A DNA stretch of 64,000 nt from Sporosalibacterium faouarense (GTDB lineage Bacteria; Bacillota; Clostridia; Tissierellales; VENL01). Both the position numbers and the translations under genes were made by a program. The number at the start of each line of letters is the position of its first letter. Position 1 is the stretch's first letter. The notes beneath the pieces are model-generated. The model did not search any database. It was not told the DNA's origin and worked only from the letters and a program-made list of their open reading frames with translations. The stretch lies in the NCBI RefSeq assembly GCF_016765695.1, contig NZ_JAETGO010000048.1:1-64000 (forward strand), read 5' to 3'. Below are positions 1-64,000 of the stretch, one piece after another.

Positions 1-1
1 T

Positions 2-82
2 GAGATTGGGCAAATACTTAAGAAAGAGAAGAAAACTGCTTTGATGGTTACTCATGATATTGCTGAAGCTATGTGTACATAA
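2..82 (+). pseudogene. 5' side of interrupted NitT/TauT-type ABC transporter ATPase (partial, enters from outside the window)
   Basis: The frame starting at position 2 reads EIGQILKKEKKTALMVTHDIAEA and then MCT-stop. It contains the switch histidine (H-loop, VTHD) typical of ABC ATPases of the nitrate/sulfonate/taurine family. After GAAGCT at 65-70 the reading frame enters island sequence and stops at 80-82. The missing C-terminal part is found at 21605-21789. The truncated product would keep the switch region but lose about 60 C-terminal residues. Confidence 0.85.
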
Positions 83-84
83 AG
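63..84. other. attL-like junction of the island
   Basis: CTGAAGCTAT (63-72) is shared with the right junction. TATGTGTACATAAAG (70-84) is the right-hand arm of a reconstructed attP: its reverse complement matches 13 of 15 bases of the arm at 21589-21603. The 2-bp crossover of a serine integrase should lie inside the shared 10 bp. Confidence 0.75.
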
Positions 85-182
85 GTAGAAAAATTTTCAC
101 TTATTACTTTCATCCAATGCATCTACTTATCTTTATACATTAATTTAACTTATTTAAATAAAATTATAAACTCATGAATCTT

Positions 183-220
183 GAAAAGCAATAGTCACTA
201 ATATGTAACTACTGCTTTTC
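183..220. repeat. Stem-loop in the intergenic stretch 83-352
   Basis: Arms GAAAAGCAATAGT and ACTACTGCTTTTC pair with a single mismatch on the plus strand, which becomes a G-U pair on the minus strand. It lies downstream of the minus-strand gene ending at 353 and could be its terminator, but the T-run after it is poor. Nothing else was recognised in 83-352. Confidence 0.4.
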
Positions 221-352
221 ACCATTATTGCTATATTAATCATAAATAGTCTATTCTAAAATATATTAAATTCATTACCCAAATAAATTACAGTTATAGT
301 CTCTTCTTATTTATCAAATCTTTCTTAATAAACTCATATAAACTATATCCAA

Positions 353-2539
353 TTAAAAATTTTCTAACATTTCTTCGATCTGAGTGAAGTAAAGATGTAG
401 TGTATTATATTCTTTTTTGGTTATATCACCCGCATGAGCATCTACATGTCGATATTTATTAATTTTATCCATCGCTACATTAAAAAGGGCTATTTCCATT
501 GTAATAATATTATTAAATGCTGGGTATTCAGAAAGTATAATTTTTTTTAATTCTGAAAAGTACAATGAATTAATTAAATTTTTATCTTCTCTACGTTTTA
601 ATACTGAATCTATGTCTACTTTTATCTTTTTTTCAACTATATCATTCAGCTTGTCTTTTCCATATTTAATCATTAATGTTTGCTTCACAAGGGTTCTTAA
701 TTTTAGTTCTATGTTATTTCTTCTACTTGAAATAACTTCTCTAAATTCATCTTGACTATTTGGCATAATTTCATTCTTGTAATTACTATTCATATAGTTT
801 TTGATAGCATCAATTTCAATATAATAATTATTATTATTACTTTTATGTACTATTCCGTACCCCAATAAGTGTACTATACTCAACTCATTATGTTTGATCT
901 TTTCTGTGTACGACTTTTTATTCTCTAATGCTATATCTTTTAAGATATCAAATTCCCCAGGATACCACTTCTGTAACACAAACAAGATAGATTTTATATA
1001 GGAGATTAATTTAGTATCAATTTCTTCCTTATAGTCATCGAAATCTCTATTAGTAACTTTATATGGTCTTTGTGTAAAATGTGAGTTTAATATACTACAT
1101 ACATTTCTTATTAAGAAAGGATGTCCTCCATAGTAGCTATGCAACTTAAAGTAAACAGGTTCCTCAAATGATAATCCCATGTAACTTCCAATTTCTCCAA
1201 TCATTTCTCTTACATCTTCTAATGAAAATAAATCTAGATATGTTGTGCTAACATTATTAAAAATCGGGTTGTCAAAACCTTTTATAGATATATTCTCAGT
1301 TATCTTAGGATTAACTCCTGCTATGATAAACGAACAAAGATTCTGTTCTGACTGTATAATTGAACGAATTGTTTGCCAAAAAGATAAGAAATCCTCACCG
1401 TTTGTCCAATTTTCACTTCTAGATAATTCAAAAGTAATATGTTCAATTTCATCAAAAATCATCAGAATTCTTTTTTTTCTAATTTTATTAATTTCTTTTA
1501 AGGATTTTAAAAAACACTCTGAAGCATTTTTCTCATTATATTTAGTTGATAATGACTCTAATTTAAGACTGTATTTATCTTGAATACGAGTGATTATATG
1601 TTCTAAAAGTTCAAACCATCTCAAATTGTATACTCCTGGACTTTGACAATCAATAAATATACTCATACCTTTCCTGGTATCCACAAGACGTTCAACTGCA
1701 AATAATACTGATGTCTTTCCTGTCTTTCGTAATCCAAATAAACCTGTTTGCTCTCCAATACTATACTTATCAAAGAAATTATGCACTATATTGGAACGTC
1801 CATAAAAATAATTATCTGACTTTAATGGAGACTCCATTGCAAATAAATCACGTTGATAAAAGTATTCTCTTAATCTATTCTGCAACAATTTTGTATCTAA
1901 TTTATCCTCTAGTATTTCATCATATGAAAATGGAACTATTATTCTAGTCTCATCATTATTAGTATTACTTTTCTTTACAATTTCTCTAATATTTCTATCC
2001 TTACTAATTAAAATAATTACTACTGGATCTAATCTATTTGAGTAATCCATAAATAACTTGTCAACATAGTCCATCGCACGCTTATCATAATAACTAAATG
2101 GAGAAAAAAGCATCAAAACTTCATTAAACATGTTAAAGCTTTCTCTATACACTTCTGAAGGTTGTAAAAAATTAAAATAATAAGTAGCTGATTTAAATTT
2201 TTCTTCTCTTGAAAAAGTTATACCAAAAAACTGAGAAAACTTCTCAGAAATATTCTTCTCTTCATATGTACCTTTATAAACCAATTTAGATTTCTTACCT
2301 TTTGTTAATCTTTTTTTAAGATGTTCAACTCTATAATCTCTTAAAAATCTAATATTATTTGCTCTTTTCCCTTTTTCTGTTTTTGTAGGATGAAAAACAA
2401 CTTCCATCCCTTCTTTTAATACTACCTTGCTCTTATAGTTATTCAAATGAGTTATATGAAAAAAATAATCTGATTTATCTTCCCCTTCAATAAAACCAAA
2501 CGCTTTTTTTTCATTATATTTAACTACTGTTCCCTTCAT
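353..2539 (-). CDS. Cold-shock-domain / P-loop ATPase / HEPN-like protein, candidate defence protein
   Basis: The 728-residue protein has three visible parts. Residues 1-68 look like a cold-shock nucleic-acid-binding domain, with an RNP1-like KAFGFI (12-17) and RNP2-like YFFHITHL. Residues 95-235 form an unassigned alpha/beta region. Residues 245-500 are a P-loop ATPase with Walker A GLRKTGKTS (269-277) and Walker B ILMIFDEIEH (358-367), resembling archaeal-type/STAND ATPases. The C-terminus has RHVDAH (697-702), fitting the Rx4H motif of HEPN ribonuclease domains of the Swt1 kind. The ATG at 2537-2539 lies just after a CCCCC/GGGGG-type ribosome binding site. It stands alone near the left end of the island. 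The domain architecture suggests a nucleic-acid sensor with a switchable RNase. That role is inferred; HEPN assignment rests on one motif. Confidence 0.65.
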   Translation of the reverse strand: MKGTVVKYNEKKAFGFIEGEDKSDYFFHITHLNNYKSKVVLKEGMEVVFHPTKTEKGKRANNIRFLRDYRVEHLKKRLTKGKKSKLVYKGTYEEKNISEKFSQFFGITFSREEKFKSATYYFNFLQPSEVYRESFNMFNEVLMLFSPFSYYDKRAMDYVDKLFMDYSNRLDPVVIILISKDRNIREIVKKSNTNNDETRIIVPFSYDEILEDKLDTKLLQNRLREYFYQRDLFAMESPLKSDNYFYGRSNIVHNFFDKYSIGEQTGLFGLRKTGKTSVLFAVERLVDTRKGMSIFIDCQSPGVYNLRWFELLEHIITRIQDKYSLKLESLSTKYNEKNASECFLKSLKEINKIRKKRILMIFDEIEHITFELSRSENWTNGEDFLSFWQTIRSIIQSEQNLCSFIIAGVNPKITENISIKGFDNPIFNNVSTTYLDLFSLEDVREMIGEIGSYMGLSFEEPVYFKLHSYYGGHPFLIRNVCSILNSHFTQRPYKVTNRDFDDYKEEIDTKLISYIKSILFVLQKWYPGEFDILKDIALENKKSYTEKIKHNELSIVHLLGYGIVHKSNNNNYYIEIDAIKNYMNSNYKNEIMPNSQDEFREVISSRRNNIELKLRTLVKQTLMIKYGKDKLNDIVEKKIKVDIDSVLKRREDKNLINSLYFSELKKIILSEYPAFNNIITMEIALFNVAMDKINKYRHVDAHAGDITKKEYNTLHLYFTQIEEMLENF

Positions 2540-2613
2540 ATTCTAGCCCCCTTCAACTTAATAAAATTTAAAATGTACTTATGTCAATATATTAGGCAAT
2601 AAAGTGTATTATT

Positions 2614-2745
2614 TTATTGCAAGGTTTTCGAACTCTTAGGAGTAAGATAATCTATGTTTCCATGTATACGATTTCTGTTGTCACAATCCATGATAAACTT
2701 AAATAGCTCTATATCTGCTTTTTCAAAGATAAGAAGCGTTTTACG
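2614..2745 (-). pseudogene. Remnant of an IS3-family transposase (OrfB C-terminus)
   Basis: The minus strand encodes about 44 residues including FEKADIELFKFI and NRNRIHGNIDYLTP, which resemble the IS3/IS150 OrfB tail (typically YNxKRIHSxLGYxTPxEF). An in-frame stop lies just upstream and the frame ends at 2614. No catalytic DDE residues or terminal inverted repeats remain. This is the only recognisable content of the 330-bp gap between 2540 and 2870. Confidence 0.55.
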
Positions 2746-2870
2746 ACACTAAAAAAATACACTGACATTGCAATATGAAATCCCCATTTGAGTTTGAAAA
2801 TAAAAATGTTATTTAGATTAAATTTTTACTAAATTTAACTTGTCCTTTTTATTCACATAGGACCAACTAA

Positions 2871-5366
2871 TTAATTCACATTAGTCAATTCATTTTTCAT
2901 ATTAATTGATTTATCATTTAATCCATTTATTCTAAATTTATACCTCATATACATAGAAATCTTATCTTCATGAGTAGACATAATAATTTGTCTACCATTG
3001 AAATCATTTCTTAAAAGTTCCGTTAAAGATGCAATATTTAGATCATCCATCGTTTGAATTGGGTCATCTATCAATAATGTTTCTAAGTTATATTGTTTTT
3101 TATATACTTTATTTAATGCTAGCATCCAAGCTATAATTATACTTGATAACTGTCCAGCACTCATATAATGCAAAGCATCGTGTCCTGTCTCCATATCAGA
3201 AACAAATCGTAGTGTTTTAGAGTTAGATACTTCTCCCATCTCTAAAAATAGACCCATGCCTCTTTGATATGTCTGCATTATCTTACCACTATAGATATAG
3301 AAAGGAATTTCTATATCTTCTATGAGTTTCTCTTTCCTCTTATTTATATTATTTTCATAGACATCAACTATCTTTTGCAATGCCAATTTTTCTTTCCTAT
3401 CATCTTCCTTTTTATTTTTAGTCCACTTTTCTATTATGTTAATCACATTATTTAATTTATTTAGTTCTTCTTGTAATTTTTCTTTTTTTGCATAACTTGC
3501 ATCAAAATATTGTTTTTCAATATATTTCCTCTTATTACTTACATCCCTGATTGTCATCTTACTAATGTTCTGTTCACTTTCATTGAATTTATTTTTAAAT
3601 ACATTTTCAAATTCTTTTTTCTTTAGTTTTTTATTTTCTTTTTCAAATTCTTCACTTATTTCATTATAGCTATTATCTAAAATCTTTTTTAGTTTTGCAG
3701 CTAATTTTTCACTATCTACTACCTTGTTTCTTTCGCTATTTACATATTCATTGATCTGAATTTTATTTTTATCACACCACTTTATAAAGTTAAGAACTTT
3801 TTTTCTATTATCTTCTTTATTTTCATGAGATTTTTCCCCTTTATAGTTATAACATCTATTAATCTGTCCCCAGAACTCATCACTAATATTATTTTCATCA
3901 TTTTGTAAAAACATATCAATATTTTTTACTAATTTTAATATATGCTCTTCATATAATTCATCTCTTTTATCTCTTATCTGATTTATATTTTCATTTATAT
4001 ATTTTTCAAATTGTTTTTTCTTTACTTCAATTTGTCTTAACAATTTTCTGTAGCTCTCATAAGAATAACCACATAATGGACATTCATTATTTTCTATATC
4101 ACTATTTCTTATAGCTACTTTAAAATTCTTCTTAATTTCATCCCTTGTGTTATCTAAGTTTTGAATGATCTCATCCATACCATTAATATTTTTCTGTTTT
4201 TCTTTTATATCATTCAGTTTTTCAATAATCATGTCATATTCTGCGTCACATTCCAAGATGTTTTTAATTTTTTTAATTGTATCTTCTGACAGTTTTTTAA
4301 TTATATTCTCTTTCTTTAACAAATTTTTGTACGCTTTTAAATTATCAATCTTAGTTTTAAGATTTCTAATTTTTTTATATTCTTCTTCTTTATCTTTTAA
4401 CCAATGTCCTATAACTACTGTACATTTTAAAAACTCTATATCATTAGAGTATTCTTTAACTTCCTCTATGTAAAAATATTTTTTATAATCCTTATAATAC
4501 TTTATTATGTTTTCAATATCATCTAACTCACGATATATTTTCTCCTTATTATCTTTAGTTACCTTTATATCTTCCTTATCCCAGTAAACTTTTTCAACTA
4601 AGTGTTTTAATAAACATTTATAACTAATATCGACTTTTTCATCATTATCTATTTCTTTATTTATCTCTTGAATTTCAGATAATTTTGTTTTTTTCTTATT
4701 TTTATACCTTGTATAAATACTTCCTACTCGTTTAAAAAATGTATTTACTTTATCAAGTTCATCATTAGCTAGTTTTGTATCTGTTATTGAGCTTATGTAA
4801 TTTACCCTCTCACTTTCACTTTGTTTCAAATAGTACGTATTATCTTCTTGACTTATATAATAAAGTAAGTTGAAATATTCATCATGCTGTCCATTTATAA
4901 ACTTATAGGCTTCCCTGGGATTTTCTTCAAACTCTAATTGTTGATTTTCTATTTTTTTAAGTATATCATCTTCATGTATTGAATCATTGGCTGTATAAGT
5001 TTCAAAATTATCAAAGTTATCAGGTCGTTTAGCTTTCCTTCCTGTTAGTTTTTTAGGGTCATTATATTTTACAATTGTCTTAATATTATTATTCTCATTA
5101 ATCAATTCACATTTTATAACTATTGGCTTTTTTACATCCTTGTGATACAACAATTTATCGTATCCTGTACTTCCAGACGTAAGTAGATTATCTTCATTTC
5201 TTTTTATTTTATTAGTAAATGCAAGTTCTATTGCATCGAAAATTGTAGTCTTGCCAAACCCGTTAGGTCCATCCATTATAACCATATCCGAACCATCAAA
5301 ATGTAGTTTCAATTTACTTATTAGCTTAAAGTTCTCTATATAAAGTGATTTAACTCTATATCCCAT
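2871..5366 (-). CDS. SMC/RecF-like ABC ATPase, ATPase component of an ABC-three-component-like system
   Basis: Starting at the ATG at 5364-5366 (GGAG spaced 9 nt upstream; the ORF can be extended to a TTG at 5381), the protein has about 831 residues. Residues 33-41 are Walker A GPNGFGKTT. A long lysine/glutamate-rich coiled coil follows, with a CPLCG motif near its middle like the CxxC zinc hook of Rad50. Near the C-terminus are the ABC signature MSAGQLSS and a Walker B LLIDDP followed by a STHED switch histidine. This split-head layout is that of SMC/RecF ABC ATPases. The start overlaps the upstream gene's stop by 11 nt, which suggests translational coupling as the last gene of a three-gene operon. 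Membership in the ABC-3C class is inferred from architecture and gene order. Confidence 0.8.
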   Translation of the reverse strand: MGYRVKSLYIENFKLISKLKLHFDGSDMVIMDGPNGFGKTTIFDAIELAFTNKIKRNEDNLLTSGSTGYDKLLYHKDVKKPIVIKCELINENNNIKTIVKYNDPKKLTGRKAKRPDNFDNFETYTANDSIHEDDILKKIENQQLEFEENPREAYKFINGQHDEYFNLLYYISQEDNTYYLKQSESERVNYISSITDTKLANDELDKVNTFFKRVGSIYTRYKNKKKTKLSEIQEINKEIDNDEKVDISYKCLLKHLVEKVYWDKEDIKVTKDNKEKIYRELDDIENIIKYYKDYKKYFYIEEVKEYSNDIEFLKCTVVIGHWLKDKEEEYKKIRNLKTKIDNLKAYKNLLKKENIIKKLSEDTIKKIKNILECDAEYDMIIEKLNDIKEKQKNINGMDEIIQNLDNTRDEIKKNFKVAIRNSDIENNECPLCGYSYESYRKLLRQIEVKKKQFEKYINENINQIRDKRDELYEEHILKLVKNIDMFLQNDENNISDEFWGQINRCYNYKGEKSHENKEDNRKKVLNFIKWCDKNKIQINEYVNSERNKVVDSEKLAAKLKKILDNSYNEISEEFEKENKKLKKKEFENVFKNKFNESEQNISKMTIRDVSNKRKYIEKQYFDASYAKKEKLQEELNKLNNVINIIEKWTKNKKEDDRKEKLALQKIVDVYENNINKRKEKLIEDIEIPFYIYSGKIMQTYQRGMGLFLEMGEVSNSKTLRFVSDMETGHDALHYMSAGQLSSIIIAWMLALNKVYKKQYNLETLLIDDPIQTMDDLNIASLTELLRNDFNGRQIIMSTHEDKISMYMRYKFRINGLNDKSINMKNELTNVN

Positions 5367-6117
5367 TAACGTCCACTCCAATCATAGTCAGAATTTCTGA
5401 GTCATCCATTTCTTTTATTTCCTCTTGAGTTTTTCTTACAATCTCATCTACAAGTAACTCTTTATCTTCTCCTATGTCTTTAATAAAGTTATGTATTTTT
5501 TGTATGATATCATCTAATTTTCGCGTTTCTCTCTCATATCTAAGGAAAGGAATCTTTATAAACAGTGATGATACTAAAGAATATGAAGTTGATTTATAAG
5601 GGTTCTTCTTAAATTCTTTAAACATATCATTGTTATTAATTATAGAATATAACTTCTCTTTTATTAAAGTATTTGATTTATTAAACTTGTTACTGAATCT
5701 CTCGACTTGCTTATCAGTATAGAGAAGTACATTTTTCTTAAACATATACGGATCTTCTTCAACATCATATATAAGTTTCCTAGTATTTTCATTGTTTTTG
5801 AAATTTTCTTTTAAACTATCTACTTCTACACATACCATCAAACTCGTATTTTTTTCAATATCATAAGCATAATTAAGTCTATTTTCAGCTTTTTTAAAAT
5901 AATATATCATTTCTTTCTTAATATTTTTTAATTTAAGCATATCTGTATCTTTCAAAAATATAATCATGTGAAAGTTACTAAGTTTAGATTCCTTTCTAGG
6001 ATACCAGAACATACAAGTTATCTCTTTATCTTCACTTTTTTCATTCTCCAGGTTTTCTCTGTAAAATATATCTTCATACCCAAATGAATTAAATATTTTC
6101 TTTATTATTTTTTGCAT
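5356..6117 (-). CDS. Probable middle component of an ABC-three-component-like system
   Basis: The ATG at 6115-6117 is preceded by AGGA at a good distance, while the longer frame starts at a TTG at 6135. The product has about 253 residues and no catalytic motif I recognise; it is rich in lysine, glutamate and aromatic residues. It overlaps the upstream effector gene by 29 nt and the downstream ATPase gene by 11 nt, so all three are translated as a unit. In ABC-3C systems a small poorly conserved middle component lies between effector and ATPase genes, and the size and position here fit. The assignment is from context, not from a sequence signature. Confidence 0.6.
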   Translation of the reverse strand: MQKIIKKIFNSFGYEDIFYRENLENEKSEDKEITCMFWYPRKESKLSNFHMIIFLKDTDMLKLKNIKKEMIYYFKKAENRLNYAYDIEKNTSLMVCVEVDSLKENFKNNENTRKLIYDVEEDPYMFKKNVLLYTDKQVERFSNKFNKSNTLIKEKLYSIINNNDMFKEFKKNPYKSTSYSLVSSLFIKIPFLRYERETRKLDDIIQKIHNFIKDIGEDKELLVDEIVRKTQEEIKEMDDSEILTMIGVDVNGI

Positions 6118-7600
6118 AGTCTTCAATCCTTTCAAATAAACTTCTTTTATCGATAATTTCTAAACTTTTAACATCCATGAAGTGTTTTTCAACAACCTCT
6201 TTATCATCTAATCCTATTTTATGGGAGTATCTATTCATAAATTTAGATCTCCAATTTAAAGTTTCTTCTTTCGTTATATTCACTTTATTTGAAATAAGCG
6301 AGTCTACATTATATAAGTTTCCAGCATTATCTATATTTGAATAAATCTTCTCTATAAGTAACCTTTTTTTGGTATCTGCTTCAATCTCTTCATTAATTGT
6401 GGTTATCATATAATTAGTACCTTGTAACTTAAATCTCGCATTTGCATCTATTTCTATATTATGCTCAAGGGTCTTTGTAACAATATCAAAGAAAACATTT
6501 TTTAGAGAATCAAGTTGTAATAAATTATTGTAATACACACGAATATCTTTATCTTTTAAATGGTGAGGTGAGATTCCTACGCAAAAATCTTTGATTCTAT
6601 TACAATACATGTCTGAATGTCTAAATTGTTCTATAAAGTCATTTAATTTATTTGCTTTACTTAATAATTTATTTTTTTTCTCATTTTCTTCTATCTCATA
6701 TATCTCATTTAAATCTTCCCTATAGCTTTGGTACTTCTTTTCAAACAATTTCCTTAAGTACATATCCCAATCTTTTTGTTTAATAATCTTGCTAGAAATT
6801 AACTTACATAGTTCGCATAAAGAAATAGTTCTTAAGTTTTTCTTTTCATTCTCATCTACTCTATCATCCACAATGTATTGATGACGTTTACGGACTAACT
6901 CGTCTATTTTATGATTTAATTGTAGTCTAATATTCATAATATCATCAGGATATATCTCAATATTATATTTATAATAATACTTTTGTATTTCATCATCAAT
7001 TAATTTTTCTATTTTTTCCAAATCGCAATATGTTTTTTCTTCTTCTCCAATCTGATATTTGAAGACAGATATATCGTCAGATAATTCATCCTTAAATTGC
7101 ACCTTTTTTATTAAATGAAGGTACCCCTTTGGATAATTTTCGACTTTATACTGATCTATCAATTTTTTTATACTATCAATAGCAGTAGTGTAATCAGAGG
7201 AGTTACATCCCTTACGAGCTTTAACTTGATGTAATGAATAGTAATAGTTATCTTCATAATTGTTTTTTAATGAGAAATCTTCTATCCATTCTATTTCTAA
7301 ATCAGAACTTAAACATAAGTCACTTTCATTAATATGTTTTAGAGCTACATATAGAGCTACATGTCCTTGATATAAATATCCACTCCATGTCGGTGTAGCA
7401 TCATGACCTAAAAGTTCTTCTAAATTACCATGTTTATGGTAAATACCAATCCACTCTGTTAATTTACCTTTCCAAAGTCCATATTTGTTAGCAATTTCAT
7501 CTCTTTTTTTCTTTTTTGCTTCTTTGTCTGTTCCACATCTCTCATACTCTTCAATTGCTTCTAACACAATTTCTGTTATTTCTCTTAAAGTTCTTTTCAT
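6089..7600 (-). CDS. Nuclease-like effector of an ABC-three-component-like system
   Basis: The 503-residue protein begins with a helix-rich, HTH-like segment (residues 1-60). Residues 72-130 carry WSGYLYQGHVAL, then EIEWIEDF (E104, D108) and HQVKARK (Q125, K127). This arrangement (G/YQ motif, acidic pair, QxK) matches restriction-endonuclease-fold domains of the Cap4/DUF4297 kind. The long C-terminal part is unassigned, as is usual for the docking half of ABC-3C effectors. The ATG at 7600 follows GAGGTGAG. It is the first gene of the operon, and a perfect palindrome lies 26-40 nt upstream. A role in DNA cleavage upon activation by the ATPase is inference from the family. Confidence 0.65.
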   Translation of the reverse strand: MKRTLREITEIVLEAIEEYERCGTDKEAKKKKRDEIANKYGLWKGKLTEWIGIYHKHGNLEELLGHDATPTWSGYLYQGHVALYVALKHINESDLCLSSDLEIEWIEDFSLKNNYEDNYYYSLHQVKARKGCNSSDYTTAIDSIKKLIDQYKVENYPKGYLHLIKKVQFKDELSDDISVFKYQIGEEEKTYCDLEKIEKLIDDEIQKYYYKYNIEIYPDDIMNIRLQLNHKIDELVRKRHQYIVDDRVDENEKKNLRTISLCELCKLISSKIIKQKDWDMYLRKLFEKKYQSYREDLNEIYEIEENEKKNKLLSKANKLNDFIEQFRHSDMYCNRIKDFCVGISPHHLKDKDIRVYYNNLLQLDSLKNVFFDIVTKTLEHNIEIDANARFKLQGTNYMITTINEEIEADTKKRLLIEKIYSNIDNAGNLYNVDSLISNKVNITKEETLNWRSKFMNRYSHKIGLDDKEVVEKHFMDVKSLEIIDKRSLFERIEDYAKNNKENI

Positions 7601-7625
7601 CTACTCACCTCAACATTATCAAAAA

Positions 7626-7640
7626 ATGAAATTATTTCAT
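7626..7640. promoter_or_regulatory. Candidate operator of the ABC-3C-like operon, ATGAAA-N3-TTTCAT
   Basis: ATGAAATTATTTCAT is a perfect inverted repeat located between a plausible minus-strand -10 (TATAAT read on the minus strand at 7663-7668) and the operon start at 7600. The same half-sites with N4 spacing occur at 8413-8428 and 14281-14296. A downstream roadblock or leader operator is the inferred role. The rest of the divergent gap 7641-7920 is AT-rich with no gene seen. Confidence 0.5.
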
Positions 7641-7920
7641 CGCTATATTTACAAACTTCAACATTATATTCTATTAGTCCTTTGTTGAAAAAAATATGTT
7701 TTTGTCGATTTTTAGTTCCTTATTTTTAAATTTAATAACATAATTTATAGAATATCATACCTTCTTGATTATAATTTTAAGTATTTTATATATTTATTAG
7801 CTTTAAATAATGGCTTTTAGTTTTTTTCTTAATATCAATTGAAATATTAAATATAGTATAAATTAATTCTGTTTATATTTTCCTATTTTTGTCCATACTC
7901 CTAATAAGGGGGTATCGGAC

Positions 7921-8385
7921 ATGCCTAAGATATATAAAGAATTTGGAGAAAATATTAGAAAGTACAGAAAAAACAAAAAATTATCCACACCTGAGTTTGC
8001 TAAAAGGATTGGTGTATCAACAGGTCTTGTGAATAACATAGAAAATGGAAGACATGATGTTTTCAAACTAGAGTTGATATTTAAAATGGCTGCAGAATTA
8101 GATGTTTCACTTATACAACTATTAGACATTACTTCTATTAACCTAGATGATCTTGCTTTATTAGAAGAACTTAATTCTACTTTAACAAAAGATATCAGTG
8201 ATGGTTCAAAAAGAATACATGAACTAAATAAACATCTCAATAAAATCATTAAGACTTTCATACTAGTAGCAGCAAAGTATGACTGTAATGAAGAAGCTAT
8301 TAATTACATAAGTAATCATTTGATAGAGCAACTCAACTTTATAAAAAAACTAGATAATTTCAATGCTAAAGTCCCTGTTTCATAG
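7921..8385 (+). CDS. XRE-family helix-turn-helix regulator
   Basis: The 154-residue protein has an N-terminal HTH_XRE domain at about residues 7-64: FGENIRKYRKNKKLSTPEFAKRIG, then a recognition-helix region VSTGLVNNIENG and LELIFKMAAELDVSLIQLLD. The C-terminal 90 residues are helical and unassigned, possibly for oligomerisation. AAGGGGG precedes the ATG. It is divergent from the ABC-3C-like operon and upstream of the nuclease gene, so it is the obvious candidate reader of the ATGAAA/TTTCAT palindromes. It has its own terminator overlapping the stop codon. Confidence 0.9.
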   Translation: MPKIYKEFGENIRKYRKNKKLSTPEFAKRIGVSTGLVNNIENGRHDVFKLELIFKMAAELDVSLIQLLDITSINLDDLALLEELNSTLTKDISDGSKRIHELNKHLNKIIKTFILVAAKYDCNEEAINYISNHLIEQLNFIKKLDNFNAKVPVS

Positions 8386-8397
8386 GGACTATTTTTT
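8370..8397 (+). terminator. Rho-independent terminator of the XRE gene
   Basis: AGTCCCT (8370-8376) pairs with AGGGACT (8384-8390), followed by a run of six T (8392-8397). The stop codon TAG at 8383-8385 sits inside the hairpin. Confidence 0.85.
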
Positions 8398-8406
8398 ATG
8401 TCTTTT

Positions 8407-8434
8407 ATTTATATGAAACTTATTTCATATAAAT
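8407..8434. promoter_or_regulatory. Long palindrome upstream of the nuclease gene, candidate operator
   Basis: Arms ATTTATATGAAA and TTTCATATAAAT (12 bp, perfect) are separated by CTTA. The inner ATGAAA-N4-TTTCAT (8413-8428) is shared with 14281-14296 and, with N3, with 7626-7640. It lies 50 nt before the start of the Cas4-like gene, and no T-run follows, so an operator is more likely than a terminator. Confidence 0.55.
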
Positions 8435-8483
8435 GAATAGTTTTTATGAATCTACACAACCTATTAGCAAGGAGGTGTAGTAA

Positions 8484-9281
8484 ATGTCAACCAACTTATA
8501 TCTAAGTAAAACTAGCATATCAACCTATTTGAACTGCCAAAGAAGATTTAAATATAAGTATATAGATAAGATCAACCCTAAACAGAAGATTACAAATAAA
8601 TATATGGCCTTTGGTAACAGTATGCATTTAACCTTAGCTGACTTCAATAAGCTTACTGAAAATAAATATAGAACCATAGATAATCTTCATAATCTGTTAA
8701 GAAAAAACTGGATTAGAGATGGATATGACTCCAGAGATGAGGAAAGAGAATTTGGATTATGGGGGTTAGAGATGTTAACTAATTATTTTAAAAACCCTCA
8801 GGATAAAGGCTCCGATAACCTTATAATTGAGGAAATGATTTATTTAAATAAAGAAGATTATACTTTATGTGGTAAGTTAGATAAAGTGTATAAAAATGAA
8901 AATGGAACAACTGAAATATTAGACTATAAAACATCAAAGAGTATATCATCTATTGATAATTTGCAGTTACCATTATATCTAATGTTAGCTAAATCTAAAC
9001 TTGGTTACTATCCTAGTGTAGTTAGTCTATATTACTTGGCTGAAAACAAGAAGATTTCTAAAGAAGTAAATGAAAGTTTTATTGCTAAATGTACAAATGA
9101 TGTTTTAAGCTTATGCGATGAAATTATTAGTAAGTCTGAGTATGAGTGTCGGCCTGATGCATATTGTGAATCTAAATGTGAAAACTTTAATGTTTGTGAT
9201 CCTTTGAAAAACGAAAACTTAATTATTTTAAATAAAATAAAAAATTTTGAAAATGAAACTTATAACGAAAACATCTTTTAA
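8484..9281 (+). CDS. PD-(D/E)XK nuclease with Cas4/AddB-type iron-sulfur cysteines
   Basis: The 265-residue protein opens with LSKTSISTYLNCQRRFKYKY, the start typical of RecB/AddB/Cas4 nuclease domains. H48 lies in FGNSMH, D133 in GKLDKV, and D147-x-K149 in ILDYKTSK, giving the usual metal-binding set, followed by the QLPLYLMLA helix. C18 plus C228, C232 and C238 at the C-terminus form a four-cysteine arrangement expected to hold a [4Fe-4S] cluster. AAGGAGGTG precedes the ATG. There are no cas genes nearby. Within the island it may process DNA ends for recombination or defence; the substrate is not known from the sequence. Confidence 0.88.
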   Translation: MSTNLYLSKTSISTYLNCQRRFKYKYIDKINPKQKITNKYMAFGNSMHLTLADFNKLTENKYRTIDNLHNLLRKNWIRDGYDSRDEEREFGLWGLEMLTNYFKNPQDKGSDNLIIEEMIYLNKEDYTLCGKLDKVYKNENGTTEILDYKTSKSISSIDNLQLPLYLMLAKSKLGYYPSVVSLYYLAENKKISKEVNESFIAKCTNDVLSLCDEIISKSEYECRPDAYCESKCENFNVCDPLKNENLIILNKIKNFENETYNENIF

Positions 9282-9453
9282 GATTTAAATTTTATAAAGA
9301 ATTTTGTCTAAAGTTAACACGATTTTATATGATTATCATTGAATTTTTATTAGAAATCCAGCTTTTATGGTATCTTGTTTTATACTAAAGCTAAAATTTC
9401 TTATTTTTATAATGAAATTTTCACAATCTGAATATATATAGGGAGAGAAGAAA

Positions 9454-9576
9454 ATGAAAAAAGAACAAAAGAAAATAGATGTTTCTATTGAATATAAACA
9501 AAATGAAAAAGCAGTCAAAAAGTTTGTGGAATTCATCATTGACTATTATGAGGAAAAGATTCAATTAGAAAGGTAG
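9454..9576 (+). CDS. Small 40-residue protein before the first recombinase
   Basis: An ATG after GGGAGAGAAG encodes a 40-residue, strongly charged helical peptide (MKKEQKKIDVSIEYKQNEKA...). It ends 6 nt before the start codon of the first serine recombinase, so the two are likely co-translated. No family recognised. Size, charge and position make it a candidate recombination directionality factor or recombinase accessory protein; this is a guess from context. Confidence 0.6.
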   Translation: MKKEQKKIDVSIEYKQNEKAVKKFVEFIIDYYEEKIQLER

Positions 9577-9582
9577 GTTAAC

Positions 9583-11184
9583 ATGGAACCCCATAAATCT
9601 TTAGAGTTTTCTAGCATTCATACAGAAGTCCAGCAACTTGAAGATAATAGTTTTTTAACATGCTTTACTCCAGAAAATTATGCAGTAATATATGCCAGAC
9701 AATCTATAAAGAAATCAACAAACTCAATAGAATCCCAAATTGAGTCCTGTAAAAAGAGACTAAAAAAAGAAAATTTTATCCTTTATGATGTTTACTATGA
9801 TAGAGAATCTGGAAGAAAAATTCCTTTTGATGAACGTAAAAATTTCAAAAGATTATTAAATGATCTTAAGGCAGGTATGTTTAAAAATATCATAATTACT
9901 AGAAGAGATCGTTTAACTCGAAGTATGGAAGACTTCATGAAAATAAGAAAAATATTTCAAAAAAACGATATTAATGTAATCTATGCTAATGAAGGTGAGT
10001 TTGACAAATCAAATCAAAGCTACATATCTAATTTCATTGAAAATATTATTATGGCTATTGGAACACTCGAGCCTGAGAACATTAATGAACGTACTACAAG
10101 AGGTAAAAAAATAGCAAGGGAAAATGGCAAATATTCCAGTGGACAATACGTACCTTTAGGATTTGTAAAAACTAAGAACAAACTATATAAAAGAGATGAA
10201 ATAGAAGCTTCTCTTATCAAACTAATATTTGAAAATTATCTAAAGCTAGATAGTAATATTCATAATGATGAAAAGTTCATGATGCAAGACCTATTGAAAA
10301 TAATCAATGATTATACTAATAAACATAAAATCATAAATAAGAGAACAAAAGAAATTCTAACATTTTACCACCAAAAGGTCTATTCCACAATAGAGAAACC
10401 AGTGTATGCAAAGTACATTTTGAAGGATGCTAAAGTACCATTAGTAGAAACAATCTATTGGGATAATAAAGCTAATAACTATAAAGTAAATTTCAAAGAC
10501 TTCTACGTGGAAACTTCTAATACTGATAGAATCATAGATAAGGGCACTTGGGAGAAGGCAATAATTAAGCACTTTGAATCTAAATTAGATTCTCCAATAG
10601 AACCAAAGAATTATTTGTTTAAAAACATCCTTTATTGTAGCTCTTGCAAAGGCAAAGTTAAACTATTAGAAAATAAATATCAGTGCCCTAATGGGTGTAT
10701 AGAATTAGAGCCATTATTGCTATTTAAGAAAATTACAAATAAAATTCTCCTTGATATTGATGTAGACATTATAAGAGATATTTTAATACCTAAATTAAAA
10801 CAAGCTAATATTGAACTTAATAACCTTAGGTCCAAAATGAAAATAAATGAAAAACAACTTAGAAGAAACCTTGATATATACATTGAAGATCCTGGTGATG
10901 AAATAATCCAAAAAGAAATTAGTTCTATAAAGCAAGAGCAAAAAGATTTAAAACTTAAAGTCAATGACCTTGGAGAGAAATTAGATTCTCTTGATTATAA
11001 GATAAACAATCTAGACTTTTTCAAAATAGAATTAACAGATCATTTTAATGAATTATCTAGTGAATATTTAAATAACAACTGGGAGTTGATTAATACACTA
11101 ATTACAAAGTTCTGTGTAAAGGTGGTGCTAAGAAAGTATTCAAATAAAAATGGATATTCAGTCAAAGTCAAATACAATAATTAA
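9583..11184 (+). CDS. Large serine recombinase 1
   Basis: The 533-residue protein has an N-terminal resolvase domain at about 33-180 with the catalytic serine S41 in YARQS, a Q-rich dimer segment (SIESQIESCKKRL) and the RDRLTR arginine motif, then the recombinase domain and a zinc-ribbon pair CSSC/CPNGC. A C-terminal coiled coil completes the large serine recombinase layout. The first 32 residues are an extra extension. Its helix after the resolvase domain reads GTLEPENINERT, close to the usual LERE/ERT sequence. It overlaps the next recombinase gene by 35 nt. Such recombinases perform integration and excision between attP and attB. Confidence 0.93.
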   Translation: MEPHKSLEFSSIHTEVQQLEDNSFLTCFTPENYAVIYARQSIKKSTNSIESQIESCKKRLKKENFILYDVYYDRESGRKIPFDERKNFKRLLNDLKAGMFKNIIITRRDRLTRSMEDFMKIRKIFQKNDINVIYANEGEFDKSNQSYISNFIENIIMAIGTLEPENINERTTRGKKIARENGKYSSGQYVPLGFVKTKNKLYKRDEIEASLIKLIFENYLKLDSNIHNDEKFMMQDLLKIINDYTNKHKIINKRTKEILTFYHQKVYSTIEKPVYAKYILKDAKVPLVETIYWDNKANNYKVNFKDFYVETSNTDRIIDKGTWEKAIIKHFESKLDSPIEPKNYLFKNILYCSSCKGKVKLLENKYQCPNGCIELEPLLLFKKITNKILLDIDVDIIRDILIPKLKQANIELNNLRSKMKINEKQLRRNLDIYIEDPGDEIIQKEISSIKQEQKDLKLKVNDLGEKLDSLDYKINNLDFFKIELTDHFNELSSEYLNNNWELINTLITKFCVKVVLRKYSNKNGYSVKVKYNN

Positions 11185-12736
11185 TAATAAAGCTGTATGT
11201 TATCTTAGAGTATCAACAGATAGACAAGAAAAAGAAGGTAACTCTATTATGATTCAAAAACTAGCTGCTGAGAAATATGCAGAAAAGAATAATCTTGAAA
11301 TCATTGATTTTTATGAAGAATCAAAATCAGCATCAAAGATTCCTGATGAAAACTTCGATATAACAGGTAATATAGTTACAGCTTTAAACAATCGTAAAGA
11401 GCTACAAACTATTATTAGATTGGTAAAGAGAAATAAGTTCAAACATCTAATTGTTTATGATAGAGATAGATTGGTTAGGAACCTTGAAATGTTTGTAGCT
11501 TTGAACTTTTTCTTGAAAAAACACAATATTTCTGTACACTATGCTAAAACGAACGAAACTATTAATAAAGACTCAGATAAGATTAATAGATTTATAGAAT
11601 TAGTTTTAGGTAGTGTCGCAGAGCTAGAGGCTAACCTAATTTCTGTTAGAGTAAAAGAAGGTCAAGAGCAAGCAATAAGAACCAACAAATGGCCTGGTGG
11701 CCAAACCCCTTACGGTTATTTAGACAAAAAAAAGCATAGTAATAAGTTTCTCCAACCTTCTGTATCTCAAATGATAAATGTACAAAAGATTTTTGATTTT
11801 TATAATAAGTTTGGCTATAGCTATAGACGAATTGCTAAGGAAATGAATGGAGTTGATAACTCCATTAACTGGACTAAAGGCAAAATCGAATCAATCCTCA
11901 CCAATGAGGTATATACTGGTCAAATTGTATGGAATAGAAGAAGCCGAGAAAGGAATCCAGATACAAATCAAGAAATAATAAAGTCTGGAAGTATTAAAGA
12001 TGCTAGGATAATAAGCAAAACTAATTGGGAAAACTCTGTAAGTATTAGAAATAAGAAGTCTAATATCCAAGATGCTAAATACTATAGTACTCCCTATCTA
12101 CTAAGAGATAAATTAGTATGTGGTAATTGCGGAAATCTAATGAAGCCCAAGAATTATGGTAAGGATAAGTACGGAAAACAAAGGGAATGTGTATATAGAT
12201 GCATCACAAAGAGTAACAATAGGTCTGAACTAATCTTAAGACAAACATTTATTGAAAATATTTTTATAAATGAGTTTACAAATATAATGAAATACCAGCA
12301 GACTGATAAACTTTGGGTGTATTATAGTTCTATCACAAAGGAGATAAAAGAAAAAAATACTAAAAACTTAGAAAAGATCATCAATGAAATAGAAAGAAAA
12401 CAATCAAAGTTAGTTAAAATAGATACTTTACTAGATGATGCATTGATAGATGAGATTATTGAGACTTTAGAAGGTGAAAAAACGAAGCTAAAAAAAGAGC
12501 TAAATAATCTTCAATTATTGAAATCAAGAATCGAGCAATTACAAAACACTTACTTTAATAGTATGACTGAATTAAGTTCAGCTCTTCAAAATTTCTTCAT
12601 TGAAGATTTCAATGAATTAGAGAATGAACGAAAAAGAATGCTACTAGACATTCTAGTTGATAAAGTTATAGTAACTAATACAGATAAAAAGCTAATACTT
12701 AAAATTGTGCTTAAATCCCAATTGGGATTAAATTAA
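11150..12736 (+). CDS. Large serine recombinase 2
   Basis: 528 residues. Residues 14-165 form the resolvase domain with S22 in YLRVSTDRQ and YDRDRLVRN for the catalytic arginines; VAELEANLISVRVKEG leads into the recombinase domain (WPGGQTPYGY). The zinc ribbon has CGNC and ECVYRC. The C-terminus is coiled coil. The start codon lies inside the end of recombinase 1, with no strong Shine-Dalgarno, suggesting translational coupling. A tandem overlapping pair of this kind recalls the ccrA/ccrB arrangement of SCC elements, although I see no reason to call them orthologues. Which of the island's three enzymes acts on the island ends is unknown. Confidence 0.93.
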   Translation: MDIQSKSNTIINNKAVCYLRVSTDRQEKEGNSIMIQKLAAEKYAEKNNLEIIDFYEESKSASKIPDENFDITGNIVTALNNRKELQTIIRLVKRNKFKHLIVYDRDRLVRNLEMFVALNFFLKKHNISVHYAKTNETINKDSDKINRFIELVLGSVAELEANLISVRVKEGQEQAIRTNKWPGGQTPYGYLDKKKHSNKFLQPSVSQMINVQKIFDFYNKFGYSYRRIAKEMNGVDNSINWTKGKIESILTNEVYTGQIVWNRRSRERNPDTNQEIIKSGSIKDARIISKTNWENSVSIRNKKSNIQDAKYYSTPYLLRDKLVCGNCGNLMKPKNYGKDKYGKQRECVYRCITKSNNRSELILRQTFIENIFINEFTNIMKYQQTDKLWVYYSSITKEIKEKNTKNLEKIINEIERKQSKLVKIDTLLDDALIDEIIETLEGEKTKLKKELNNLQLLKSRIEQLQNTYFNSMTELSSALQNFFIEDFNELENERKRMLLDILVDKVIVTNTDKKLILKIVLKSQLGLN

Positions 12737-12748
12737 TCGTAAATTGAT

Positions 12749-12788
12749 ACTCCCTACTAGTAACGTGAAAATACTATCTGTAGGGAGT
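12749..12788. repeat. Stem-loop after recombinase 2
   Basis: Arms ACTCCCTAC (12749-12757) and GTAGGGAGT (12780-12788) are perfect with a 22-nt loop. No T-run follows, so its role as a terminator is doubtful. It opens the 350-bp gap between recombinase 2 and the next gene. Confidence 0.5.
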
Positions 12789-12819
12789 AAATCTTTGTCG
12801 ATATTTATTGATTTAGTAG

Positions 12820-12863
12820 AGGTGATCTGTCTGTTTCAGTATACTGCAACAGACAGATCACCT
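12820..12863. repeat. 44-bp near-perfect palindrome
   Basis: AGGTGATCTGTCTGTT (12820-12835) and AACAGACAGATCACCT (12848-12863) are perfect inverted copies. The centre TCAGTATACTGC is itself palindromic except for its outer T/C, so the entire 44 bp folds with a single mismatched pair. Only a weak T-run follows some 20 nt later. It may be a cruciform, a recombinase-related site or a strong stem at the end of the recombinase transcript. The rest of the gap to 13088 is AT-rich with nothing recognised. Confidence 0.75.
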
Positions 12864-13088
12864 ATCTAACTTCAAGTCTTTTTATTACATTTTTATAACT
12901 ACTATATCCTATATTATTTATCCTGCTAATTTTCATATTCTTTCTATTATAATTTTTCATTTTTGTTTTGGAAAATCAAATGAAATTTTAGTTACTACTT
13001 GTACTATTTTACTTATATTGGTATAAACACTAGTCATTTCAACATATTCTTTAATAAGATAATAATATTATTAAGGGTGTGAGTGACT

Positions 13089-13859
13089 ATGAAGTATAAT
13101 AAATTGCTTCCTTCAGATATTTTAACAGAGGTTGAAAAATTAGTTTCAGAAAATAAAAACCCTAATTACATTTCAAAATTTTTAAATAAAAAGTTAAATT
13201 TTGAAATTGAGTATGGAACATTAAGTAGGAGAATAAAAACACAACTTCAATTACAATGGAATAAAGAATTAAGCAAATATGAGAAATATGTAAAAAAGAA
13301 GAAAAAGTCTCATAAAAAAAACTTGGCAGGCCAATTAAATCTTTTCAATAATAGTGAAATAGAAGGTTCTCAGCAAAACATTCTTATAGAAAAAGATTCG
13401 GATCTTAGTCATAACAATATTAATGTTGAAGGTGACTTCTGCAATATCAAGGAGGATAGTCACTTTAACTCTAAGTCTAATATCTCAGATGAACGAAATT
13501 TTGATGTTGAAGATCTTCCCACTTATGATAGTGGAGAATATAGTGACTTTCAAATTCTCTTACTTAATAGTTTAGATACCTTAAATAATAATATCAAAAG
13601 AATCGACACAAGATTAAAGAAGGTTGAAAACTTTATGTCAGCACTCAAGACAAATAATCCATATAATAAGATTAGAGAAATGACAGATGACTTTATCAGC
13701 ATTTATGCAAGTGAAAAAGATAAGAAGTCGGTAAATATAAATACTGAAATTAGAGACCGAGTGTTAAAGCAAATATCACAGTCTTATGGTATAAAAAACA
13801 ATGCATCTTTGGCGATTAATACAGCATTACTCATCAGTCTTTATAATGAAAATAACTAA
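13089..13859 (+). CDS. Uncharacterised island protein, possible HTH plus ribbon-helix-helix DNA-binding protein
   Basis: Using the ATG at 13089 (AAGGGTG 9 nt upstream; a GTG at 13083 is too close) the product has 256 residues. Residues 5-55 look like a small HTH (DILTEVEKLVSENKNPNYISKFLNKKL...YGTLSRRIK). A basic KKKKKSHKKN stretch, an acidic low-complexity middle and a coiled-coil segment (LNSLDTLNNNIKRIDTRL) follow. The C-terminus NINTEIRDRVLKQISQSYG...SLAINTALL resembles a ribbon-helix-helix fold. A partition-like or accessory DNA-binding role would fit, but no family is recognised. It stands alone with its own strong terminator. Confidence 0.75.
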   Translation: MKYNKLLPSDILTEVEKLVSENKNPNYISKFLNKKLNFEIEYGTLSRRIKTQLQLQWNKELSKYEKYVKKKKKSHKKNLAGQLNLFNNSEIEGSQQNILIEKDSDLSHNNINVEGDFCNIKEDSHFNSKSNISDERNFDVEDLPTYDSGEYSDFQILLLNSLDTLNNNIKRIDTRLKKVENFMSALKTNNPYNKIREMTDDFISIYASEKDKKSVNINTEIRDRVLKQISQSYGIKNNASLAINTALLISLYNENN

Positions 13860-13860
13860 A

Positions 13861-13890
13861 AATCCTCATTCACGCGAATGAGGATTTTTT
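13861..13890. terminator. Bidirectional terminator between convergent genes
   Basis: AATCCTCATTC and GAATGAGGATT form an 11-bp stem with loop ACGC, followed by TTTT on the plus strand and preceded by A-rich sequence that gives a T-run on the minus strand. It serves the gene ending at 13859 and the minus-strand gene ending at 13909. Confidence 0.88.
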
Positions 13891-13908
13891 AATGCTTACT
13901 TTATATAA

Positions 13909-14073
13909 TTATATTTTTAGCTTCTCAAGCAATCCTTTATATACTTCTAACCTTTGATCAGGAGGAAGTTTATTGATTTTATCAATTACTAATTCAGCTA
14001 TTGCATTTCCCATGGAATTTTCTGCTCTGTCCTTATCTAATATATTCACTTCAACTTTTATTCTACTTTCCAT
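13909..14073 (-). CDS. Small 54-residue island protein
   Basis: A minus-strand ATG at 14071-14073 preceded by GGGGGAAGAG encodes 54 residues: MESRIKVEVNILDKDRAENS, then a mostly helical part ending LEVYKGLLEKLKI. The clear ribosome binding site and the shared terminator support it as real. No family recognised. It is transcribed away from recombinase 3. Confidence 0.65.
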   Translation of the reverse strand: MESRIKVEVNILDKDRAENSMGNAIAELVIDKINKLPPDQRLEVYKGLLEKLKI

Positions 14074-14280
14074 TACTCTTCCCCCTTTGTAAATGATATT
14101 CTGAGGGAAGTTTGTACTATTCTTTGAAACCTTTATATGATTAAATATAATATTTCCATTAAATCAATTAATAAATAATTACTACTATAGTACTGGCATA
14201 AGATGTAATAATAGTCTCTTATTTCATATTTTGATAAAAGGTACAACACATATCTAATATCAATTCTTAAAACAATAAAT

Positions 14281-14296
14281 ATGAAAATAGTTTCAT
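14281..14296. promoter_or_regulatory. Palindrome ATGAAA-N4-TTTCAT overlapping the start of recombinase 3
   Basis: ATGAAAATAGTTTCAT is a perfect inverted repeat with the same half-sites as 8413-8428 and 7626-7640. It abuts the Shine-Dalgarno GGAGGTG (14297-14303), so a bound regulator would block transcription or translation initiation of recombinase 3. Confidence 0.5.
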
Positions 14297-15917
14297 GGAG
14301 GTGAAAATTATATCTACTATAGCTATTTATTCTCGTAAATCAAAATTCACAGGTAAGGGAGAATCTACTGAAAATCAAATAAAACTCTGTAAAGAATATG
14401 CTTATAATCATTTTCAAGTAGGGGAAATATTAATCTATGAAGATGAAGGATACTCTGGTGGTAATACTGAACGTCCTAAGTTTCAAGAAATGATTAAAGC
14501 AGCAGAAAATAAAGAGTTTAATGTCTTGATATGCTATCGTTTAGATCGTATAAGTAGAAATATTGCAGATTTTTCTTCCCTTATAGAAAACCTCCAGGAA
14601 AATAATATTGATTTTGTTTCAATAAGAGAACAGTTTGACACATCAACACCTATGGGTAGAGCTATGATGTATATATCTTCAGTTTTTGCTCAGTTAGAAA
14701 GGGAAACTATTGCTGAAAGAATCAAAGATAATATGTATGAACTAGCTAGAACTGGAAGATGGTTAGGTGGTAATACTCCTACTGGATATACTAGTAAACC
14801 CAAACAATATGTAAATAAAGATGGAATAACTAGGAAGATGTACGTACTTTCTTCTATAGATAGAGAATTAAAACTAATTAAGTCTCTTTATAATAAATAT
14901 CTTGAGTTAGGTTCATTAACTCAACTTGAAAGTTGGACATTAGAAAATAATATTAAAACTAAAGCTGGTAATGATTTTGATATAAGTGCATTGAAAATGA
15001 TACTTAGTAATCCAGTCTATGTAATATCAGATAAACAAATACATAAGTATTTTCAAAACCATAAATCTGATATAGCCAATAATATAGATGACTTTGATGG
15101 AATCCATGGTCTAATGGTATTTAACAAACATGATGAAAGAAAAAAAACGATTACTAAGAAAGACAAATCAGATTGGATTGTAGCTATTGGAAAACACAAA
15201 GGAGTTATACCTTCAGATGATTGGATTAAAGTTCAAGAGCAGCTTATTAAGAACCGTAAAAAGGCTCCCAGAAGTGGTACTAGTAATGTTGGTTTACTTA
15301 CTCCTTTATTAGTCTGTAAGAATTGTGGCTCTAAACTAAGGGTTATTTCTTCTAGAAAGAACAATAATATTTATCACTACTACAAATGTACTCTTAAGGA
15401 AAGATCACGAGGTAACAAGTGCAATATAAAAAACCTTAATGGCCGATTAGCAGATAAATATGTTATAGATGAAATAAAGAAAATTAACTATAAAAATAGT
15501 GAAATATATAAGCAGTTGAAATCAATGGAAAATAGAATTGTAACTGAGTCATCCAGTGATAAGTATCAGAAAGAAACACTGTTAAGAGAACTAGAAAATC
15601 ATAAAAGAGCAGTAAGTAACCTTACAGCTCAATTAGCAGAAAATAAAGAATCTAAAGCTTCTAAATATATAATTGAGAAGATAGAGGAGTTTGATAATAA
15701 AATCAAGAAGATTGAGTCGAAATTAAATAATATAAAGCAGTCAAATAAAGTGATTAATGAAGAAATCAAACGAATTGATGAGCTGTTTAATTTAATAAGG
15801 TATTTTTCAGATAATATTGCTAAGCTAGAATTTAAAGAAAAGAAGAAATTGCTATCAAAGATTATTGGTGAAATTTGGTGGGATGGGGTTAGTATAAAGA
15901 TAGATATAATGAGTTAA
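14295..15917 (+). CDS. Large serine recombinase 3 (TndX/TnpX-like)
   Basis: 540 residues from the first in-frame ATG. The resolvase domain (about 8-150) has S16 in IYSRKS, DEGYSGGNTERPKFQEM, and YRLDRISRN, followed by MYISSVFAQLERETIAERIKDN, the standard linker helix of large serine recombinases. Then come the recombinase domain (LGGNTPTGY), a zinc ribbon (CKNCG, YYKC and a further cysteine) and a coiled coil. The start is uncertain: the best Shine-Dalgarno, GGAGGTG, lies inside the ORF at 14297-14303, so GTG 14301, ATT 14307 or ATA 14310 could be used instead. It is the most conventional of the three recombinases in sequence. Confidence 0.92.
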   Translation: MEVKIISTIAIYSRKSKFTGKGESTENQIKLCKEYAYNHFQVGEILIYEDEGYSGGNTERPKFQEMIKAAENKEFNVLICYRLDRISRNIADFSSLIENLQENNIDFVSIREQFDTSTPMGRAMMYISSVFAQLERETIAERIKDNMYELARTGRWLGGNTPTGYTSKPKQYVNKDGITRKMYVLSSIDRELKLIKSLYNKYLELGSLTQLESWTLENNIKTKAGNDFDISALKMILSNPVYVISDKQIHKYFQNHKSDIANNIDDFDGIHGLMVFNKHDERKKTITKKDKSDWIVAIGKHKGVIPSDDWIKVQEQLIKNRKKAPRSGTSNVGLLTPLLVCKNCGSKLRVISSRKNNNIYHYYKCTLKERSRGNKCNIKNLNGRLADKYVIDEIKKINYKNSEIYKQLKSMENRIVTESSSDKYQKETLLRELENHKRAVSNLTAQLAENKESKASKYIIEKIEEFDNKIKKIESKLNNIKQSNKVINEEIKRIDELFNLIRYFSDNIAKLEFKEKKKLLSKIIGEIWWDGVSIKIDIMS

Positions 15918-15980
15918 TATGTTGTGAAATAAAGAGGATCTTAATTACCCAGTAACATATTTATTTCACAACATATTAAC
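15913..15980. repeat. Inverted repeat with 21-bp perfect arms
   Basis: The arm at 15913-15933 begins GTTAATATGTTGTG and is the exact reverse complement of the arm at 15960-15980; the loop is 26 nt. The left arm includes the stop codon of recombinase 3. No T-run follows on either strand. It may be a stable 3' stem or a protein-binding site. Confidence 0.75.
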
Positions 15981-16083
15981 TTAAAACAAATTATAATCTA
16001 GACTTCTTTAGTCTTTGTGCATACTACTAGTTATCTCGTGTATAATACATATTGTTACAATAAAATGAGAGGAGATTTATTTC

Positions 16084-16218
16084 ATGAAAATACCTATAAG
16101 TATTGAACAGAAAAAAGCAATTGCTAGTATACTAGCAGATATAATATATGAAGAAATGCTCAAAGATGTAAAAGCTAAGAAGAAAATAATCCAAGAAGAT
16201 ATAAAATATAAGCATTAG
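16084..16218 (+). CDS. Small 44-residue island protein
   Basis: An ATG after GAGAGGAGAT encodes 44 residues (MKIPISIEQKKAIASILADI...), predicted helical and basic toward the C-terminus. TATAAT at 16041-16046 could be part of its promoter. No family recognised. It lies between recombinase 3 and the convergent minus-strand genes and could be a recombinase accessory factor; this is only positional inference. Confidence 0.6.
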   Translation: MKIPISIEQKKAIASILADIIYEEMLKDVKAKKKIIQEDIKYKH

Positions 16219-16249
16219 ACTTATTATTTTTTGCTAGCAATAAGAGTTA

Positions 16250-17398
16250 TTATAAATTTTTAAGTTTATAGTAAAAAAACAATTTATTTTTCTTAATTGC
16301 TTCACTATTTTCCTTGAACTTAAGGTACGCACTAGCAGCTTTGGATGCCATTATAGAACCACCAACTACAGCTGCTTGATTTAATGACACAGATGAGATA
16401 TTTGATATAGCAAATCCAAAAGCTCCTGTTATAATCGTATTAGACTTAATAGACTCTTTAACAACAGTAGACATGAACTTCCGAAGATAACTATTTTCTT
16501 TTATAGACTCTTCAATTTCTAGTATTTGATCTGCTATATACTTACGGTATATCTTATCAACATCATACTTAAAATCATTACTATCAGGTATACTATCAAC
16601 CTTTTCAGATAAATCACTTAAACCACTTCTAAATCTAATCAAGGGATTATTCAATTCTTTTCTAATATCAAGTATTTCATCTATAGAGAAGTTTTCAAAT
16701 GTTGGGAGATTTTGAAACAAGTTATGCATTAAAGTAAATTCTTTATTGATAGAATCATAACCTTTGTGACTATTAATTTTTTCCCTATTCAACACGATTT
16801 TACTAGTTTTAGTATCAAACATAGGATATTCAGCATCTTTTACAATGGTGTCATTTATAAAATCTGTGTATTTTTTTAATATTTTATTTGAGTACCTCTC
16901 TACCATACTATCAGTAACATTTTCTATATCGAAATCTTGAAAATCATTAATGTCTATAGCATCATACAGTTCAACAAAGTTTAGATTTCCTAGCTCAAAT
17001 GGTGTTTTTAGGTTTATGACACCTGTTTTTTCAGCTAACTCTGTTCCTTTCTCATTTAATTGATTTAATAGTTTATCAATTTGCTTTATAGTATCTTTAA
17101 ATTCTTTTGTACGTCTTTGTTTTCTTGAAAAGCCTTTCAACTTTGTTAAAAAAGAAAGAAACTCTGTTTTTTCATCATCATTTATTTTTTTACCTAAAGT
17201 TTCAAAAAAAGGCAATAGATTTTCTAATACATTTATTTTATCTTGCCATGTTAAATTATTAATAAATAAATATGGCAAGATTCCAGAACTTGTAAAACTA
17301 CACAAGTCTACTTTATCAGCATATAATAAAGCTGTCTTTAGAAGTTTTATTTCCTCATTAATATTATTTTGTGGATAAGTAATTAGAGTAATTTTCAT
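16250..17398 (-). CDS. Uncharacterised partner of the YobI-like NTPase
   Basis: The 382-residue protein starts with a beta strand and helix (MKITLITYPQNN...IKLLKTALLYADKVDLCSF), continues as a mostly helical charged protein, and has one weakly hydrophobic glycine/serine/alanine-rich segment near residues 325-360 (TIITGAFGFAISNISSVS...GGSIMASKAASAY) that might insert into a membrane. It follows the YobI-like gene by 76 nt on the same strand and is probably in its operon. No known family identified. As an effector of a membrane-linked conflict system it would make sense, but this is inference. Confidence 0.75.
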   Translation of the reverse strand: MKITLITYPQNNINEEIKLLKTALLYADKVDLCSFTSSGILPYLFINNLTWQDKINVLENLLPFFETLGKKINDDEKTEFLSFLTKLKGFSRKQRRTKEFKDTIKQIDKLLNQLNEKGTELAEKTGVINLKTPFELGNLNFVELYDAIDINDFQDFDIENVTDSMVERYSNKILKKYTDFINDTIVKDAEYPMFDTKTSKIVLNREKINSHKGYDSINKEFTLMHNLFQNLPTFENFSIDEILDIRKELNNPLIRFRSGLSDLSEKVDSIPDSNDFKYDVDKIYRKYIADQILEIEESIKENSYLRKFMSTVVKESIKSNTIITGAFGFAISNISSVSLNQAAVVGGSIMASKAASAYLKFKENSEAIKKNKLFFYYKLKNL

Positions 17399-17474
17399 AA
17401 TCTTCTCCCTTTAAATACTAATCTATTGAAATAGTTAAATATTACTACATCTAGTTATCCTAGTCTCAAATAAT

Positions 17475-20400
17475 CTATTTACGCTTTGTATAAATACGTA
17501 TTCTACCACTGTCTTTTTTGTGCGAACTAATATAATTATTATCTTCCAACTTACTAATAAGTGATCTATTCAAATCACTGTCCATTATCGTTGGATTTTC
17601 ACCTTTATTAGTAATTCGTGAATATGGTTTACCTAAGCTATTTAGACAATCAGTAATATCTTCATCTTCTAACATTACCATTTGATCTATTAATAATTTA
17701 GTTTTCAATTTTTTTGTAGTAAGTCCCTTATATAGCTTTTTAAATAAAGGTTTATTAATTTGATTAGAACCAGATTTACAGTTAGTCAAAACCTCGTATA
17801 TCAAATTTATCTCATCAATAGTATTAGCTATTTCATTAATATCTACGCCACGCAAAATTTTAACTTTGTTAGAACAGTTAATTTCTTTAGAATGTAATAT
17901 ATTAGTAATATCATTACTGTCTATCTTATACTGTGTCAACTCTTTCAAAAACTTATCAATATTCTTTTCAATTAATAAAATAACTTTATCTTTATGAAAT
18001 TCTCTTATATTATCATAGGTCTCTTTAGTCAGTTTAATTAAATTACAACTAATTAAATCCTCTACTCGAGTATGTGACATATTAGTCGTGTCTATTTGAG
18101 TATAAACATAAGGTATACTTTTAGTTAGTTTTATAAATATGTTCTTTTTAATACCTTCACAATGAATAATTGCTCTTGAAATTTTGTTATATACCTCATC
18201 ACTAAATTGATTTTTTTTGAATAGTTTTGTCTCTGATAATATACTACAATTTTGTTCACTATTTAAAAATGAAATCATGCTATTATCTATTTTTTCAGCA
18301 TATAAAAAATAGTTGATCAAATTATTCCAAGTCACATCTATTTTTGAATTATTAATTAAATAACTCCACAATTCTTCATCAACAGAAGTAATATCATTAA
18401 GTACTATTTCTTCTTTATCTATTATTAGTTTTTTACTCTCTTCATCAATGTCTGATCTATTTAGTAACATCTTTAATATATCCTGTGTTTCATATTTGTT
18501 CTCTGGAAGTTGCAAAAAAACTTTATCTATATAAACCTGCATATTATTATCAATATAGTTCCAGAGTAAGCTGTTGTTGGAGTTAATAATGCATGTTAAA
18601 TTCCTAGCATATAAATCTTGGAGATTGCATCCTTCTTTTTTATGTGCTATTTGAATAATCATATTAATGTTAATTTGATACAATTCATTCCTATAAATAT
18701 AATCATGTAGCCTCGATTGAGTCAAAGTATCTTCTATATCAATAAACTTCACTTCTAACTGGCTGAATACCTTTTCCACCTTCTGATAGTCTGTCTTTTC
18801 TATCAATTTAATGAAGTCGTTCGTTTCTGAAATATATTCAGTTAAAACTTTATCTGAATTTATACTTTGAATACTGTCAAAATCGGCATAGATTATAATA
18901 TCTCTTATATACTTTTTAACCCTTTTAGCAGGAAAACTTGACTCATTTATTATAGCTTGTCCAATATTATCCCAAATTTTACATAGTAGTTTTATAAATA
19001 TATCTTTATGTTTAGTAATATCCATAAAAGAGTCTATAAAATCGACAGAATATCTACTCTCATTAGACAACTGATCTAATACTAGATTTAAATATTCTTG
19101 GTAATTTTCATAGTCTCTATATTTAAATAGATAATCTACAAGGCTATAATTTAATATTTCTGGCCTTTTAAACTCAACTCTATTCAATCTACTTATTACA
19201 GTATTAATATTATTAAGCTTATAATCAAAACCTAAACTTTCTTGATCTTTTATACTTAAAACAAAGTTCTTATCCTCATAAGTCATACTTCCTGCATAAA
19301 AATAAGTTATATAATTATGATATTCTTCATCAATATATCCATTCCTTAGTAAAAAAATTCTTAATTTGTTTTCTTGTGAATCATCTTTAAATACACTATC
19401 AACACCTACTTTTTCGATGATTTGAGATAATGACCACGAATTAACTTCAAGCAAATCACTTTTTATATTGCTAATTTTCTCCTTTATTTCTTCTATATCG
19501 GATTCCGTTTTCGATTCTAACCTTTTAGCTCTTTCATAAAATCCTATCTTATTTGGAGACATATTAATCATATCAGAAGGAGTATAGCTCTTACCCCAAG
19601 TTCCATTGCTATTAATTACAACTATTCTATTGAAAGTTTTAAGAATACTAAAAGCATCCTGTCTATCATAAAATTGGTTTATTTGATGTCTTGTGTTATC
19701 TACATTAAATTCACGTATGCTTGTATTATTACCTCTTAATAAGTATATGAACGCAGCTTTTAGCTCTCTTACTGAGTTTAAATGTTCTTTTTCATACTTT
19801 TTAATCTCAGCCTCAAATTCAGAAAGTTTACCTATTAATTCCTTGGTCAAAGAAGAAATCAACGATTTCTTCTTATTAAAAATCTCAGATGTATATCCCT
19901 GGTTAAATTGTAGTCTTGCAAAGTCTTTAGGATATATGTTTTTATATACAATCATTGCGAATAACTTCTCCGAATTTAAAGTGATATTACTATGATTTTT
20001 CAAGTAAATAATAAACTCATTAAAAATATTATTCAATATTCTCATATCATCTATATATACTGTAATATCGTTTATAAATGATTTGGATAGTATATTTTCA
20101 TAACCAGCTTCTTCAATCTTCTTAAATAATTTTTCATTCGAATTAGATGAATTTATAACAGGTAATACTGGTATAATGAAATCAAAGAACTTTGTTCTTT
20201 CTTTATTTATAAAAATTTCATCTTTAATTGCATATATAAAAACTACTCTTCTTTTAATTTGTTCAGAATTATTAATGAGCGTGTTTAATTCACGTAATTT
20301 TGTGAATATTTCAATTTCCTCAAACCTATCTAAGTCCTCTATTATAACAACATTATATTTAGTAACTTCAAAAAAATATAGAATTTCATCTAAGTATCTA

Positions 20401-21173
20401 TTAAATACCGAGTCATTATCTTCATTATTTTCTCTGTCTAAAGCCAATTCAGTACTCTGTACTTTTATTTTGCTTAATTTCACTCTTTTCAGTAGTGTAC
20501 TTATGAAAGCAGTTAACATAAAAAAAGTTGTTATTACGAAAACAACAAATAAAATCATTAAGTGAGTATTTGTAAAACCATTATCTTGTAATACAGATAT
20601 ATTGCTTTTTACTTTAGGTATAGTTGATGGAAAAAATATCAATATTCCCGAAATAACAACGCTAAGTATAATAAATATCCATTTAATAATATCTATTAGT
20701 TTTATGTTCTTTATTTTTCTGAATCTTGAGTACGGAATCCTCTTAGTTTTAACTCTATAGAAAAGTTGTTGTAATATACTCTTTTCTATTGTTAATTTAT
20801 CTTCAAGTTTTCTATTATAACTCTTTTCTTTATCATCTTGAAAAGTAGCTAACGATAAATTAATATAATGATAACTTGGATGGTTTTTAGAGTAAGTCTT
20901 TAAAATACTACTTTTCCCTGACCCATAAGTTCCTGTTATAGCAATATTAAAAACATTTTGATCTTTTAATGCATAGTTGATGGCATCTATATAATTTTTC
21001 TTCTTCTCAACATTATCTATTGGAGCTAAATTCGTATATGGTAGTTGTTCTTCACTAGCACTATTCTTTACATATGATTCTAGTTTTTTCCATGACATCT
21101 GTAGTTTCCTTTGCAAATTTATGAGTTTATTAGATACAAATATTGTTATAAACTTAAAGAACACAACTATCAT
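17475..21173 (-). CDS. YobI-like membrane P-loop NTPase
   Basis: 1232 residues. Residues 45-90 read YTNLAPIDNVEKKKNYIDAI then Walker A GTYGSGKSS (81-89), the hallmark order of the YobI P-loop NTPase family. Two transmembrane helices follow at about 162-182 and 204-228, then Walker B VVIIEDLDRFE (275-285) with the KAP-like acidic run, and a very long helical C-terminal part. Two starts are plausible: ATG 21173 after GGGGGAAGG, and ATG 21098 (residue 26) after AAAGGA. KAP/YobI-type NTPases are membrane-anchored STAND-related ATPases often found in mobile or defence regions. Role here is inferred to be sensing or conflict-related. Confidence 0.82.
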   Translation of the reverse strand: MIVVFFKFITIFVSNKLINLQRKLQMSWKKLESYVKNSASEEQLPYTNLAPIDNVEKKKNYIDAINYALKDQNVFNIAITGTYGSGKSSILKTYSKNHPSYHYINLSLATFQDDKEKSYNRKLEDKLTIEKSILQQLFYRVKTKRIPYSRFRKIKNIKLIDIIKWIFIILSVVISGILIFFPSTIPKVKSNISVLQDNGFTNTHLMILFVVFVITTFFMLTAFISTLLKRVKLSKIKVQSTELALDRENNEDNDSVFNRYLDEILYFFEVTKYNVVIIEDLDRFEEIEIFTKLRELNTLINNSEQIKRRVVFIYAIKDEIFINKERTKFFDFIIPVLPVINSSNSNEKLFKKIEEAGYENILSKSFINDITVYIDDMRILNNIFNEFIIYLKNHSNITLNSEKLFAMIVYKNIYPKDFARLQFNQGYTSEIFNKKKSLISSLTKELIGKLSEFEAEIKKYEKEHLNSVRELKAAFIYLLRGNNTSIREFNVDNTRHQINQFYDRQDAFSILKTFNRIVVINSNGTWGKSYTPSDMINMSPNKIGFYERAKRLESKTESDIEEIKEKISNIKSDLLEVNSWSLSQIIEKVGVDSVFKDDSQENKLRIFLLRNGYIDEEYHNYITYFYAGSMTYEDKNFVLSIKDQESLGFDYKLNNINTVISRLNRVEFKRPEILNYSLVDYLFKYRDYENYQEYLNLVLDQLSNESRYSVDFIDSFMDITKHKDIFIKLLCKIWDNIGQAIINESSFPAKRVKKYIRDIIIYADFDSIQSINSDKVLTEYISETNDFIKLIEKTDYQKVEKVFSQLEVKFIDIEDTLTQSRLHDYIYRNELYQININMIIQIAHKKEGCNLQDLYARNLTCIINSNNSLLWNYIDNNMQVYIDKVFLQLPENKYETQDILKMLLNRSDIDEESKKLIIDKEEIVLNDITSVDEELWSYLINNSKIDVTWNNLINYFLYAEKIDNSMISFLNSEQNCSILSETKLFKKNQFSDEVYNKISRAIIHCEGIKKNIFIKLTKSIPYVYTQIDTTNMSHTRVEDLISCNLIKLTKETYDNIREFHKDKVILLIEKNIDKFLKELTQYKIDSNDITNILHSKEINCSNKVKILRGVDINEIANTIDEINLIYEVLTNCKSGSNQINKPLFKKLYKGLTTKKLKTKLLIDQMVMLEDEDITDCLNSLGKPYSRITNKGENPTIMDSDLNRSLISKLEDNNYISSHKKDSGRIRIYTKRK

Positions 21174-21588
21174 TTTTCCTTCCCCCTAGTTATACTTATT
21201 ATCCCTATACAATAGTCTTTATTTTTAATATATACAAGTGTTCATCAGCTTTTTGGAGGCAAGGTAATGTTTATAATAAAACTGGATAATTATTCTACAG
21301 TTTCCTCTAACCTCTTAAGTACTATGATAAACTAGCAAATAATTTAATAATGGTTATTCAAATTCATTGTTTAACATTTAATGGAAAACATCTATTAATT
21401 ATTAGTATATTATTCCCTGATCATAAAATCAACTCTTTCATCCCATAAAAATACATGTATTGACAATTATTTCAATTTTAGCTTTCATTCTTTCCTTAGC
21501 AAATAGCATAGTACTTAATTATTAATATAACTCTAATATTGTACTATTCTAAAGTCTTTAATGTTTAGTTATATTTAGTTATTTATAT
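21174..21588. other. AT-rich right end of the island, no convincing gene
   Basis: This 415-bp stretch lies between the divergent YobI-like gene and the right island junction. It contains a short frame (21267-21335, 22 codons) behind GGAGGCAAGG, too short to call. A lone TTGACA at about 21473 has no matching -10. Any transcription running rightward here would enter the stranded permease gene. Confidence 0.5.
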
Positions 21589-21614
21589 CTTTATCCACAC
21601 ATACCTGAAGCTAT
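21589..21614. other. attR-like junction of the island
   Basis: Arm CTTTATCCACACATA (21589-21603) is followed by the shared CTGAAGCTAT (21605-21614). Together with the left junction it rebuilds a symmetric attP whose arms surround CCTGAAGC. Beyond 21614 the interrupted ATPase frame resumes. Confidence 0.75.
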
Positions 21615-21789
21615 ATCCATGGCAGACAGAGTTGTAGTTTTATCTAACCGACCAGCTACTGTAAAAAAGGTATTTGATATTGTTTTAACCTGTCCCAATG
21701 GAGAACAATCTCCAATGAAATGCAGAGAAGCTCCTGAATTCAGGCATTACTTCAATAAAATATGGAAGGAGCTTGATATTCATGTCTAG
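21605..21789 (+). pseudogene. 3' side of interrupted NitT/TauT-type ABC transporter ATPase
   Basis: The frame continues as EAISMADRVVVLSNRPATVKKVFDI and ends ...WKELDIHV-stop at 21787-21789. The ISMADRVVVLSxRP block is standard directly after the H-loop in SsuB/TauB/NrtD-type ATPases. Placed behind the 5' part at the left junction it restores an uninterrupted gene. The remnant has no start of its own, and its last 8 nt overlap the permease start. Confidence 0.9.
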
Positions 21790-22588
21790 GAAAAAAAATC
21801 AAAATATATCAAAGGAACATACACAGTTTATTAGAAAGATTAAGAGACGTAATAAAACAGTTCACATAACTCAAATTGCAATATTGATAATTGGTTTAGC
21901 TCTATGGGAGATAGCTGCTCAAATGCAATGGATTGATGCATGGCTAACAAGTTATCCTAGCGCCATTTGGGATTTGTTTGTAAAGTATCTTTATAACGGG
22001 TCATTATTCCATCATGTCGGGGTGTCTTTAATGGAGGTAATAATAGGCTTTGTAGTAGGTACCCTGCTTGGGATATTAATAGCTATATTGTTATGGTGGT
22101 CAGATTTTATCTCTAAGGTTCTTGACCCATACCTAGTAGTTCTTAACAGTCTACCAAAAACAGCTTTAGCTCCTATAATTATACTTTGGGCTGGTGCTGG
22201 GTATTCCGGTATTATCACAACTGCTATTGCCGTTTTAATAGTTATAACAATTATGAATATATACAATGGATTTAGGGCAGTAGATGAGGATAAAATTAAA
22301 ATGCTTAAAACATTCGGGGCTACAAAGTATCAGATTTTAAGAAAGGTAATTATACCAGCTAACATCCCTACTATGATTAGTACTATGAAAGTAAATATAG
22401 GACTTTCTTGGATAGGTGTAATAGTTGGGGAGTTTCTAGTTTCTCAAAGTGGAATTGGTCACTTGATTGTATATGGTGGTCAGGTGTTTAGATTAGATTT
22501 AGTTATGATGAATGTTATTATTTTAGCTGTTTTAGCATCACTAATGTACCAGATAGTTGCCTTTATTGAGAAAAAGTTTACTAGATAG
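21782..22588 (+). CDS. ABC transporter permease, NitT/TauT (nitrate/sulfonate/taurine) family
   Basis: The ATG at 21782 (AAGGAG 10 nt upstream; TTG 21773 is too close) gives 268 residues with about six transmembrane segments. The EAA-type loop reads KMLKTFGATKYQILRKVIIPANIP and the C-terminal IGVIVGEFLVSQSGIGHLI is characteristic of SsuC/TauC/ThiX-like permeases. It overlaps the split ATPase gene by 8 nt, so both belonged to one operon. With the ATPase split by the island, this importer is probably inactive unless the island excises or another ATPase substitutes. Substrate not determinable here. Confidence 0.9.
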   Translation: MSRKKNQNISKEHTQFIRKIKRRNKTVHITQIAILIIGLALWEIAAQMQWIDAWLTSYPSAIWDLFVKYLYNGSLFHHVGVSLMEVIIGFVVGTLLGILIAILLWWSDFISKVLDPYLVVLNSLPKTALAPIIILWAGAGYSGIITTAIAVLIVITIMNIYNGFRAVDEDKIKMLKTFGATKYQILRKVIIPANIPTMISTMKVNIGLSWIGVIVGEFLVSQSGIGHLIVYGGQVFRLDLVMMNVIILAVLASLMYQIVAFIEKKFTR

Positions 22589-22599
22589 AGACTATTAGA

Positions 22600-22637
22600 A
22601 GTACTATGATATTACCTATCAAATATCATAGTACTTC
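22600..22637. terminator. Hairpin terminator between convergent genes
   Basis: AAGTACTATGATATT (22600-22614) and AATATCATAGTACTT (22623-22637) are perfect 15-bp arms with an 8-nt loop. The T-runs on both sides are modest. It lies between the permease gene and the convergent lipoprotein gene. Confidence 0.75.
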
Positions 22638-22701
22638 TATATTTCTATATACTCTTTTTATTAATCATACCAGATAATCAATGTACTTTACTTATCCGCT
22701 A

Positions 22702-24390
22702 TCAATGCTCTAAAATATATGCCCACTTCTTACCGCTATATATTTGAATAGGAAGTCGTATTATATTTTTAACATAAGGTTTTTGAACTAAGTTTTCCAT
22801 ATTATAACTCATTGGAGCTATTGCCATACTATCTACAAGTATCCTTTCAGCTTCTACCATATAGTCAACACGTTCCTTTTGATTAAAATTCTCCATAGCC
22901 TTATTTACATACGAATCATATTCTTCGTTAAAAAAGTTTCCATAGTTATAGGAACTTTCACTTAATAATATCTCCATAAAAGTCACAGCATCATTATAAT
23001 CAGCTATCCATCCTCTACCTACCATGGTAAAATCTCCACTAACACATCTTTTCTGCCTAACCGTTGAAGTTGATTGTTCAATCCCAATCTTTATTCCAGA
23101 GTACTTTTCAATCATTTCTTGATATAGCTTAGCGTATTTTAGAGAAGAATCTGATTCACTAGTTAAGTAGGTTATCTTTCCTTGAATATCATCTAATGTC
23201 ATTCCTTGTTCTACTAATCCTTCTTGTACTAAATCTTCAATTTCTTCTTTATTTGCACCATTCCCAATATCACTAAATAGTCTCTTTCCAGCTATCTCCC
23301 TAAATGTTTTTCCATCATATCCTGAAATTCCTGGAGGTACAAAGGCATATGCTGAATCTCTAATGCCATAAGCTAGCGTTTCAAAGACCTTGCTTTGATC
23401 AATAGACATTCTTATTGCTCTTCTAATTTTAGGACTAGAAATGTATTTATTATCAGTATTAAATGTATAGTAATATGTAGTTCCATTGCTATAATTTTTT
23501 CTCTTATCTTTATATTGTTCTATAAACTGACTTGGTAGTTTTTGATAATCTATTTGGTCAGTTTTATACATTCCCATAATAGAAGAAGAATTTTCAACTA
23601 TAAGATATGTTATTTTGTTTAATTTCACTGATTCCTCATCCCAATACAAAGGATTTTTTACTAATACTAGCTTTGAATGAAAATCCCATTCCTCAATCAT
23701 AAATGGACCACAGAATGGAACCAACTCTTTTTCTGCCCCATATCTTTCTCCATACTCTTTTACCAAATCTTTCCTTACAGGCAAGAAAGCGCTATGCTGA
23801 AGTTTACTTATAAAAGCTGAATTAGGAGCCTGAAGAGTAACTTCTAAAGTATTATTATCTAAAGCCTTTATTCCAACTTTTTCAAAGTCAGTTATATTTC
23901 CCTGGGAATATTCCTCTGCATTTAGTACGTCATATGCTAAATAAGTATAGTCAGAACTATTATTTGGATCCAATAGCCTTTTCCATGAATATTCAAAATC
24001 CTTTGCAGTCACAGAAGTTCCATCTGACCAATTAGCCTCTCTTAGATAAAAGGTATAGGTCTTACCATCTTCACTTATATCCCAATCTTTAGCTATACCA
24101 GAGCCTTTTTTCACTGTCCCATCTTCATCTAATCTAATTAATCCCTCTAAAGTATCTTGAAGTATTTCAAGTGCTACTATATCGGAACATAGTTGTGGGT
24201 CTAAATTAGATAGGTCATCAGTTAGTAAAAGTCTAAGCTCTTGGTTCTCAGCTAAAACTTTCTTTTCATTACTTGCATTTTTATCTATATTTAAATCAGT
24301 AGATATATTTGATTTTTCACAAGCTACAAATGATAATAGGGCTACTAATACAAGTACTATTAAAGCATTATTAATCTTCCATTTACTCAT
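22702..24390 (-). CDS. Oligopeptide-type ABC substrate-binding lipoprotein (OppA family, orphan)
   Basis: 562 residues with a signal peptide and lipobox ending SFVAC (cysteine near residue 24). The family-5 extracellular solute-binding signature is clear: LDPQLCSDIVALEILQDTLEGL, GIAKDWDISEDGKTYTFYLR, SDGTSVTAKDFEYSWKRLLDP. It would capture peptides outside the membrane. No Opp permease or ATPase genes are adjacent, so it must share a transporter or act as a sensor. It overlaps the upstream lipoprotein gene by 8 nt. Confidence 0.92.
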   Translation of the reverse strand: MSKWKINNALIVLVLVALLSFVACEKSNISTDLNIDKNASNEKKVLAENQELRLLLTDDLSNLDPQLCSDIVALEILQDTLEGLIRLDEDGTVKKGSGIAKDWDISEDGKTYTFYLREANWSDGTSVTAKDFEYSWKRLLDPNNSSDYTYLAYDVLNAEEYSQGNITDFEKVGIKALDNNTLEVTLQAPNSAFISKLQHSAFLPVRKDLVKEYGERYGAEKELVPFCGPFMIEEWDFHSKLVLVKNPLYWDEESVKLNKITYLIVENSSSIMGMYKTDQIDYQKLPSQFIEQYKDKRKNYSNGTTYYYTFNTDNKYISSPKIRRAIRMSIDQSKVFETLAYGIRDSAYAFVPPGISGYDGKTFREIAGKRLFSDIGNGANKEEIEDLVQEGLVEQGMTLDDIQGKITYLTSESDSSLKYAKLYQEMIEKYSGIKIGIEQSTSTVRQKRCVSGDFTMVGRGWIADYNDAVTFMEILLSESSYNYGNFFNEEYDSYVNKAMENFNQKERVDYMVEAERILVDSMAIAPMSYNMENLVQKPYVKNIIRLPIQIYSGKKWAYILEH

Positions 24391-25504
24391 CTAAATCCCT
24401 CCTAGACCTTGAATTTATGTTAAATTTCTCATAGGTTATATTGTCAGACTTCATATATGTACCATCCTTAGAAAGGATAACGTCGTTTGTTCCAATAAAA
24501 AATCTAGTTATACCCTTATCATTATAAAAAGTTATGTCTGCTGCAGGTTGTTCTATTGGCTCGTCTACTTCATAAAACTCGGCATTATTCAATAGATTTT
24601 CCAAATCTTCTATCTCATTCTGCAAAGTTATAACTCTCATGTTACGAGCAAAGTAATATCCAATAACCACACGGTGAGAATTCTCAATTTTTCCTTCTGA
24701 CAAATTTATTATATTATGGTCTAATCCTTTTTCTACATACTCCGAAAATGAATGTTTGATATTTTCCTTATATATATTCCATATATCATCATAATTAATT
24801 TCCTTTGATTTTACATAAGTTCCATCCTGTAATTTGATAAAACTTAGATTATCTATATACAGTCTAGTTCTACCATTGTCACCATAGAATATTACTTCTA
24901 AGTTTCCTCGATATCTAGATTTATCAAATTTATAAAATTGCGTATCAGAAAATAAATCCACTAATTTTTCTACTTCTTCTTTATTTATTATTTGGGCAGT
25001 TCTACTATAGAGAGCTTGAGAAATAGTAACTCTCACCGAATCCTCTATTTTCTCCTTCAATGAGTTCTCTATCTTCTCACCTAATGAGAATTCTTTTTCA
25101 AATGCTAACTTTTCTACCTCTTTTCTGTAAATAGAAGCTAATTTTCCTATACTTATGTTATCGGATTTTACATAGCTACCATCTTCTAATCTAATAAAGT
25201 TCTTATTGTTCATGTAAAACTTTTTTGTTCCTTGTTCACTATTAAATATTATATATAATATAGGTTCTTCTCTAGGAGTATCAACTTTAGAAAACTCTGC
25301 TTTATTAAATATATCTTCTAGCTCTCTTATTCTTGCTTCGTCAGTGATTGAAACAGTTAAACTATTTTTTTCATATCCCATCTGTATCTCTGTTGAATTA
25401 TTAATCTTTTTATCTCCTAAATCTTCACATCCTGCTATAAATAAAATAAATAAACATGATGATACAAATACTAAAAGATACAAAGATTTCTCCTTTTTTG
25501 TCAT
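24383..25504 (-). CDS. Lipoprotein with three tandem repeats
   Basis: 373 residues: signal peptide with lipobox LFIAGC, then three related units of roughly 90-110 residues. Each holds a segment like EEVEKLVDLFSxxxFYKxD, then a strand pair with DNGxTRxYI, and a closing motif LxDGTYVKSDxI (residue motifs GSYVKSDNI, GTYVKSKEI, GTYMKSDNI). No family recognised. The gene is first in a two-gene unit with the orphan OppA-like lipoprotein; the 8-nt overlap implies co-translation. A surface-exposed binding or anchoring role is inferred. Confidence 0.8.
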   Translation of the reverse strand: MTKKEKSLYLLVFVSSCLFILFIAGCEDLGDKKINNSTEIQMGYEKNSLTVSITDEARIRELEDIFNKAEFSKVDTPREEPILYIIFNSEQGTKKFYMNNKNFIRLEDGSYVKSDNISIGKLASIYRKEVEKLAFEKEFSLGEKIENSLKEKIEDSVRVTISQALYSRTAQIINKEEVEKLVDLFSDTQFYKFDKSRYRGNLEVIFYGDNGRTRLYIDNLSFIKLQDGTYVKSKEINYDDIWNIYKENIKHSFSEYVEKGLDHNIINLSEGKIENSHRVVIGYYFARNMRVITLQNEIEDLENLLNNAEFYEVDEPIEQPAADITFYNDKGITRFFIGTNDVILSKDGTYMKSDNITYEKFNINSRSRRDLDE

Positions 25505-25897
25505 GTTTATAAACTCCCCTTTTTGCTATAGTTATGTGTCAGTAATATAAATCCTATAATAGGTACTGGGATTATAGAAATAACTATTATAAATATATAA
25601 TATTAGACCTTGCACTAATTAAAAATAATTCAATTGTTAATTTTCTTTCCACAAGCTATCTCTCTTCTCATATCCCTTCTCTAATGGTTAAATAGCTACT
25701 TATTTTTTTAGAATTATACTTATAAAAACTTAATGCCATTATACCATATTTTTACATAATAATCTATTTATTGAATCCCTTTTAATATCTTCATAATTTA
25801 ATAATGAAAAAAATTGCATAGTTATAATTTAAATATTTTTAAATAAAATTGCATAGAATTTTAATATGTATTTTTTATAATAAACTCTTTGCTCTTA
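25505..25897. other. AT-rich divergent intergenic region
   Basis: No gene was seen. It holds two copies of AAATTGCATAG (25811-25821 and 25846-25856), 35 bp apart. The related AAATTGCATA recurs at 34040 and 41231. The tetR promoter follows at 25898. Confidence 0.5.
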
Positions 25898-25926
25898 TTG
25901 ACTTATACTCTTCTTAAATGTATAAT
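25898..25926 (+). promoter_or_regulatory. Sigma-A-type promoter of tetR
   Basis: TTGACT (25898-25903), 17-bp spacer, TATAAT (25921-25926). The start codon used is 30 nt downstream at 25957. Confidence 0.75.
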
Positions 25927-25956
25927 AAATTATAAATAATGAACAGGAGTTTACTA

Positions 25957-26538
25957 ATGCAATATTTAAAAGAAGAAGTGAAAAAAGCTATAGTTAAGTC
26001 CGCTATAAAGGAGTTTAAAGAAAAGTCTTATACAAAAGCCTCTATGCGTTCAATAGCCAAAAATGCAGGGGTTACCGTAGGAAATATCTATAGGTATTTT
26101 GACAATAAGGATGATTTGTTTAACTTTATTGTTGATCCAGTGTGGAATGACCTTGAAAGAGTTATGTTTGAACACTATACTATGTCTGCGGATTTATTTC
26201 CTATAACTGAAATTATTACATCTGTTATGGATATTTATAAAAGGTCAAACAATGAGCTCTTTATATTATTTCAAAATAGTGCTGGCTCTAAATATGGTAA
26301 TTTTAAAGAAAGACTTATAGGTCTTATAGAAAAGCGTATAAAAGGAGAGTACCTTCCTATTTTGAAAGAAAATAACAGAAACTTAGATGATAAATTCATA
26401 TTTTATATAATATCCAATGCCATTGTGGATAGCGTATATATTATTATGAAAGAATGTGATGATGATTTTAAAAGGGCTGAGTCTTTAATAAAACAGACCA
26501 TAACTATTTTCTTCAATGACTTAGCTAAAAGAATATAA
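25957..26538 (+). CDS. TetR-family transcriptional regulator
   Basis: ATG 25957 has AGGAG 8 nt upstream; an in-frame ATG at 25939 precedes that site. The 193-residue protein has the TetR HTH: IVKSAIKEFKEKSYTKASMRSIAKNAGVTVGNIYRYFDNKDDLF. The C-terminal ligand domain is typical in length. It stands just upstream of the MMPL and YhgE-like genes in the same direction and probably represses them and itself in response to a drug or lipid-like ligand. Confidence 0.92.
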   Translation: MQYLKEEVKKAIVKSAIKEFKEKSYTKASMRSIAKNAGVTVGNIYRYFDNKDDLFNFIVDPVWNDLERVMFEHYTMSADLFPITEIITSVMDIYKRSNNELFILFQNSAGSKYGNFKERLIGLIEKRIKGEYLPILKENNRNLDDKFIFYIISNAIVDSVYIIMKECDDDFKRAESLIKQTITIFFNDLAKRI

Positions 26539-26569
26539 CTATTATGTATAACAGCATAATGGTTATATT
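26532..26569 (+). terminator. Hairpin overlapping the tetR stop codon
   Basis: AATATAACTATTATG and CATAATGGTTATATT pair completely with one T-G pair, followed by TTTATAATT. It could terminate or attenuate transcription between tetR and the transporter. A 10-bp palindrome AACAATTGTT at 26585-26594 just after it could be an operator. Confidence 0.6.
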
Positions 26570-26641
26570 TTATAATTAAAAATGAACAATTGTTTATTAC
26601 TGTCCAATTTTTTTAATTTAATAGTGAAGGGAGCTGATAAA

Positions 26642-28720
26642 ATGAAAACACTTGCAAATTTTATCGTAGAAAAAAGAAAATTGATATTAATTATTTTTTT
26701 AATTTTTACTGCTATAAGTATCATATTCATCCCAACGGTTGGAGTAAATTACAATTTAAGCTCTTATTTACCTAGTGATATGAATACTAAAAAAGCAATT
26801 GATGTTATGGATGAAGAATTCAATCTATCAGGTCAAGCACAAGCTATGATTGAAGATATTACTATACCTGAAGCTCTAGACTTAAAAGAAAAAATCAAAA
26901 ATATTGATGGAGTAAAAGGCGTAATTTGGCTTGATGATTTGGTTGATGTATATGAGCCAATGGACTTTCTTGATGAAGAGTTAATTGAAAGTTATTATAA
27001 GGGCAGTACAGCCCTATTTCAAATAGAATTCAGTGAAGATGATTATAGTCTCAATACTGGTGCTGCTATTAATGATATTGAAGAGATCATTGGTGAAAAA
27101 GGTATATTAGGAGGAACTGCTGTTAGCACTAAGGCAATGCGGGAAAGTACATTGAAAGAAGTTCTTTCAATTTCAATGATGGCATTACCTCTATTTATTC
27201 TAATATTATTATTAACAACTCAATCTTGGTTTGAACCAGTAATATATTTATCTGTTATAGGTATTTCAGTTCTTATTAATATGGGAACCAATGCTATTTT
27301 CGGCGATATATCTTTTATAACACAATCAAGTGCAGCAATTCTTCAATTTGCTTTATCCATGGATTACTCCTTATTCCTATTGCATAGATTCACCGAAGAA
27401 AGGGATAAGGGCTTAGAGGTGAATCAAGCTATGAAGGTAGCTATTAGAGAATCTTTCTCCTCTCTCGCATCCAGTTGTCTAACCACTGTAGCTGGTTTTG
27501 CAGCCCTAATGTTTATGCGATATAGAATAGGTCAAGATATGAGTTTAGTACTAGGCAAAGGAATCTTATTAAGTTTAATAAGTGTAGTATTCTTGTTACC
27601 AGGTGTTACAATTGTTTTCCACAAAGTTATTGAAAAAACATATCATGGGTCTGTACTTCCTTCCTTAGAAAAACTAGGAAGAAAAACAGTTAACCTTAGA
27701 TTTATTGTTATCCTGGTTGTATGTATACTAGTTATCCCTGCTTACCTAGCCCAAGGTTCAAACTCATTTATTTATGGTGAAACCTCAATCACTTCAAGTG
27801 AAGAAACAGAAACTGGTCATGCTCAAAAAATGATAGAGGAAAAATTTGGGGTATATAATCCAATAGCTTTATTAGTTTCAAAAGGAGATATACCTACTGA
27901 GATAGATGTTACTAATACACTAGAAGACAAACCGTATATATCTTCAGTTCAAGGTCTAGTAACTGTAGTAGATCCTAATATCCCTAGAGAAGCTTTACCA
28001 AATGAAGTGTTATCTAATTTTGTATCTGAAAATTATAGTAGACTAATTCTCACTTTAAATACACCAGTTGAAAGTGAGATAACCTTTAATGCAATAGATG
28101 ATCTCCACAATACGTTAAAGAAATACTATGATGATGATTACTACTTAATTGGTACATCTTCAAGTGTGTCAGATATTAAAGAAGTTGTAGATAAAGACTT
28201 TACTGTAGTGAATCTTATATCAATAATTGCTGTAGCCGTAATAATGGCAATTACATTTAGATCCATAACTTTACCTATATTATTAGTTTTAGTAATTAAA
28301 TCTGCCATTTGGATTAATATGTCTGTACCATATTTCATGAACTCTCAGCTTTCTTTTATTGGGTATATGATAGTTAGTGCTATACAATTAGGTGCTACAA
28401 TTGACTATGCTATTCTTCTAACTAATAGATATATGGATAATAGAAAATCTATGGCAAAAAAGGATGCAGCAGTCAGTGCAATTCGAGATTCAGGCTGGTC
28501 AGTTATTACATCTGCCCTTATACTGTTTGTAGCAGGTATGGGAGTTCGTTTTATGTCATCTATAAGTGGCGTTTCAGAAATGGGTTTACTAATAGGCCGT
28601 GGAGCAGCATTAAGTGGAATTATGGTTTTAGTAGTACTTCCTCAGCTCCTAGTAATGTTTGATTCTGTTATAGACAAAACTACCTTTAAAAAAGTGTCTT
28701 TTAAGAAAGCGCCTAAATAA
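26642..28720 (+). CDS. MMPL-family RND transporter
   Basis: Start ATG 26642 follows AAGGGAGC; upstream extension to 26582 lacks a ribosome binding site. About 692 residues, with the two-fold RND layout: one transmembrane helix, an extracytoplasmic loop, five helices, repeated. LQFALSMDYSLFLLHRFTEERDKG and QLGATIDYAILLTNRYMDNRKS are the paired MMPL motifs in helices 4/10 with the proton-relay aspartates. It probably exports lipids or amphipathic drugs. It is followed after 31 nt by the YhgE-like partner and preceded by TetR, a common efflux module. Confidence 0.93.
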   Translation: MKTLANFIVEKRKLILIIFLIFTAISIIFIPTVGVNYNLSSYLPSDMNTKKAIDVMDEEFNLSGQAQAMIEDITIPEALDLKEKIKNIDGVKGVIWLDDLVDVYEPMDFLDEELIESYYKGSTALFQIEFSEDDYSLNTGAAINDIEEIIGEKGILGGTAVSTKAMRESTLKEVLSISMMALPLFILILLLTTQSWFEPVIYLSVIGISVLINMGTNAIFGDISFITQSSAAILQFALSMDYSLFLLHRFTEERDKGLEVNQAMKVAIRESFSSLASSCLTTVAGFAALMFMRYRIGQDMSLVLGKGILLSLISVVFLLPGVTIVFHKVIEKTYHGSVLPSLEKLGRKTVNLRFIVILVVCILVIPAYLAQGSNSFIYGETSITSSEETETGHAQKMIEEKFGVYNPIALLVSKGDIPTEIDVTNTLEDKPYISSVQGLVTVVDPNIPREALPNEVLSNFVSENYSRLILTLNTPVESEITFNAIDDLHNTLKKYYDDDYYLIGTSSSVSDIKEVVDKDFTVVNLISIIAVAVIMAITFRSITLPILLVLVIKSAIWINMSVPYFMNSQLSFIGYMIVSAIQLGATIDYAILLTNRYMDNRKSMAKKDAAVSAIRDSGWSVITSALILFVAGMGVRFMSSISGVSEMGLLIGRGAALSGIMVLVVLPQLLVMFDSVIDKTTFKKVSFKKAPK

Positions 28721-28751
28721 ATAATATTCAATCAAGAAAGGAGAAATAATT

Positions 28752-30470
28752 ATGAAGAAAAAAAATATATACAAGTATACAGTCATAGCAATGGTAACTA
28801 TTATATTAATGTTCAGCTTATCTATAGTTTCACACCCAAATGCTGTAACCTACTCTATTAGAAATAGTTTCTATCCAGATGAAACTCAAAGTCAAGAAGC
28901 TCTTAAGGATGAGACAGTTTATGGTGTGTTGGGAACAAATGGACAGATTGACTCGCTTTATGTAGTTAATCACCTCTATGTACCAAAGGATGGAACCTAT
29001 GTAGATTATGGAGACTATGAAAATATTACTAATCTTTCAAATAATATTGAGCCTATAGTATCTGAGGATACGATTAAATGGGATTTGAAGGAATCCTTTA
29101 ATGGATTTTATTATAAAGGAGAGTTAAAAGCAAAAGAGCTACCTTGGAATTTTGATATTAAGTATAAATTAGATGGTGAAGAAATATCCACCAAGGATTT
29201 AACAGGTAAAGATGGAGAAGTTAATATAATTATTTCAGCAACACAAAAAAAGGATACTAAGGATACTGTAGATTATTTTAATAAAAATTATGGTATGCAG
29301 ATCCAAGTTCCTATAAACCTAGATAATAGTAAAATCATTAATGATAGAGGAGCAAATAAGGTGATAGCTGGAAAGACGGCTACACTAGCTTATACTATTT
29401 TATCTGGAGAATCTGGAACATATGAAATTACCCTTGAAGCTAAGTCTTTCGAAATGGATAGTATTAATATTAGTATTACCCCAATGAATTTTTCTTCTAT
29501 GATAGATACAGGAGAAATTACCGAAGGATTCAATTCCCTAAGTGAAGGTATGGGTGGAATGGTTAATGGTACTAAGGAGTTAAAAAATGGCACAGCAGAA
29601 CTAAGCAATGGCATTAATGAACTTACCAAGGGTCAAACTAATTTAGTTGAAAACGGAAATCTTATGGTTGATAAGATGGAAGAATACAGTGAGGGTCTTA
29701 AAAATCTAGACACCTCTATAACTACAATTGAGAGTGGCTCTAAGGAAATTAATAATGGACTTTCTCAAATTTCCCAAGAAGGTAATTCTTTAGTAGAAGG
29801 CTATAAACAGATGGCAGACAATATAAAAGAGCAATTACCATCGGAAGAAGAAAAAGTCCAGTTACAAGCATTAGCTCAATATGCAAACAGTACAGATCCA
29901 ACTATGGTTCAATTGGGTGTTATGGCAAACTCAATGCTTGAACAAATTGCAGGTCTAGAAAAAATGCATGAATCTCTTGAGACATTAAATGGAGGCCTTT
30001 CTAAATACAATAGTGGAGTATCAAATATCGCTAATAATTATGGAGATTTTCATAACGGCTTAAGTCAGTTACCTATGGCAACTGGACAATTATATGAAGG
30101 ATATAATTCCATATTAGAAGGAAATAAACAATTTATGAATGGATTATCAAATGTTAATGATGGAATGATTGATTTGAATAATGAAGTAAAGTTTCTACCT
30201 GACAGCGTCGACCAATTAGTAGATGGACAGGAAAAGATTAAAGGTGGTATAGATGAAGCTAATAACTCTATAAATGCTATGTTAGGTGAAGATAAAGAAG
30301 AATCCAGCCTTGTCTCCTTTGTAAATCAAGATAAAGGAAATATAAACTCAGTTCAATTTATTTTAAGAACTCCTAGCATAACTATATCTGAAAAAAAAGC
30401 TGAAGTTACACAACCTGATGAAGAAAATAAAAACTTTATTGAAAGACTTATTGACTTATTTAAGAATTAA
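28752..30470 (+). CDS. YhgE/Pip-like secreted coiled-coil partner of the MMPL transporter
   Basis: 572 residues with an N-terminal membrane anchor (about 8-25), a beta-rich domain (about 40-260) and then heptad-like repeats ...NGTKELKNGTAELSNGINEL... and ...EGNKQFMNGLSNVNDGM..., the X3-L-X2-G pattern of YhgE/Pip extracellular regions. Unlike YhgE it lacks the C-terminal multi-helix membrane domain. AAGGAG precedes the ATG. It likely acts outside the membrane together with the MMPL pump, as a periplasmic-adaptor analogue; that is inferred from its place in the operon. Confidence 0.82.
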   Translation: MKKKNIYKYTVIAMVTIILMFSLSIVSHPNAVTYSIRNSFYPDETQSQEALKDETVYGVLGTNGQIDSLYVVNHLYVPKDGTYVDYGDYENITNLSNNIEPIVSEDTIKWDLKESFNGFYYKGELKAKELPWNFDIKYKLDGEEISTKDLTGKDGEVNIIISATQKKDTKDTVDYFNKNYGMQIQVPINLDNSKIINDRGANKVIAGKTATLAYTILSGESGTYEITLEAKSFEMDSINISITPMNFSSMIDTGEITEGFNSLSEGMGGMVNGTKELKNGTAELSNGINELTKGQTNLVENGNLMVDKMEEYSEGLKNLDTSITTIESGSKEINNGLSQISQEGNSLVEGYKQMADNIKEQLPSEEEKVQLQALAQYANSTDPTMVQLGVMANSMLEQIAGLEKMHESLETLNGGLSKYNSGVSNIANNYGDFHNGLSQLPMATGQLYEGYNSILEGNKQFMNGLSNVNDGMIDLNNEVKFLPDSVDQLVDGQEKIKGGIDEANNSINAMLGEDKEESSLVSFVNQDKGNINSVQFILRTPSITISEKKAEVTQPDEENKNFIERLIDLFKN

Positions 30471-30480
30471 TAAAAATATC

Positions 30481-30521
30481 AAAGCCCTCTAAGTTTTTGA
30501 ATCAAAAACTTAGAGGGCTTT
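30481..30521. terminator. Strong bidirectional terminator
   Basis: AAAGCCCTCTAAGTTTTTG pairs perfectly with CAAAAACTTAGAGGGCTTT across an AAT loop. It lies between the convergent YhgE-like and HD-GYP-like genes and is followed by T-rich sequence on the plus strand. Confidence 0.92.
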
Positions 30522-30536
30522 ATTTAGATTTTAATT

Positions 30537-31193
30537 TTATATCTTTTGTTTATTTATATGATGGTCTAAAGAATTATATAAATCTTCAATGAAAACATCT
30601 ACTATTTTAGGATGAAATTGACCTTTCTTATTTATCTCTAGCTCTTCTATAGCTTGTCTCACGGTAAGAGCCTTTTTATATACTCTATTAGATATCATAG
30701 CATCAAAGGCATCTGCAACACCTATGATACTAGCCTCTATAGGTTCTTCTACCAATTTCACCCTATTAGGATAGCCCCTTAAATCATATCTCTTATGATG
30801 AAACCTAACTGCATTAAGTATTACGTCAGAAAAACCTAAATTACTTAATATCTTATATCCTAGAACTGGATGCTCCTTGACTTTATCAAATTCTTCATTT
30901 GTAAGCTTATCAGGTTTCTTAAGTATATCTGATGTTATCCCGATTTTGCCTATATCATGTAAAATCCCCGCCACCTGTATTTCTTCACAAATACAATCGG
31001 AAAGATTCATCATTTTAGCAATTCTGTATCCATATTTACCAACTCTAATTGAGTGCTCCAGTGTAAGTCCATCCTTTGCTTCTAGAGATATAAGGAGCGA
31101 CTTGATTATCTCCTTATTATTAGTATCAAGTCCCTTTAAATAAGATAATTCTTCAAGTTTATTTATGACCTTATTAGATATTCTTATTTTCAT
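30537..31193 (-). CDS. HD-GYP-type phosphohydrolase, probable c-di-GMP phosphodiesterase (variant motif)
   Basis: From ATG 31193 (AAAGGGG upstream; ATG 31235 has poor spacing) the protein has 218 residues. It is an HD-GYP domain with little else: EHSIRVGKYGYRIA, ILHDIGKIGI (HD pair), EHPVLGYKIL, HHKRYDLRGYP, GVADAFDAMISNRVYKKAL. The usual HHExxDGxGYP reads HHKRYDLRGYP, so the glutamate and first glycine are replaced, while GYP remains. Activity on c-di-GMP is likely but not certain. It lies beside a chemoreceptor gene whose leader has a c-di-GMP riboswitch. Confidence 0.85.
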   Translation of the reverse strand: MKIRISNKVINKLEELSYLKGLDTNNKEIIKSLLISLEAKDGLTLEHSIRVGKYGYRIAKMMNLSDCICEEIQVAGILHDIGKIGITSDILKKPDKLTNEEFDKVKEHPVLGYKILSNLGFSDVILNAVRFHHKRYDLRGYPNRVKLVEEPIEASIIGVADAFDAMISNRVYKKALTVRQAIEELEINKKGQFHPKIVDVFIEDLYNSLDHHINKQKI

Positions 31194-31269
31194 ATACCAA
31201 ACTACCCCTTTAAATTCAAAATGCTTGTATATCATTCCTTCATTTTAAATCATTATTCGCAAATAATTA

Positions 31270-33384
31270 TTAATTAACCGAAAACTTATTTATGGACTCT
31301 TCAAGCTGATGAGCTAAGTCTTCTAGTTGTTGAGTATGGGTCTCTACTTCTTCAATTGAAGCAAGCTGTTCCTCTGTTGAAGCAGAAACCTCTTGAGTTG
31401 CAGCCGACGTTTGCTCAGATACAGCTGAAATATTTTCCATTACATCTACTATAGTATCCTTTTGCTCTCTCATTTCTAAACTACTTTCATTGATTTCCGC
31501 AACCTTCTCAATTAAAGACTTTACTGAAACCAATATCTGATTGAATATATCTTCTGTTTCCTTAACTACCACATCTTGTTCACTAACAGTAACTCTTGTT
31601 TCATCCATAGATTTAACTGCTGTCTTGGATTGATTTTGAATACTAGCTATAAGCTCTTTAATATCATTTGTTGCTTCAGATGACTCTTCTGCTAATTTTC
31701 TTACTTCATCAGCAACTACCGCAAATCCTTTTCCATGTTCTCCTGCTCTGGCTGCTTCTATTGCTGCATTAAGTGCCAATAAATTTGTTTGCTCTGCTAT
31801 TTTAGAAATTGTTTCAGATATAACTCCAATTTCCGAGGTGCTTTTATCTACATTTATTACAATTTCATTAACCTTTTTAGAAGCGTCTGCTGTCTTGGTG
31901 GATTTTTCTGTTAAGGTCTTAACTATATCTAGACCTCTATTAGTAAGATTATTAGTCTCATAAGAAATTTCATTCATATAATCAGTGGTAGTTGATACTG
32001 ATTCAATTCTTTCTGATATTTCATTAATTCTTAATACTCCATTTTCTGTATCCTTAGCTTGAGAACTAGTGCTACTAGCAATTTCTTCTATAGTTCTAGA
32101 GACTTCCCTAGTGGCTTGTGTGGTTTGTGTAGTAATATCTCCCAAGGATATAGATGTATTTAAAACTGTATGAGAAGAAGTCTTTATATCTTTAATTAGA
32201 TTATTAATTCCTTCTAACATCGAATTAAAACTTTTACCTATTTGTCCAAATTCATCCTTTGAACCTATATTAACTCTAGTGGTTAGATCACCATTGGCTG
32301 CATTGGCAAAGGATTTCATTAACATATTTATTGGTTTAGTCGCTTTATAAGATATTACTATTGCAGCTATTGTAGCTAATATAAATGCTAATATAGCTAT
32401 ATATAAAGTGGTTTTTAATATTACATCTGTGTCATCTCTTAACTCTTCTTCTTCCATAGTGGCCATTAATTTCCAACCAGTGATTTCATTTGTAGTATAG
32501 CTTAAAAATTTGTCTTTCCCATCATAACTATATTTTTCAAATCCGCTTTCCCCAGATTTAGCAGTTTCCCAAAAGCTCTGCTCAGTAGCAATGTTTGTTC
32601 CAATAAGGTCTATATCATTATGTGCAATCATAGTACCGTTTTTGTCAGTTGCACAAACATATCCTTTTCTTCCAATAGTACTACTACCAAGAGCTTTAGA
32701 TAGTTCATTTAATTGAATGTCAACTCCTATTACCCCAATTATCTCACCTTTGTCTTCGACAGTTCTGGCTGCTGTTACAACGACTTCCTTGCTATCGGCA
32801 TCTATATATGGTTTCGTCCATATAACTTTTCCCACATTTTCTATTGCCGATTGATACCAAGGTCTGACCCTTGGATCAAATCCTTCTTCAAGATCTGCTT
32901 CTGGATATAAGTAAATCCCCCCTTCAGTTGTCGCAAAATATGTGCTTTTAATATCATTATTACTTTCTTTTGTAATTCTCAATTGTTCAAAAGCCTTCTC
33001 TTCTAAGTCTGGCTGATTAGAAAGATACTTATTAATATCAACTTGAATTGTTTCCATTCCCCCATCTGCATTTTCCCTCTCAACTTCTACTACATTATCT
33101 TGATTAATAGAATCATTTAACATCAACATCCATATAGAATCATTTGATAAAACCTCTGTTTGATTTTCTATTCCCTCTAAAAATCGAGTTACAGCTCTAT
33201 TGGTTTCTTCAATTGTTTGTTCAGACGTAACTGCTAATTTTTCTTCTAACAGCCCGTATGATTTTTGATATGTAAAATATCCTAGTCCTATAATTGGTAG
33301 TAATGTAATAATCACAATAATAGCTATTAATTTATTCCTTGCACTATTTCTCGTGACTTTTTTTTCTGTCTTCTTCCTTGCCAT
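31270..33384 (-). CDS. Methyl-accepting chemotaxis protein with Cache sensor
   Basis: From ATG 33384 (GAGGAG upstream; residue 8 of the longest frame) the product has about 704 residues. An N-terminal helix at 15-38, an extracytoplasmic dCache-type sensor ([27 protein letters not shown]), a second helix near 330-350, a HAMP domain and the MCP signalling domain follow. The hairpin tip has the conserved [20 protein letters not shown] and [16 protein letters not shown]. It reports ligand binding to CheA/CheW. A GEMM-I riboswitch and terminator lie in its leader, so its expression should depend on c-di-GMP. Confidence 0.95.
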
Positions 33385-33486
33385 AAAAAATCCACTCCTC
33401 TTCATTTTTTAATAATTATTTTTTATAAGTCCCATAAAAATATAGGTAAGTATTTGAATAAAATCATATCCACTATAAACTGAAAT

Positions 33487-33523
33487 AAAAAAGAGCAGCT
33501 TCATTTGCCAAAGCTACTCTCTT
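33487..33523 (-). terminator. Terminator of the riboswitch leader
   Basis: On the minus strand AGAGTAGCTT and AAGCTGCTCT pair (one G-U), followed by TTTTTT. It lies between the c-di-GMP aptamer and the chemoreceptor gene. Its loop contains TTTGGCAA, complementary to TTGCCAAA of the aptamer. Confidence 0.85.
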
Positions 33524-33559
33524 CCCAAAGCACAACTATTTTGAGAAATTTAAATAACT

Positions 33560-33655
33560 ATTAAACTTCGGCAGTTTGGCAACCATAGAGTTTTATTCCT
33601 TAGGTCCATAACTTTGCGTCCTCACCTTTCGATAAGTTTGCTATTATCGGTATAG
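33560..33655 (-). ncRNA. Cyclic-di-GMP-I (GEMM-I) riboswitch aptamer
   Basis: Minus strand reads GCAAAC, stem with GAAA tetraloop, GGACGCAAAG (33612-33621 region), GGACCTAA, then a second stem ending GGTTGCCAAACTGCCG. These are the conserved blocks of the GEMM-I class, including the GAAA tetraloop and its receptor region. It controls the downstream chemoreceptor gene, most likely through the terminator at 33487-33523. Whether ligand turns expression on or off cannot be read directly. Confidence 0.9.
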
Positions 33656-33953
33656 TCAAATTTTTTAGATTTTGTTTTACTTTCATTACATATTCCTCAG
33701 GACTACAGCACTATTTTGGATTATATTACAAAATTAAACAAAATTCAACATATTTTAAGCAATAATTTGTTAGCTTAAGTGAAGTAATATACATATTTGT
33801 GTCAAAGACTGCATTTTGAAGTGAAATATTCTTACCTCAAAAAGACAATATTTTGTCCAACTAATCAACATAATTGCTTAGAAATAAATATTCTTTACAT
33901 ATAAAAGATATAGTAATAAATTATTATCTGTAATATAATATGGCACAAGAAAA

Positions 33954-33973
33954 CCCAGCAATTATTTGCTGAG
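33954..33973 (-). terminator. Weak terminator downstream of the siderophore uptake operon
   Basis: CAGCAA and TTGCTG (33956-33971) pair across a 4-nt loop, and the minus strand continues GGGTTTTC. It is about 125 nt beyond the last permease gene. Between 33656 and 33953, and up to 34097, no gene is visible. Confidence 0.45.
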
Positions 33974-34039
33974 CTTTACACAAAATAATTTCTATATTTA
34001 ATTTTTTCTTATAAGACTTTTCAATACATACAATTAAGA

Positions 34040-34059
34040 AAATTGCATATTTACAAATC
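34040..34059. repeat. 20-bp intergenic repeat, copy 1
   Basis: AAATTGCATATTTACAAATC is identical to 41231-41250. The first ten bases also occur twice at 25811 and 25846. Function unknown. Confidence 0.6.
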
Positions 34060-34097
34060 CAATCTATTTCACTATAATATAATTCCTCTTATTCTAT

Positions 34098-35105
34098 TTA
34101 CTTCTTCAACAATAAATATATAAAGTATGGAGCACCAATAAGAGAAACCATAATTCCTGCTGGTATACCATTAGGTTGAATTACATTATGTCCAATTGTA
34201 TCTGCAAATAATAACAACCAACCTCCAATCAAAACAGCAATTGGTATAGATAGCTGATTTCTAGGACCAACTAAGGTTTTTGCAATGTGGGGAGCCATTA
34301 GACCAATAAAGGAGATTCCACCAGAAACAGAAACCGCTGAAGCTGCCAGTGCTACAGCTGTTAATAAAAGCTGAATACGCTCTCTATCTACAGATATACC
34401 AACACTAATGGCTATTGGTTCACTAAGTCTTAAGATATTTAACCTATTTGCTTTATATAAAGTAAATGGAATTAAAACTATAAGCCATGGAAGAATAGCC
34501 AAAATAAAAGGCCAATCTGTTCCCCAAATATTTCCTGCTAGCCATTTTGCAATAAATTGGACTTTAACCCTTTCCGTAGAACTAATAATAACCATCATTA
34601 ATCCTGACATAGCCATGGAAAGTCCTACCCCTACAAGAACCAATCTATTAGTCTTAAGACCTTCGTTTTTTTGATAGGAAAGCACATATATTATAAAGGC
34701 TGTAATAAGTGCGCCAGCAAATGCAACTACGGGAAGTAGATAAATAAAAGAAACAGCATTAACTGGGATAAATAAAAAGAATATGGTAACAGCAACTCCT
34801 GCACCAGAATTGATACCTATAATTCCAGGGTCAGCTAAATCATTTCTTGTGATTCCTTGCAATATTGCACCTGATAAAGATAGTGCCATACCTGATAAAA
34901 AAGTAATTAAAATTCTTGGCAATCTTAGTGAAAATAAAACGAATTCTTCTTTAAAAGAGCCTTGTCCCAATAGGGTAGGTATAAGCCTATTATAAGATAA
35001 AGAAGCATCTCCAATTCCCATGCTTATAACGATTGTAGCAATGATTAATGTTAATAAAGCAAATAATGTTAATCGTTGCTTTTTAATTAAATCTGGTTGT
35101 ATCAT
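34098..35105 (-). CDS. FecCD-family permease of iron-siderophore/heme ABC importer (second permease)
   Basis: 335 residues with about nine to ten transmembrane helices and FecCD signatures: RLPRILITFLSGMALSLSGAI, QGITRNDLADPGIIGINSGAG, and near the C-terminus GGISFIGLMAPHIAK. The start ATGA overlaps the stop of the upstream permease by 4 nt. It forms a heterodimeric channel with that permease, fed by the binding lipoprotein at 36189-37172. Confidence 0.94.
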   Translation of the reverse strand: MIQPDLIKKQRLTLFALLTLIIATIVISMGIGDASLSYNRLIPTLLGQGSFKEEFVLFSLRLPRILITFLSGMALSLSGAILQGITRNDLADPGIIGINSGAGVAVTIFFLFIPVNAVSFIYLLPVVAFAGALITAFIIYVLSYQKNEGLKTNRLVLVGVGLSMAMSGLMMVIISSTERVKVQFIAKWLAGNIWGTDWPFILAILPWLIVLIPFTLYKANRLNILRLSEPIAISVGISVDRERIQLLLTAVALAASAVSVSGGISFIGLMAPHIAKTLVGPRNQLSIPIAVLIGGWLLLFADTIGHNVIQPNGIPAGIMVSLIGAPYFIYLLLKK

Positions 35106-36109
35106 GATAAAGCTTTACCCCCTTTGTGAACAATAAATAAGAAAAATGGTAACCCTAGCATTGCAACAATTGCAGCTACAGGTGTTTCATATGGAGCATT
35201 GATTGTACGTCCTAGAGTATCAGCAAGAAGCATTAAAGTAGCACCTAAAAAGATAGAAACAGGTATTATAAACCTATAATCTGTCCCAACAATTGCTCTG
35301 ACTATATGAGGTATCATTAATCCAATAAATGCTATATTTCCAACTAATGCAACTGAAGCTCCAGTAAGTACAGTAATTACAATAAAAAGTATTATTTTAA
35401 TTTGTATTGTCTTTTGCCCTAGTCCAACTGCCAATTCTTCACTTAGACTTAATATAGTAAGCTGTCTGGAAAGCATTATAGCTATAATTAGACCTACTAC
35501 TATAAATGGAATAATAATTTTTAATTGGTCCCAAGTGGTACCAATCATTCCTCCTGCTGTCCACATTGATACATCCTTTGATAGCTTAAAATATATACTA
35601 ATACCTTCTGCTATTGCATATAAAAAAGCTGAAACTGCAGCACCAGCCAATACAACTTTAAAGGGAGTAAACCCTCCCCGTTTCAAAGAGCTTATACCAA
35701 AAACTAGCATAACCCCTACTGCCGAACCTATAAAACAGGCAGTAAAAATAATATAATAATTGGCTGAAGGTATGAATGCTAACGTAATAGCCAATGCAGC
35801 ATTTGCACCTGCTGTTAATCCAAGCAATCCAGGGTCAGCCAAGGGATTTTTAGTTATTCCTTGCATAATCGCACCGGATACCGCTAATGCAGCTCCAACA
35901 AATATTGCTGCCACTTCACGAGGCAAGCGAATTTCACGTATTATTAAAATATCATCATTTATTTTACTGGATGTTAAGGAAAGCCAAACATCTTTAATGG
36001 AGATATCTGCTGCACCTACTACCATCGCCACTACAAACATTCCTATAAATGCAAGTATCACTACAAATAACTTTAATCCAAATGAAGTGACACGTTGTTT
36101 CTTTTCCAT
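35102..36109 (-). CDS. FecCD-family permease of iron-siderophore/heme ABC importer (first permease)
   Basis: ATG 36109 has AGGTGAGAG 8 nt upstream, so it is preferred to the ATG at 36130. About 335 residues with the RLPREVAAIFVGAALAVSGAI, MQGITKNPLADPGLLGLTAGAN and GNIAFIGLMIPHIVR motifs of FecCD/BtuC permeases. It pairs with the downstream permease. A hairpin at 36145-36172 separates it from the binding-protein gene. Confidence 0.94.
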   Translation of the reverse strand: MEKKQRVTSFGLKLFVVILAFIGMFVVAMVVGAADISIKDVWLSLTSSKINDDILIIREIRLPREVAAIFVGAALAVSGAIMQGITKNPLADPGLLGLTAGANAALAITLAFIPSANYYIIFTACFIGSAVGVMLVFGISSLKRGGFTPFKVVLAGAAVSAFLYAIAEGISIYFKLSKDVSMWTAGGMIGTTWDQLKIIIPFIVVGLIIAIMLSRQLTILSLSEELAVGLGQKTIQIKIILFIVITVLTGASVALVGNIAFIGLMIPHIVRAIVGTDYRFIIPVSIFLGATLMLLADTLGRTINAPYETPVAAIVAMLGLPFFLFIVHKGGKALS

Positions 36110-36144
36110 ACTAAATCTCTCACCTTTCATGTCAAAAATAAAGA

Positions 36145-36172
36145 AGAGGAACCCTTAAGTAAGAATTCCTCT
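36145..36172 (-). terminator. Intercistronic hairpin after the binding-protein gene
   Basis: AGAGGAA and TTCCTCT form a 7-bp stem with a 14-nt loop between the lipoprotein and permease genes. On the minus strand it is followed by TTCTTTATTTTTG. It probably lowers readthrough or stabilises the upstream message, so the binding protein is made in excess. Confidence 0.55.
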
Positions 36173-36188
36173 GATGACCTTCTTTTTA

Positions 36189-37172
36189 TTAGTTACCAAG
36201 TAAATTTTCTATGAAAAAGTCTAATTGATAATCTAATGTAATTGGATCATTAAAAGAGAATATATTAACGTCAACTGGAAATACACGATTATTCTTTACA
36301 GCGGGAATATTTTTATATGTCTCAGTTTCTTGGAATGAATTCTCCGCTTCTGAGTTTGTACTAAAAATTACATAGTCTCCCATATATTCAGAAAGCACCT
36401 CTGGTGATATGGCATAATACCCAGCTTCTAAAGCCATTTCTTTAACTTTCTCAGGCATTTTAAGTTTCATTTCTTGGTAAAGAATTTCCGTACCTCTACC
36501 CCAATTATCCCCGAACACATAAATTTGTTTGTTATAGCTTTCTACAACTGAAATTGTGGCGTCAGCACCAATTTTCTGTTTTACCTTTTCTCCTGCTTCT
36601 TGTGCCCTAGCTTTAAAATTATCTATCCATTCTTGAGCTTCCTGCTCTTTATTAAGCATTTTTCCAATCTCTATAATTTGAGTTAAATAATCTACCTTCC
36701 CATATGTAAAGGTCACTGTAGGAGCTATTTCACTCAACTTATCTAAGTTATTATTTGTTGGAGCAGCAACAATAAGGTCAGGCTCTAGCTCAATAATTTT
36801 CTCTAGGTTTTCATCTGATACTAGTTCAGCATCCTTTATATAATCATCATATAGTTTATTTTCCATAGTCCATGACTCCACACCAACTATGTCTTGGTCA
36901 AATTTCATAACACTTCCAGATAGGAAGGAATTCAAAACAATAATGCGTTGTGGATCAGCCGGTACTTCAATTGGACCATTCTCCGATTCATAAGTTATTG
37001 TTTGACTTTCATTTCCCTCTGATTCTTTTTCATCATCATTTGTTTGTTCCTGTGATACATTTTCCTGATTTTTACCTGTATTTGAAGATTCATCATTGTT
37101 AACAGTTTCATTGCTACAAGCACTAGTAATTAACACAAATACCATTAGAATTGAAATCAAAACTTTTTTCAT
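36189..37172 (-). CDS. Iron-siderophore/heme-type substrate-binding lipoprotein
   Basis: 327 residues. Signal peptide with lipobox LITSAC, an acidic Asn/Glu-rich linker, then a FepB/FhuD-like (BtuF-fold) domain: PQRIIVLNSFLSGSVMKFD, NLEKIIELEPDLIVAAP, and a long backbone helix. GGAGAG precedes the ATG. The start lies 50 nt inside the end of the ATPase gene, an unusually long overlap. It delivers a ferric chelate to the FecCD permeases. Confidence 0.93.
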   Translation of the reverse strand: MKKVLISILMVFVLITSACSNETVNNDESSNTGKNQENVSQEQTNDDEKESEGNESQTITYESENGPIEVPADPQRIIVLNSFLSGSVMKFDQDIVGVESWTMENKLYDDYIKDAELVSDENLEKIIELEPDLIVAAPTNNNLDKLSEIAPTVTFTYGKVDYLTQIIEIGKMLNKEQEAQEWIDNFKARAQEAGEKVKQKIGADATISVVESYNKQIYVFGDNWGRGTEILYQEMKLKMPEKVKEMALEAGYYAISPEVLSEYMGDYVIFSTNSEAENSFQETETYKNIPAVKNNRVFPVDVNIFSFNDPITLDYQLDFFIENLLGN

Positions 37173-37968
37173 TTTGTAACTCTCCTTTTAATAAATTGTA
37201 TGTAACACACATTGGTTTATTTGTCCTTGGATCTCTACTAATTTCCGCATCAATATTAAATACTTCCTTCAAAGTATCTTTATTTATTACTTCTTCACAA
37301 TTTCCAGCTTTAACTATCTGACCATCCTTAAGTGCGATTATATAGTCAGCAAATCGAGCAGCTTGATTTAAATCATGAAGAACCATGATAATAGTTCTCT
37401 TTTGTTCTTTATTTAACTTCTGCAATAATTCCAAAACTTCTAACTGATGAGCCATATCTAAATATGTAGTTGGTTCATCAAGAAATATAATCTCTGTTTC
37501 TTGCGCAAGTGCCATAGCAATCCAAACACGTTGACGCTGTCCTCCTGATAATGCGTCTATAGTACGGAACTTGTAATCTTTTGTTCCTGTTACCTCTAAT
37601 GCCCAGTCAATTACCTCATAGTCTTTTTTTGTTAATCTGCCAAATCCTTTTTGATATGGAAATCGACCATATGAAACCAATTCCCCTACTGTTAATCCAG
37701 CTGTTCCTTCTGGGGTTTGAGGAAGTATTGCCATCTTTTTCGCAAGTTTTTTTGTATTTTCATGGATAATATTTTTTCCGTCTAAAACGACAGATCCCGA
37801 TTGATGAGAAATGATACGTGTAATTGCTTTAAGTAATGTAGATTTTCCGCATCCATTTGACCCAATAATTGTAGTTATTTTCTTATCAGGTATCTCCACA
37901 CTTAAATCCTTTACAACTAAATGCTGGTCATAACCAATGTTTATACTATTGGTATATAAGCGACTCAT
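37123..37968 (-). CDS. FecE/FhuC-type ATPase of iron-siderophore/heme ABC importer
   Basis: 281 residues. Walker A GSNGCGKSTLL, Q-loop LPQTPEGTAG, signature LSGGQRQRVWIAMALAQ, Walker B IIFLDEPTTYLDM and H-loop VLHDLNQA. The last 16-17 codons overlap the binding-protein gene in another frame. First gene of the operon, driven by a consensus promoter covered downstream by a Fur box. This is the only complete iron-type ABC ATPase in the window and may also serve the second FecCD pair. Confidence 0.95.
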   Translation of the reverse strand: MSRLYTNSINIGYDQHLVVKDLSVEIPDKKITTIIGSNGCGKSTLLKAITRIISHQSGSVVLDGKNIIHENTKKLAKKMAILPQTPEGTAGLTVGELVSYGRFPYQKGFGRLTKKDYEVIDWALEVTGTKDYKFRTIDALSGGQRQRVWIAMALAQETEIIFLDEPTTYLDMAHQLEVLELLQKLNKEQKRTIIMVLHDLNQAARFADYIIALKDGQIVKAGNCEEVINKDTLKEVFNIDAEISRDPRTNKPMCVTYNLLKGELQNEKSFDFNSNGICVNY

Positions 37969-38001
37969 AATTTAACCTCCGCTTCTTGATAAAACTTATT
38001 T

Positions 38002-38020
38002 ATTGATAACGATTATCAAT
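38002..38020. promoter_or_regulatory. Fur box of the first iron-uptake operon
   Basis: ATTGATAACGATTATCAAT contains TGATAAC-G-ATTATCA, one base from the perfect 7-1-7 Fur repeat TGATAAT-N-ATTATCA. It lies just downstream of the -10 at 38036-38041, where repressor binding would block initiation. Confidence 0.88.
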
Positions 38021-38035
38021 GTCATTACATGAATC

Positions 38036-38064
38036 ATTATATATTTGACTTTAGTTTCTGTCAA
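38036..38064 (-). promoter_or_regulatory. Consensus sigma-A promoter of the first iron-uptake operon
   Basis: Minus strand TTGACA (38059-38064), 17-bp spacer, TATAAT (38036-38041). All twelve consensus bases are present. Confidence 0.88.
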
Positions 38065-38145
38065 TACTTTTTTACTGAAATCTGTTAACTTTAAGAAAAC
38101 TTCATATTTATCTAGTCCTTTTAAGGGATGTTATGAGCTTAATCT

Positions 38146-38186
38146 AAAAAAATCTTTCTATTAAAATTCTCTAATAGAAAGATTTT
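38146..38186 (-). terminator. Terminator after sdaAA
   Basis: Perfect 15-bp arms (AAAATCTTTCTATTA and its complement, 38149-38163 and 38172-38186), and a T-run on the minus strand. It insulates sdaAA from the iron promoter. Confidence 0.88.
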
Positions 38187-38250
38187 CCTCATTGATTAAT
38201 GCATTTAAATATTCTATTTTCTTTAAAACTCATCAGATATTTTTTGAAAA

Positions 38251-39129
38251 TTACTTACCAAAGATTTCTTTTGCAATTCTTATTCCTGTGGGAGTGGCTG
38301 CCAATCCACCTAAAGCAGTTTCCTTTAAACTTGGGGATAGTAACTTTCCAACTTTATACATAGCTTCCACTACTTCATCAAAGGGAATGATACTCTCTAT
38401 CCTCGCCAATGCCATATCAGCAGATATTAGTGCATTGGTTGCTCCAATTGCATTCCTTTTAACGCATGGACTTTCAACTAAACCTGCTATAGGATCACAA
38501 ACTAAACCAAGAATATTTTTAATTGTCATAGCAGCAGCATGTAGGGATTCCTTAGGACTACCACCTTCTAATTCAACTATTGCAGCCGACGCCATTGCAG
38601 CTGCTGAACCCGTTTCTGCTTGACACCCACCATCGGCTCCCGAGACAGTTGCGTTTTTGGCAATTATTAATCCAATGGCAGATGCTGTAAATAGCCCTTC
38701 TACCAATCTATTTTTTTCAACTTGAAAATCTTCCTTTATTGCATGTAGAACACCTGGTAGCACCCCCGATGAGCCTGCAGTAGGTGCAGCTACAATTTGT
38801 CCCATTGATGCATTAACCTCTAGCACTGCCATTGCTCCAGCAACTGCTTTTAAAGTGGTTTTACCTGATAGACCCTTAGCATTATCATACCTTTCTTTAA
38901 GCTTTTTAGCATCTCCACCTACCAGTCCACTTATTGATTTTATTTCATCATTTAAGCCTTTTTCCACTGCATTCATCATAGTATCAAGATTATCTTCCAT
39001 TTGGTCAAAGATTTCATTATAGCTTTTTTCAGTGTTTTCAACTTCTCTCAAAATCATTACTTCCCATATCTTTTTATTATGTTTCATGCAAATATCTATT
39101 AGTTTTTCCCCACTATCAAAATTATACAA
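38251..39129 (-). CDS. sdaAA: L-serine dehydratase, iron-sulfur-dependent, alpha subunit
   Basis: The longest frame starts GTG 39138, but TTG 39129 (MYNFDSGEKLIDIC) has AGGTG at proper distance and matches the usual MYxS-type N-terminus, so I chose it (292 residues). Family motifs: PTAGSSGVLPGVL, SGADGGCQAETGSAAAMASA and CDPIAGLVESPCVKRNAIGA, which include the cysteines that hold the [4Fe-4S] cluster. With the beta subunit it converts L-serine to pyruvate and ammonia. Five bases separate it from the beta subunit gene. Confidence 0.96.
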   Translation of the reverse strand: MYNFDSGEKLIDICMKHNKKIWEVMILREVENTEKSYNEIFDQMEDNLDTMMNAVEKGLNDEIKSISGLVGGDAKKLKERYDNAKGLSGKTTLKAVAGAMAVLEVNASMGQIVAAPTAGSSGVLPGVLHAIKEDFQVEKNRLVEGLFTASAIGLIIAKNATVSGADGGCQAETGSAAAMASAAIVELEGGSPKESLHAAAMTIKNILGLVCDPIAGLVESPCVKRNAIGATNALISADMALARIESIIPFDEVVEAMYKVGKLLSPSLKETALGGLAATPTGIRIAKEIFGK

Positions 39130-39143
39130 CTTCTTCACCTACT

Positions 39144-39815
39144 TTACAGAGAATCTATTATATAGACTTCTTTTATATTATTCGTTGAATCTTTTATGGC
39201 TCCAACTAACTCCTGCTCTAATTTATCATCGGATTCTATTACCATTAAAGCATCTCGCCCCTTATCTTGCCTATATACACTCATAAAGGCTATATTTATA
39301 TTATGTTCTGATAAAATCTTAGTAATCCTAGCTACTACCCCTGGGCTATCTAAATGTCTTGTTATAAGTGTAGGATATTGTCCAACAAATTCCAGCTTCA
39401 TTCCATTAATTTCAATAACCTTTACATTTCCTCCACCTATGGATGAACCCATTAATTCAACCAATTCATCATTCTCTTGAGTTACAATGAATTTCACAGT
39501 ATTTGGATGCACTTCCTTTAAATCTGTCTCTATAAATTCATACTTAATACCTTTAGACTCAGCTATCTCCAAGGAATGCCTAAGATTTTCATCATCTTCC
39601 TTCATTCCCAACAATCCAGCCATTAGAGCCCTATCTGTTCCATGACCCTTATAAGTCTTAGCAAATGAGCCATGCAACAAAAACTTTACACTTTTTATTT
39701 CTCCTTTTATTAACTTTGAGACTATTTTGCCTAATCGTGCTGCACCTGCTGTATGTGAACTTGAAGGTCCAATCATCTTAGGTCCAATAATTTGAAAACT
39801 ACTATAAGTATTCAT
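39144..39815 (-). CDS. sdaAB: L-serine dehydratase, iron-sulfur-dependent, beta subunit
   Basis: 223 residues. The N-terminal SDH-beta domain has GPKMIGPSSSHTAGAARLGK and HGSFAKTYKGHGTDRALMAG; the C-terminal ACT domain begins near residue 148 (PTLITRHLDSPGVVARITKI). GGAGAT precedes the ATG. Cotranscribed with sdaAA, upstream of it. Confidence 0.96.
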   Translation of the reverse strand: MNTYSSFQIIGPKMIGPSSSHTAGAARLGKIVSKLIKGEIKSVKFLLHGSFAKTYKGHGTDRALMAGLLGMKEDDENLRHSLEIAESKGIKYEFIETDLKEVHPNTVKFIVTQENDELVELMGSSIGGGNVKVIEINGMKLEFVGQYPTLITRHLDSPGVVARITKILSEHNINIAFMSVYRQDKGRDALMVIESDDKLEQELVGAIKDSTNNIKEVYIIDSL

Positions 39816-39926
39816 ATTTATCTCCTTTAGCCTATTATTAAATTCGAATTATAAACATTATAACATTGTATTCATAGCCTTTAAAGGCACTCTTTACTAA
39901 AATTGAAACTATTCTAGTGCTAGTGA

Positions 39927-39978
39927 ATAAAAAAAACAAGTATCCCTCTAATTAAGCCGCTTTCAGAGAAACCTTGTT
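39927..39978 (-). terminator. Terminator of the nitrogenase-like operon
   Basis: Minus strand: AACAAG and CTTGTT close an imperfect longer stem, followed by eight T. It follows the last gene of the operon (stop at 39988) directly. Confidence 0.75.
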
Positions 39979-39987
39979 CTTTTAATT

Positions 39988-41199
39988 TTAAAATAATTCT
40001 TCTATCCACATTGAGCAAAGTTTAATTGCACCCCTAAATCCAATAAAGGGAGATTCATATAAATTAAAACTTCGACTATATATATCTCTAGATATACTAG
40101 TATTACATAGCCTACCTAACCTTTTTAATAGCATTGGCTGCGCCATAATAATTCCATCTAAATCTCTGGATATATTATTCATTATTTCCTTTTCTCCCCA
40201 ATATGGGATTTTATCTGTTTCATATGCTTTACTATCACAACTAATATGTTTTATTTTCATTCCTATATCGTCACAGGCAAATTTTTTAATTCCTTCTACT
40301 ACATCAATATGACCTGAAAGAGTGATCGGTCCTTTAAGAGGCCTGAAAGATACAATCTGCTTACAATAGTTATATCCATACTTTCCCTCATTCAATTCAT
40401 TTTGAAGAAATTCTTTATTTATGGGTATATCTATGATTTTAGAAATTTCTTTTAACCATTTTTCAGTTTCATTATATCCGTAGGGGCGACAGTATATATA
40501 TGGGGTATTAAATCTATCAGCTAACTCCTCTCCAGCTTTAATACCTTCTCTTCGAATAACAATATTTATATGGGTTGACCCCATCTTTTCTATGTCTGAA
40601 ATAGATGCTTCAGAGCTAAGGGTACATATTGGATTTATATCAAAAGCTCCTTTAAGCATACGCTTTATCTCTCTTACATCAGATCTATACCTAGACAGAT
40701 CACAACAGGATCCAATGATATTAAAAGATTTTTTTTCTGTCTTTTTAATAGGCAAAGCTATATTTTTAGCTAATTTAAATATAGCTTCTTCAATACCATG
40801 ATTTAACTTATCATGAAAACCCCCTCTTCTAAAGGACAAAATTTTTAAATCTTTATATTTTGCTTGTAGTTCCTCACATATTGCATCTAAATCAACACCA
40901 ATAGTTTCTGGGATAGACGAAGGTAGGAGAAAAATTGCTTTTATCTTTTTATCTTCAACTATTTTAGCAATGGCATTATCTATACGTTTAGTTATTCCTA
41001 ATGCAATATCCTTTTCATCTATATGAGTGGAAAACAGCTTACTTCTATTAATAATACCCGTCTGTTTAAGAAATCTTTCCCCATAAATCATATGTCCCAT
41101 AGACCCAAATTCTAGAATTGCTGCTTCGTCGATTGTTCCCAAAGTCCATAATAATCCCATTCGACCAGACGGTTCTGGTGTATATTTATATAATCCCAT
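39988..41199 (-). CDS. NifK/NifE-like nitrogenase-superfamily component 1 subunit lacking the usual cluster cysteines
   Basis: From ATG 41199 (AAGG 8 nt upstream; ATG 41205 is too close to it) the protein has 403 residues. Overall layout is that of component 1 subunits: GTIDEAAILEFGSMGHMIYG near the N-terminus, SSIPETIGVDLDAI, an Rossmann-like middle (NIIGSCCDLSRYRSDVREIKRML) and a C-terminal half with PYIYCRPYG. The typical GPxGC reads GSMGH (H36) and TCxxExIGDD reads SSIPETIGVD (S95), so two canonical P-cluster-type cysteines are absent. Partner of the 422-residue subunit upstream. Not a nitrogen-fixing nitrogenase. Confidence 0.82.
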   Translation of the reverse strand: MGLYKYTPEPSGRMGLLWTLGTIDEAAILEFGSMGHMIYGERFLKQTGIINRSKLFSTHIDEKDIALGITKRIDNAIAKIVEDKKIKAIFLLPSSIPETIGVDLDAICEELQAKYKDLKILSFRRGGFHDKLNHGIEEAIFKLAKNIALPIKKTEKKSFNIIGSCCDLSRYRSDVREIKRMLKGAFDINPICTLSSEASISDIEKMGSTHINIVIRREGIKAGEELADRFNTPYIYCRPYGYNETEKWLKEISKIIDIPINKEFLQNELNEGKYGYNYCKQIVSFRPLKGPITLSGHIDVVEGIKKFACDDIGMKIKHISCDSKAYETDKIPYWGEKEIMNNISRDLDGIIMAQPMLLKRLGRLCNTSISRDIYSRSFNLYESPFIGFRGAIKLCSMWIEELF

Positions 41200-41230
41200 T
41201 TTCATATCCTTTCTATCTATATAGTTGAGT

Positions 41231-41250
41231 AAATTGCATATTTACAAATC
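41231..41250. repeat. 20-bp intergenic repeat, copy 2
   Basis: Identical to 34040-34059. It lies in the 93-bp gap between the two component 1-like genes, so it is inside the putative transcript. Confidence 0.6.
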
Positions 41251-41292
41251 AAATATATTTTTGCATAAATTTTTAATATGAAATTTCCTCTG

Positions 41293-42561
41293 TTAGCTTA
41301 GTCGACTATCTATAAACTCTAATAATTTTAGAACACGTTCAAATCCAGTTAAGTTTTGAATCTTAATCATTTCTTGATCATTTAACAACACTTTTTCTTC
41401 TATTCCATTACAATTTCCTAAAGAGTATATGTCAATCTCATTGTCTAAAACCTCAGTAATTTTATCTTTATTAGTTATATAAGTAACATACGGGTCCTCA
41501 CCTAGCTCTAATAGCTTATCCTTCCATTTTAAATTAGTCATATCCATTTCCTCAATATGTAGCATAAATGGCTTAAATCCAAGCTTTATTAAAGATACAC
41601 TTAGGGGAACTGCAAGAGTAGATGGTGATGTTATAATAAAGCTCTTTTTTTCTTTTATACTTAAAATTTTTTGATAGAACTCTTCAATCCTAGGTTTCTT
41701 TTCTGTATATAAGTTTTCAAGCTTTTCTCCTGAAATATCTAAATGCTTAAATATCTTCTCGTATCTTTTTTCAACTGTATCTAAATCGTAGGCATCACAA
41801 AGGCTAATATAAGGTATTTCATACTTCTCTTTGAGCTTTTCTGCAAACTCTAGATAATTGTTAGAATATACAATATTAAGCTGAGAGCCTAGAGAACTAT
41901 TTAATTCTTCTATATCTAATTTAACTCCATATTTTAAGACGTCTATTTCTGATTCTTTCAGAATTGATTGTAATCTATTACATTCTGTTTCTCCTCCATT
42001 ACCAAGAAAGTTAACGGTGGGTTTCTTTGATTTTTCACTATCCTTTTGTACTTTAATAGCATCGGCTAAGGCAGCAAGGGTCTTGGAATATCCGTCCTTA
42101 TATCCATTTCTCTTGAAGTGGGCCATGTCAACAAATACCACTTTAACATCTGATTCATATGATATTTCTTCAATGATGGCCTGTGGGTCTTCTCCAATCA
42201 ACCCAGGAACACAGGTCATTATTATCATTATGTTTTTTGCCCCTTCTTCTGCCATCTGTAATACTGCCTTTTTTACTCCACTACTACATCCAAAGACCAC
42301 TTCGTTGGAATCTAATTCATAAACATAGTGACATTCCTCTTTAGTGTTATTAGAATAGTCCACAACAAATCTACTATAATATCCACATTCAGCCATACCA
42401 ACTACAAGACTTGAGAGACCTTTTATATTTAGTAATGTAGCCAATGTCGTATGCATGGGACAGTGACTACCTGGCGACGCAGCAGGATGTAGAAATTTAA
42501 TTCCTTTGTTATTATTAACCTGTGATAAAGTGTTAAGGTGAGTTAGTCTATTTTTATCCAT
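41293..42561 (-). CDS. NifD-like nitrogenase-superfamily component 1 subunit
   Basis: 422 residues. Three cysteines sit where NifD/BchN-type subunits bind an iron-sulfur cluster: C34 in GSHCPMHTTL, C59 in VGMAECGYY and C117 in IMTCVPGLIGED. The middle has repeated Rossmann-like segments (VNFLGNGGETECNRLQSIL, SFIITSPSTLAVPLSVSLIKLGFKP). No NifD homocitrate-cofactor pattern was recognised. The start is 4 nt after the NifH-like stop. With NifH-like and the 403-residue subunit it probably forms an ATP-driven, low-potential reductase; the substrate is unknown. Confidence 0.88.
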   Translation of the reverse strand: MDKNRLTHLNTLSQVNNNKGIKFLHPAASPGSHCPMHTTLATLLNIKGLSSLVVGMAECGYYSRFVVDYSNNTKEECHYVYELDSNEVVFGCSSGVKKAVLQMAEEGAKNIMIIMTCVPGLIGEDPQAIIEEISYESDVKVVFVDMAHFKRNGYKDGYSKTLAALADAIKVQKDSEKSKKPTVNFLGNGGETECNRLQSILKESEIDVLKYGVKLDIEELNSSLGSQLNIVYSNNYLEFAEKLKEKYEIPYISLCDAYDLDTVEKRYEKIFKHLDISGEKLENLYTEKKPRIEEFYQKILSIKEKKSFIITSPSTLAVPLSVSLIKLGFKPFMLHIEEMDMTNLKWKDKLLELGEDPYVTYITNKDKITEVLDNEIDIYSLGNCNGIEEKVLLNDQEMIKIQNLTGFERVLKLLEFIDSRLS

Positions 42562-42564
42562 AGC

Positions 42565-43314
42565 CTATATACTCCCTTGAAGTAATTTATTTGCCAAATT
42601 TACATAATCACTGGTCATTTCACTATCTGGAAAAGCGTATACCACTGTTTTATTTAAGTCCTCAGCCCTTTGAACTAGTGGATTTCTATCAATCTTATAA
42701 ATAACCTTTGTTTCTTCTTCCTTAGCAGAAGAATGAACTAGATCATCTTCATTCTCAATATTTTTTGCATTGTATATGAAGCCTTTTAATGAAGCATATC
42801 CCCTTTTTTCAAAGCTCTTAACTGCATGACAAATATTACTTGCTGCATATAAGGACATCATTTCTCCTGATGTAACTATACAAACATCATCAGCATATCC
42901 TCCACGGATGGGCATAGCAAACCCGCCACATACCACATCACCTAAAACGTCATATAATATAATATCTGGTTTAAATTTATCATATGCTTTTAGCTCCTCT
43001 AATTTCTCAAACGCTGTTATAATGCCTCTGCCAGCACACCCTATTCCAGGCAAAGGACCACCGGACTCAATACATAGAACTCCTAAATCGCCCGTAAAAA
43101 CGATATCTTCGAGCTCTATTTTATCCTTAGTGCGTAGTACATCTAATACTGTTGGTATTTTCTTTCCTTTTGTCAAATTTTTAGTAGAATCTGCCTTGGG
43201 ATCACAACCGATTTGCATGACTTTATATCCTTGCTTTGCAAAGGCTGCTGATATATTTGAAACTGTTGTTGATTTTCCTATTCCACCTTTACCATATATT
43301 GCGATTTTCTTCAT
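42565..43314 (-). CDS. NifH-like ATPase/electron-transfer iron protein
   Basis: 249 residues. P-loop GKGGIGKST (8-16), switch [10 protein letters not shown]93 in GIGCAGRG (with the NifH arginine, R96) and C129 in [16 protein letters not shown]. These two cysteines hold the intersubunit [4Fe-4S] cluster in NifH, BchL and CfbC. It is somewhat shorter than NifH (about 290). It lies directly after two FecCD permease genes and before the NifD-like gene, exactly where an uptake operon would carry its ABC ATPase. It should dock with the component 1-like proteins and pass electrons with ATP hydrolysis. Confidence 0.93.
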
Positions 43315-43330
43315 CTATTTCACCTTTCCT

Positions 43331-44347
43331 TTATGTAGCTTCTTTTTTTACTTTTCGATTTTTCATTAATAAAAATAGAAAATATGGTGCTCCTATAACT
43401 GATACTACAATTCCTGTAGGTAATTCAGCAGGTTCAATTATTGTTCTGGCAATTATATCTGCTATTAAAACCAAAAGTGCTCCTACTAATCCACTAGCTG
43501 GAAGTAATATCTTATGTTTTGGGCCAACCAATTTTCTTGATAAATGTGGCCCAATAAGTCCAACGAAACTTATACTACCACTTACTGCCACCGATGCAGC
43601 AGCTAATGCTATTGCTGTAAAAAGTAGCTTTCGTTTCTCCTTAACAACATGCATACCTAACCCTTTTGATATTGATTCTCCAAGGGCTAAAATATCAAGA
43701 TTTCTAGCCATTAACATCACAGCGATAAAACCCAAAACAATCCATGGCAATAAAGTCACAACTAGCTTCCAATTTGAGTTCCATATACTGCCTGCTTGCC
43801 ATCTGGCCAAGAAGTCATGTTGATCTTTATCTAGTTTAAGAATTATTAAAATCATAATAGAATTTATTCCAGCTTGAATAGCTACTCCATTGAGTACTAG
43901 CCGAATAGGCTCTACACCTAGAAACTTATTAGTTGATAGTTTATATATAATTGCCCCTGTAATTCCTGCACCTATAAATGAGAAAAAGGGAAGCAAAAAA
44001 ATCGAACTAAAACTTAGTGTACCTGCCATTACTATAAATATAACTACCACAAATCCTGCCCCTGCATTAATTCCAAGTAGTCCTGGATCAGACAAGGGAT
44101 TTTTTGTGATTCCTTGTAATACACACCCTGATAATGAAAATCCAATTCCTACTAGCATTGCTATGATAATTCTAGGTAATCGAAAATCCACGATAATTAG
44201 ATTTTCTTTCACAGTTCCGCCACCGAAAATAATTCTTAATAAATCTAAATAAGTAATATCCTTATATCCACTTTTTAAGCTTATTAGAATAGTTATAGGG
44301 ATAAGAGCTATCAATATGTACATAATTTGATGATTTTTTAACTTCAC
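43331..44347 (-). CDS. FecCD-family permease of nitrogenase-linked importer (second permease)
   Basis: 338 residues starting at GTG 44347, which overlaps the preceding TAG by one base and has GGGAGGG upstream. FecCD motifs RLPRIIIAMLVGIGFSLSGCV, QGITKNPLSDPGLLGINAGAG and GSISFVGLIGPHLSR are intact. It forms the channel with the permease upstream. No ABC ATPase gene follows; a NifH-like gene starts 16 nt later. Confidence 0.94.
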   Translation of the reverse strand: MKLKNHQIMYILIALIPITILISLKSGYKDITYLDLLRIIFGGGTVKENLIIVDFRLPRIIIAMLVGIGFSLSGCVLQGITKNPLSDPGLLGINAGAGFVVVIFIVMAGTLSFSSIFLLPFFSFIGAGITGAIIYKLSTNKFLGVEPIRLVLNGVAIQAGINSIMILIILKLDKDQHDFLARWQAGSIWNSNWKLVVTLLPWIVLGFIAVMLMARNLDILALGESISKGLGMHVVKEKRKLLFTAIALAAASVAVSGSISFVGLIGPHLSRKLVGPKHKILLPASGLVGALLVLIADIIARTIIEPAELPTGIVVSVIGAPYFLFLLMKNRKVKKEAT

Positions 44348-45381
44348 TATATCCCTCCCTTTTTCTTACGAGCTAAATATAAAAACACAGGTACTCCTAA
44401 TAAAGATATGATAGCACCAATAGGAATTTCTGCTGGTGGATTTATAGTTTTAGATCCAATATCGGCTAGAACTAATAGGATACTTCCAAGAACGGCACTT
44501 ACGGGAATTATTAGTCGATAATCCTTCCCCACTAGAAATCTTGCAAAATGGGGTATAAGCATCCCAACAAATGTTATCATTCCTGCTAATGCCACTGAAG
44601 TACCCGCCAATAAAACAACTATAACTGTACCAAAAAATTTAACAGCCTTAGTATTAAGTCCAAGGCCAATAGCTATCTCTTCACCAATACTCATTATTGT
44701 AATTTTTCCTGAAATAATTATGGCTAAGATAATAGCAATAGTTATTATTGGTACTCCTATGCTTACATGCTTCCATTGACTTCCCGCAACACTTCCCATT
44801 GTCCAAAATGTAACATTCTGTGTCACATTAGCTATAATTGAAATTCCTTGACTTAATGCTGAAAAAAGAGCAGTAACTGTAGCTCCAGCTAGAATCAATT
44901 TCATGGAGCTATTTCCCCCAGCAATTGCACTGCTTATAATGTATACAGAGCTGGCCCCAATCCCTGCTCCAATAAAAGACATTAAGACCATCTGTGTATA
45001 AGATATGTTGTCAATGAAAGCAAAACATATAGCTATAGCTAGAGCTGCACCCGAGCTTAATCCCATCAATCCTGAATCTGCCAGTGGATTCCTAGTTAAT
45101 CCTTGCATAATAGCTCCCGATACTGCTAATGCACTTCCAACAATAGCTGCTACAAAAACTCGAGGTAATCTCATATCCATTATTAACAGATGTTTAGGAT
45201 TGTCTGTCTCAAATGATGTAAATGCATCTATTACGGTAGATAATGATATAGATGCAGCCCCTTGAGTAACAGAGAACATTATTGCAAAAAAAAGAAATAT
45301 ACATCCAAATATTATAATCGGTAGTGCAATAGCTATCTTATTTAATTGATTTTGTTTATTATTAACTCTATCTTTAATCAT
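44347..45381 (-). CDS. FecCD-family permease of nitrogenase-linked importer (first permease)
   Basis: 344 residues; AGGAG precedes the ATG. RLPRVFVAAIVGSALAVSGAI, MQGLTRNPLADSGLMGLSSGAA and GMITFVGMLIPHFAR are the FecCD signatures. A hairpin at 45410-45447 separates it from the binding-protein gene. Together with its neighbours it would import an iron or cobalt chelate. Confidence 0.94.
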   Translation of the reverse strand: MIKDRVNNKQNQLNKIAIALPIIIFGCIFLFFAIMFSVTQGAASISLSTVIDAFTSFETDNPKHLLIMDMRLPRVFVAAIVGSALAVSGAIMQGLTRNPLADSGLMGLSSGAALAIAICFAFIDNISYTQMVLMSFIGAGIGASSVYIISSAIAGGNSSMKLILAGATVTALFSALSQGISIIANVTQNVTFWTMGSVAGSQWKHVSIGVPIITIAIILAIIISGKITIMSIGEEIAIGLGLNTKAVKFFGTVIVVLLAGTSVALAGMITFVGMLIPHFARFLVGKDYRLIIPVSAVLGSILLVLADIGSKTINPPAEIPIGAIISLLGVPVFLYLARKKKGGI

Positions 45382-45409
45382 ACTATTCTCCTATTTCTTG
45401 ACTAAATTG

Positions 45410-45447
45410 AAAGTAGATGTAAAGCGCGAAACTTTAACATCTACTTT
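45410..45447. terminator. Intercistronic hairpin after the second binding-protein gene
   Basis: AAAGTAGATGTAAAG and CTTTAACATCTACTTT pair with a single bulge. Same position as the hairpin in the first iron operon. No good T-run on the minus strand, so mRNA stabilisation or partial termination is likely. Confidence 0.55.
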
Positions 45448-45451
45448 TTTA

Positions 45452-46483
45452 TTATTTTTCAGCTAAAAGAGTTTCTACAATCTTGTCGACAGTATACACT
45501 GTTGATAATGCACTGCATGCATGACCTGATCCATCAAGTCTAAATACATGATCTTCTTTAACAGCCTTCAATGACTTCCACACAGTATTTTGACTTAACT
45601 CTTCATAAATAGCTTCATCTCCATCAAATACATTTACAAATATATAGTCTGGATTCATTTCAACCAATGCTTCCATTGAAACTTGAACGTAGTTTTCAGA
45701 TTCTGGAAATCCCTTTGGCGCATTCAATCCAAGTCCTGTTTCATCATCATACAAATCAGGTCGGTAAATACAATAGTATTTATCAGCTCCCATCATTGAA
45801 ATCATCATTACCGTCTTACCATTATAGTTTTCTTCTAATTTTTCTCTAGATTCTCTTAATTTTTCATCAACTTCTTTTATAACTTCTTCAGCTTTATCCT
45901 CTTTATTTATGGCTTTACCTACTTCACGAAGACTTAATCTCCAATCTACCTTAGTTTCTGGACCATAAACTGCTACAGGAGCAATTTTCTCAAGATTTTC
46001 AACATCAACACTATTTAAATTATATGCTTGATCTAAAATTAAATCTGGTTCTAATTCTGCTAATAGTTCTAAGTTCACTTCAGTACTCCCAATATCTATA
46101 ACTTCACTTAAATCCATGTCTTCAAAAGGATCCCATGTTGCAGTATAATTCTCAGCTCCACCTGCACCAATAGGTGTAACATCAAGCATTAATAATGTTT
46201 CCCATAGTGGTAAATATGTTGTAACTATCTTAACAGGTTCATTTTCTAAAATTACTTCTCTTCCTGCTGCATCCACATATGTATATGAAGATGCTGGCTC
46301 ACTTTCATTATCAGCTTCCTCTCCATTGTTAGACCCATATTCCATATCTTCTTCCGATTTTATGTTCTCCTTTTGATTATTTTTATCTTCTGTACTCACA
46401 TCATTGACTCCATTTTGAGAACAACCAATTATCAATGATGCAATAATTGCAATAACTATGAATAGTTTAATCTTTTTGTACAT
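45452..46483 (-). CDS. Metal-chelate substrate-binding lipoprotein of nitrogenase-linked importer
   Basis: ATG 46483 follows GGAGGG; an earlier in-frame ATG at 46495 contains that site. 343 residues: lipobox LIIGC, acidic Glu/Asn linker, then a BtuF/FepB-like domain (VKIVTTYLPLWETLLMLDVTPIGAGG, NLELLAELEPDLIL, TVMMISMMGADKYYCIY). First gene of the operon with two permeases, NifH-like and two component 1-like genes. Fur box directly upstream. Ligand is probably a siderophore, heme or related chelate. Confidence 0.92.
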   Translation of the reverse strand: MYKKIKLFIVIAIIASLIIGCSQNGVNDVSTEDKNNQKENIKSEEDMEYGSNNGEEADNESEPASSYTYVDAAGREVILENEPVKIVTTYLPLWETLLMLDVTPIGAGGAENYTATWDPFEDMDLSEVIDIGSTEVNLELLAELEPDLILDQAYNLNSVDVENLEKIAPVAVYGPETKVDWRLSLREVGKAINKEDKAEEVIKEVDEKLRESREKLEENYNGKTVMMISMMGADKYYCIYRPDLYDDETGLGLNAPKGFPESENYVQVSMEALVEMNPDYIFVNVFDGDEAIYEELSQNTVWKSLKAVKEDHVFRLDGSGHACSALSTVYTVDKIVETLLAEK

Positions 46484-46511
46484 AATACCCTCCATTAATT
46501 ATATTTTATTT

Positions 46512-46550
46512 TGATTATGATTATCATTATCATTAACAAGATATATTGTA
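46512..46550 (-). promoter_or_regulatory. Fur box and extended -10 promoter of the nitrogenase-linked operon
   Basis: TGATTAT-G-ATTATCA (46512-46526) is a 7-1-7 Fur repeat with one deviation, and a further ATTATCA follows at 46526-46533. On the minus strand TG-T-TACAAT (TACAAT at 46545-46550) is an extended -10. Fur bound here would repress the operon in iron-rich conditions. Confidence 0.82.
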
Positions 46551-46592
46551 ACATAAGATTAAATATTGATACATAGCTTTTTTTCGAATTTT

Positions 46593-47429
46593 TTATGGAT
46601 TTTTTCCAAATCTTTTTCTGAAGAAACTTGGGGCAAGTCCTGTATGTTTTTTGAAGATTCGGCTAAAATTAAAGGCATCCTCGTAACCTACCATTTTAGC
46701 TATTTCATTAATGGAGTAATTTTCTTGGAGTAGTAAATATTTGGCATGATTTATGCGATATTGTATCAGATACTGTTTTGGACTAATTCCAACTATTTTT
46801 GAAAAAATATAATAAAATTGTTTGCTATCCATATTTATTTTGTTAGCTAAATTCCCAACGGTTATATACTTATTGAAATTATCATGTATATATATAATAA
46901 TCTTTTGAATTAATTCATTTTCAGAACTGCTCAAACTTTCCTTTGCATACTGAAAAATTGTATCAATAACTGAATATAGCTTAGTTTTACTTTTTAACTT
47001 ATCTAAAACCCCCCCACTATTTTGATACTGTATCATTTGTCTCATATAATTATATATTTCTGAACAATATACTTTATCGATATCTACAACAAAGTGCATT
47101 TTAGACAATGGTGTCTTTGACTTTTTAGATTCTTCTATTATTTTATAGTGTAATAGAAAATATTCCCATTCAGAGTCTCCTAATACCATTTTATCCAATG
47201 GTATATTTGATCCAGCAAAAAGTATCCTCCCTGATTCTAAATAATAGTGATGTTTGTCCAAGGTAAATTTAGCTTTACCACGAACTGGAACAACAATCCC
47301 ACATCCTCCTTTCATGGTTCTCCTATTAAGATCTTTGCTTCCCTTGGGTATAGTCAATTTATAGATACCATCAATTTCAAGATTCGAGACTGAGTATTGA
47401 CTTATAACTTTATTTAAGTCTATCTTCAC
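46593..47429 (-). CDS. AraC-family transcriptional regulator
   Basis: 278 residues. Residues 175-275 are the double HTH: YITVGNLANKINMDSKQFYYIFSKIVGISPKQYLIQYRINHA and YSINEIAKMVGYEDAFNFSRIFKKHTGLAPSFFRKR. The N-terminal part has a cupin-like fold (GCGIVVPVRGKAKFTLDKHHYYLESGRILFAG). It lies upstream of and in the same direction as the nitrogenase-linked operon and probably activates it on sensing the imported chelate, in addition to Fur. Confidence 0.92.
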   Translation of the reverse strand: MKIDLNKVISQYSVSNLEIDGIYKLTIPKGSKDLNRRTMKGGCGIVVPVRGKAKFTLDKHHYYLESGRILFAGSNIPLDKMVLGDSEWEYFLLHYKIIEESKKSKTPLSKMHFVVDIDKVYCSEIYNYMRQMIQYQNSGGVLDKLKSKTKLYSVIDTIFQYAKESLSSSENELIQKIIIYIHDNFNKYITVGNLANKINMDSKQFYYIFSKIVGISPKQYLIQYRINHAKYLLLQENYSINEIAKMVGYEDAFNFSRIFKKHTGLAPSFFRKRFGKNP

Positions 47430-47555
47430 AAAATTCCCTCCTTTACGACAAAACTACTATTAAGTAATTATTATATCAAAAACATATTTTTTTGTTCTTT
47501 TTATTTTTTGAAAAAATGGACTATTTCTAGAAATTTCTTATTATAATATAATGAA

Positions 47556-47603
47556 AAACAAACATCCTTATTCATTTAATCACTTCTATAAGGATGTTTG
47601 TTT
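47556..47603 (-). terminator. Terminator of the spore protein gene
   Basis: AAACAAACATCCTTAT and ATAAGGATGTTTGTTT are perfect 16-bp arms with a 16-nt loop; the minus strand continues with TTTTC. Confidence 0.85.
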
Positions 47604-47645
47604 CTCTATTTTTAGTCTTACATAAAATTTAAATATGCAAATCCC

Positions 47646-47885
47646 TTATTTATTAAAATCTCCTGTATCAATTAACTGTCGTTGAGCCTGCTCTATCAAT
47701 CTTTTAGTCATATTTCCCCCTAGGCTACCACCTATGTGACCATTTTCTCTAGATGTTAGATTGTATTTATCAGTTGATTGATTAGCAATTATTCCTAGTT
47801 CATTAGCTATTTCATTCTTCATTTCATTTAATGCTTGTCTTGCTTCTGGAACAACTATTTTCTTTCTACTCCTATTATTAGTCAT
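47646..47885 (-). CDS. Small acid-soluble spore protein, alpha/beta type
   Basis: ATG 47885 has AGGAGG 8 nt upstream, so the longer frame to 47987 is rejected. The 79-residue protein has the two conserved blocks: EARQALNEMKNEIANELGI (with the EIA germination-protease site) and LTSRENGHIGGSLGGNMTKRLIEQAQRQL. It coats DNA in the spore core and protects it. It shows that the organism sporulates; expression would need SigG. Confidence 0.95.
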   Translation of the reverse strand: MTNNRSRKKIVVPEARQALNEMKNEIANELGIIANQSTDKYNLTSRENGHIGGSLGGNMTKRLIEQAQRQLIDTGDFNK

Positions 47886-48004
47886 AAATTTTCCTCCTAG
47901 ATTGACTTGTTTACTTTGTGATAATATTTTTTGTGATAATAAAAAAATTATACTAAACAAAAGTAACCAATTATCTAGCCAGCGCAACTAATTACAATAT
48001 AAAA

Positions 48005-49396
48005 TTAAATACAGTTATTAGACTCTTTGTGAAACTTTTTCTTCTGTTCATACATCCTTTGATCAGCTTTATTAAATAGTTCATCAATATTAGATGCAGA
48101 ATCAGGATATGTTGCTATACCATAACTAAAACTCAAAATAAATGAATTGTTTTCATCAATATAAATAGGAGTCTCTTCTAGTTCCTCATTCATTAGCATC
48201 AGTCTTTCTTCTATTACATCATTATTTAAATTATAAATGCCTGCAATAAATTCATCTCCACCATACCTACCCAAAATGTCCGTGTCCCTAAAACTACTGC
48301 TTAAAATTTCACTAAAAACCTTAAGTCCCTTATCTCCAATATCATGTCCATATTTATCATTTATTTTTTTAAAATCATTTAAATCGAAGAGTACTAGGCT
48401 AAAGTTGCTTTGTTCTTTATTTACCATTTCTTTCATTTTTATTAATTCATTCTTAAAAAAGTGTCTACTGTATAAACCTGTTAATCCATCATGCTGAGAA
48501 TAGTACAATTTCTCTTCAATTAAAATCCTATTTTTAATTAAAAGTTGAATTTGTTCCTTAAAGTACTCAATCATCTTTAAGTCTTCATCATTAAAAGCGT
48601 CCTCTTTGTAACTATCTACATTTAAAATTCCATATATGTCATTGTTAATAATTATAGCAGAGCTCATGGTTGTCTTAATATTAACACCATTTGCTTCAAC
48701 TAAAATTTGATAATTCTCTTTTTTCATATTTGCTTTATTAAATTTTGAAATATCATTAACCATATATGGACTGTTTAAATCACTGATATCATGATATTTA
48801 AAGAAAGTTTCATTATAGGGAATCTTTATTAACTTTAATTTTTCATGATTATAACCAATTGATGCAACAAACTCAAACGATTTTTCATTTTTCAAAACTA
48901 AAAAACTTCCTTTATCAGCGTGATCTATAATTTCCACAGCCTTATTTAATATTGCATTTAAAATCTCATCTATATTTTTAGTTTCCATGATTAAATGGCT
49001 TATGGCTAATATTGAATCTTTAATTTTAGTTAGTTTATTCAATTTCGTATTTAAGGTATTATGCTTTTTTATTAAATTATTCTTTTCTTCTATATAATTC
49101 CTTTGCTCTACTAGCTTCTTAGATAAGGAAAGAAATAAATTGTTAAATTGGCCAAAATATCTTTCTTCTGTCTCTCCCCCAATTTCTCCAGTTTTCACTT
49201 CAATATTACTAATCTTTTTTCTTAAATATTTATAATAGGTAAATGTCATTATATTAATAGTAATAAAAAGTACAAGAATTTGAATAACAGCTTTCTGGTT
49301 TTCTAAAAATAAATTGAATATTATCATAATTAAAGTTGCAGCTAAAAAGTATATAGTCTGTGTCTTTAATATATTTGTATCCCTCTTATTCATCAA
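48005..49396 (-). CDS. Membrane-bound GAF-GGDEF diguanylate cyclase
   Basis: 463 residues. Two N-terminal membrane helices (about 12-30 and 34-54), a coiled coil, a GAF domain (about 135-290), then a GGDEF domain with DGLTGLYSRHFF, LFDLNDFKKINDKYGHDIGD and an intact RYGGDEF active site. It makes c-di-GMP from GTP. The start may be TTG 49396 or ATG 49393; GGGGG lies 12-15 nt upstream. In the same window are an HD-GYP-like gene, an EAL gene and a c-di-GMP riboswitch. Confidence 0.93.
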   Translation of the reverse strand: MMNKRDTNILKTQTIYFLAATLIMIIFNLFLENQKAVIQILVLFITINIMTFTYYKYLRKKISNIEVKTGEIGGETEERYFGQFNNLFLSLSKKLVEQRNYIEEKNNLIKKHNTLNTKLNKLTKIKDSILAISHLIMETKNIDEILNAILNKAVEIIDHADKGSFLVLKNEKSFEFVASIGYNHEKLKLIKIPYNETFFKYHDISDLNSPYMVNDISKFNKANMKKENYQILVEANGVNIKTTMSSAIIINNDIYGILNVDSYKEDAFNDEDLKMIEYFKEQIQLLIKNRILIEEKLYYSQHDGLTGLYSRHFFKNELIKMKEMVNKEQSNFSLVLFDLNDFKKINDKYGHDIGDKGLKVFSEILSSSFRDTDILGRYGGDEFIAGIYNLNNDVIEERLMLMNEELEETPIYIDENNSFILSFSYGIATYPDSASNIDELFNKADQRMYEQKKKFHKESNNCI

Positions 49397-49605
49397 CTAT
49401 TTAATTATCCCCCTTAGTTATGTTTTTATTTTAAGTATACCATGAATCTATATTTACATACCATCAACATCTAAATTTCTAATACTTTTTAGATATATTA
49501 AAAAAGAAAAAATTTTAGATTTTATTTGCTCTCGTAATAAAATATTTTTTTTAGATAACACTAGTTTATATCTAGATAAATTCTATTAATCAAGAAGGTG
49601 GAGTT

Positions 49606-51153
49606 ATGTTACGCAAAATCAAAAATATATTAAGAGCTGCTAGAAATCAAGGTGATAAAACATATGAAAGTAAGATCGTCGATGCTAGTTATGAAAAAAA
49701 TGAAAGATTGAGTTCTTCATTGAAAAAAAATATTGACAATATAAGAAAAACTTTTGGAGACTCTGATGATTTACAGATTAGAAAAATTCCAGGGGGCTCT
49801 GTATATAACTTTGTATTGATTTTCATTGATGGATTAGTAAAGGAAGATGACTTAAATGAATTTATATTAAAATATTTTTCCTTTAAAAATAAGGAATCTA
49901 CTTCATTTAAAGAAATTATAATTAATAGCAATTTACCTGTTACTTCAATACATGAAGTTCAGGACTATAGTGATATTATTGCACATATATTAAATGGACT
50001 TTCAATTTTAATGATTGAAGGTAGTAACACTGCTTATGCTTTAGATTATATCTGCTTTAATAAAAGAAGTATAACTGACTCTAACTTAGAGAAAAATCTA
50101 AGAGGGCCAAGAGAAGCATTTATAGAAGATATTAAGACAAATTTAGCACTACTAAGAAAAAGAATTAAGAGTAGAAATTTTCAAGTTGACAAATTAACTA
50201 TTGGATCTAGAACAAACACTGATGTTGCTATTGTATACATAAGGGATATCGTTAATCTTGACATTGTTAATGAGGTAAAGAGCAGACTTGTCAATATCAA
50301 TTATGATGATGTCCAAGATTCTACGTACTTAGCTCACTTAATCAGTGATAACCCTATTACTATTTTTCCATTAATGGCACCAACAGAAAAACCAGACAAG
50401 GTAAGCTCAAGTCTTTTAAACGGGAGAATTGCTTTGTTATCCGACAATAGCCCTACCGCAATCTTACTACCATCAGTTTTTACTGATTTTTTACATGTTC
50501 AAGATGATTTTTATGAAAGATTTTATAGTGCATTTGCCTCTAGAGTTATACGTTATATAGGTGCATTTTTAGCTGTATTTTCAACGCCTATTTATATTGC
50601 ACTTACTGCTGTAAATGTAGATATGCTCCCTACAAAGCTTGCAATTCCTTTTTCTCAGGTTAGATATGTTGTTCCATTTCCTCTAATAGTAGAAGCTCTA
50701 ATAATGGAAATTACTTTAGAAGTTTTAAGAGAGGCTGGCTTAAGAATTCCAAATCCTATAGGACCTGCTATTAGTATAGTTGGAGGATTAGTTGTAGGGC
50801 AAACCGCTGTAAATGCTGGACTTATTAGCCCTTTCCTGACTATTATTGTAGCATTATCAGCAATAGGTTCATTTACAGTCACTTCAGTAGACTTAGTTAC
50901 TTCCTTAAGAATTATAAAGTTTTTATTTATAATAAGTTCAGGTGTATTTGGGTTGTTTGGATTAGGAGCTTCAGTATCATTATTAATTATACATTCTTGC
51001 TCTTTAACTTCTTTTGGAGTTCCTTACCTAGCTCCATTTAGTGAGACGAGTATTAAAGATGCCTTTAATAGTATTTTTAGGAAACCTTTTATCATAGATT
51101 TCGAAAGGAACAGATACTATAGAATTAAAAATGAAACAAGGGTGAAAAAATGA
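49606..51153 (+). CDS. Spore germinant receptor subunit A (GerA family)
   Basis: 515 residues; AAGGTGGAG before the ATG. Soluble N-terminal domain (about 1-275) and membrane domain, with the GerA-family sequences TDFLHVQDDFYERFYSAFASRVIRYIGAFLAVFSTPIYIAL and REAGLRIPNPIGPAISIVGGLVVGQTAVNAG. First of three overlapping genes A-B-C. The complex in the inner spore membrane senses germinants. The B subunit start overlaps this stop by 4 nt. Confidence 0.95.
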   Translation: MLRKIKNILRAARNQGDKTYESKIVDASYEKNERLSSSLKKNIDNIRKTFGDSDDLQIRKIPGGSVYNFVLIFIDGLVKEDDLNEFILKYFSFKNKESTSFKEIIINSNLPVTSIHEVQDYSDIIAHILNGLSILMIEGSNTAYALDYICFNKRSITDSNLEKNLRGPREAFIEDIKTNLALLRKRIKSRNFQVDKLTIGSRTNTDVAIVYIRDIVNLDIVNEVKSRLVNINYDDVQDSTYLAHLISDNPITIFPLMAPTEKPDKVSSSLLNGRIALLSDNSPTAILLPSVFTDFLHVQDDFYERFYSAFASRVIRYIGAFLAVFSTPIYIALTAVNVDMLPTKLAIPFSQVRYVVPFPLIVEALIMEITLEVLREAGLRIPNPIGPAISIVGGLVVGQTAVNAGLISPFLTIIVALSAIGSFTVTSVDLVTSLRIIKFLFIISSGVFGLFGLGASVSLLIIHSCSLTSFGVPYLAPFSETSIKDAFNSIFRKPFIIDFERNRYYRIKNETRVKK

Positions 51154-52232
51154 AGGATAGAAAAATAAATATTTATCAATATAGAGCAATATTAATAACT
51201 GCTACTATCGGTATAGGTCTTATAACATTGCCAAGAGCACTGGCAAATAAAGTTAGTACAGCATCGTGGTTGGCGATGACTTTGGGTACAGTAATTCTTA
51301 TTGTAATCTCTTTTCTAATTTTAAGATTACTAAATTATTTCCCTAACAATAATATATATGAAATTTCGCAAACTATTTTAGGTAAATATTTATCAATAAT
51401 AATTACGCTTATTTTTATCTCTTATTATACTCTTGTAACCTCATCAACAGTACGATTTACAACCGATGCTATTAATGTTTGGATGCTACCTTTAACTCCT
51501 ATGAGTGCAATTATTTTTATATTATTAATTGTATCTTCCTATGTATGTCTTAAAGGTACTGAAACTTTAGGTAGGTTTTGTACAGCTTTTTTATTTTTTA
51601 ATATTTTGTCTGTTTTATTAGTGCTATTCTTTACATTTACAAAAGTCAAGCCTTATAATATACAGCCATATTTTCATACTACTTTTGTTGAATTGCTTAA
51701 AGGAACTAAAGAATCTCTACTCTCCTTACTTGGAATTGAAACTTTTTTTGTTTTCCATAAATTTATAAATAACGAACAAGATGTTGCTTCTAGTACTTAT
51801 AAAAGTATTATTTTTATTGGAATATTATATGTATTATTGGTGGAAGCTACAATTGGCTATTTTGGAGTGGATCAAATTAAAACTCTTGTTTTTCCCGTAA
51901 TTAGTTTATTTAAAACTATAGAAGTTCGCTACTTTATATTTGAACGTATAGAATTATTTTTTCTAACTCTTTGGTTAGCAGCTGCATTCACTACCATATG
52001 TATTTATTACTATTGTGGATTCTATCTTCTTAAGGTTTTACTACCTAAAAAGGTTTCCCATGCAATTTTACCTATTTATTTTGCTATAACTTTTTATTTA
52101 TCGAGACTTCCTCAAAATATAGATGAAACATTTAAATTATTAAATTATACTGGAAATCTTGGAATTCTTATATGTCTTATTATTACTGTATTACTTTTAA
52201 GTATCGGAAAAATTAGAGGTGTATTTAGATGA
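51150..52232 (+). CDS. Spore germinant receptor subunit B (GerB family, spore permease)
   Basis: 360 residues, ten membrane helices, APC-superfamily spore permease. Motifs: ATIGIGLITLPRALANK near the N-terminus and FFVFHKFINNEQD in the middle. Start ATGA overlaps the gerA-type stop by 4 nt. In GerAB proteins this subunit binds the germinant. Confidence 0.95.
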   Translation: MKDRKINIYQYRAILITATIGIGLITLPRALANKVSTASWLAMTLGTVILIVISFLILRLLNYFPNNNIYEISQTILGKYLSIIITLIFISYYTLVTSSTVRFTTDAINVWMLPLTPMSAIIFILLIVSSYVCLKGTETLGRFCTAFLFFNILSVLLVLFFTFTKVKPYNIQPYFHTTFVELLKGTKESLLSLLGIETFFVFHKFINNEQDVASSTYKSIIFIGILYVLLVEATIGYFGVDQIKTLVFPVISLFKTIEVRYFIFERIELFFLTLWLAAAFTTICIYYYCGFYLLKVLLPKKVSHAILPIYFAITFYLSRLPQNIDETFKLLNYTGNLGILICLIITVLLLSIGKIRGVFR

Positions 52233-53359
52233 GGAAAATATGCTTGTTATTGATTTTTATTCTTACAATAATCCTTATGATAGGTTGTTGGGATTTTAAA
52301 CAAATAGATAATTATTATATTTTAACAGGTCTCTCAATTGATAAAGGTGAAGATAATGAACTAATAGTTTCAACAAGAATATCTGCTCCAATAACTGGAT
52401 TACAGACATCTAATACCTTCACAACAGAAGGGAGAGTAATATCTCGTAAAGGTACTACTATCTTAAATGCTTTACAAAAAATGAGCAATGAACTAAAAAA
52501 AGAAATTTTCCTAGGTCATTTACAGGTTATTATCATTAGCAAAGAAATTGCTAAAACTGATGTTGCAAATATAGTCGATAGCTTATCTAGAAATCCAAAT
52601 ATACAGAGAAAACTCTATATTATAGTTTGCCAAGAAGAAGCGAAAAAAGTAATGGAGGCTGTTAATCCTTTAGATGTTGCCCCTATACCTGATTTAGTGA
52701 ATATGTTTGATATTAATAAGACCAATAACTTTATACCTATAACCTTGGATGAATTCATTTTTAAATACAAGAGTTCTGGATATGACGCCTTATTACCTAT
52801 TGCAAAGGTTTCTAATCAAATCATTGAAGTTAATGGTATGGCTATTTTCCATAATAATAGTTATATAGGAGAATTAAATGGTGAAGAATCAAGAGTGCTC
52901 TCCCTATTAATTTATCCTAAATTTACTACAGAATACTATACCTTATCACAGAAAGATACAAAAAATACTAGTGATTTTGTCACTGTAAAAATTGATAATA
53001 AATCTAGTAAAATTAAAGTTAACCTCAAGGATAATCGTATAGAAACTAAACTATATATTAAATTATATGCTCAAATAACTGAATACTCAAACACTAAAGA
53101 GAATCAAGATGTTCAACAACTATATAATATTGTTTCAAAACAGCTAGAAGAACGTTTAAAAATAGAATTAGAGTCGCTTATAAAAAAATCAAAAGAATAC
53201 AATACAGATATATTGGGCATTGGCAAATATGTTAGGGCAAAATATCAAGATTATTGGGACACTATAAACTGGGAGGATAAATATTCAAATACCAAATTTA
53301 GTACTGACATAAACGTAATAATAAGATCATCATCTTCAACTAAGCTTATTGCAAATTGA
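52229..53359 (+). CDS. Spore germinant receptor subunit C (Ger(x)C lipoprotein)
   Basis: 376 residues. Lipobox MIGCWD with the universal CWDxxEI-like GerC start (GCWDFKQIDNYYILTGLSIDKG) and the FLGHLQVIIISKEIA motif. Start overlaps the B subunit stop by 4 nt. Completes the three-gene germinant receptor operon. Confidence 0.95.
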   Translation: MRKICLLLIFILTIILMIGCWDFKQIDNYYILTGLSIDKGEDNELIVSTRISAPITGLQTSNTFTTEGRVISRKGTTILNALQKMSNELKKEIFLGHLQVIIISKEIAKTDVANIVDSLSRNPNIQRKLYIIVCQEEAKKVMEAVNPLDVAPIPDLVNMFDINKTNNFIPITLDEFIFKYKSSGYDALLPIAKVSNQIIEVNGMAIFHNNSYIGELNGEESRVLSLLIYPKFTTEYYTLSQKDTKNTSDFVTVKIDNKSSKIKVNLKDNRIETKLYIKLYAQITEYSNTKENQDVQQLYNIVSKQLEERLKIELESLIKKSKEYNTDILGIGKYVRAKYQDYWDTINWEDKYSNTKFSTDINVIIRSSSSTKLIAN

Positions 53360-53487
53360 GATTTTATTTTTACTTTAAATCCTATTCTTATTTAATTTCA
53401 AAACATAAAATCCTTGGTATTTTGCATTCCTTTTTATAAAATACAATTATAAGTGATCAATAATATTTCTAAATAAGGAGAATATTT

Positions 53488-54363
53488 ATGAATAATAAAA
53501 CATATGCCCATTATGTAGCTTCCCTTGCGCAAAAGGCAATACTATATGAGGTAAGTGCAACCCCTAAGCCTGGTCTAGTGGATCGTGAAAACAATGGTTC
53601 ACATAGTGATATGGATTTTTTCACATTTATGTCTAGTAGTTCTTCTTTGTATAAGGGAATATATAAATGTGTATTAACAGGAATAGGTTTTTCTGACAAT
53701 GATCTTACTAAGCTTTTAGACCTAATTAGACCTATAGGAATAAAGTGCGAACAATCTATGTTTCAAGCAACCTATGGAGTAAATACTCATAAAGGAATTA
53801 TCTTCTCAATGGGCGTATTAGGTGCAGCTACTGGTAGACTATATGGAAAAAGTAATAAAAAATTATTTTTAGCAGATGAAGTTTGTTCTATTGCAAAACA
53901 TATGACCAAGGGATTAGTCCTTAATGATTTTAAAGATTTAGATAAAAAGAAAGAATTAAGTCACGGGGAATATTTGTACAAGCATTATGGATTTAAAGGG
54001 ATTCGTGGAGAAGCGGAAAGTGGATTTAAAACAATTTTAAAAGAGCCTATTTCAATAATAAGACAATGGGACATTCATAAAAATTTAAATATAAATGACT
54101 TGTGCTTAGAGGTATTGCTCCATATTATGGCAAGTTCTGAAGACACAAATGTGATGATTAGAGGTGGTATAGAAAGCCTACACTATGTTAGAGATATCTC
54201 AAGAGAATTTCTAAAATATGGAGGTATGAATCAGAAAAATGCAAAGGAAATACTTAGATCAATAAATGATACATTTGTTCAGAAGAATATTAGTCCAGGT
54301 GGTTCTGCCGATTTACTAGCTATTACTATATTTCTAGCAATGATAGAAGGTATTCAGTTATAA
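53488..54363 (+). CDS. citG: Triphosphoribosyl-dephospho-CoA synthase (CitG/MdcB family)
   Basis: 291 residues, ATG after AAGGAG. Conserved CitG blocks: LYEVSATPKPGLVDRENNGSH, VNTHKGIIFSMGVLGAATG, SHGEYLYKHYGFKGIRGEAESG, EDTNVMIRGG and SPGGSADLLA. The reaction forms the prosthetic-group precursor of citrate or malonate lyase/decarboxylase from dephospho-CoA and ATP. No lyase gene is visible in the window, so it is a stand-alone copy here. Confidence 0.9.
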   Translation: MNNKTYAHYVASLAQKAILYEVSATPKPGLVDRENNGSHSDMDFFTFMSSSSSLYKGIYKCVLTGIGFSDNDLTKLLDLIRPIGIKCEQSMFQATYGVNTHKGIIFSMGVLGAATGRLYGKSNKKLFLADEVCSIAKHMTKGLVLNDFKDLDKKKELSHGEYLYKHYGFKGIRGEAESGFKTILKEPISIIRQWDIHKNLNINDLCLEVLLHIMASSEDTNVMIRGGIESLHYVRDISREFLKYGGMNQKNAKEILRSINDTFVQKNISPGGSADLLAITIFLAMIEGIQL

Positions 54364-54528
54364 AACTATTGAAATCTAGTTTGTAATTATCTATTTTTTA
54401 ACAAATCTCATAATTTGCAATCATATCGTAATTTTTATTAACAATCTGTTCACACTTTGTACATATTACTTTGTTATTATAATAGTAAGAAGATATCAAA
54501 TTCCCCCAAAGGCCCCCATTTATATATA

Positions 54529-54554
54529 AGGCTTCTACTATTTAGTAGAAGCCT
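54529..54554 (-). terminator. Palindromic terminator overlapping the end of the ABC exporter gene
   Basis: AGGCTTCTACTA and TAGTAGAAGCCT are perfect arms with a TT loop. The stop codon of the minus-strand gene (54538-54540) lies inside. The T-run afterwards is weak (TTATATATA). Confidence 0.7.
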
Positions 54555-56355
54555 GTTGTGTATAATATTGTGATTGTGACTCCCACATGTCTTTATAGAT
54601 TGAACAACTTGCTAATAATTCATTATGATTACCTATACCTGCTATTTTCCCATTTTTCATGACAACAATACGATTAGCAAATTTTACTGAACCTAGACGA
54701 TGGGTAACTATAACTGCTGTTTTATTTTTTACAATGTCTGAAAAACGCTTGTATACCTTAGTTTCCTCTACTGGATCAATAGCTGCTGTAGGTTCGTCTA
54801 ATATTATGAATTTATGAACCCTAAAAAGTCCTCTAGCAATCGCCACTCTTTGCCATTGTCCTCCAGATAGATCTACACCATCAAACTCTCTAGAAAGCAT
54901 TGTTTTAAATCCTTTATTAAATATGTTATCTTTCAAATTAATTCCAGCTTGACTAGTTACATGTTTTATACGCTCTTTCCCTTTAAATTTATTTCCCGTT
55001 TCACTTATGGTGATATTGTCTTTCAAGCTAAGCTGATATTTCTGATAGTTTTGGAATATGCCAGATATATCCTTAAATAGTTTCTCTGTAGTCATTGCCC
55101 TTGTATCCACATTATTATGAAGAACATTCCCTGAATCAGGAAGATACAATCCCGTGAGCAATCGAATTAAAGTAGACTTGCCAGACCCATTTTCTCCAAC
55201 TATTGCAATAGTCTCTCCATCCTTTATTGTAAGATTTATACCATCTAGTGCGTTGTTTTCTCCATTAGGATAAGAGAAACTGACATTTTCTAAAGTTATA
55301 TCACCATAAGAAATATCTTCTTCATATTTTTTATTTTCATCCCTTTCAGGAAGTTCTAAAAATCTTAAATAATTCTGTATTTTACCAAAATTTTTCGCAT
55401 AATACCCAAGACGTTCACATACTATTTCTTCCATCATATCAAACATACTACTTATAGAGGCAAAAACAGCAGCAAATGCACCTAGGGTAATTTCTTGCTT
55501 CATTAGAGCATCGAATAGCATCCATAATATACATAGATATCCAAAGAGAGAAATAAGTTTTGTGCCAAGCTCAACAAGGTTGGCTTTAATATCCGCTTTC
55601 CATTTTAAATTATTCATTTGCTCTATTGTTTGTCTTAATAAGTTCATAAAATATGGATTAGCTCCAAGTATACGTGTTTCTTTAACATATTTTCTACCAG
55701 TCATACACTCCTCATAATATTTTCCTTTTCTCCTCAAGGGAGCAGAAAAATCTTCTAACCTTGAAAAAATCTTTACTCTAACTATTTGTGTAATTAGAAC
55801 TGGTAAAAACACAAATACTAACGACACTGCTAAAATTGGCTTTAAGTTAAAAAGATAAATTCCCATAAATAAAAAATGTGGTAGATATAGAGTCATAGTG
55901 TCCACAATCGTATTAATAAAATTTATAGCGAATTTAACTCCATTATAAGATTTATTGATATCATCTAGTGTTTCAGCGTTTTCGAAAGAAACAGGATCTA
56001 ACTTACTCATTTTCAAGTTAATTATATGAGAAAGCTTACCTTTGCTCCTTGAATCATAGGTCTCTCCAATGAAATTGGATACACCACTGACTATTTGCTG
56101 AAATACTTTTATGCCAAATAAAAGCATTAATGCTAATACTGCCTCTTTAATTGTACCTTTATTCTGTGCTAAGTCCGTTACCCTATCAAACAAAATTTGC
56201 ATACTCAAAATAGTAGCTGCGAATGAAGCTCCATCTAGAACAAAAACAAATGAGTTAAATATAAATAATCCTGGTGATACTGAAAGTATTTGAGGAAAAA
56301 TTTTTTTCATCATTGACCATGGAGATATCTTTTTATGCTTGTCCTTATTTTTCAT
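54538..56355 (-). CDS. Half-size ABC exporter (permease plus ATPase), second of a pair
   Basis: ATG 56355 follows AAAGGAG (ATG 56400 has none) and gives about 605 residues. N-terminal six-helix exporter domain; C-terminal ATPase with Walker A GENGSGKSTLI, signature LSGGQWQRVAIARG, Walker B FIILDEPTAAIDP and H-loop VTHRLGS. All catalytic residues are present. It overlaps the partner gene stop by 11 nt, suggesting a heterodimeric exporter. The substrate is not evident; no peptide-modification gene is adjacent. Confidence 0.92.
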   Translation of the reverse strand: MKNKDKHKKISPWSMMKKIFPQILSVSPGLFIFNSFVFVLDGASFAATILSMQILFDRVTDLAQNKGTIKEAVLALMLLFGIKVFQQIVSGVSNFIGETYDSRSKGKLSHIINLKMSKLDPVSFENAETLDDINKSYNGVKFAINFINTIVDTMTLYLPHFLFMGIYLFNLKPILAVSLVFVFLPVLITQIVRVKIFSRLEDFSAPLRRKGKYYEECMTGRKYVKETRILGANPYFMNLLRQTIEQMNNLKWKADIKANLVELGTKLISLFGYLCILWMLFDALMKQEITLGAFAAVFASISSMFDMMEEIVCERLGYYAKNFGKIQNYLRFLELPERDENKKYEEDISYGDITLENVSFSYPNGENNALDGINLTIKDGETIAIVGENGSGKSTLIRLLTGLYLPDSGNVLHNNVDTRAMTTEKLFKDISGIFQNYQKYQLSLKDNITISETGNKFKGKERIKHVTSQAGINLKDNIFNKGFKTMLSREFDGVDLSGGQWQRVAIARGLFRVHKFIILDEPTAAIDPVEETKVYKRFSDIVKNKTAVIVTHRLGSVKFANRIVVMKNGKIAGIGNHNELLASCSIYKDMWESQSQYYTQQASTK

Positions 56356-58153
56356 GATACCAACTCCTTTGGGCCTTAAACATTTCTGCATAGATGCCAT
56401 CTTCAGTTATTAGTTCCTCATGACATCCACACTCTGCAATTACTCCATCATTCACTACTAGTATTTCATCTGCTATCCTTGCAGCACCTAACCTATGGGT
56501 AATAAGAATAGTAGTCTTCCCTCTACTCACTTTTCCAAACAGCTTATATAACTTACTCTCACTAACTGGATCTAAAGCAGCAGTAGGCTCATCTAGTATA
56601 TGTATAGGCGCTTTACTAATTAAATTTCTAGCAATCGCCACTCTTTGCCATTGTCCTCCAGATAGATCTACACCATCTTCGCTTAACTTCCCTAGAGATG
56701 TCTCAATTCCTTTTGGCAGCCTTTCAACTACATCCATAATCTCTAAATCAGTAAGTATTCTTTTTACTCTATCTCTTTCAATTTGTTGATTTTTAGTTCC
56801 GCCACAGTCACCTAAAAGAACATTTTCTTTTAGGCTTAAATGGTATTTTGCAAAATCCTGATATACCACAGAAAAATAAGCCTTTAATTCTTCCTGAGTA
56901 AAATCTCTAATATTTCTATCATTAATCAAAATTTCTCCTTCATAATTATCATAAAGTCCAGTCAAAAGCTTTGTAATTGTGGTTTTTCCAGCGCCATTCT
57001 TACCAACGAAAGCATATTGCTTATTCCTTTCTAAACGCATAGATAAACCATTTAATATCTTCTTTTCAGTTTCTGGATATGAAAAATAAACATTTTTAAA
57101 TTCTATACTCTCAAAAGGAATCTTCTGAATAGATGTATCTGGCAACCCATCAACTCCTTGTATTTCTTCAAGTTCTGAAAATCTAGTTAAATCCTTTAAA
57201 TACAACTTATTTTTTACATATTCCTGCATAACAACAGATAATTGCCATGACATCTGTTGTACCAAATTAAAAGCAGCTGTAACTAAGCTTATATACATAC
57301 CAACTGTTATCATGCCATTATTAACAGGCGATAGTAATACTAAGGCAATAGCCATAGATAGAAAAGCAGTCAAAATACTTGCTGTCTTCATCCTCAAAAA
57401 ATTGTGTTTCATTGCTTTATACTCTATCTTACGAGCGAGTTCAAATCTATTTAACCATCTGTTAGCTATTTCTTGAGTGTATCCAAATAATGAACGTTCT
57501 TCTACGCTTTCCCTTGAAGAAAGGACTTCTTTTAAATAATCAGCTTTTCTTTTATATTTTTGTGCAGTTGAAAATGCTTCATAGTCCAACTTACCACTCT
57601 TTGAAGCTAGAGTTAATAAAGGAATTGCTATTCCTATGATTGCAATTGCTACCCACCATACTTGTGATACAATTAATAACATTAATCCCATTATTTTAAC
57701 TCCGTATTCAACAATATTTAAAAGATTTCGAAATCCTTTCATTATCTGTTCCGATGGATTTTTACCTATTCTTGATATTAAATCCCATGTTTCATTATTT
57801 TCTATATGTTTATATGCTAGACGACTCCTCTTTTCTACTACTGCTGTACGAAATGTTTTATTCATACTTAGCTCTATTCTTAATTTTATAAAGGATAATA
57901 GCATTGATGAAATCCAAGAAAATGCTACTAAAATCATTATAAAAATTAAAGATGTATAAATTCTATACATTCCTCCACTTTCAAAAATATCAATAGCAGT
58001 ATCAATAAATCTAGATGTTGCAAGTACTTGAAGACTTGGAATAGATGCTACAGCTATTCTCAAAAATATCATTAAAATTCCCATTATAGGGTTAACTTTT
58101 ATAGGTATTCTTATATAATCAATAGCCTTATATTTTTTATTTTTAATTTTCAT
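56345..58153 (-). CDS. Half-size ABC exporter (permease plus ATPase), first of a pair
   Basis: 602 residues; AGGAG before the ATG. Exporter membrane domain (helices from about residue 20 to 300) and an ATPase with Walker A GKNGAGKTTIT, signature LSGGQWQRVAIARN, Walker B IHILDEPTAALDP, H-loop ITHRLGA. It resembles its partner and both ATPase sites look intact. Likely partner of the downstream half transporter. Confidence 0.92.
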   Translation of the reverse strand: MKIKNKKYKAIDYIRIPIKVNPIMGILMIFLRIAVASIPSLQVLATSRFIDTAIDIFESGGMYRIYTSLIFIMILVAFSWISSMLLSFIKLRIELSMNKTFRTAVVEKRSRLAYKHIENNETWDLISRIGKNPSEQIMKGFRNLLNIVEYGVKIMGLMLLIVSQVWWVAIAIIGIAIPLLTLASKSGKLDYEAFSTAQKYKRKADYLKEVLSSRESVEERSLFGYTQEIANRWLNRFELARKIEYKAMKHNFLRMKTASILTAFLSMAIALVLLSPVNNGMITVGMYISLVTAAFNLVQQMSWQLSVVMQEYVKNKLYLKDLTRFSELEEIQGVDGLPDTSIQKIPFESIEFKNVYFSYPETEKKILNGLSMRLERNKQYAFVGKNGAGKTTITKLLTGLYDNYEGEILINDRNIRDFTQEELKAYFSVVYQDFAKYHLSLKENVLLGDCGGTKNQQIERDRVKRILTDLEIMDVVERLPKGIETSLGKLSEDGVDLSGGQWQRVAIARNLISKAPIHILDEPTAALDPVSESKLYKLFGKVSRGKTTILITHRLGAARIADEILVVNDGVIAECGCHEELITEDGIYAEMFKAQRSWYHEK

Positions 58154-58394
58154 ATTATTCTCCTGTATACACTATATTTTGAAATCATAATTAGATAGCT
58201 ATAATTCAATAATCAACTTACAAACCATAAAATTACATATTTATAAATTACATACGATTTTATAGGTTACTTCTCAGGTGGCATATCATATTAAATGATT
58301 TTTTCCTAAATATATTTTTTGTTTTATCTGAATTCTAATTGCTATTTGACTTATAATATGGTAATATATGTTATTGAAACTAGGAGGTGATTTC

Positions 58395-58487
58395 ATGGCA
58401 TTTTCTCTAGTGTTTATCATAGGCATTTTTTTATTTTTAGCAATGATAGTAGTTGGTATAATAGCGATATTTAATGATAGAAAGTAA
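58395..58487 (+). CDS. Small 30-residue single-pass membrane protein
   Basis: A strong TAGGAGGTGA lies 4-5 nt before the ATG. The 30 residues are one hydrophobic helix (FSLVFIIGIFLFLAMIVVGIIAIF) with a short NDRK tail. The excellent ribosome binding site supports translation. Function unknown; small membrane peptides often modulate transporters, and an exporter pair is next door in the opposite direction. Confidence 0.65.
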   Translation: MAFSLVFIIGIFLFLAMIVVGIIAIFNDRK

Positions 58488-58548
58488 TACCCTTTTAAGT
58501 TATATCAATAGTTTTATACCAATAATGAAATTTTATCTTTATAATCAT

Positions 58549-58824
58549 TTAAGACAATGCATAACTATAGCATATATATTCTCTAGATTTATTAAAGCCT
58601 ATTTTTTCTGTCATCTTTCTCGAAGGTATGTTCTCTTCCATACAATCCCAGTAGGGAATCTTACCTTCTTTTAATATATCATTAACACAATTTATTGCTA
58701 AACTATCCACATAAACATCACCTGGATTATTTCCTTCTATTACTGAGATAACCTCTGGATATCTAATTCCCATATCAAGTAATTTTATTACCTTATCATA
58801 GTCATGTCTTGGTAGCTCATTCAT
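58549..58824 (-). pseudogene. Internally deleted GNAT acetyltransferase copy
   Basis: From ATG 58824 (GGAGGGG upstream) 91 residues are read. The first 40 (NELPRHDYDKVIKLLDMG...NNPGDVYVDS) match the start of the neighbouring acetyltransferase, and the rest (DILKEGKIPYWDCMEENIPSRKMTEKIGF) matches its C-terminal end. About 180 residues between them are missing without a frameshift. The acetyl-CoA-binding part is lost, so it is probably inactive as an enzyme, though it is still an open frame. Confidence 0.7.
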
Positions 58825-58837
58825 TATAACCCCTCCA

Positions 58838-59665
58838 TTATTTATGAAACTCAAACTCATATAAAGTATAATCAAATTCTCTTTTATATCCACAGCTTTC
58901 AGCCAACGCTTTTGATGAAATATTCTTATCCATACAATCCCAATGGGCTTCTAAACCATTTTCTTTACAATACTTTAGAAATTCAAAGATTAGAACTTTA
59001 GCTAATCCCTTTTTTCTATACTCTTCTATAGTTACTGTATGAGACCCTAATGCATAATCTGTTACACAACTAGTTATACAGCAAGAAATTATTTTGTTTT
59101 CAACTATAATACAATATCCTACTCCATAATTTAGAAAATCATCTACTGAACTCCACCAGTCTAATATCATATTCTCTAAGAAGCTTAGGTTAGAAATTTC
59201 ACTATTAAATAGCGCTTTCGTCACTCTATTTAATTTATATTCATCCTGAAGCTTGATATCATCAGCCAATTTACCATCTATTTTTTTATTTTTATATGTA
59301 AGTTGCTTTGATTTGTTTAAGTTCCTATTTTTAAATATCTCTTCAATTGTATTATCCCATTTTGAACTGGTTCCACTAAACTCAAAAGAATCTAATCCTA
59401 AGACTCTAGCTCTTCGGACAATTTCATTATCAATATATGTATCAATACAATCATTAAACTTCTTATTATTTTCATCTCCAATAAAATAGAATCCTTCGAT
59501 GGCCTTTGACCACACCATAGCTGTCTTAGGACTATTGATGTCATCAACAAATATCCACCCAGGATTAAAACCTTGAATAACTCCTGCTATTTCTATATTA
59601 ATTAAATCTCCTGTTAAAAGATTTTCTACTTTAAAGTAGTTGGTTCTATCTAGTTCATAAATCAT
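58838..59665 (-). CDS. GNAT-family acetyltransferase
   Basis: 275 residues; GAGGTGA before the ATG. The C-terminal GNAT core reads SHTVTIEEYRKKGLAKVLIFEFLKYCKENGLEAHWDCMDKNISSKALAESCGYKRE, in which RKKGLAKVL corresponds to the acetyl-CoA pyrophosphate loop. The N-terminal half is the poorly conserved domain of the GNAT_acetyltran type. The substrate is unknown. Its internally deleted copy lies 13 nt downstream. Confidence 0.88.
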   Translation of the reverse strand: MIYELDRTNYFKVENLLTGDLINIEIAGVIQGFNPGWIFVDDINSPKTAMVWSKAIEGFYFIGDENNKKFNDCIDTYIDNEIVRRARVLGLDSFEFSGTSSKWDNTIEEIFKNRNLNKSKQLTYKNKKIDGKLADDIKLQDEYKLNRVTKALFNSEISNLSFLENMILDWWSSVDDFLNYGVGYCIIVENKIISCCITSCVTDYALGSHTVTIEEYRKKGLAKVLIFEFLKYCKENGLEAHWDCMDKNISSKALAESCGYKREFDYTLYEFEFHK

Positions 59666-59777
59666 AATTTATCACCTCATCTAATAGTTATATCTTAAAT
59701 TATATATGTAATAATTAATTTTAAAAAGTAATTTGCAGTAATTTTTATCTTATTTGAGATTTTTTGACAAAAACCTA

Positions 59778-59805
59778 TTTACTTTTTACGTAGATATGTT
59801 ATAAT
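59778..59805 (+). promoter_or_regulatory. Extended -10 promoter
   Basis: TG-T-TATAAT (TG at 59797-59798, TATAAT at 59800-59805) with a weak -35 TTTACT 16 bp upstream. It points to the HTH gene at 59888. Confidence 0.55.
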
Positions 59806-59887
59806 GTAATTAAGTAATAAACTATAGTTTCAATCAATTTAGTTGCATTTTGTAATTATAAAATAAAATTTGCAAAGGGTTGATATT

Positions 59888-60103
59888 TTGAAGAGACAAA
59901 AGATAATAGAATTATTGAAAGCAGAAACTATGGAAAGTAGTGAGGTTGTTAAATTTCTCGGTATTAGTAGACAGCGCCTATCAGATATGAATCGAACTGG
60001 TAAGCTTAATTCAATAAAAAAAGGAATCTACCTAAAAAAAGATGTTGAAGATAGAAAGAAGATACAAAATGTTCTTAGGAAGAAATTTGGACCTAAAAAT
60101 TGA
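59888..60103 (+). CDS. Small helix-turn-helix DNA-binding protein (excisionase/MerR-like)
   Basis: TTG 59888 has AAAGGG 8-9 nt upstream, so I prefer it to TTG 59870. 71 residues: MKRQKIIELLKAETMESSEVVKFLGISRQRLSDMNRTGKLNSIKKGIYLKKDVEDRKK. The helix pair EVVKFLGISRQRLSDMNRTGKL and the following wing (IYLKKDVE) resemble HTH_17/excisionase domains. No recombinase is close, so a regulatory role is as likely. Confidence 0.75.
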   Translation: MKRQKIIELLKAETMESSEVVKFLGISRQRLSDMNRTGKLNSIKKGIYLKKDVEDRKKIQNVLRKKFGPKN

Positions 60104-60143
60104 TTTTTATTTAAGTCATAAGAACTTTTAAAGGAGAAATGTT

Positions 60144-60302
60144 ATGAACTCAAATGTTGACAAGGAATTATATGATCTATGTACTAAATTTATTGATTTT
60201 TTTACTGAATTAAAGTCGAATGGAATTATTAATGAAGATGAGTACGAAAAGCATATAAATCTTAAAAGAAGATTTATTAATGACTATAATACGGCCTTAT
60301 AA
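60144..60302 (+). CDS. Small 52-residue protein
   Basis: ATG after AAAGGAGAAATGTT. 52 residues: MNSNVDKELYDLCTKFIDFF...GIINEDEYEKHINLKRRFIND, helical, resembling the short SHOCT-like or TELSxGxIxxxEYE hairpin. It lies 40 nt after the HTH gene and likely shares its transcript and terminator. Confidence 0.7.
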   Translation: MNSNVDKELYDLCTKFIDFFTELKSNGIINEDEYEKHINLKRRFINDYNTAL

Positions 60303-60380
60303 TATATTATTATGCTATACGATAAAATTTGTAATTAAACTGACTTACATAATATATATTTTAAAATTTAATTATACGCA

Positions 60381-60424
60381 AAAGAAGATTAAGGTTGACT
60401 ATAGCAACCTTAATCTTCTTTTAT
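60381..60424. terminator. Terminator between convergent genes
   Basis: AAAGAAGATTAAGGTTG and CAACCTTAATCTTCTTTT form a long stem with a 7-nt loop; T-runs occur on both strands. It serves the 60144 gene and the minus-strand LiaF-like gene. Confidence 0.88.
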
Positions 60425-60470
60425 TCTACAGATTCTATCCTTAGTATATATTCTTATTTTATATATTTTA

Positions 60471-60992
60471 TTATTCAGAAACAACTCTAGTTTGACCGAA
60501 AATAGTATTTGTCTCAATTATTAGTTTAGGTTGCTCTGAATCATTTCCTTCTTGACTATACTTAGATTCTCCAAAAAAGTTAGAGTCCAAATCTGGTGTT
60601 CTAGTCGTTCCAAAAACTGTATTTGATTTCATATTAATAGGAGTATCTGATTTAAGTATTAGTCTCGTCTGTCCAAATATGGTATTTATCTCAATCTTCT
60701 TATTACTATTATCTATATCTATATTTGAAAGATCTATTGTTCCATTGCCAAAAATCACATTATACTCATCTACATTTGCTTGATAATTTATATTTCCACT
60801 TTGAAAAATCAAATCACTATCTTTTCTTGAGATACTTCCTCCAAACAACACATTTAATCCAAATATAATAATTAGAACTCCTACAATGATTCTTGCAACA
60901 GGTATGTTGATATTCACTATGTTTTTTAAAATAAAGAGTATTCCAAATATCACAAAAAGAATACCTAAAGTAAAAGACCCAGAAAATCTCAT
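60471..60992 (-). CDS. LiaF-like membrane protein
   Basis: ATG 60992 follows GGGGGG (frame can extend to 61034). 173 residues: two N-terminal helices (about 4-24 and 31-50) and a C-terminal beta-rich domain with repeated IFGxTR motifs (NVIFGNGTIDL, NTIFGQTRLIL, NTVFGTTRTP, NTIFGQTRVV), as in LiaF/DUF2154 C-terminal regions. LiaF-type proteins inhibit LiaS in cell-envelope stress signalling. No liaRS genes are next to it in the window. Confidence 0.85.
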   Translation of the reverse strand: MRFSGSFTLGILFVIFGILFILKNIVNINIPVARIIVGVLIIIFGLNVLFGGSISRKDSDLIFQSGNINYQANVDEYNVIFGNGTIDLSNIDIDNSNKKIEINTIFGQTRLILKSDTPINMKSNTVFGTTRTPDLDSNFFGESKYSQEGNDSEQPKLIIETNTIFGQTRVVSE

Positions 60993-61101
60993 TTTATCCC
61001 CCCATTTATTAATATGTAGAACTGTATAATTCAAGTACTAAAATGTCGATATACAAATTCTTTAATTCCATAATATCAAATTATTGAATAAAATAAAACT
61101 G

Positions 61102-63288
61102 TTAATCATTTTTAAATTTACTTAGTTCTTCTTCTAAGACATGGGCTAGATTACTTAATTCCTCTATTGAATGTAATACCTGATTAAGTGGCTCTAACTG
61201 CGTCTCTACAGAACTGGATACTTCTTGTGCCGATGAAGCAGTTTCTTCTGACACAGAAGATATATTTTGTATTGAATCCACAATACTATTCTTAGTACTT
61301 ATCATTTCTTCTATAAAATTATTTATTTCTTCAATACTACCACTTATATCTTCTACAGAGTAGGAAATGTTTTTAAATGATTTCTCAGTACTTGTAACTG
61401 AATTCGTTTGAACATCAGATCTACTTTCTACTTCACCTATTAGGGCTACAGTACTTTCAGTATCATTCTGAACCTTTGTTATAATGTCTCTTATATCCTT
61501 TGTTGACTGTTCTGATTGCTCTGCTAAATTTCTTACCTCTTCTGCCACAACTGAAAATCCTCTTCCTGCTTCTCCTGCTCTAGCGGCTTCTATAGATGCA
61601 TTTAAGGCAAGTAAATTTGTTCTCTTTGAGATATCTGAAATAGTCTTAAGTACAACTTCTATATTACTAATTTTATCTGCAAGGGTAAGTACTGCATTCT
61701 GAATTTTACTTACACTCTCATTGTTTAAACGATTATTTTTTTGTAATTCATTTATTGTTTGAAGACCATCACTATTCACTTTATTAACTTCGATGGCTTT
61801 TGTATACATCTTTTTAGACTTGTCCATCAATTCTATAAATCTATCATTTAGCTCTTTAGTTAAATCTGCTGTTTTTTCAACATCTTGAGATTGGTGATAT
61901 GATCCTTGAGCAATTTCATCCACCGCAACTGAAATACCATCAAATGTTCTTATTGTTTCACTGGAAACCGTATGTAGTTGTTTAGACGATGAATTTAACT
62001 TGCTACTTACAAACTTAGATTCTTGTATAAAATGTCCTAAATTTTTACTCATAATATTGATGCTATCTGCTAGAGTCTTTATCTCATTTTTAGCCTTAAT
62101 CTTTACCTTGACAGATAAATCTCCTCTAGCAATCTTTGCTATGTCATTCGCTATATTTTCAATAGGTCGAGCGAATGTTTTTGCTCCTATATAGCTAATA
62201 ACTATAGATATTAAAAGAATAATAGACACTATTATTAGAGTAGATAGTGCCATATCCATAACTGGTTGAGTAATTTCATCCTCATCACCAGCTGTTACAA
62301 TAATCCATTTAGTTTCTCCAACTATATCATAAGATGCTATTTTTTCTTTATTCTCACTAGTATATTCAACTATTCCAGAATCTATTTGTTCATCGTTATT
62401 AAGTCCTCTTATTATATTTTTTATTGGTTCATTTCCAATTTTAGTTCCTATCTTATTTGAATCTGGATGAGTCACTATGATTCCCTTTTCATTAACAAGA
62501 TAAGAATGAAAGCTTTCCTTATCACTTACATGAAAATTGTTGATATTTTCAGCGATTGAATCTAGTTCTACTGCATTTCCTATTAATCCTATTATACTAT
62601 GATACTCATCATAAACTGGAGCAGTTACTATTATTACTTGTTTCCCCGTGGTAGGTGATACAACTACATCACCTATTGATTGTCTCTGCAGTTCTATAGT
62701 TGGTTGAAAATACTTCTCGTTTTTTATTGACTCCCCAACTAATTCAGGAATACTGCTTGACGTTATTTCCCCTTCTCTATCAGCCACAAATATGTAGTCT
62801 AAATTTGATGACAATGCTACCTCTTTATTTAGTTTAAAATTAAAAGAATCTGTTATAATATCCCATTCATCACTGCCTTTTGAGTAGAATTTCAGCATAT
62901 CTAATACTTGATCATGACCAACTAGCTTTAGTGCTGCTACTTTCTCTTTTTCTAACATCGTCTCAATGGTTGTTCTTTGTCCTTCTATTACAGCACTTAA
63001 CATATTTCTACTTTCTTCTGTTAAAGTATCCTTCATTCTAATAAAAGTAAAAACACTTGTAGCAATGATACACACCAAAACAAGTACTATTGTATATATA
63101 ATTAGCTGTTTTTTTATTGATTTTTTCCCCATACTTATCATGATTTCATTTAATTTAGAATTTTCCTTTTTAGAAGCTGATCTTCTAAAATTTATATTCT
63201 TTAGCCTATGTAATCCATTTCTTGAATTCTTTTGTATTTCTTTTATGATTCCAATTATGAAATTTTTGATATTATTGTATATGTTCAT
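61102..63288 (-). CDS. Methyl-accepting chemotaxis protein with Cache sensor (second)
   Basis: 728 residues; GGGGGATATT before the ATG. A basic N-terminal segment (1-55), helix near 58-82, an extracytoplasmic Cache domain ([53 protein letters not shown]), helix near 345-365, HAMP and the signalling domain with [42 protein letters not shown]. Unlike the first receptor no riboswitch is visible upstream. Confidence 0.95.
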
Positions 63289-63443
63289 AATATCCCCCTT
63301 ATCCTGCTATATTGTACTCTAGAATTCTTAATTCTCTCCTTCATCAACATATCATATTTTTTAAAAGCGTTTGTTATGAATAGATTAAGTTTTTAATAAT
63401 TGGGGAAATTTCAAGTTGTAGTTTCGTGTACTTAGGTTATATC

Positions 63444-63475
63444 AAAAAAAGAGTTGGAAACCTCTCCAACTCTTG
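63444..63475 (-). terminator. Terminator of the EAL-domain gene
   Basis: GAGTTGG and CCAACTC pair with a 8-nt loop; the minus strand continues TTTTTTTGAT. It lies about 90 nt after the EAL stop. Confidence 0.85.
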
Positions 63476-63561
63476 CTTACATATAAACTATATAAAATCA
63501 ATTATTTATATTTCACTTAGCCCCTATTCCTATGCTTCATAACTATATATCTCTTAATTTT

Positions 63562-64000
63562 TTAACTATTGTCTTCTAGTAAAAGTTCTAAGTCTGCCCC
63601 ACTAACAGGCTTACTATAATAATATCCCTGTAACATATCACAGCTTTCATTTTTTAGGAATTGAACATGTTCATATTCCTCAACTCCCTCAGCTACAATT
63701 TTTAAATTCAAGCTTTTTGCTAAAGCAATTATAGCTGAAACTATTTTGCTATTATTTTCTCCTAAATGTAATCCTTGAATAAAAGATCTATCAATTTTTA
63801 GTTTATAAACATCTAGATTAGCTAATTGAGCTAATGAAGAATATCCTGTTCCAAAATCATCAATAGATATCCTTATCCCTGATTGATTTAAATCTTGAAG
63901 ATTATAGTAAATATTTTGCAGATTCTTCATATAAATTGACTCAGTTATTTCCAAAAACAAGTATTTCTTATCAATTCCAAACTCATCAGTTATCTCATTA
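63562..64000 (-). CDS. EAL-domain c-di-GMP phosphodiesterase (C-terminal part, continues beyond the window)
   Basis: The visible 145 or so residues are open to the window edge. Seen are ITESIYM, IDDFGTGYSSLAQL, KIDRSFI and AEGVEEYEHVQFL, motifs in the second half of active EAL domains (metal-binding DD and catalytic K and E). The EAL motif itself and any N-terminal sensor or GGDEF domain lie outside. Confidence 0.93.
   Translation of the reverse strand, partial: NEITDEFGIDKKYLFLEITESIYMKNLQNIYYNLQDLNQSGIRISIDDFGTGYSSLAQLANLDVYKLKIDRSFIQGLHLGENNSKIVSAIIALAKSLNLKIVAEGVEEYEHVQFLKNESCDMLQGYYYSKPVSGADLELLLEDNS

Follow-up and report, generated by a model that had tools for sequence, protein, structure and literature searches.

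The six-gene operon found in Sporosalibacterium faouarense, which encodes a binding lipoprotein, two FecCD permeases and NifH-, NifD- and NifK-like proteins (H-D-K), probably imports a ferric siderophore and frees the iron in the cytoplasm by a DPOR-like two-component reductase; the probability of this reading is put at about 0.6. The gene set, a Fur box, conserved ligands, the loss of FeMoco ligands, the relationship to known families and the recurrence of the set were all read from the sequence of the window (the whole 64,000-nucleotide stretch that was analysed) and of its relatives. There has been little work on how strict anaerobes recover iron from imported siderophores, and the known ferric-siderophore reductases are missing from most of the genomes covered here.

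Operon organization and regulation

All six genes lie on the minus strand, with an AraC gene upstream that is the first gene of the operon in most relatives and whose product weakly resembles Btr, a bacillibactin regulator (Table 1). The gene order, the single strand and the overlaps or short gaps described in the initial annotation were reproduced by the coordinates and by Pfam matches, all well over cut-off. The two permease genes overlap by 1 nt, and gaps of 16, 3 and 87 nt precede the NifH-, NifD- and NifK-like genes, respectively. This picture of short gaps needed one amendment, since the gap between the binding protein and permease 1 additionally contains a stable RNA hairpin. The lipoprotein likelier starts at its second ATG (46483), because this one is preceded by GGAGGG.

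Table 1. Features of the operon and of the neighbouring siderophore operon (positions in the window).
Feature	Position	Strand	Remarks
AraC-family regulator	46593-47429	-	HTH_18/HTH_AraC; Btr model 79.8 bits vs cut-off 900
Fur box GATAATGATAATCATAATC	46513-46531	-	1 mismatch of 19; overlaps predicted promoter
Siderophore-binding lipoprotein (predicted)	45452-46495	-	PF01497 Peripla_BP_2, 101 bits
Intercistronic RNA hairpin	45410-45447	-	Between binding protein and permease 1; -15.8 kcal/mol, z -2.82
FecCD-type permease 1	44347-45381	-	PF01032, 295.6 bits
FecCD-type permease 2	43331-44347	-	PF01032, 309.5 bits
NifH/CfbC-like iron protein (predicted ATP-dependent reductase component)	42565-43314	-	PF00142 Fer4_NifH, 305.6 bits
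NifD-like subunit	41293-42561	-	PF00148 Oxidored_nitro, 157.7 bits
NifK-like subunit	39988-41205	-	PF00148 Oxidored_nitro, 172.4 bits
Weaker Fur box, neighbouring operon	38005-38023	-	3 mismatches; just downstream of 12/12 consensus promoter
FecE-type ABC ATPase, neighbouring siderophore operon	37123-37968	-	PRK11231 FecE, 315 bits
Binding protein, neighbouring siderophore operon	36189-37172	-	Peripla_BP_2; not part of the system proper
Permeases, neighbouring siderophore operon	35102-36130 and 34098-35105	-	FecCD matches; not part of the system proper

The Fur box expected ahead of the operon is indeed there and near-perfect, and it overlaps a -10/-35-like pair (ATGATA-18-TATAAT, 46527-46498). 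At up to 3 mismatches, 4 Fur-box matches were observed in the window vs 0.22 expected. Fur boxes were also found in 18/52 related operons vs 1/1040 shuffles, while the remaining 34 have no recognisable one. Given the box in its promoter, the operon is predicted to belong to the Fur regulon and to respond to iron. No cobalamin riboswitch was found at the window or at 7 related loci, nor any riboswitch accounting for the regulation of the operon, and rho-independent terminators were no more frequent than in shuffled sequences. An AraC/ABC/nif-like operon of D. hafniense is strongly air-induced (PMC3306737); iron limitation would predict such a response, although alternative readings exist.

ATPase of the importer

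The Peripla_BP_2 lipoprotein and the FecCD permeases are those of a FecBCDE-type importer, whose ATPase is encoded in the same operon in most relatives and not in the window. As the initial annotation stated, the operon has no FecE-type ATPase gene, and there is no space for one either. Its view that the NifH-like gene occupies the ATPase slot was not upheld: FecE immediately precedes NifH in the usual operon. Since that arrangement is kept by the nearest relatives of the window (L049, L050, L103 and L106, all with FecE), the missing ATPase is an incidental, lineage-level loss and not part of the design. Replacement of the ABC ATPase by NifH was considered and rejected, FecE and NifH coexisting in most operons.

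When the genome was searched for a dedicated ATPase, just three of FecE-like type came up, and two of them sit with cobalamin-type genes. The third belongs to the neighbouring siderophore operon, about 2 kb downstream of the H-D-K operon, as a separate promoter unit (TTGACA-17-TATAAT, 38064-38036). It is 56-59% identical to the ATPases inside sister operons, and its position in the ATPase tree is without support. This ATPase is the probable shared energiser of the importer, and its borrowing from the neighbouring operon, as the initial annotation suggested, is the best available guess.

Distribution and gene neighbourhood

Relatives were collected with a profile of the NifK-like subunit, which gave 80 loci, 63 of them with enough sequence for gene order. 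A single-sequence scan of genome contigs with the NifD-like protein returned no relatives, and none were found on viral contigs. The survey for the same gene order proposed in the initial annotation revealed a recurrent arrangement with FecE added before NifH: permease-permease-FecE-NifH-NifD-NifK was found in 36/63 loci (4 of these with a long FecE), and 4 further loci have no FecE, like the window. The gene set recurs across dozens of anaerobic species. A permease lies within ten genes in 51/63 loci; the link is not obligatory, as the other 12 carry H-D-K without nearby permeases.

TonB siderophore receptors adjoin the operon in Pelosinus, Anaerospora and Sporomusa (TIGR01783 above cut-off), as does an IreA/CirA-like TonB receptor in Seleniivibrio, and the B12 and heme receptor models score far weaker on these proteins. 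In one case, Sporomusa termitida, a PF00756 esterase that weakly resembles enterochelin esterase is encoded there as well. MsbA-like exporters occur within some related operons, and in a Paenibacillus relative an NtaA/DmoA-type FMN monooxygenase is found beside the binding protein. Neighbour clustering around the related operons gave no further conserved gene.

Reductase subunits

With their Fer4_NifH and Oxidored_nitro domains and nitrogenase folds, the three proteins belong to the nitrogenase superfamily. In the NifH-like protein, the P-loop, Cys93 and Cys129 are invariant in 67-68 of 68 relatives. Its score with the CfbC model (NF033200) is 336.8 bits, below the cut-off of 402, and in the NifH tree (62/92) the family is not separable from CfbC. 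Cys34, Cys59 and Cys117 of the NifD-like subunit are invariant among relatives, and His38 of the NifK-like subunit, in the column of BchB Asp36 and NifK Cys95, is present in 73/74. The fourth cluster ligand is uncertain, because the sister clade has Thr at this position.

AF2 single-chain models (pLDDT 89.9 for the NifD-like and 89.2 for the NifK-like subunit) were compared with known folds. The NifD-like model has the nitrogenase component-1 fold, with Z values of 24.6-26.1 throughout that do not discriminate among component-1 folds, while the closest fold to the NifK-like model is DPOR BchB (Z 39.4). The two subunits form clades with 95-98% support apart from the nitrogenase, NifEN, Mar-like, DPOR and CfbD references, the Mar-like ones being L018, L019 and others rather than R. 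rubrum Mar and Isr themselves; Mar is the best PDB match of L018/L029_9. The initial annotation would have been refuted had the subunits grouped with CfbD or Mar-like proteins, and they did not.

Nitrogenase-type ligands are not retained, the FeMoco alpha-Cys275 column being Ser and the alpha-His442 column a gap in the window protein, and this loss argues against a nitrogenase-type metallocluster in the H-D-K enzyme. No NifB was found in the genome, which has a single NifH-like gene and a single D/K-like set; a search with the D query gave no further component-1 pair or NifEN. With neither NifB nor the FeMoco ligands present, the enzyme is expected to be DPOR-like and to have a [4Fe-4S] cluster and a substrate cavity rather than a complex cofactor.

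Proposed function and alternatives

For the cluster type, the substrate, the direction of the chemistry and the ATPase sharing, we infer the following scheme. A ferric siderophore would enter through the binding lipoprotein and the two permeases, energised by the ATPase of the adjoining operon. The NifH-like homodimer would take electrons from ferredoxin or flavodoxin and pass them, in an ATP-dependent manner, to the NifDK-like tetramer. Each half of the latter would hold a [4Fe-4S] cluster on the three invariant Cys of the NifD-like subunit and probably His38 of the NifK-like one, and the cavity beside the cluster would accommodate the ferric siderophore in place of DPOR's protochlorophyllide. 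Reduction to Fe(II) would then free the metal, and the use of ATP would give access to chelates of such low potential that ordinary ferredoxin or flavin reductases cannot reduce them.

Siderophore binding and import by the lipoprotein and permeases are predicted from the linked receptors and from the best PDB match of the lipoprotein, FeuA (2why, E 2.1e-22), followed by YfmC, FhuD and YfiY. A catecholate is the favoured ligand type; the FeuA similarity by itself does not fix the ligand. Among 20 genomes, all carrying the operon, none has an SIP-type reductase and only 2 have an FhuF_C match, one of which is weak and spans a reading frame interrupted by a stop. Ferric-siderophore reduction is favoured because of the Fur boxes, the TonB siderophore receptors, the FeuA-like protein, the lack of a cobalamin riboswitch and this scarcity of SIP and FhuF. 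The initial annotation had proposed reduction of an imported siderophore, heme or corrinoid; the tie of the reductase to Fur-controlled import, with action inside the cell, stood, and the range of chelates was narrowed to siderophores.

It is unlikely that the imported chelate is instead a metallated tetrapyrrole (heme, corrinoid or Ni-tetrapyrrole) whose macrocycle is reduced for salvage or dismantling, as by DPOR or CfbCD. Heme and B12 are also among the substrates of FecCD importers, the NifK-like fold is nearest to BchB and the NifH-like protein to CfbC models, but the riboswitch result, the siderophore-type receptors and the FeuA-like binding protein all point elsewhere. In addition, the genome has separate loci for corrinoid importers, next to cob/cbi-like genes, and BchB Asp274 is not conserved.

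That the NifDK-like complex is a scaffold assembling an Fe-S or other metallocofactor from imported metal, as suggested by Dos Santos in 2012, appears improbable. Both subunits resemble NifEN, and co-location with ABC genes and metal import was noted in that year (PMC3464626). However, there is no NifB, the FeMoco Cys and His positions are lost, the genome offers no second component-1 pair as recipient of a cofactor, and no gene for a client enzyme is found repeatedly next to the operon.

Cleavage of the organic ligand itself, for example at a thiazoline/oxazoline C-S or C=N bond with release of metal and nutrients, is given little weight as well. Within the same superfamily, Mar breaks C-S bonds (PMC12552129) and Isr acts in sulfonate assimilation (PMC11423573), and the Paenibacillus monooxygenase would also fit. 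Nevertheless, Mar uses nitrogenase metalloclusters (PMC12552129), a Mar-like sequence keeps the FeMoco Cys lost in the H-D-K family, D and K are separate from Mar-like proteins in the trees, and the MsbA-like exporters would fit re-export of the intact ligand. Finally, it is very improbable that the chelate carries Ni, Co, Mo or Zn instead of iron. Several metallophores are served by FecBCD-type importers and a Fur box was not recognised in many related operons (34/52), but the window and the other 18 operons do have one, and the types to which the receptors and the binding protein belong are those for iron siderophores.

If ferric-siderophore reduction is the function, esterases and ordinary reductases would be joined by a third way of releasing iron from siderophores. 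Metal chelates would become a new substrate class of the nitrogenase superfamily, one clade of group IV would have a defined function, and iron scavenging, not nitrogen fixation, would be what many 'nifH-like' amplicon sequences indicate. Extending the proposal to a widespread branch of the superfamily, as ATP-powered ferric-siderophore reductases of anaerobes with a DPOR-like [4Fe-4S] cluster on an unusual Cys3-His set, for chelates so stable that ferredoxin or flavin reductases fail on them, is tentative, at slightly short of even odds. The operon is a compact testable target, with two soluble components and a Fur-controlled importer.

Comparison with known systems

A literature search found no functional study, biochemistry or expression data for the H-D-K family. 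The FeuABC-YusV bacillibactin importer of B. subtilis resembles the present system in the FeuA-like binding protein and the Btr-like AraC regulator. It likewise has two permeases and an ATPase encoded elsewhere; nitrogenase-like genes are absent there. Reductive iron release in the cytoplasm after FecBCDE-type import, as proposed here, is shared with FhuF and SIP/YqjH. SIPs are flavoproteins, and to our knowledge neither FhuF nor SIP uses ATP or is related in sequence to the H-D-K enzyme. FhuF is a [2Fe-2S] protein with a potential of about -0.36 V at pH 7.4 (PMC8068687).

The D. hafniense 'Nif operon IV' and the NifEN-like plus ABC sets of C. botulinum and A. oremlandii, whose function is left open in the excerpts available of PMC3306737 and PMC3464626, also combine AraC and/or ABC genes with NifH, and there D keeps three P-cluster Cys and K none. 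From these descriptions, they are probably the same family or sister clade B; a Fur box, a receptor, a phylogeny or a link to siderophores does not appear in those excerpts.

Mar and Isr of group IV are likewise three-gene H-D-K systems with substrates other than N2, and the Isr gene lies near importer genes (PMC11423573). Mar is a methylthio-alkane reductase and Isr an isethionate reductase. Mar uses nitrogenase metalloclusters (PMC12552129); the present family is without the cofactor Cys, and the Mar-like references branch at other places in the tree. CfbCD shares a similar NifH-type protein and the absence of FeMoco-type ligands, but the CfbC score stays below cut-off, the CfbD model (TIGR03282) gives 21.5 and 28.3 bits vs a cut-off of 268, and a distinct K subunit is present, with D and K in separate clades, where CfbD is a homodimer.

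DPOR (dark-operative protochlorophyllide reductase, BchL-BchNB) has in common with the H-D-K enzyme an ATP-driven NifH-type donor, a heteromeric component 1 without a FeMoco site, three Cys from one subunit and one residue from the other at the [4Fe-4S] ligand columns, and the BchB-like fold. The differences are His in the fourth-ligand column, where DPOR has Asp36, Lys in the column of BchB Asp274, scores under every DPOR model cut-off (BchB 93 of 490 bits, BchL 207 of 345) and a genome context that, for H-D-K, is siderophore import.

Operon Organization

The genome carrying the window is a 4.12 Mb draft with 97% completeness. On the minus strand, an AraC regulator gene is followed by a Fur box and the genes for a binding lipoprotein, two FecCD permeases and NifH-, NifD- and NifK-like proteins (H, D and K), every domain assignment being far over its cut-off. 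Gene order, strand, domain scores and Fur box thus confirm the operon of the initial annotation. The Fur box differs by one base from GATAATGATAATCATTATC and overlaps the predicted promoter. A 70-nt gap holding a stable hairpin separates the binding protein gene from permease 1, a common device by which more binding protein than permease would be made. From the permease pair onward, spacing is a 1-nt overlap and then 16, 3 and 87 nt.

Subunit genes and other features of the window
Feature	Position	Strand	Remarks
Clustered large ORFs, serine site-specific recombinase-like	9583-15917	+	Several ORFs, by eye; possibly an integrated element or remnant
c-di-GMP-I riboswitch	33567-33652	-	78.5 bits; directly upstream of putative methyl-accepting chemotaxis protein gene (31270-33405)
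Second siderophore-type operon			Beyond the L-serine dehydratase-like genes; own consensus promoter, weaker Fur box, FecE-type ATPase (37123-37968, -)
Two putative L-serine dehydratase subunit genes			Downstream of operon; by eye, from translations
NifK-like gene	39988-41205	-
NifD-like gene	41293-42561	-
NifH-like gene	42565-43314	-
Three genes similar to a GerA-type spore-germination receptor operon	49606-53359	+	By eye, from translations

Secondary Loss of the ATPase

Searching with a profile of the NifK-like subunit yielded 80 loci in named genomes, and gene orders were counted in the 63 with at least 7 kb of upstream sequence. The ending permease–permease–FecE–H–D–K, where FecE is the importer ATPase, was found in 32 of the 63, and four further loci have it with a slightly longer FecE. 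The FecE-less order of the window was present in 4 of the 63 (L084, L087, L089 and L118). Since FecE is kept at L049, L050, L103 and L106, whose proteins are closest to those of the window, the ATPase was lost in the window's lineage. Judged from these gene orders, the loss is secondary, with comparable losses in other lineages. The absence had been taken as a design feature; this did not hold, since FecE lies directly before H–D–K in most relatives, including the nearest.

The whole genome contains only three FecE-like ATPases, one located 2 kb downstream of the operon and two adjoining cobalamin-type genes. The ATPase of the neighbouring operon is 56–59% identical to FecE of sister operons and is probably shared by the window importer. 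On contig C88 of the same genome (L172, 7868-9897), a binding protein and a single FecCD permease have no ATPase adjoining; given this second ATPase-less importer, sharing may be usual in the host genome.

Some loci differ in layout. H–D–K without nearby permeases was found in 12 of the 63 (L054, L064, L072, L078, L085, L095, L098, L105, L122, L123 and others). At L027 (5368-11553), a third variant, the H, D and K genes precede those for a binding protein, a permease and an ATPase; D is without the first cluster cysteine, and the His38 column of K is occupied by Cys. At L028 (6961-10363), the NifH-like part of a 724-aa ORF, 48% identical to the window NifH, is apparently fused to other sequence, with a distant NifK-like gene after it and a different ABC transporter, possibly ECF-type, before it. 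In two Paenibacillus species (L080, 5421-6734, and L082), a 437-aa gene divergent from H–D–K separates the binding protein gene from the AraC gene; in L080 its product is an NtaA/DmoA-type FMN monooxygenase.

Phylogeny, Cluster Ligands and Fold

In a component-1 tree of 77 proteins, the NifD-like subunits of clade A (the window's family) and its sister clade B formed one group with support of 95, and the NifK-like subunits another with support of 98. Both were separate from NifDK, NifEN, a Mar-like set, BchNB and CfbD; deeper branching order is unsafe due to long reference branches. The iron protein lies near CfbC, a point on which the NifH tree has no resolution. In the archaeal Candidatus Methanoplasma (L081 and G441), a clade A D/K pair adjoins binding protein and permeases, and the placement of its K among clostridial sequences suggests horizontal transfer.

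Cys34 (75/75), Cys59 (76/76) and Cys117 (77/77) are invariant in clade A D subunits, and His38 is present in 73 of 74 K subunits. In the joint alignment, the cysteines align with the three of BchN/NifD, and His38 shares its column with BchB Asp36 and NifK Cys95; the fourth cluster ligand is probably K His38. Clade B has Thr at this column, so its ligand set may differ. Structures of D and K were predicted with confidence (pLDDT 89–90). The K model was nearest to BchB of dark-operative protochlorophyllide reductase (DPOR; Z 39.4, 2.9 Å over 390 residues), with nitrogenase and NifEN chains reaching Z of at most 33.5; the D model did not discriminate among references. Most simply read, D and K form a DPOR-like enzyme whose halves each carry one [4Fe-4S] cluster, with a cavity for the substrate.

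Substrate and Proposed Mechanism

Fur boxes, TonB receptors, a FeuA-like binder, the absence of a cobalamin riboswitch and the absence or near-absence of known reductases are five lines pointing toward ferric siderophores. Of 52 related operons that include permeases, 18 had a Fur box with at most 3 mismatches, compared with 1 of 1040 shuffled sets; counted by promoter, the figures were 22/115 and, for background starts, 4/733. A TonB siderophore receptor adjoins the operon in the outer-membrane bacteria Pelosinus, Anaerospora and Sporomusa termitida (plasmid pSPTER), and IreA/CirA relatives lie beside it in Seleniivibrio. FeuA is the nearest solved structure to the window binding protein (E 2e-22), with further siderophore binders ranking next. 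Neither the window nor any of seven related loci has a cobalamin riboswitch. In a survey covering operon-bearing genomes and controls only, SIP-type reductases were absent from all 20 genomes with the operon and FhuF_C matched in two of the 20 at most; the control genomes matched as expected. The initial interpretation pointed the right way on chelate reduction and was wrong on the ATPase.

In S. termitida, the entire system and its receptor gene (L131, 1588-14037) are on a 131-kb plasmid and may move between strains. The Sporomusa operon ends with a PF00756 esterase of weak enterochelin-esterase similarity, a single case. In some operons, the binding protein and permease genes are separated by one for an MsbA-like exporter, which could re-export freed ligand.

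From gene set, conservation and regulatory motif, we infer ATP-driven reductive iron release from an imported ferric siderophore, with a probability of roughly 0.6. The intact ferric chelate would be imported, the NifH-like ATPase would supply the DK tetramer with electrons, and one-electron reduction of the bound Fe(III) would free Fe(II), because the chelator holds Fe(II) poorly. Driving the transfer with ATP would be important for tris-catecholates, whose potentials are well under those of ferredoxins and FhuF. The FhuF potential is about −0.36 V at pH 7.4 (PMC8068687).

Comparison with Known Systems

The system is real, widespread and poorly known. Dos Santos et al. 2012 (PMC3464626) described clostridial NifEN-like genes adjoining ABC transporters, one subunit having three P-cluster Cys and the other lacking them altogether, and proposed metal transport coupled to cofactor assembly. 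In the genome of D. hafniense DCB-2, air was reported to induce strongly an operon that contains AraC and transporter genes (PMC3306737); the locus-tag numbers given there would match the clade B order H–binding protein–permease–FecE–D–K. No functional study of these NifEN-like/ABC sets after these papers was found in the open-access literature. New here are the definition and spread of the two-permease operon type, the Fur and TonB-receptor evidence, the phylogenetic separation of D/K, the Cys3-His pattern, and the demonstration that ATPase loss is secondary.

In contrast to nitrogenase, the FeMoco ligands are lost in the window D (Ser at the Cys275 column and a gap at the His442 column of the joint alignment), and NifB is missing from the genome. 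Compared with DPOR, the window family differs in having His at the ligand column where BchB has Asp36.
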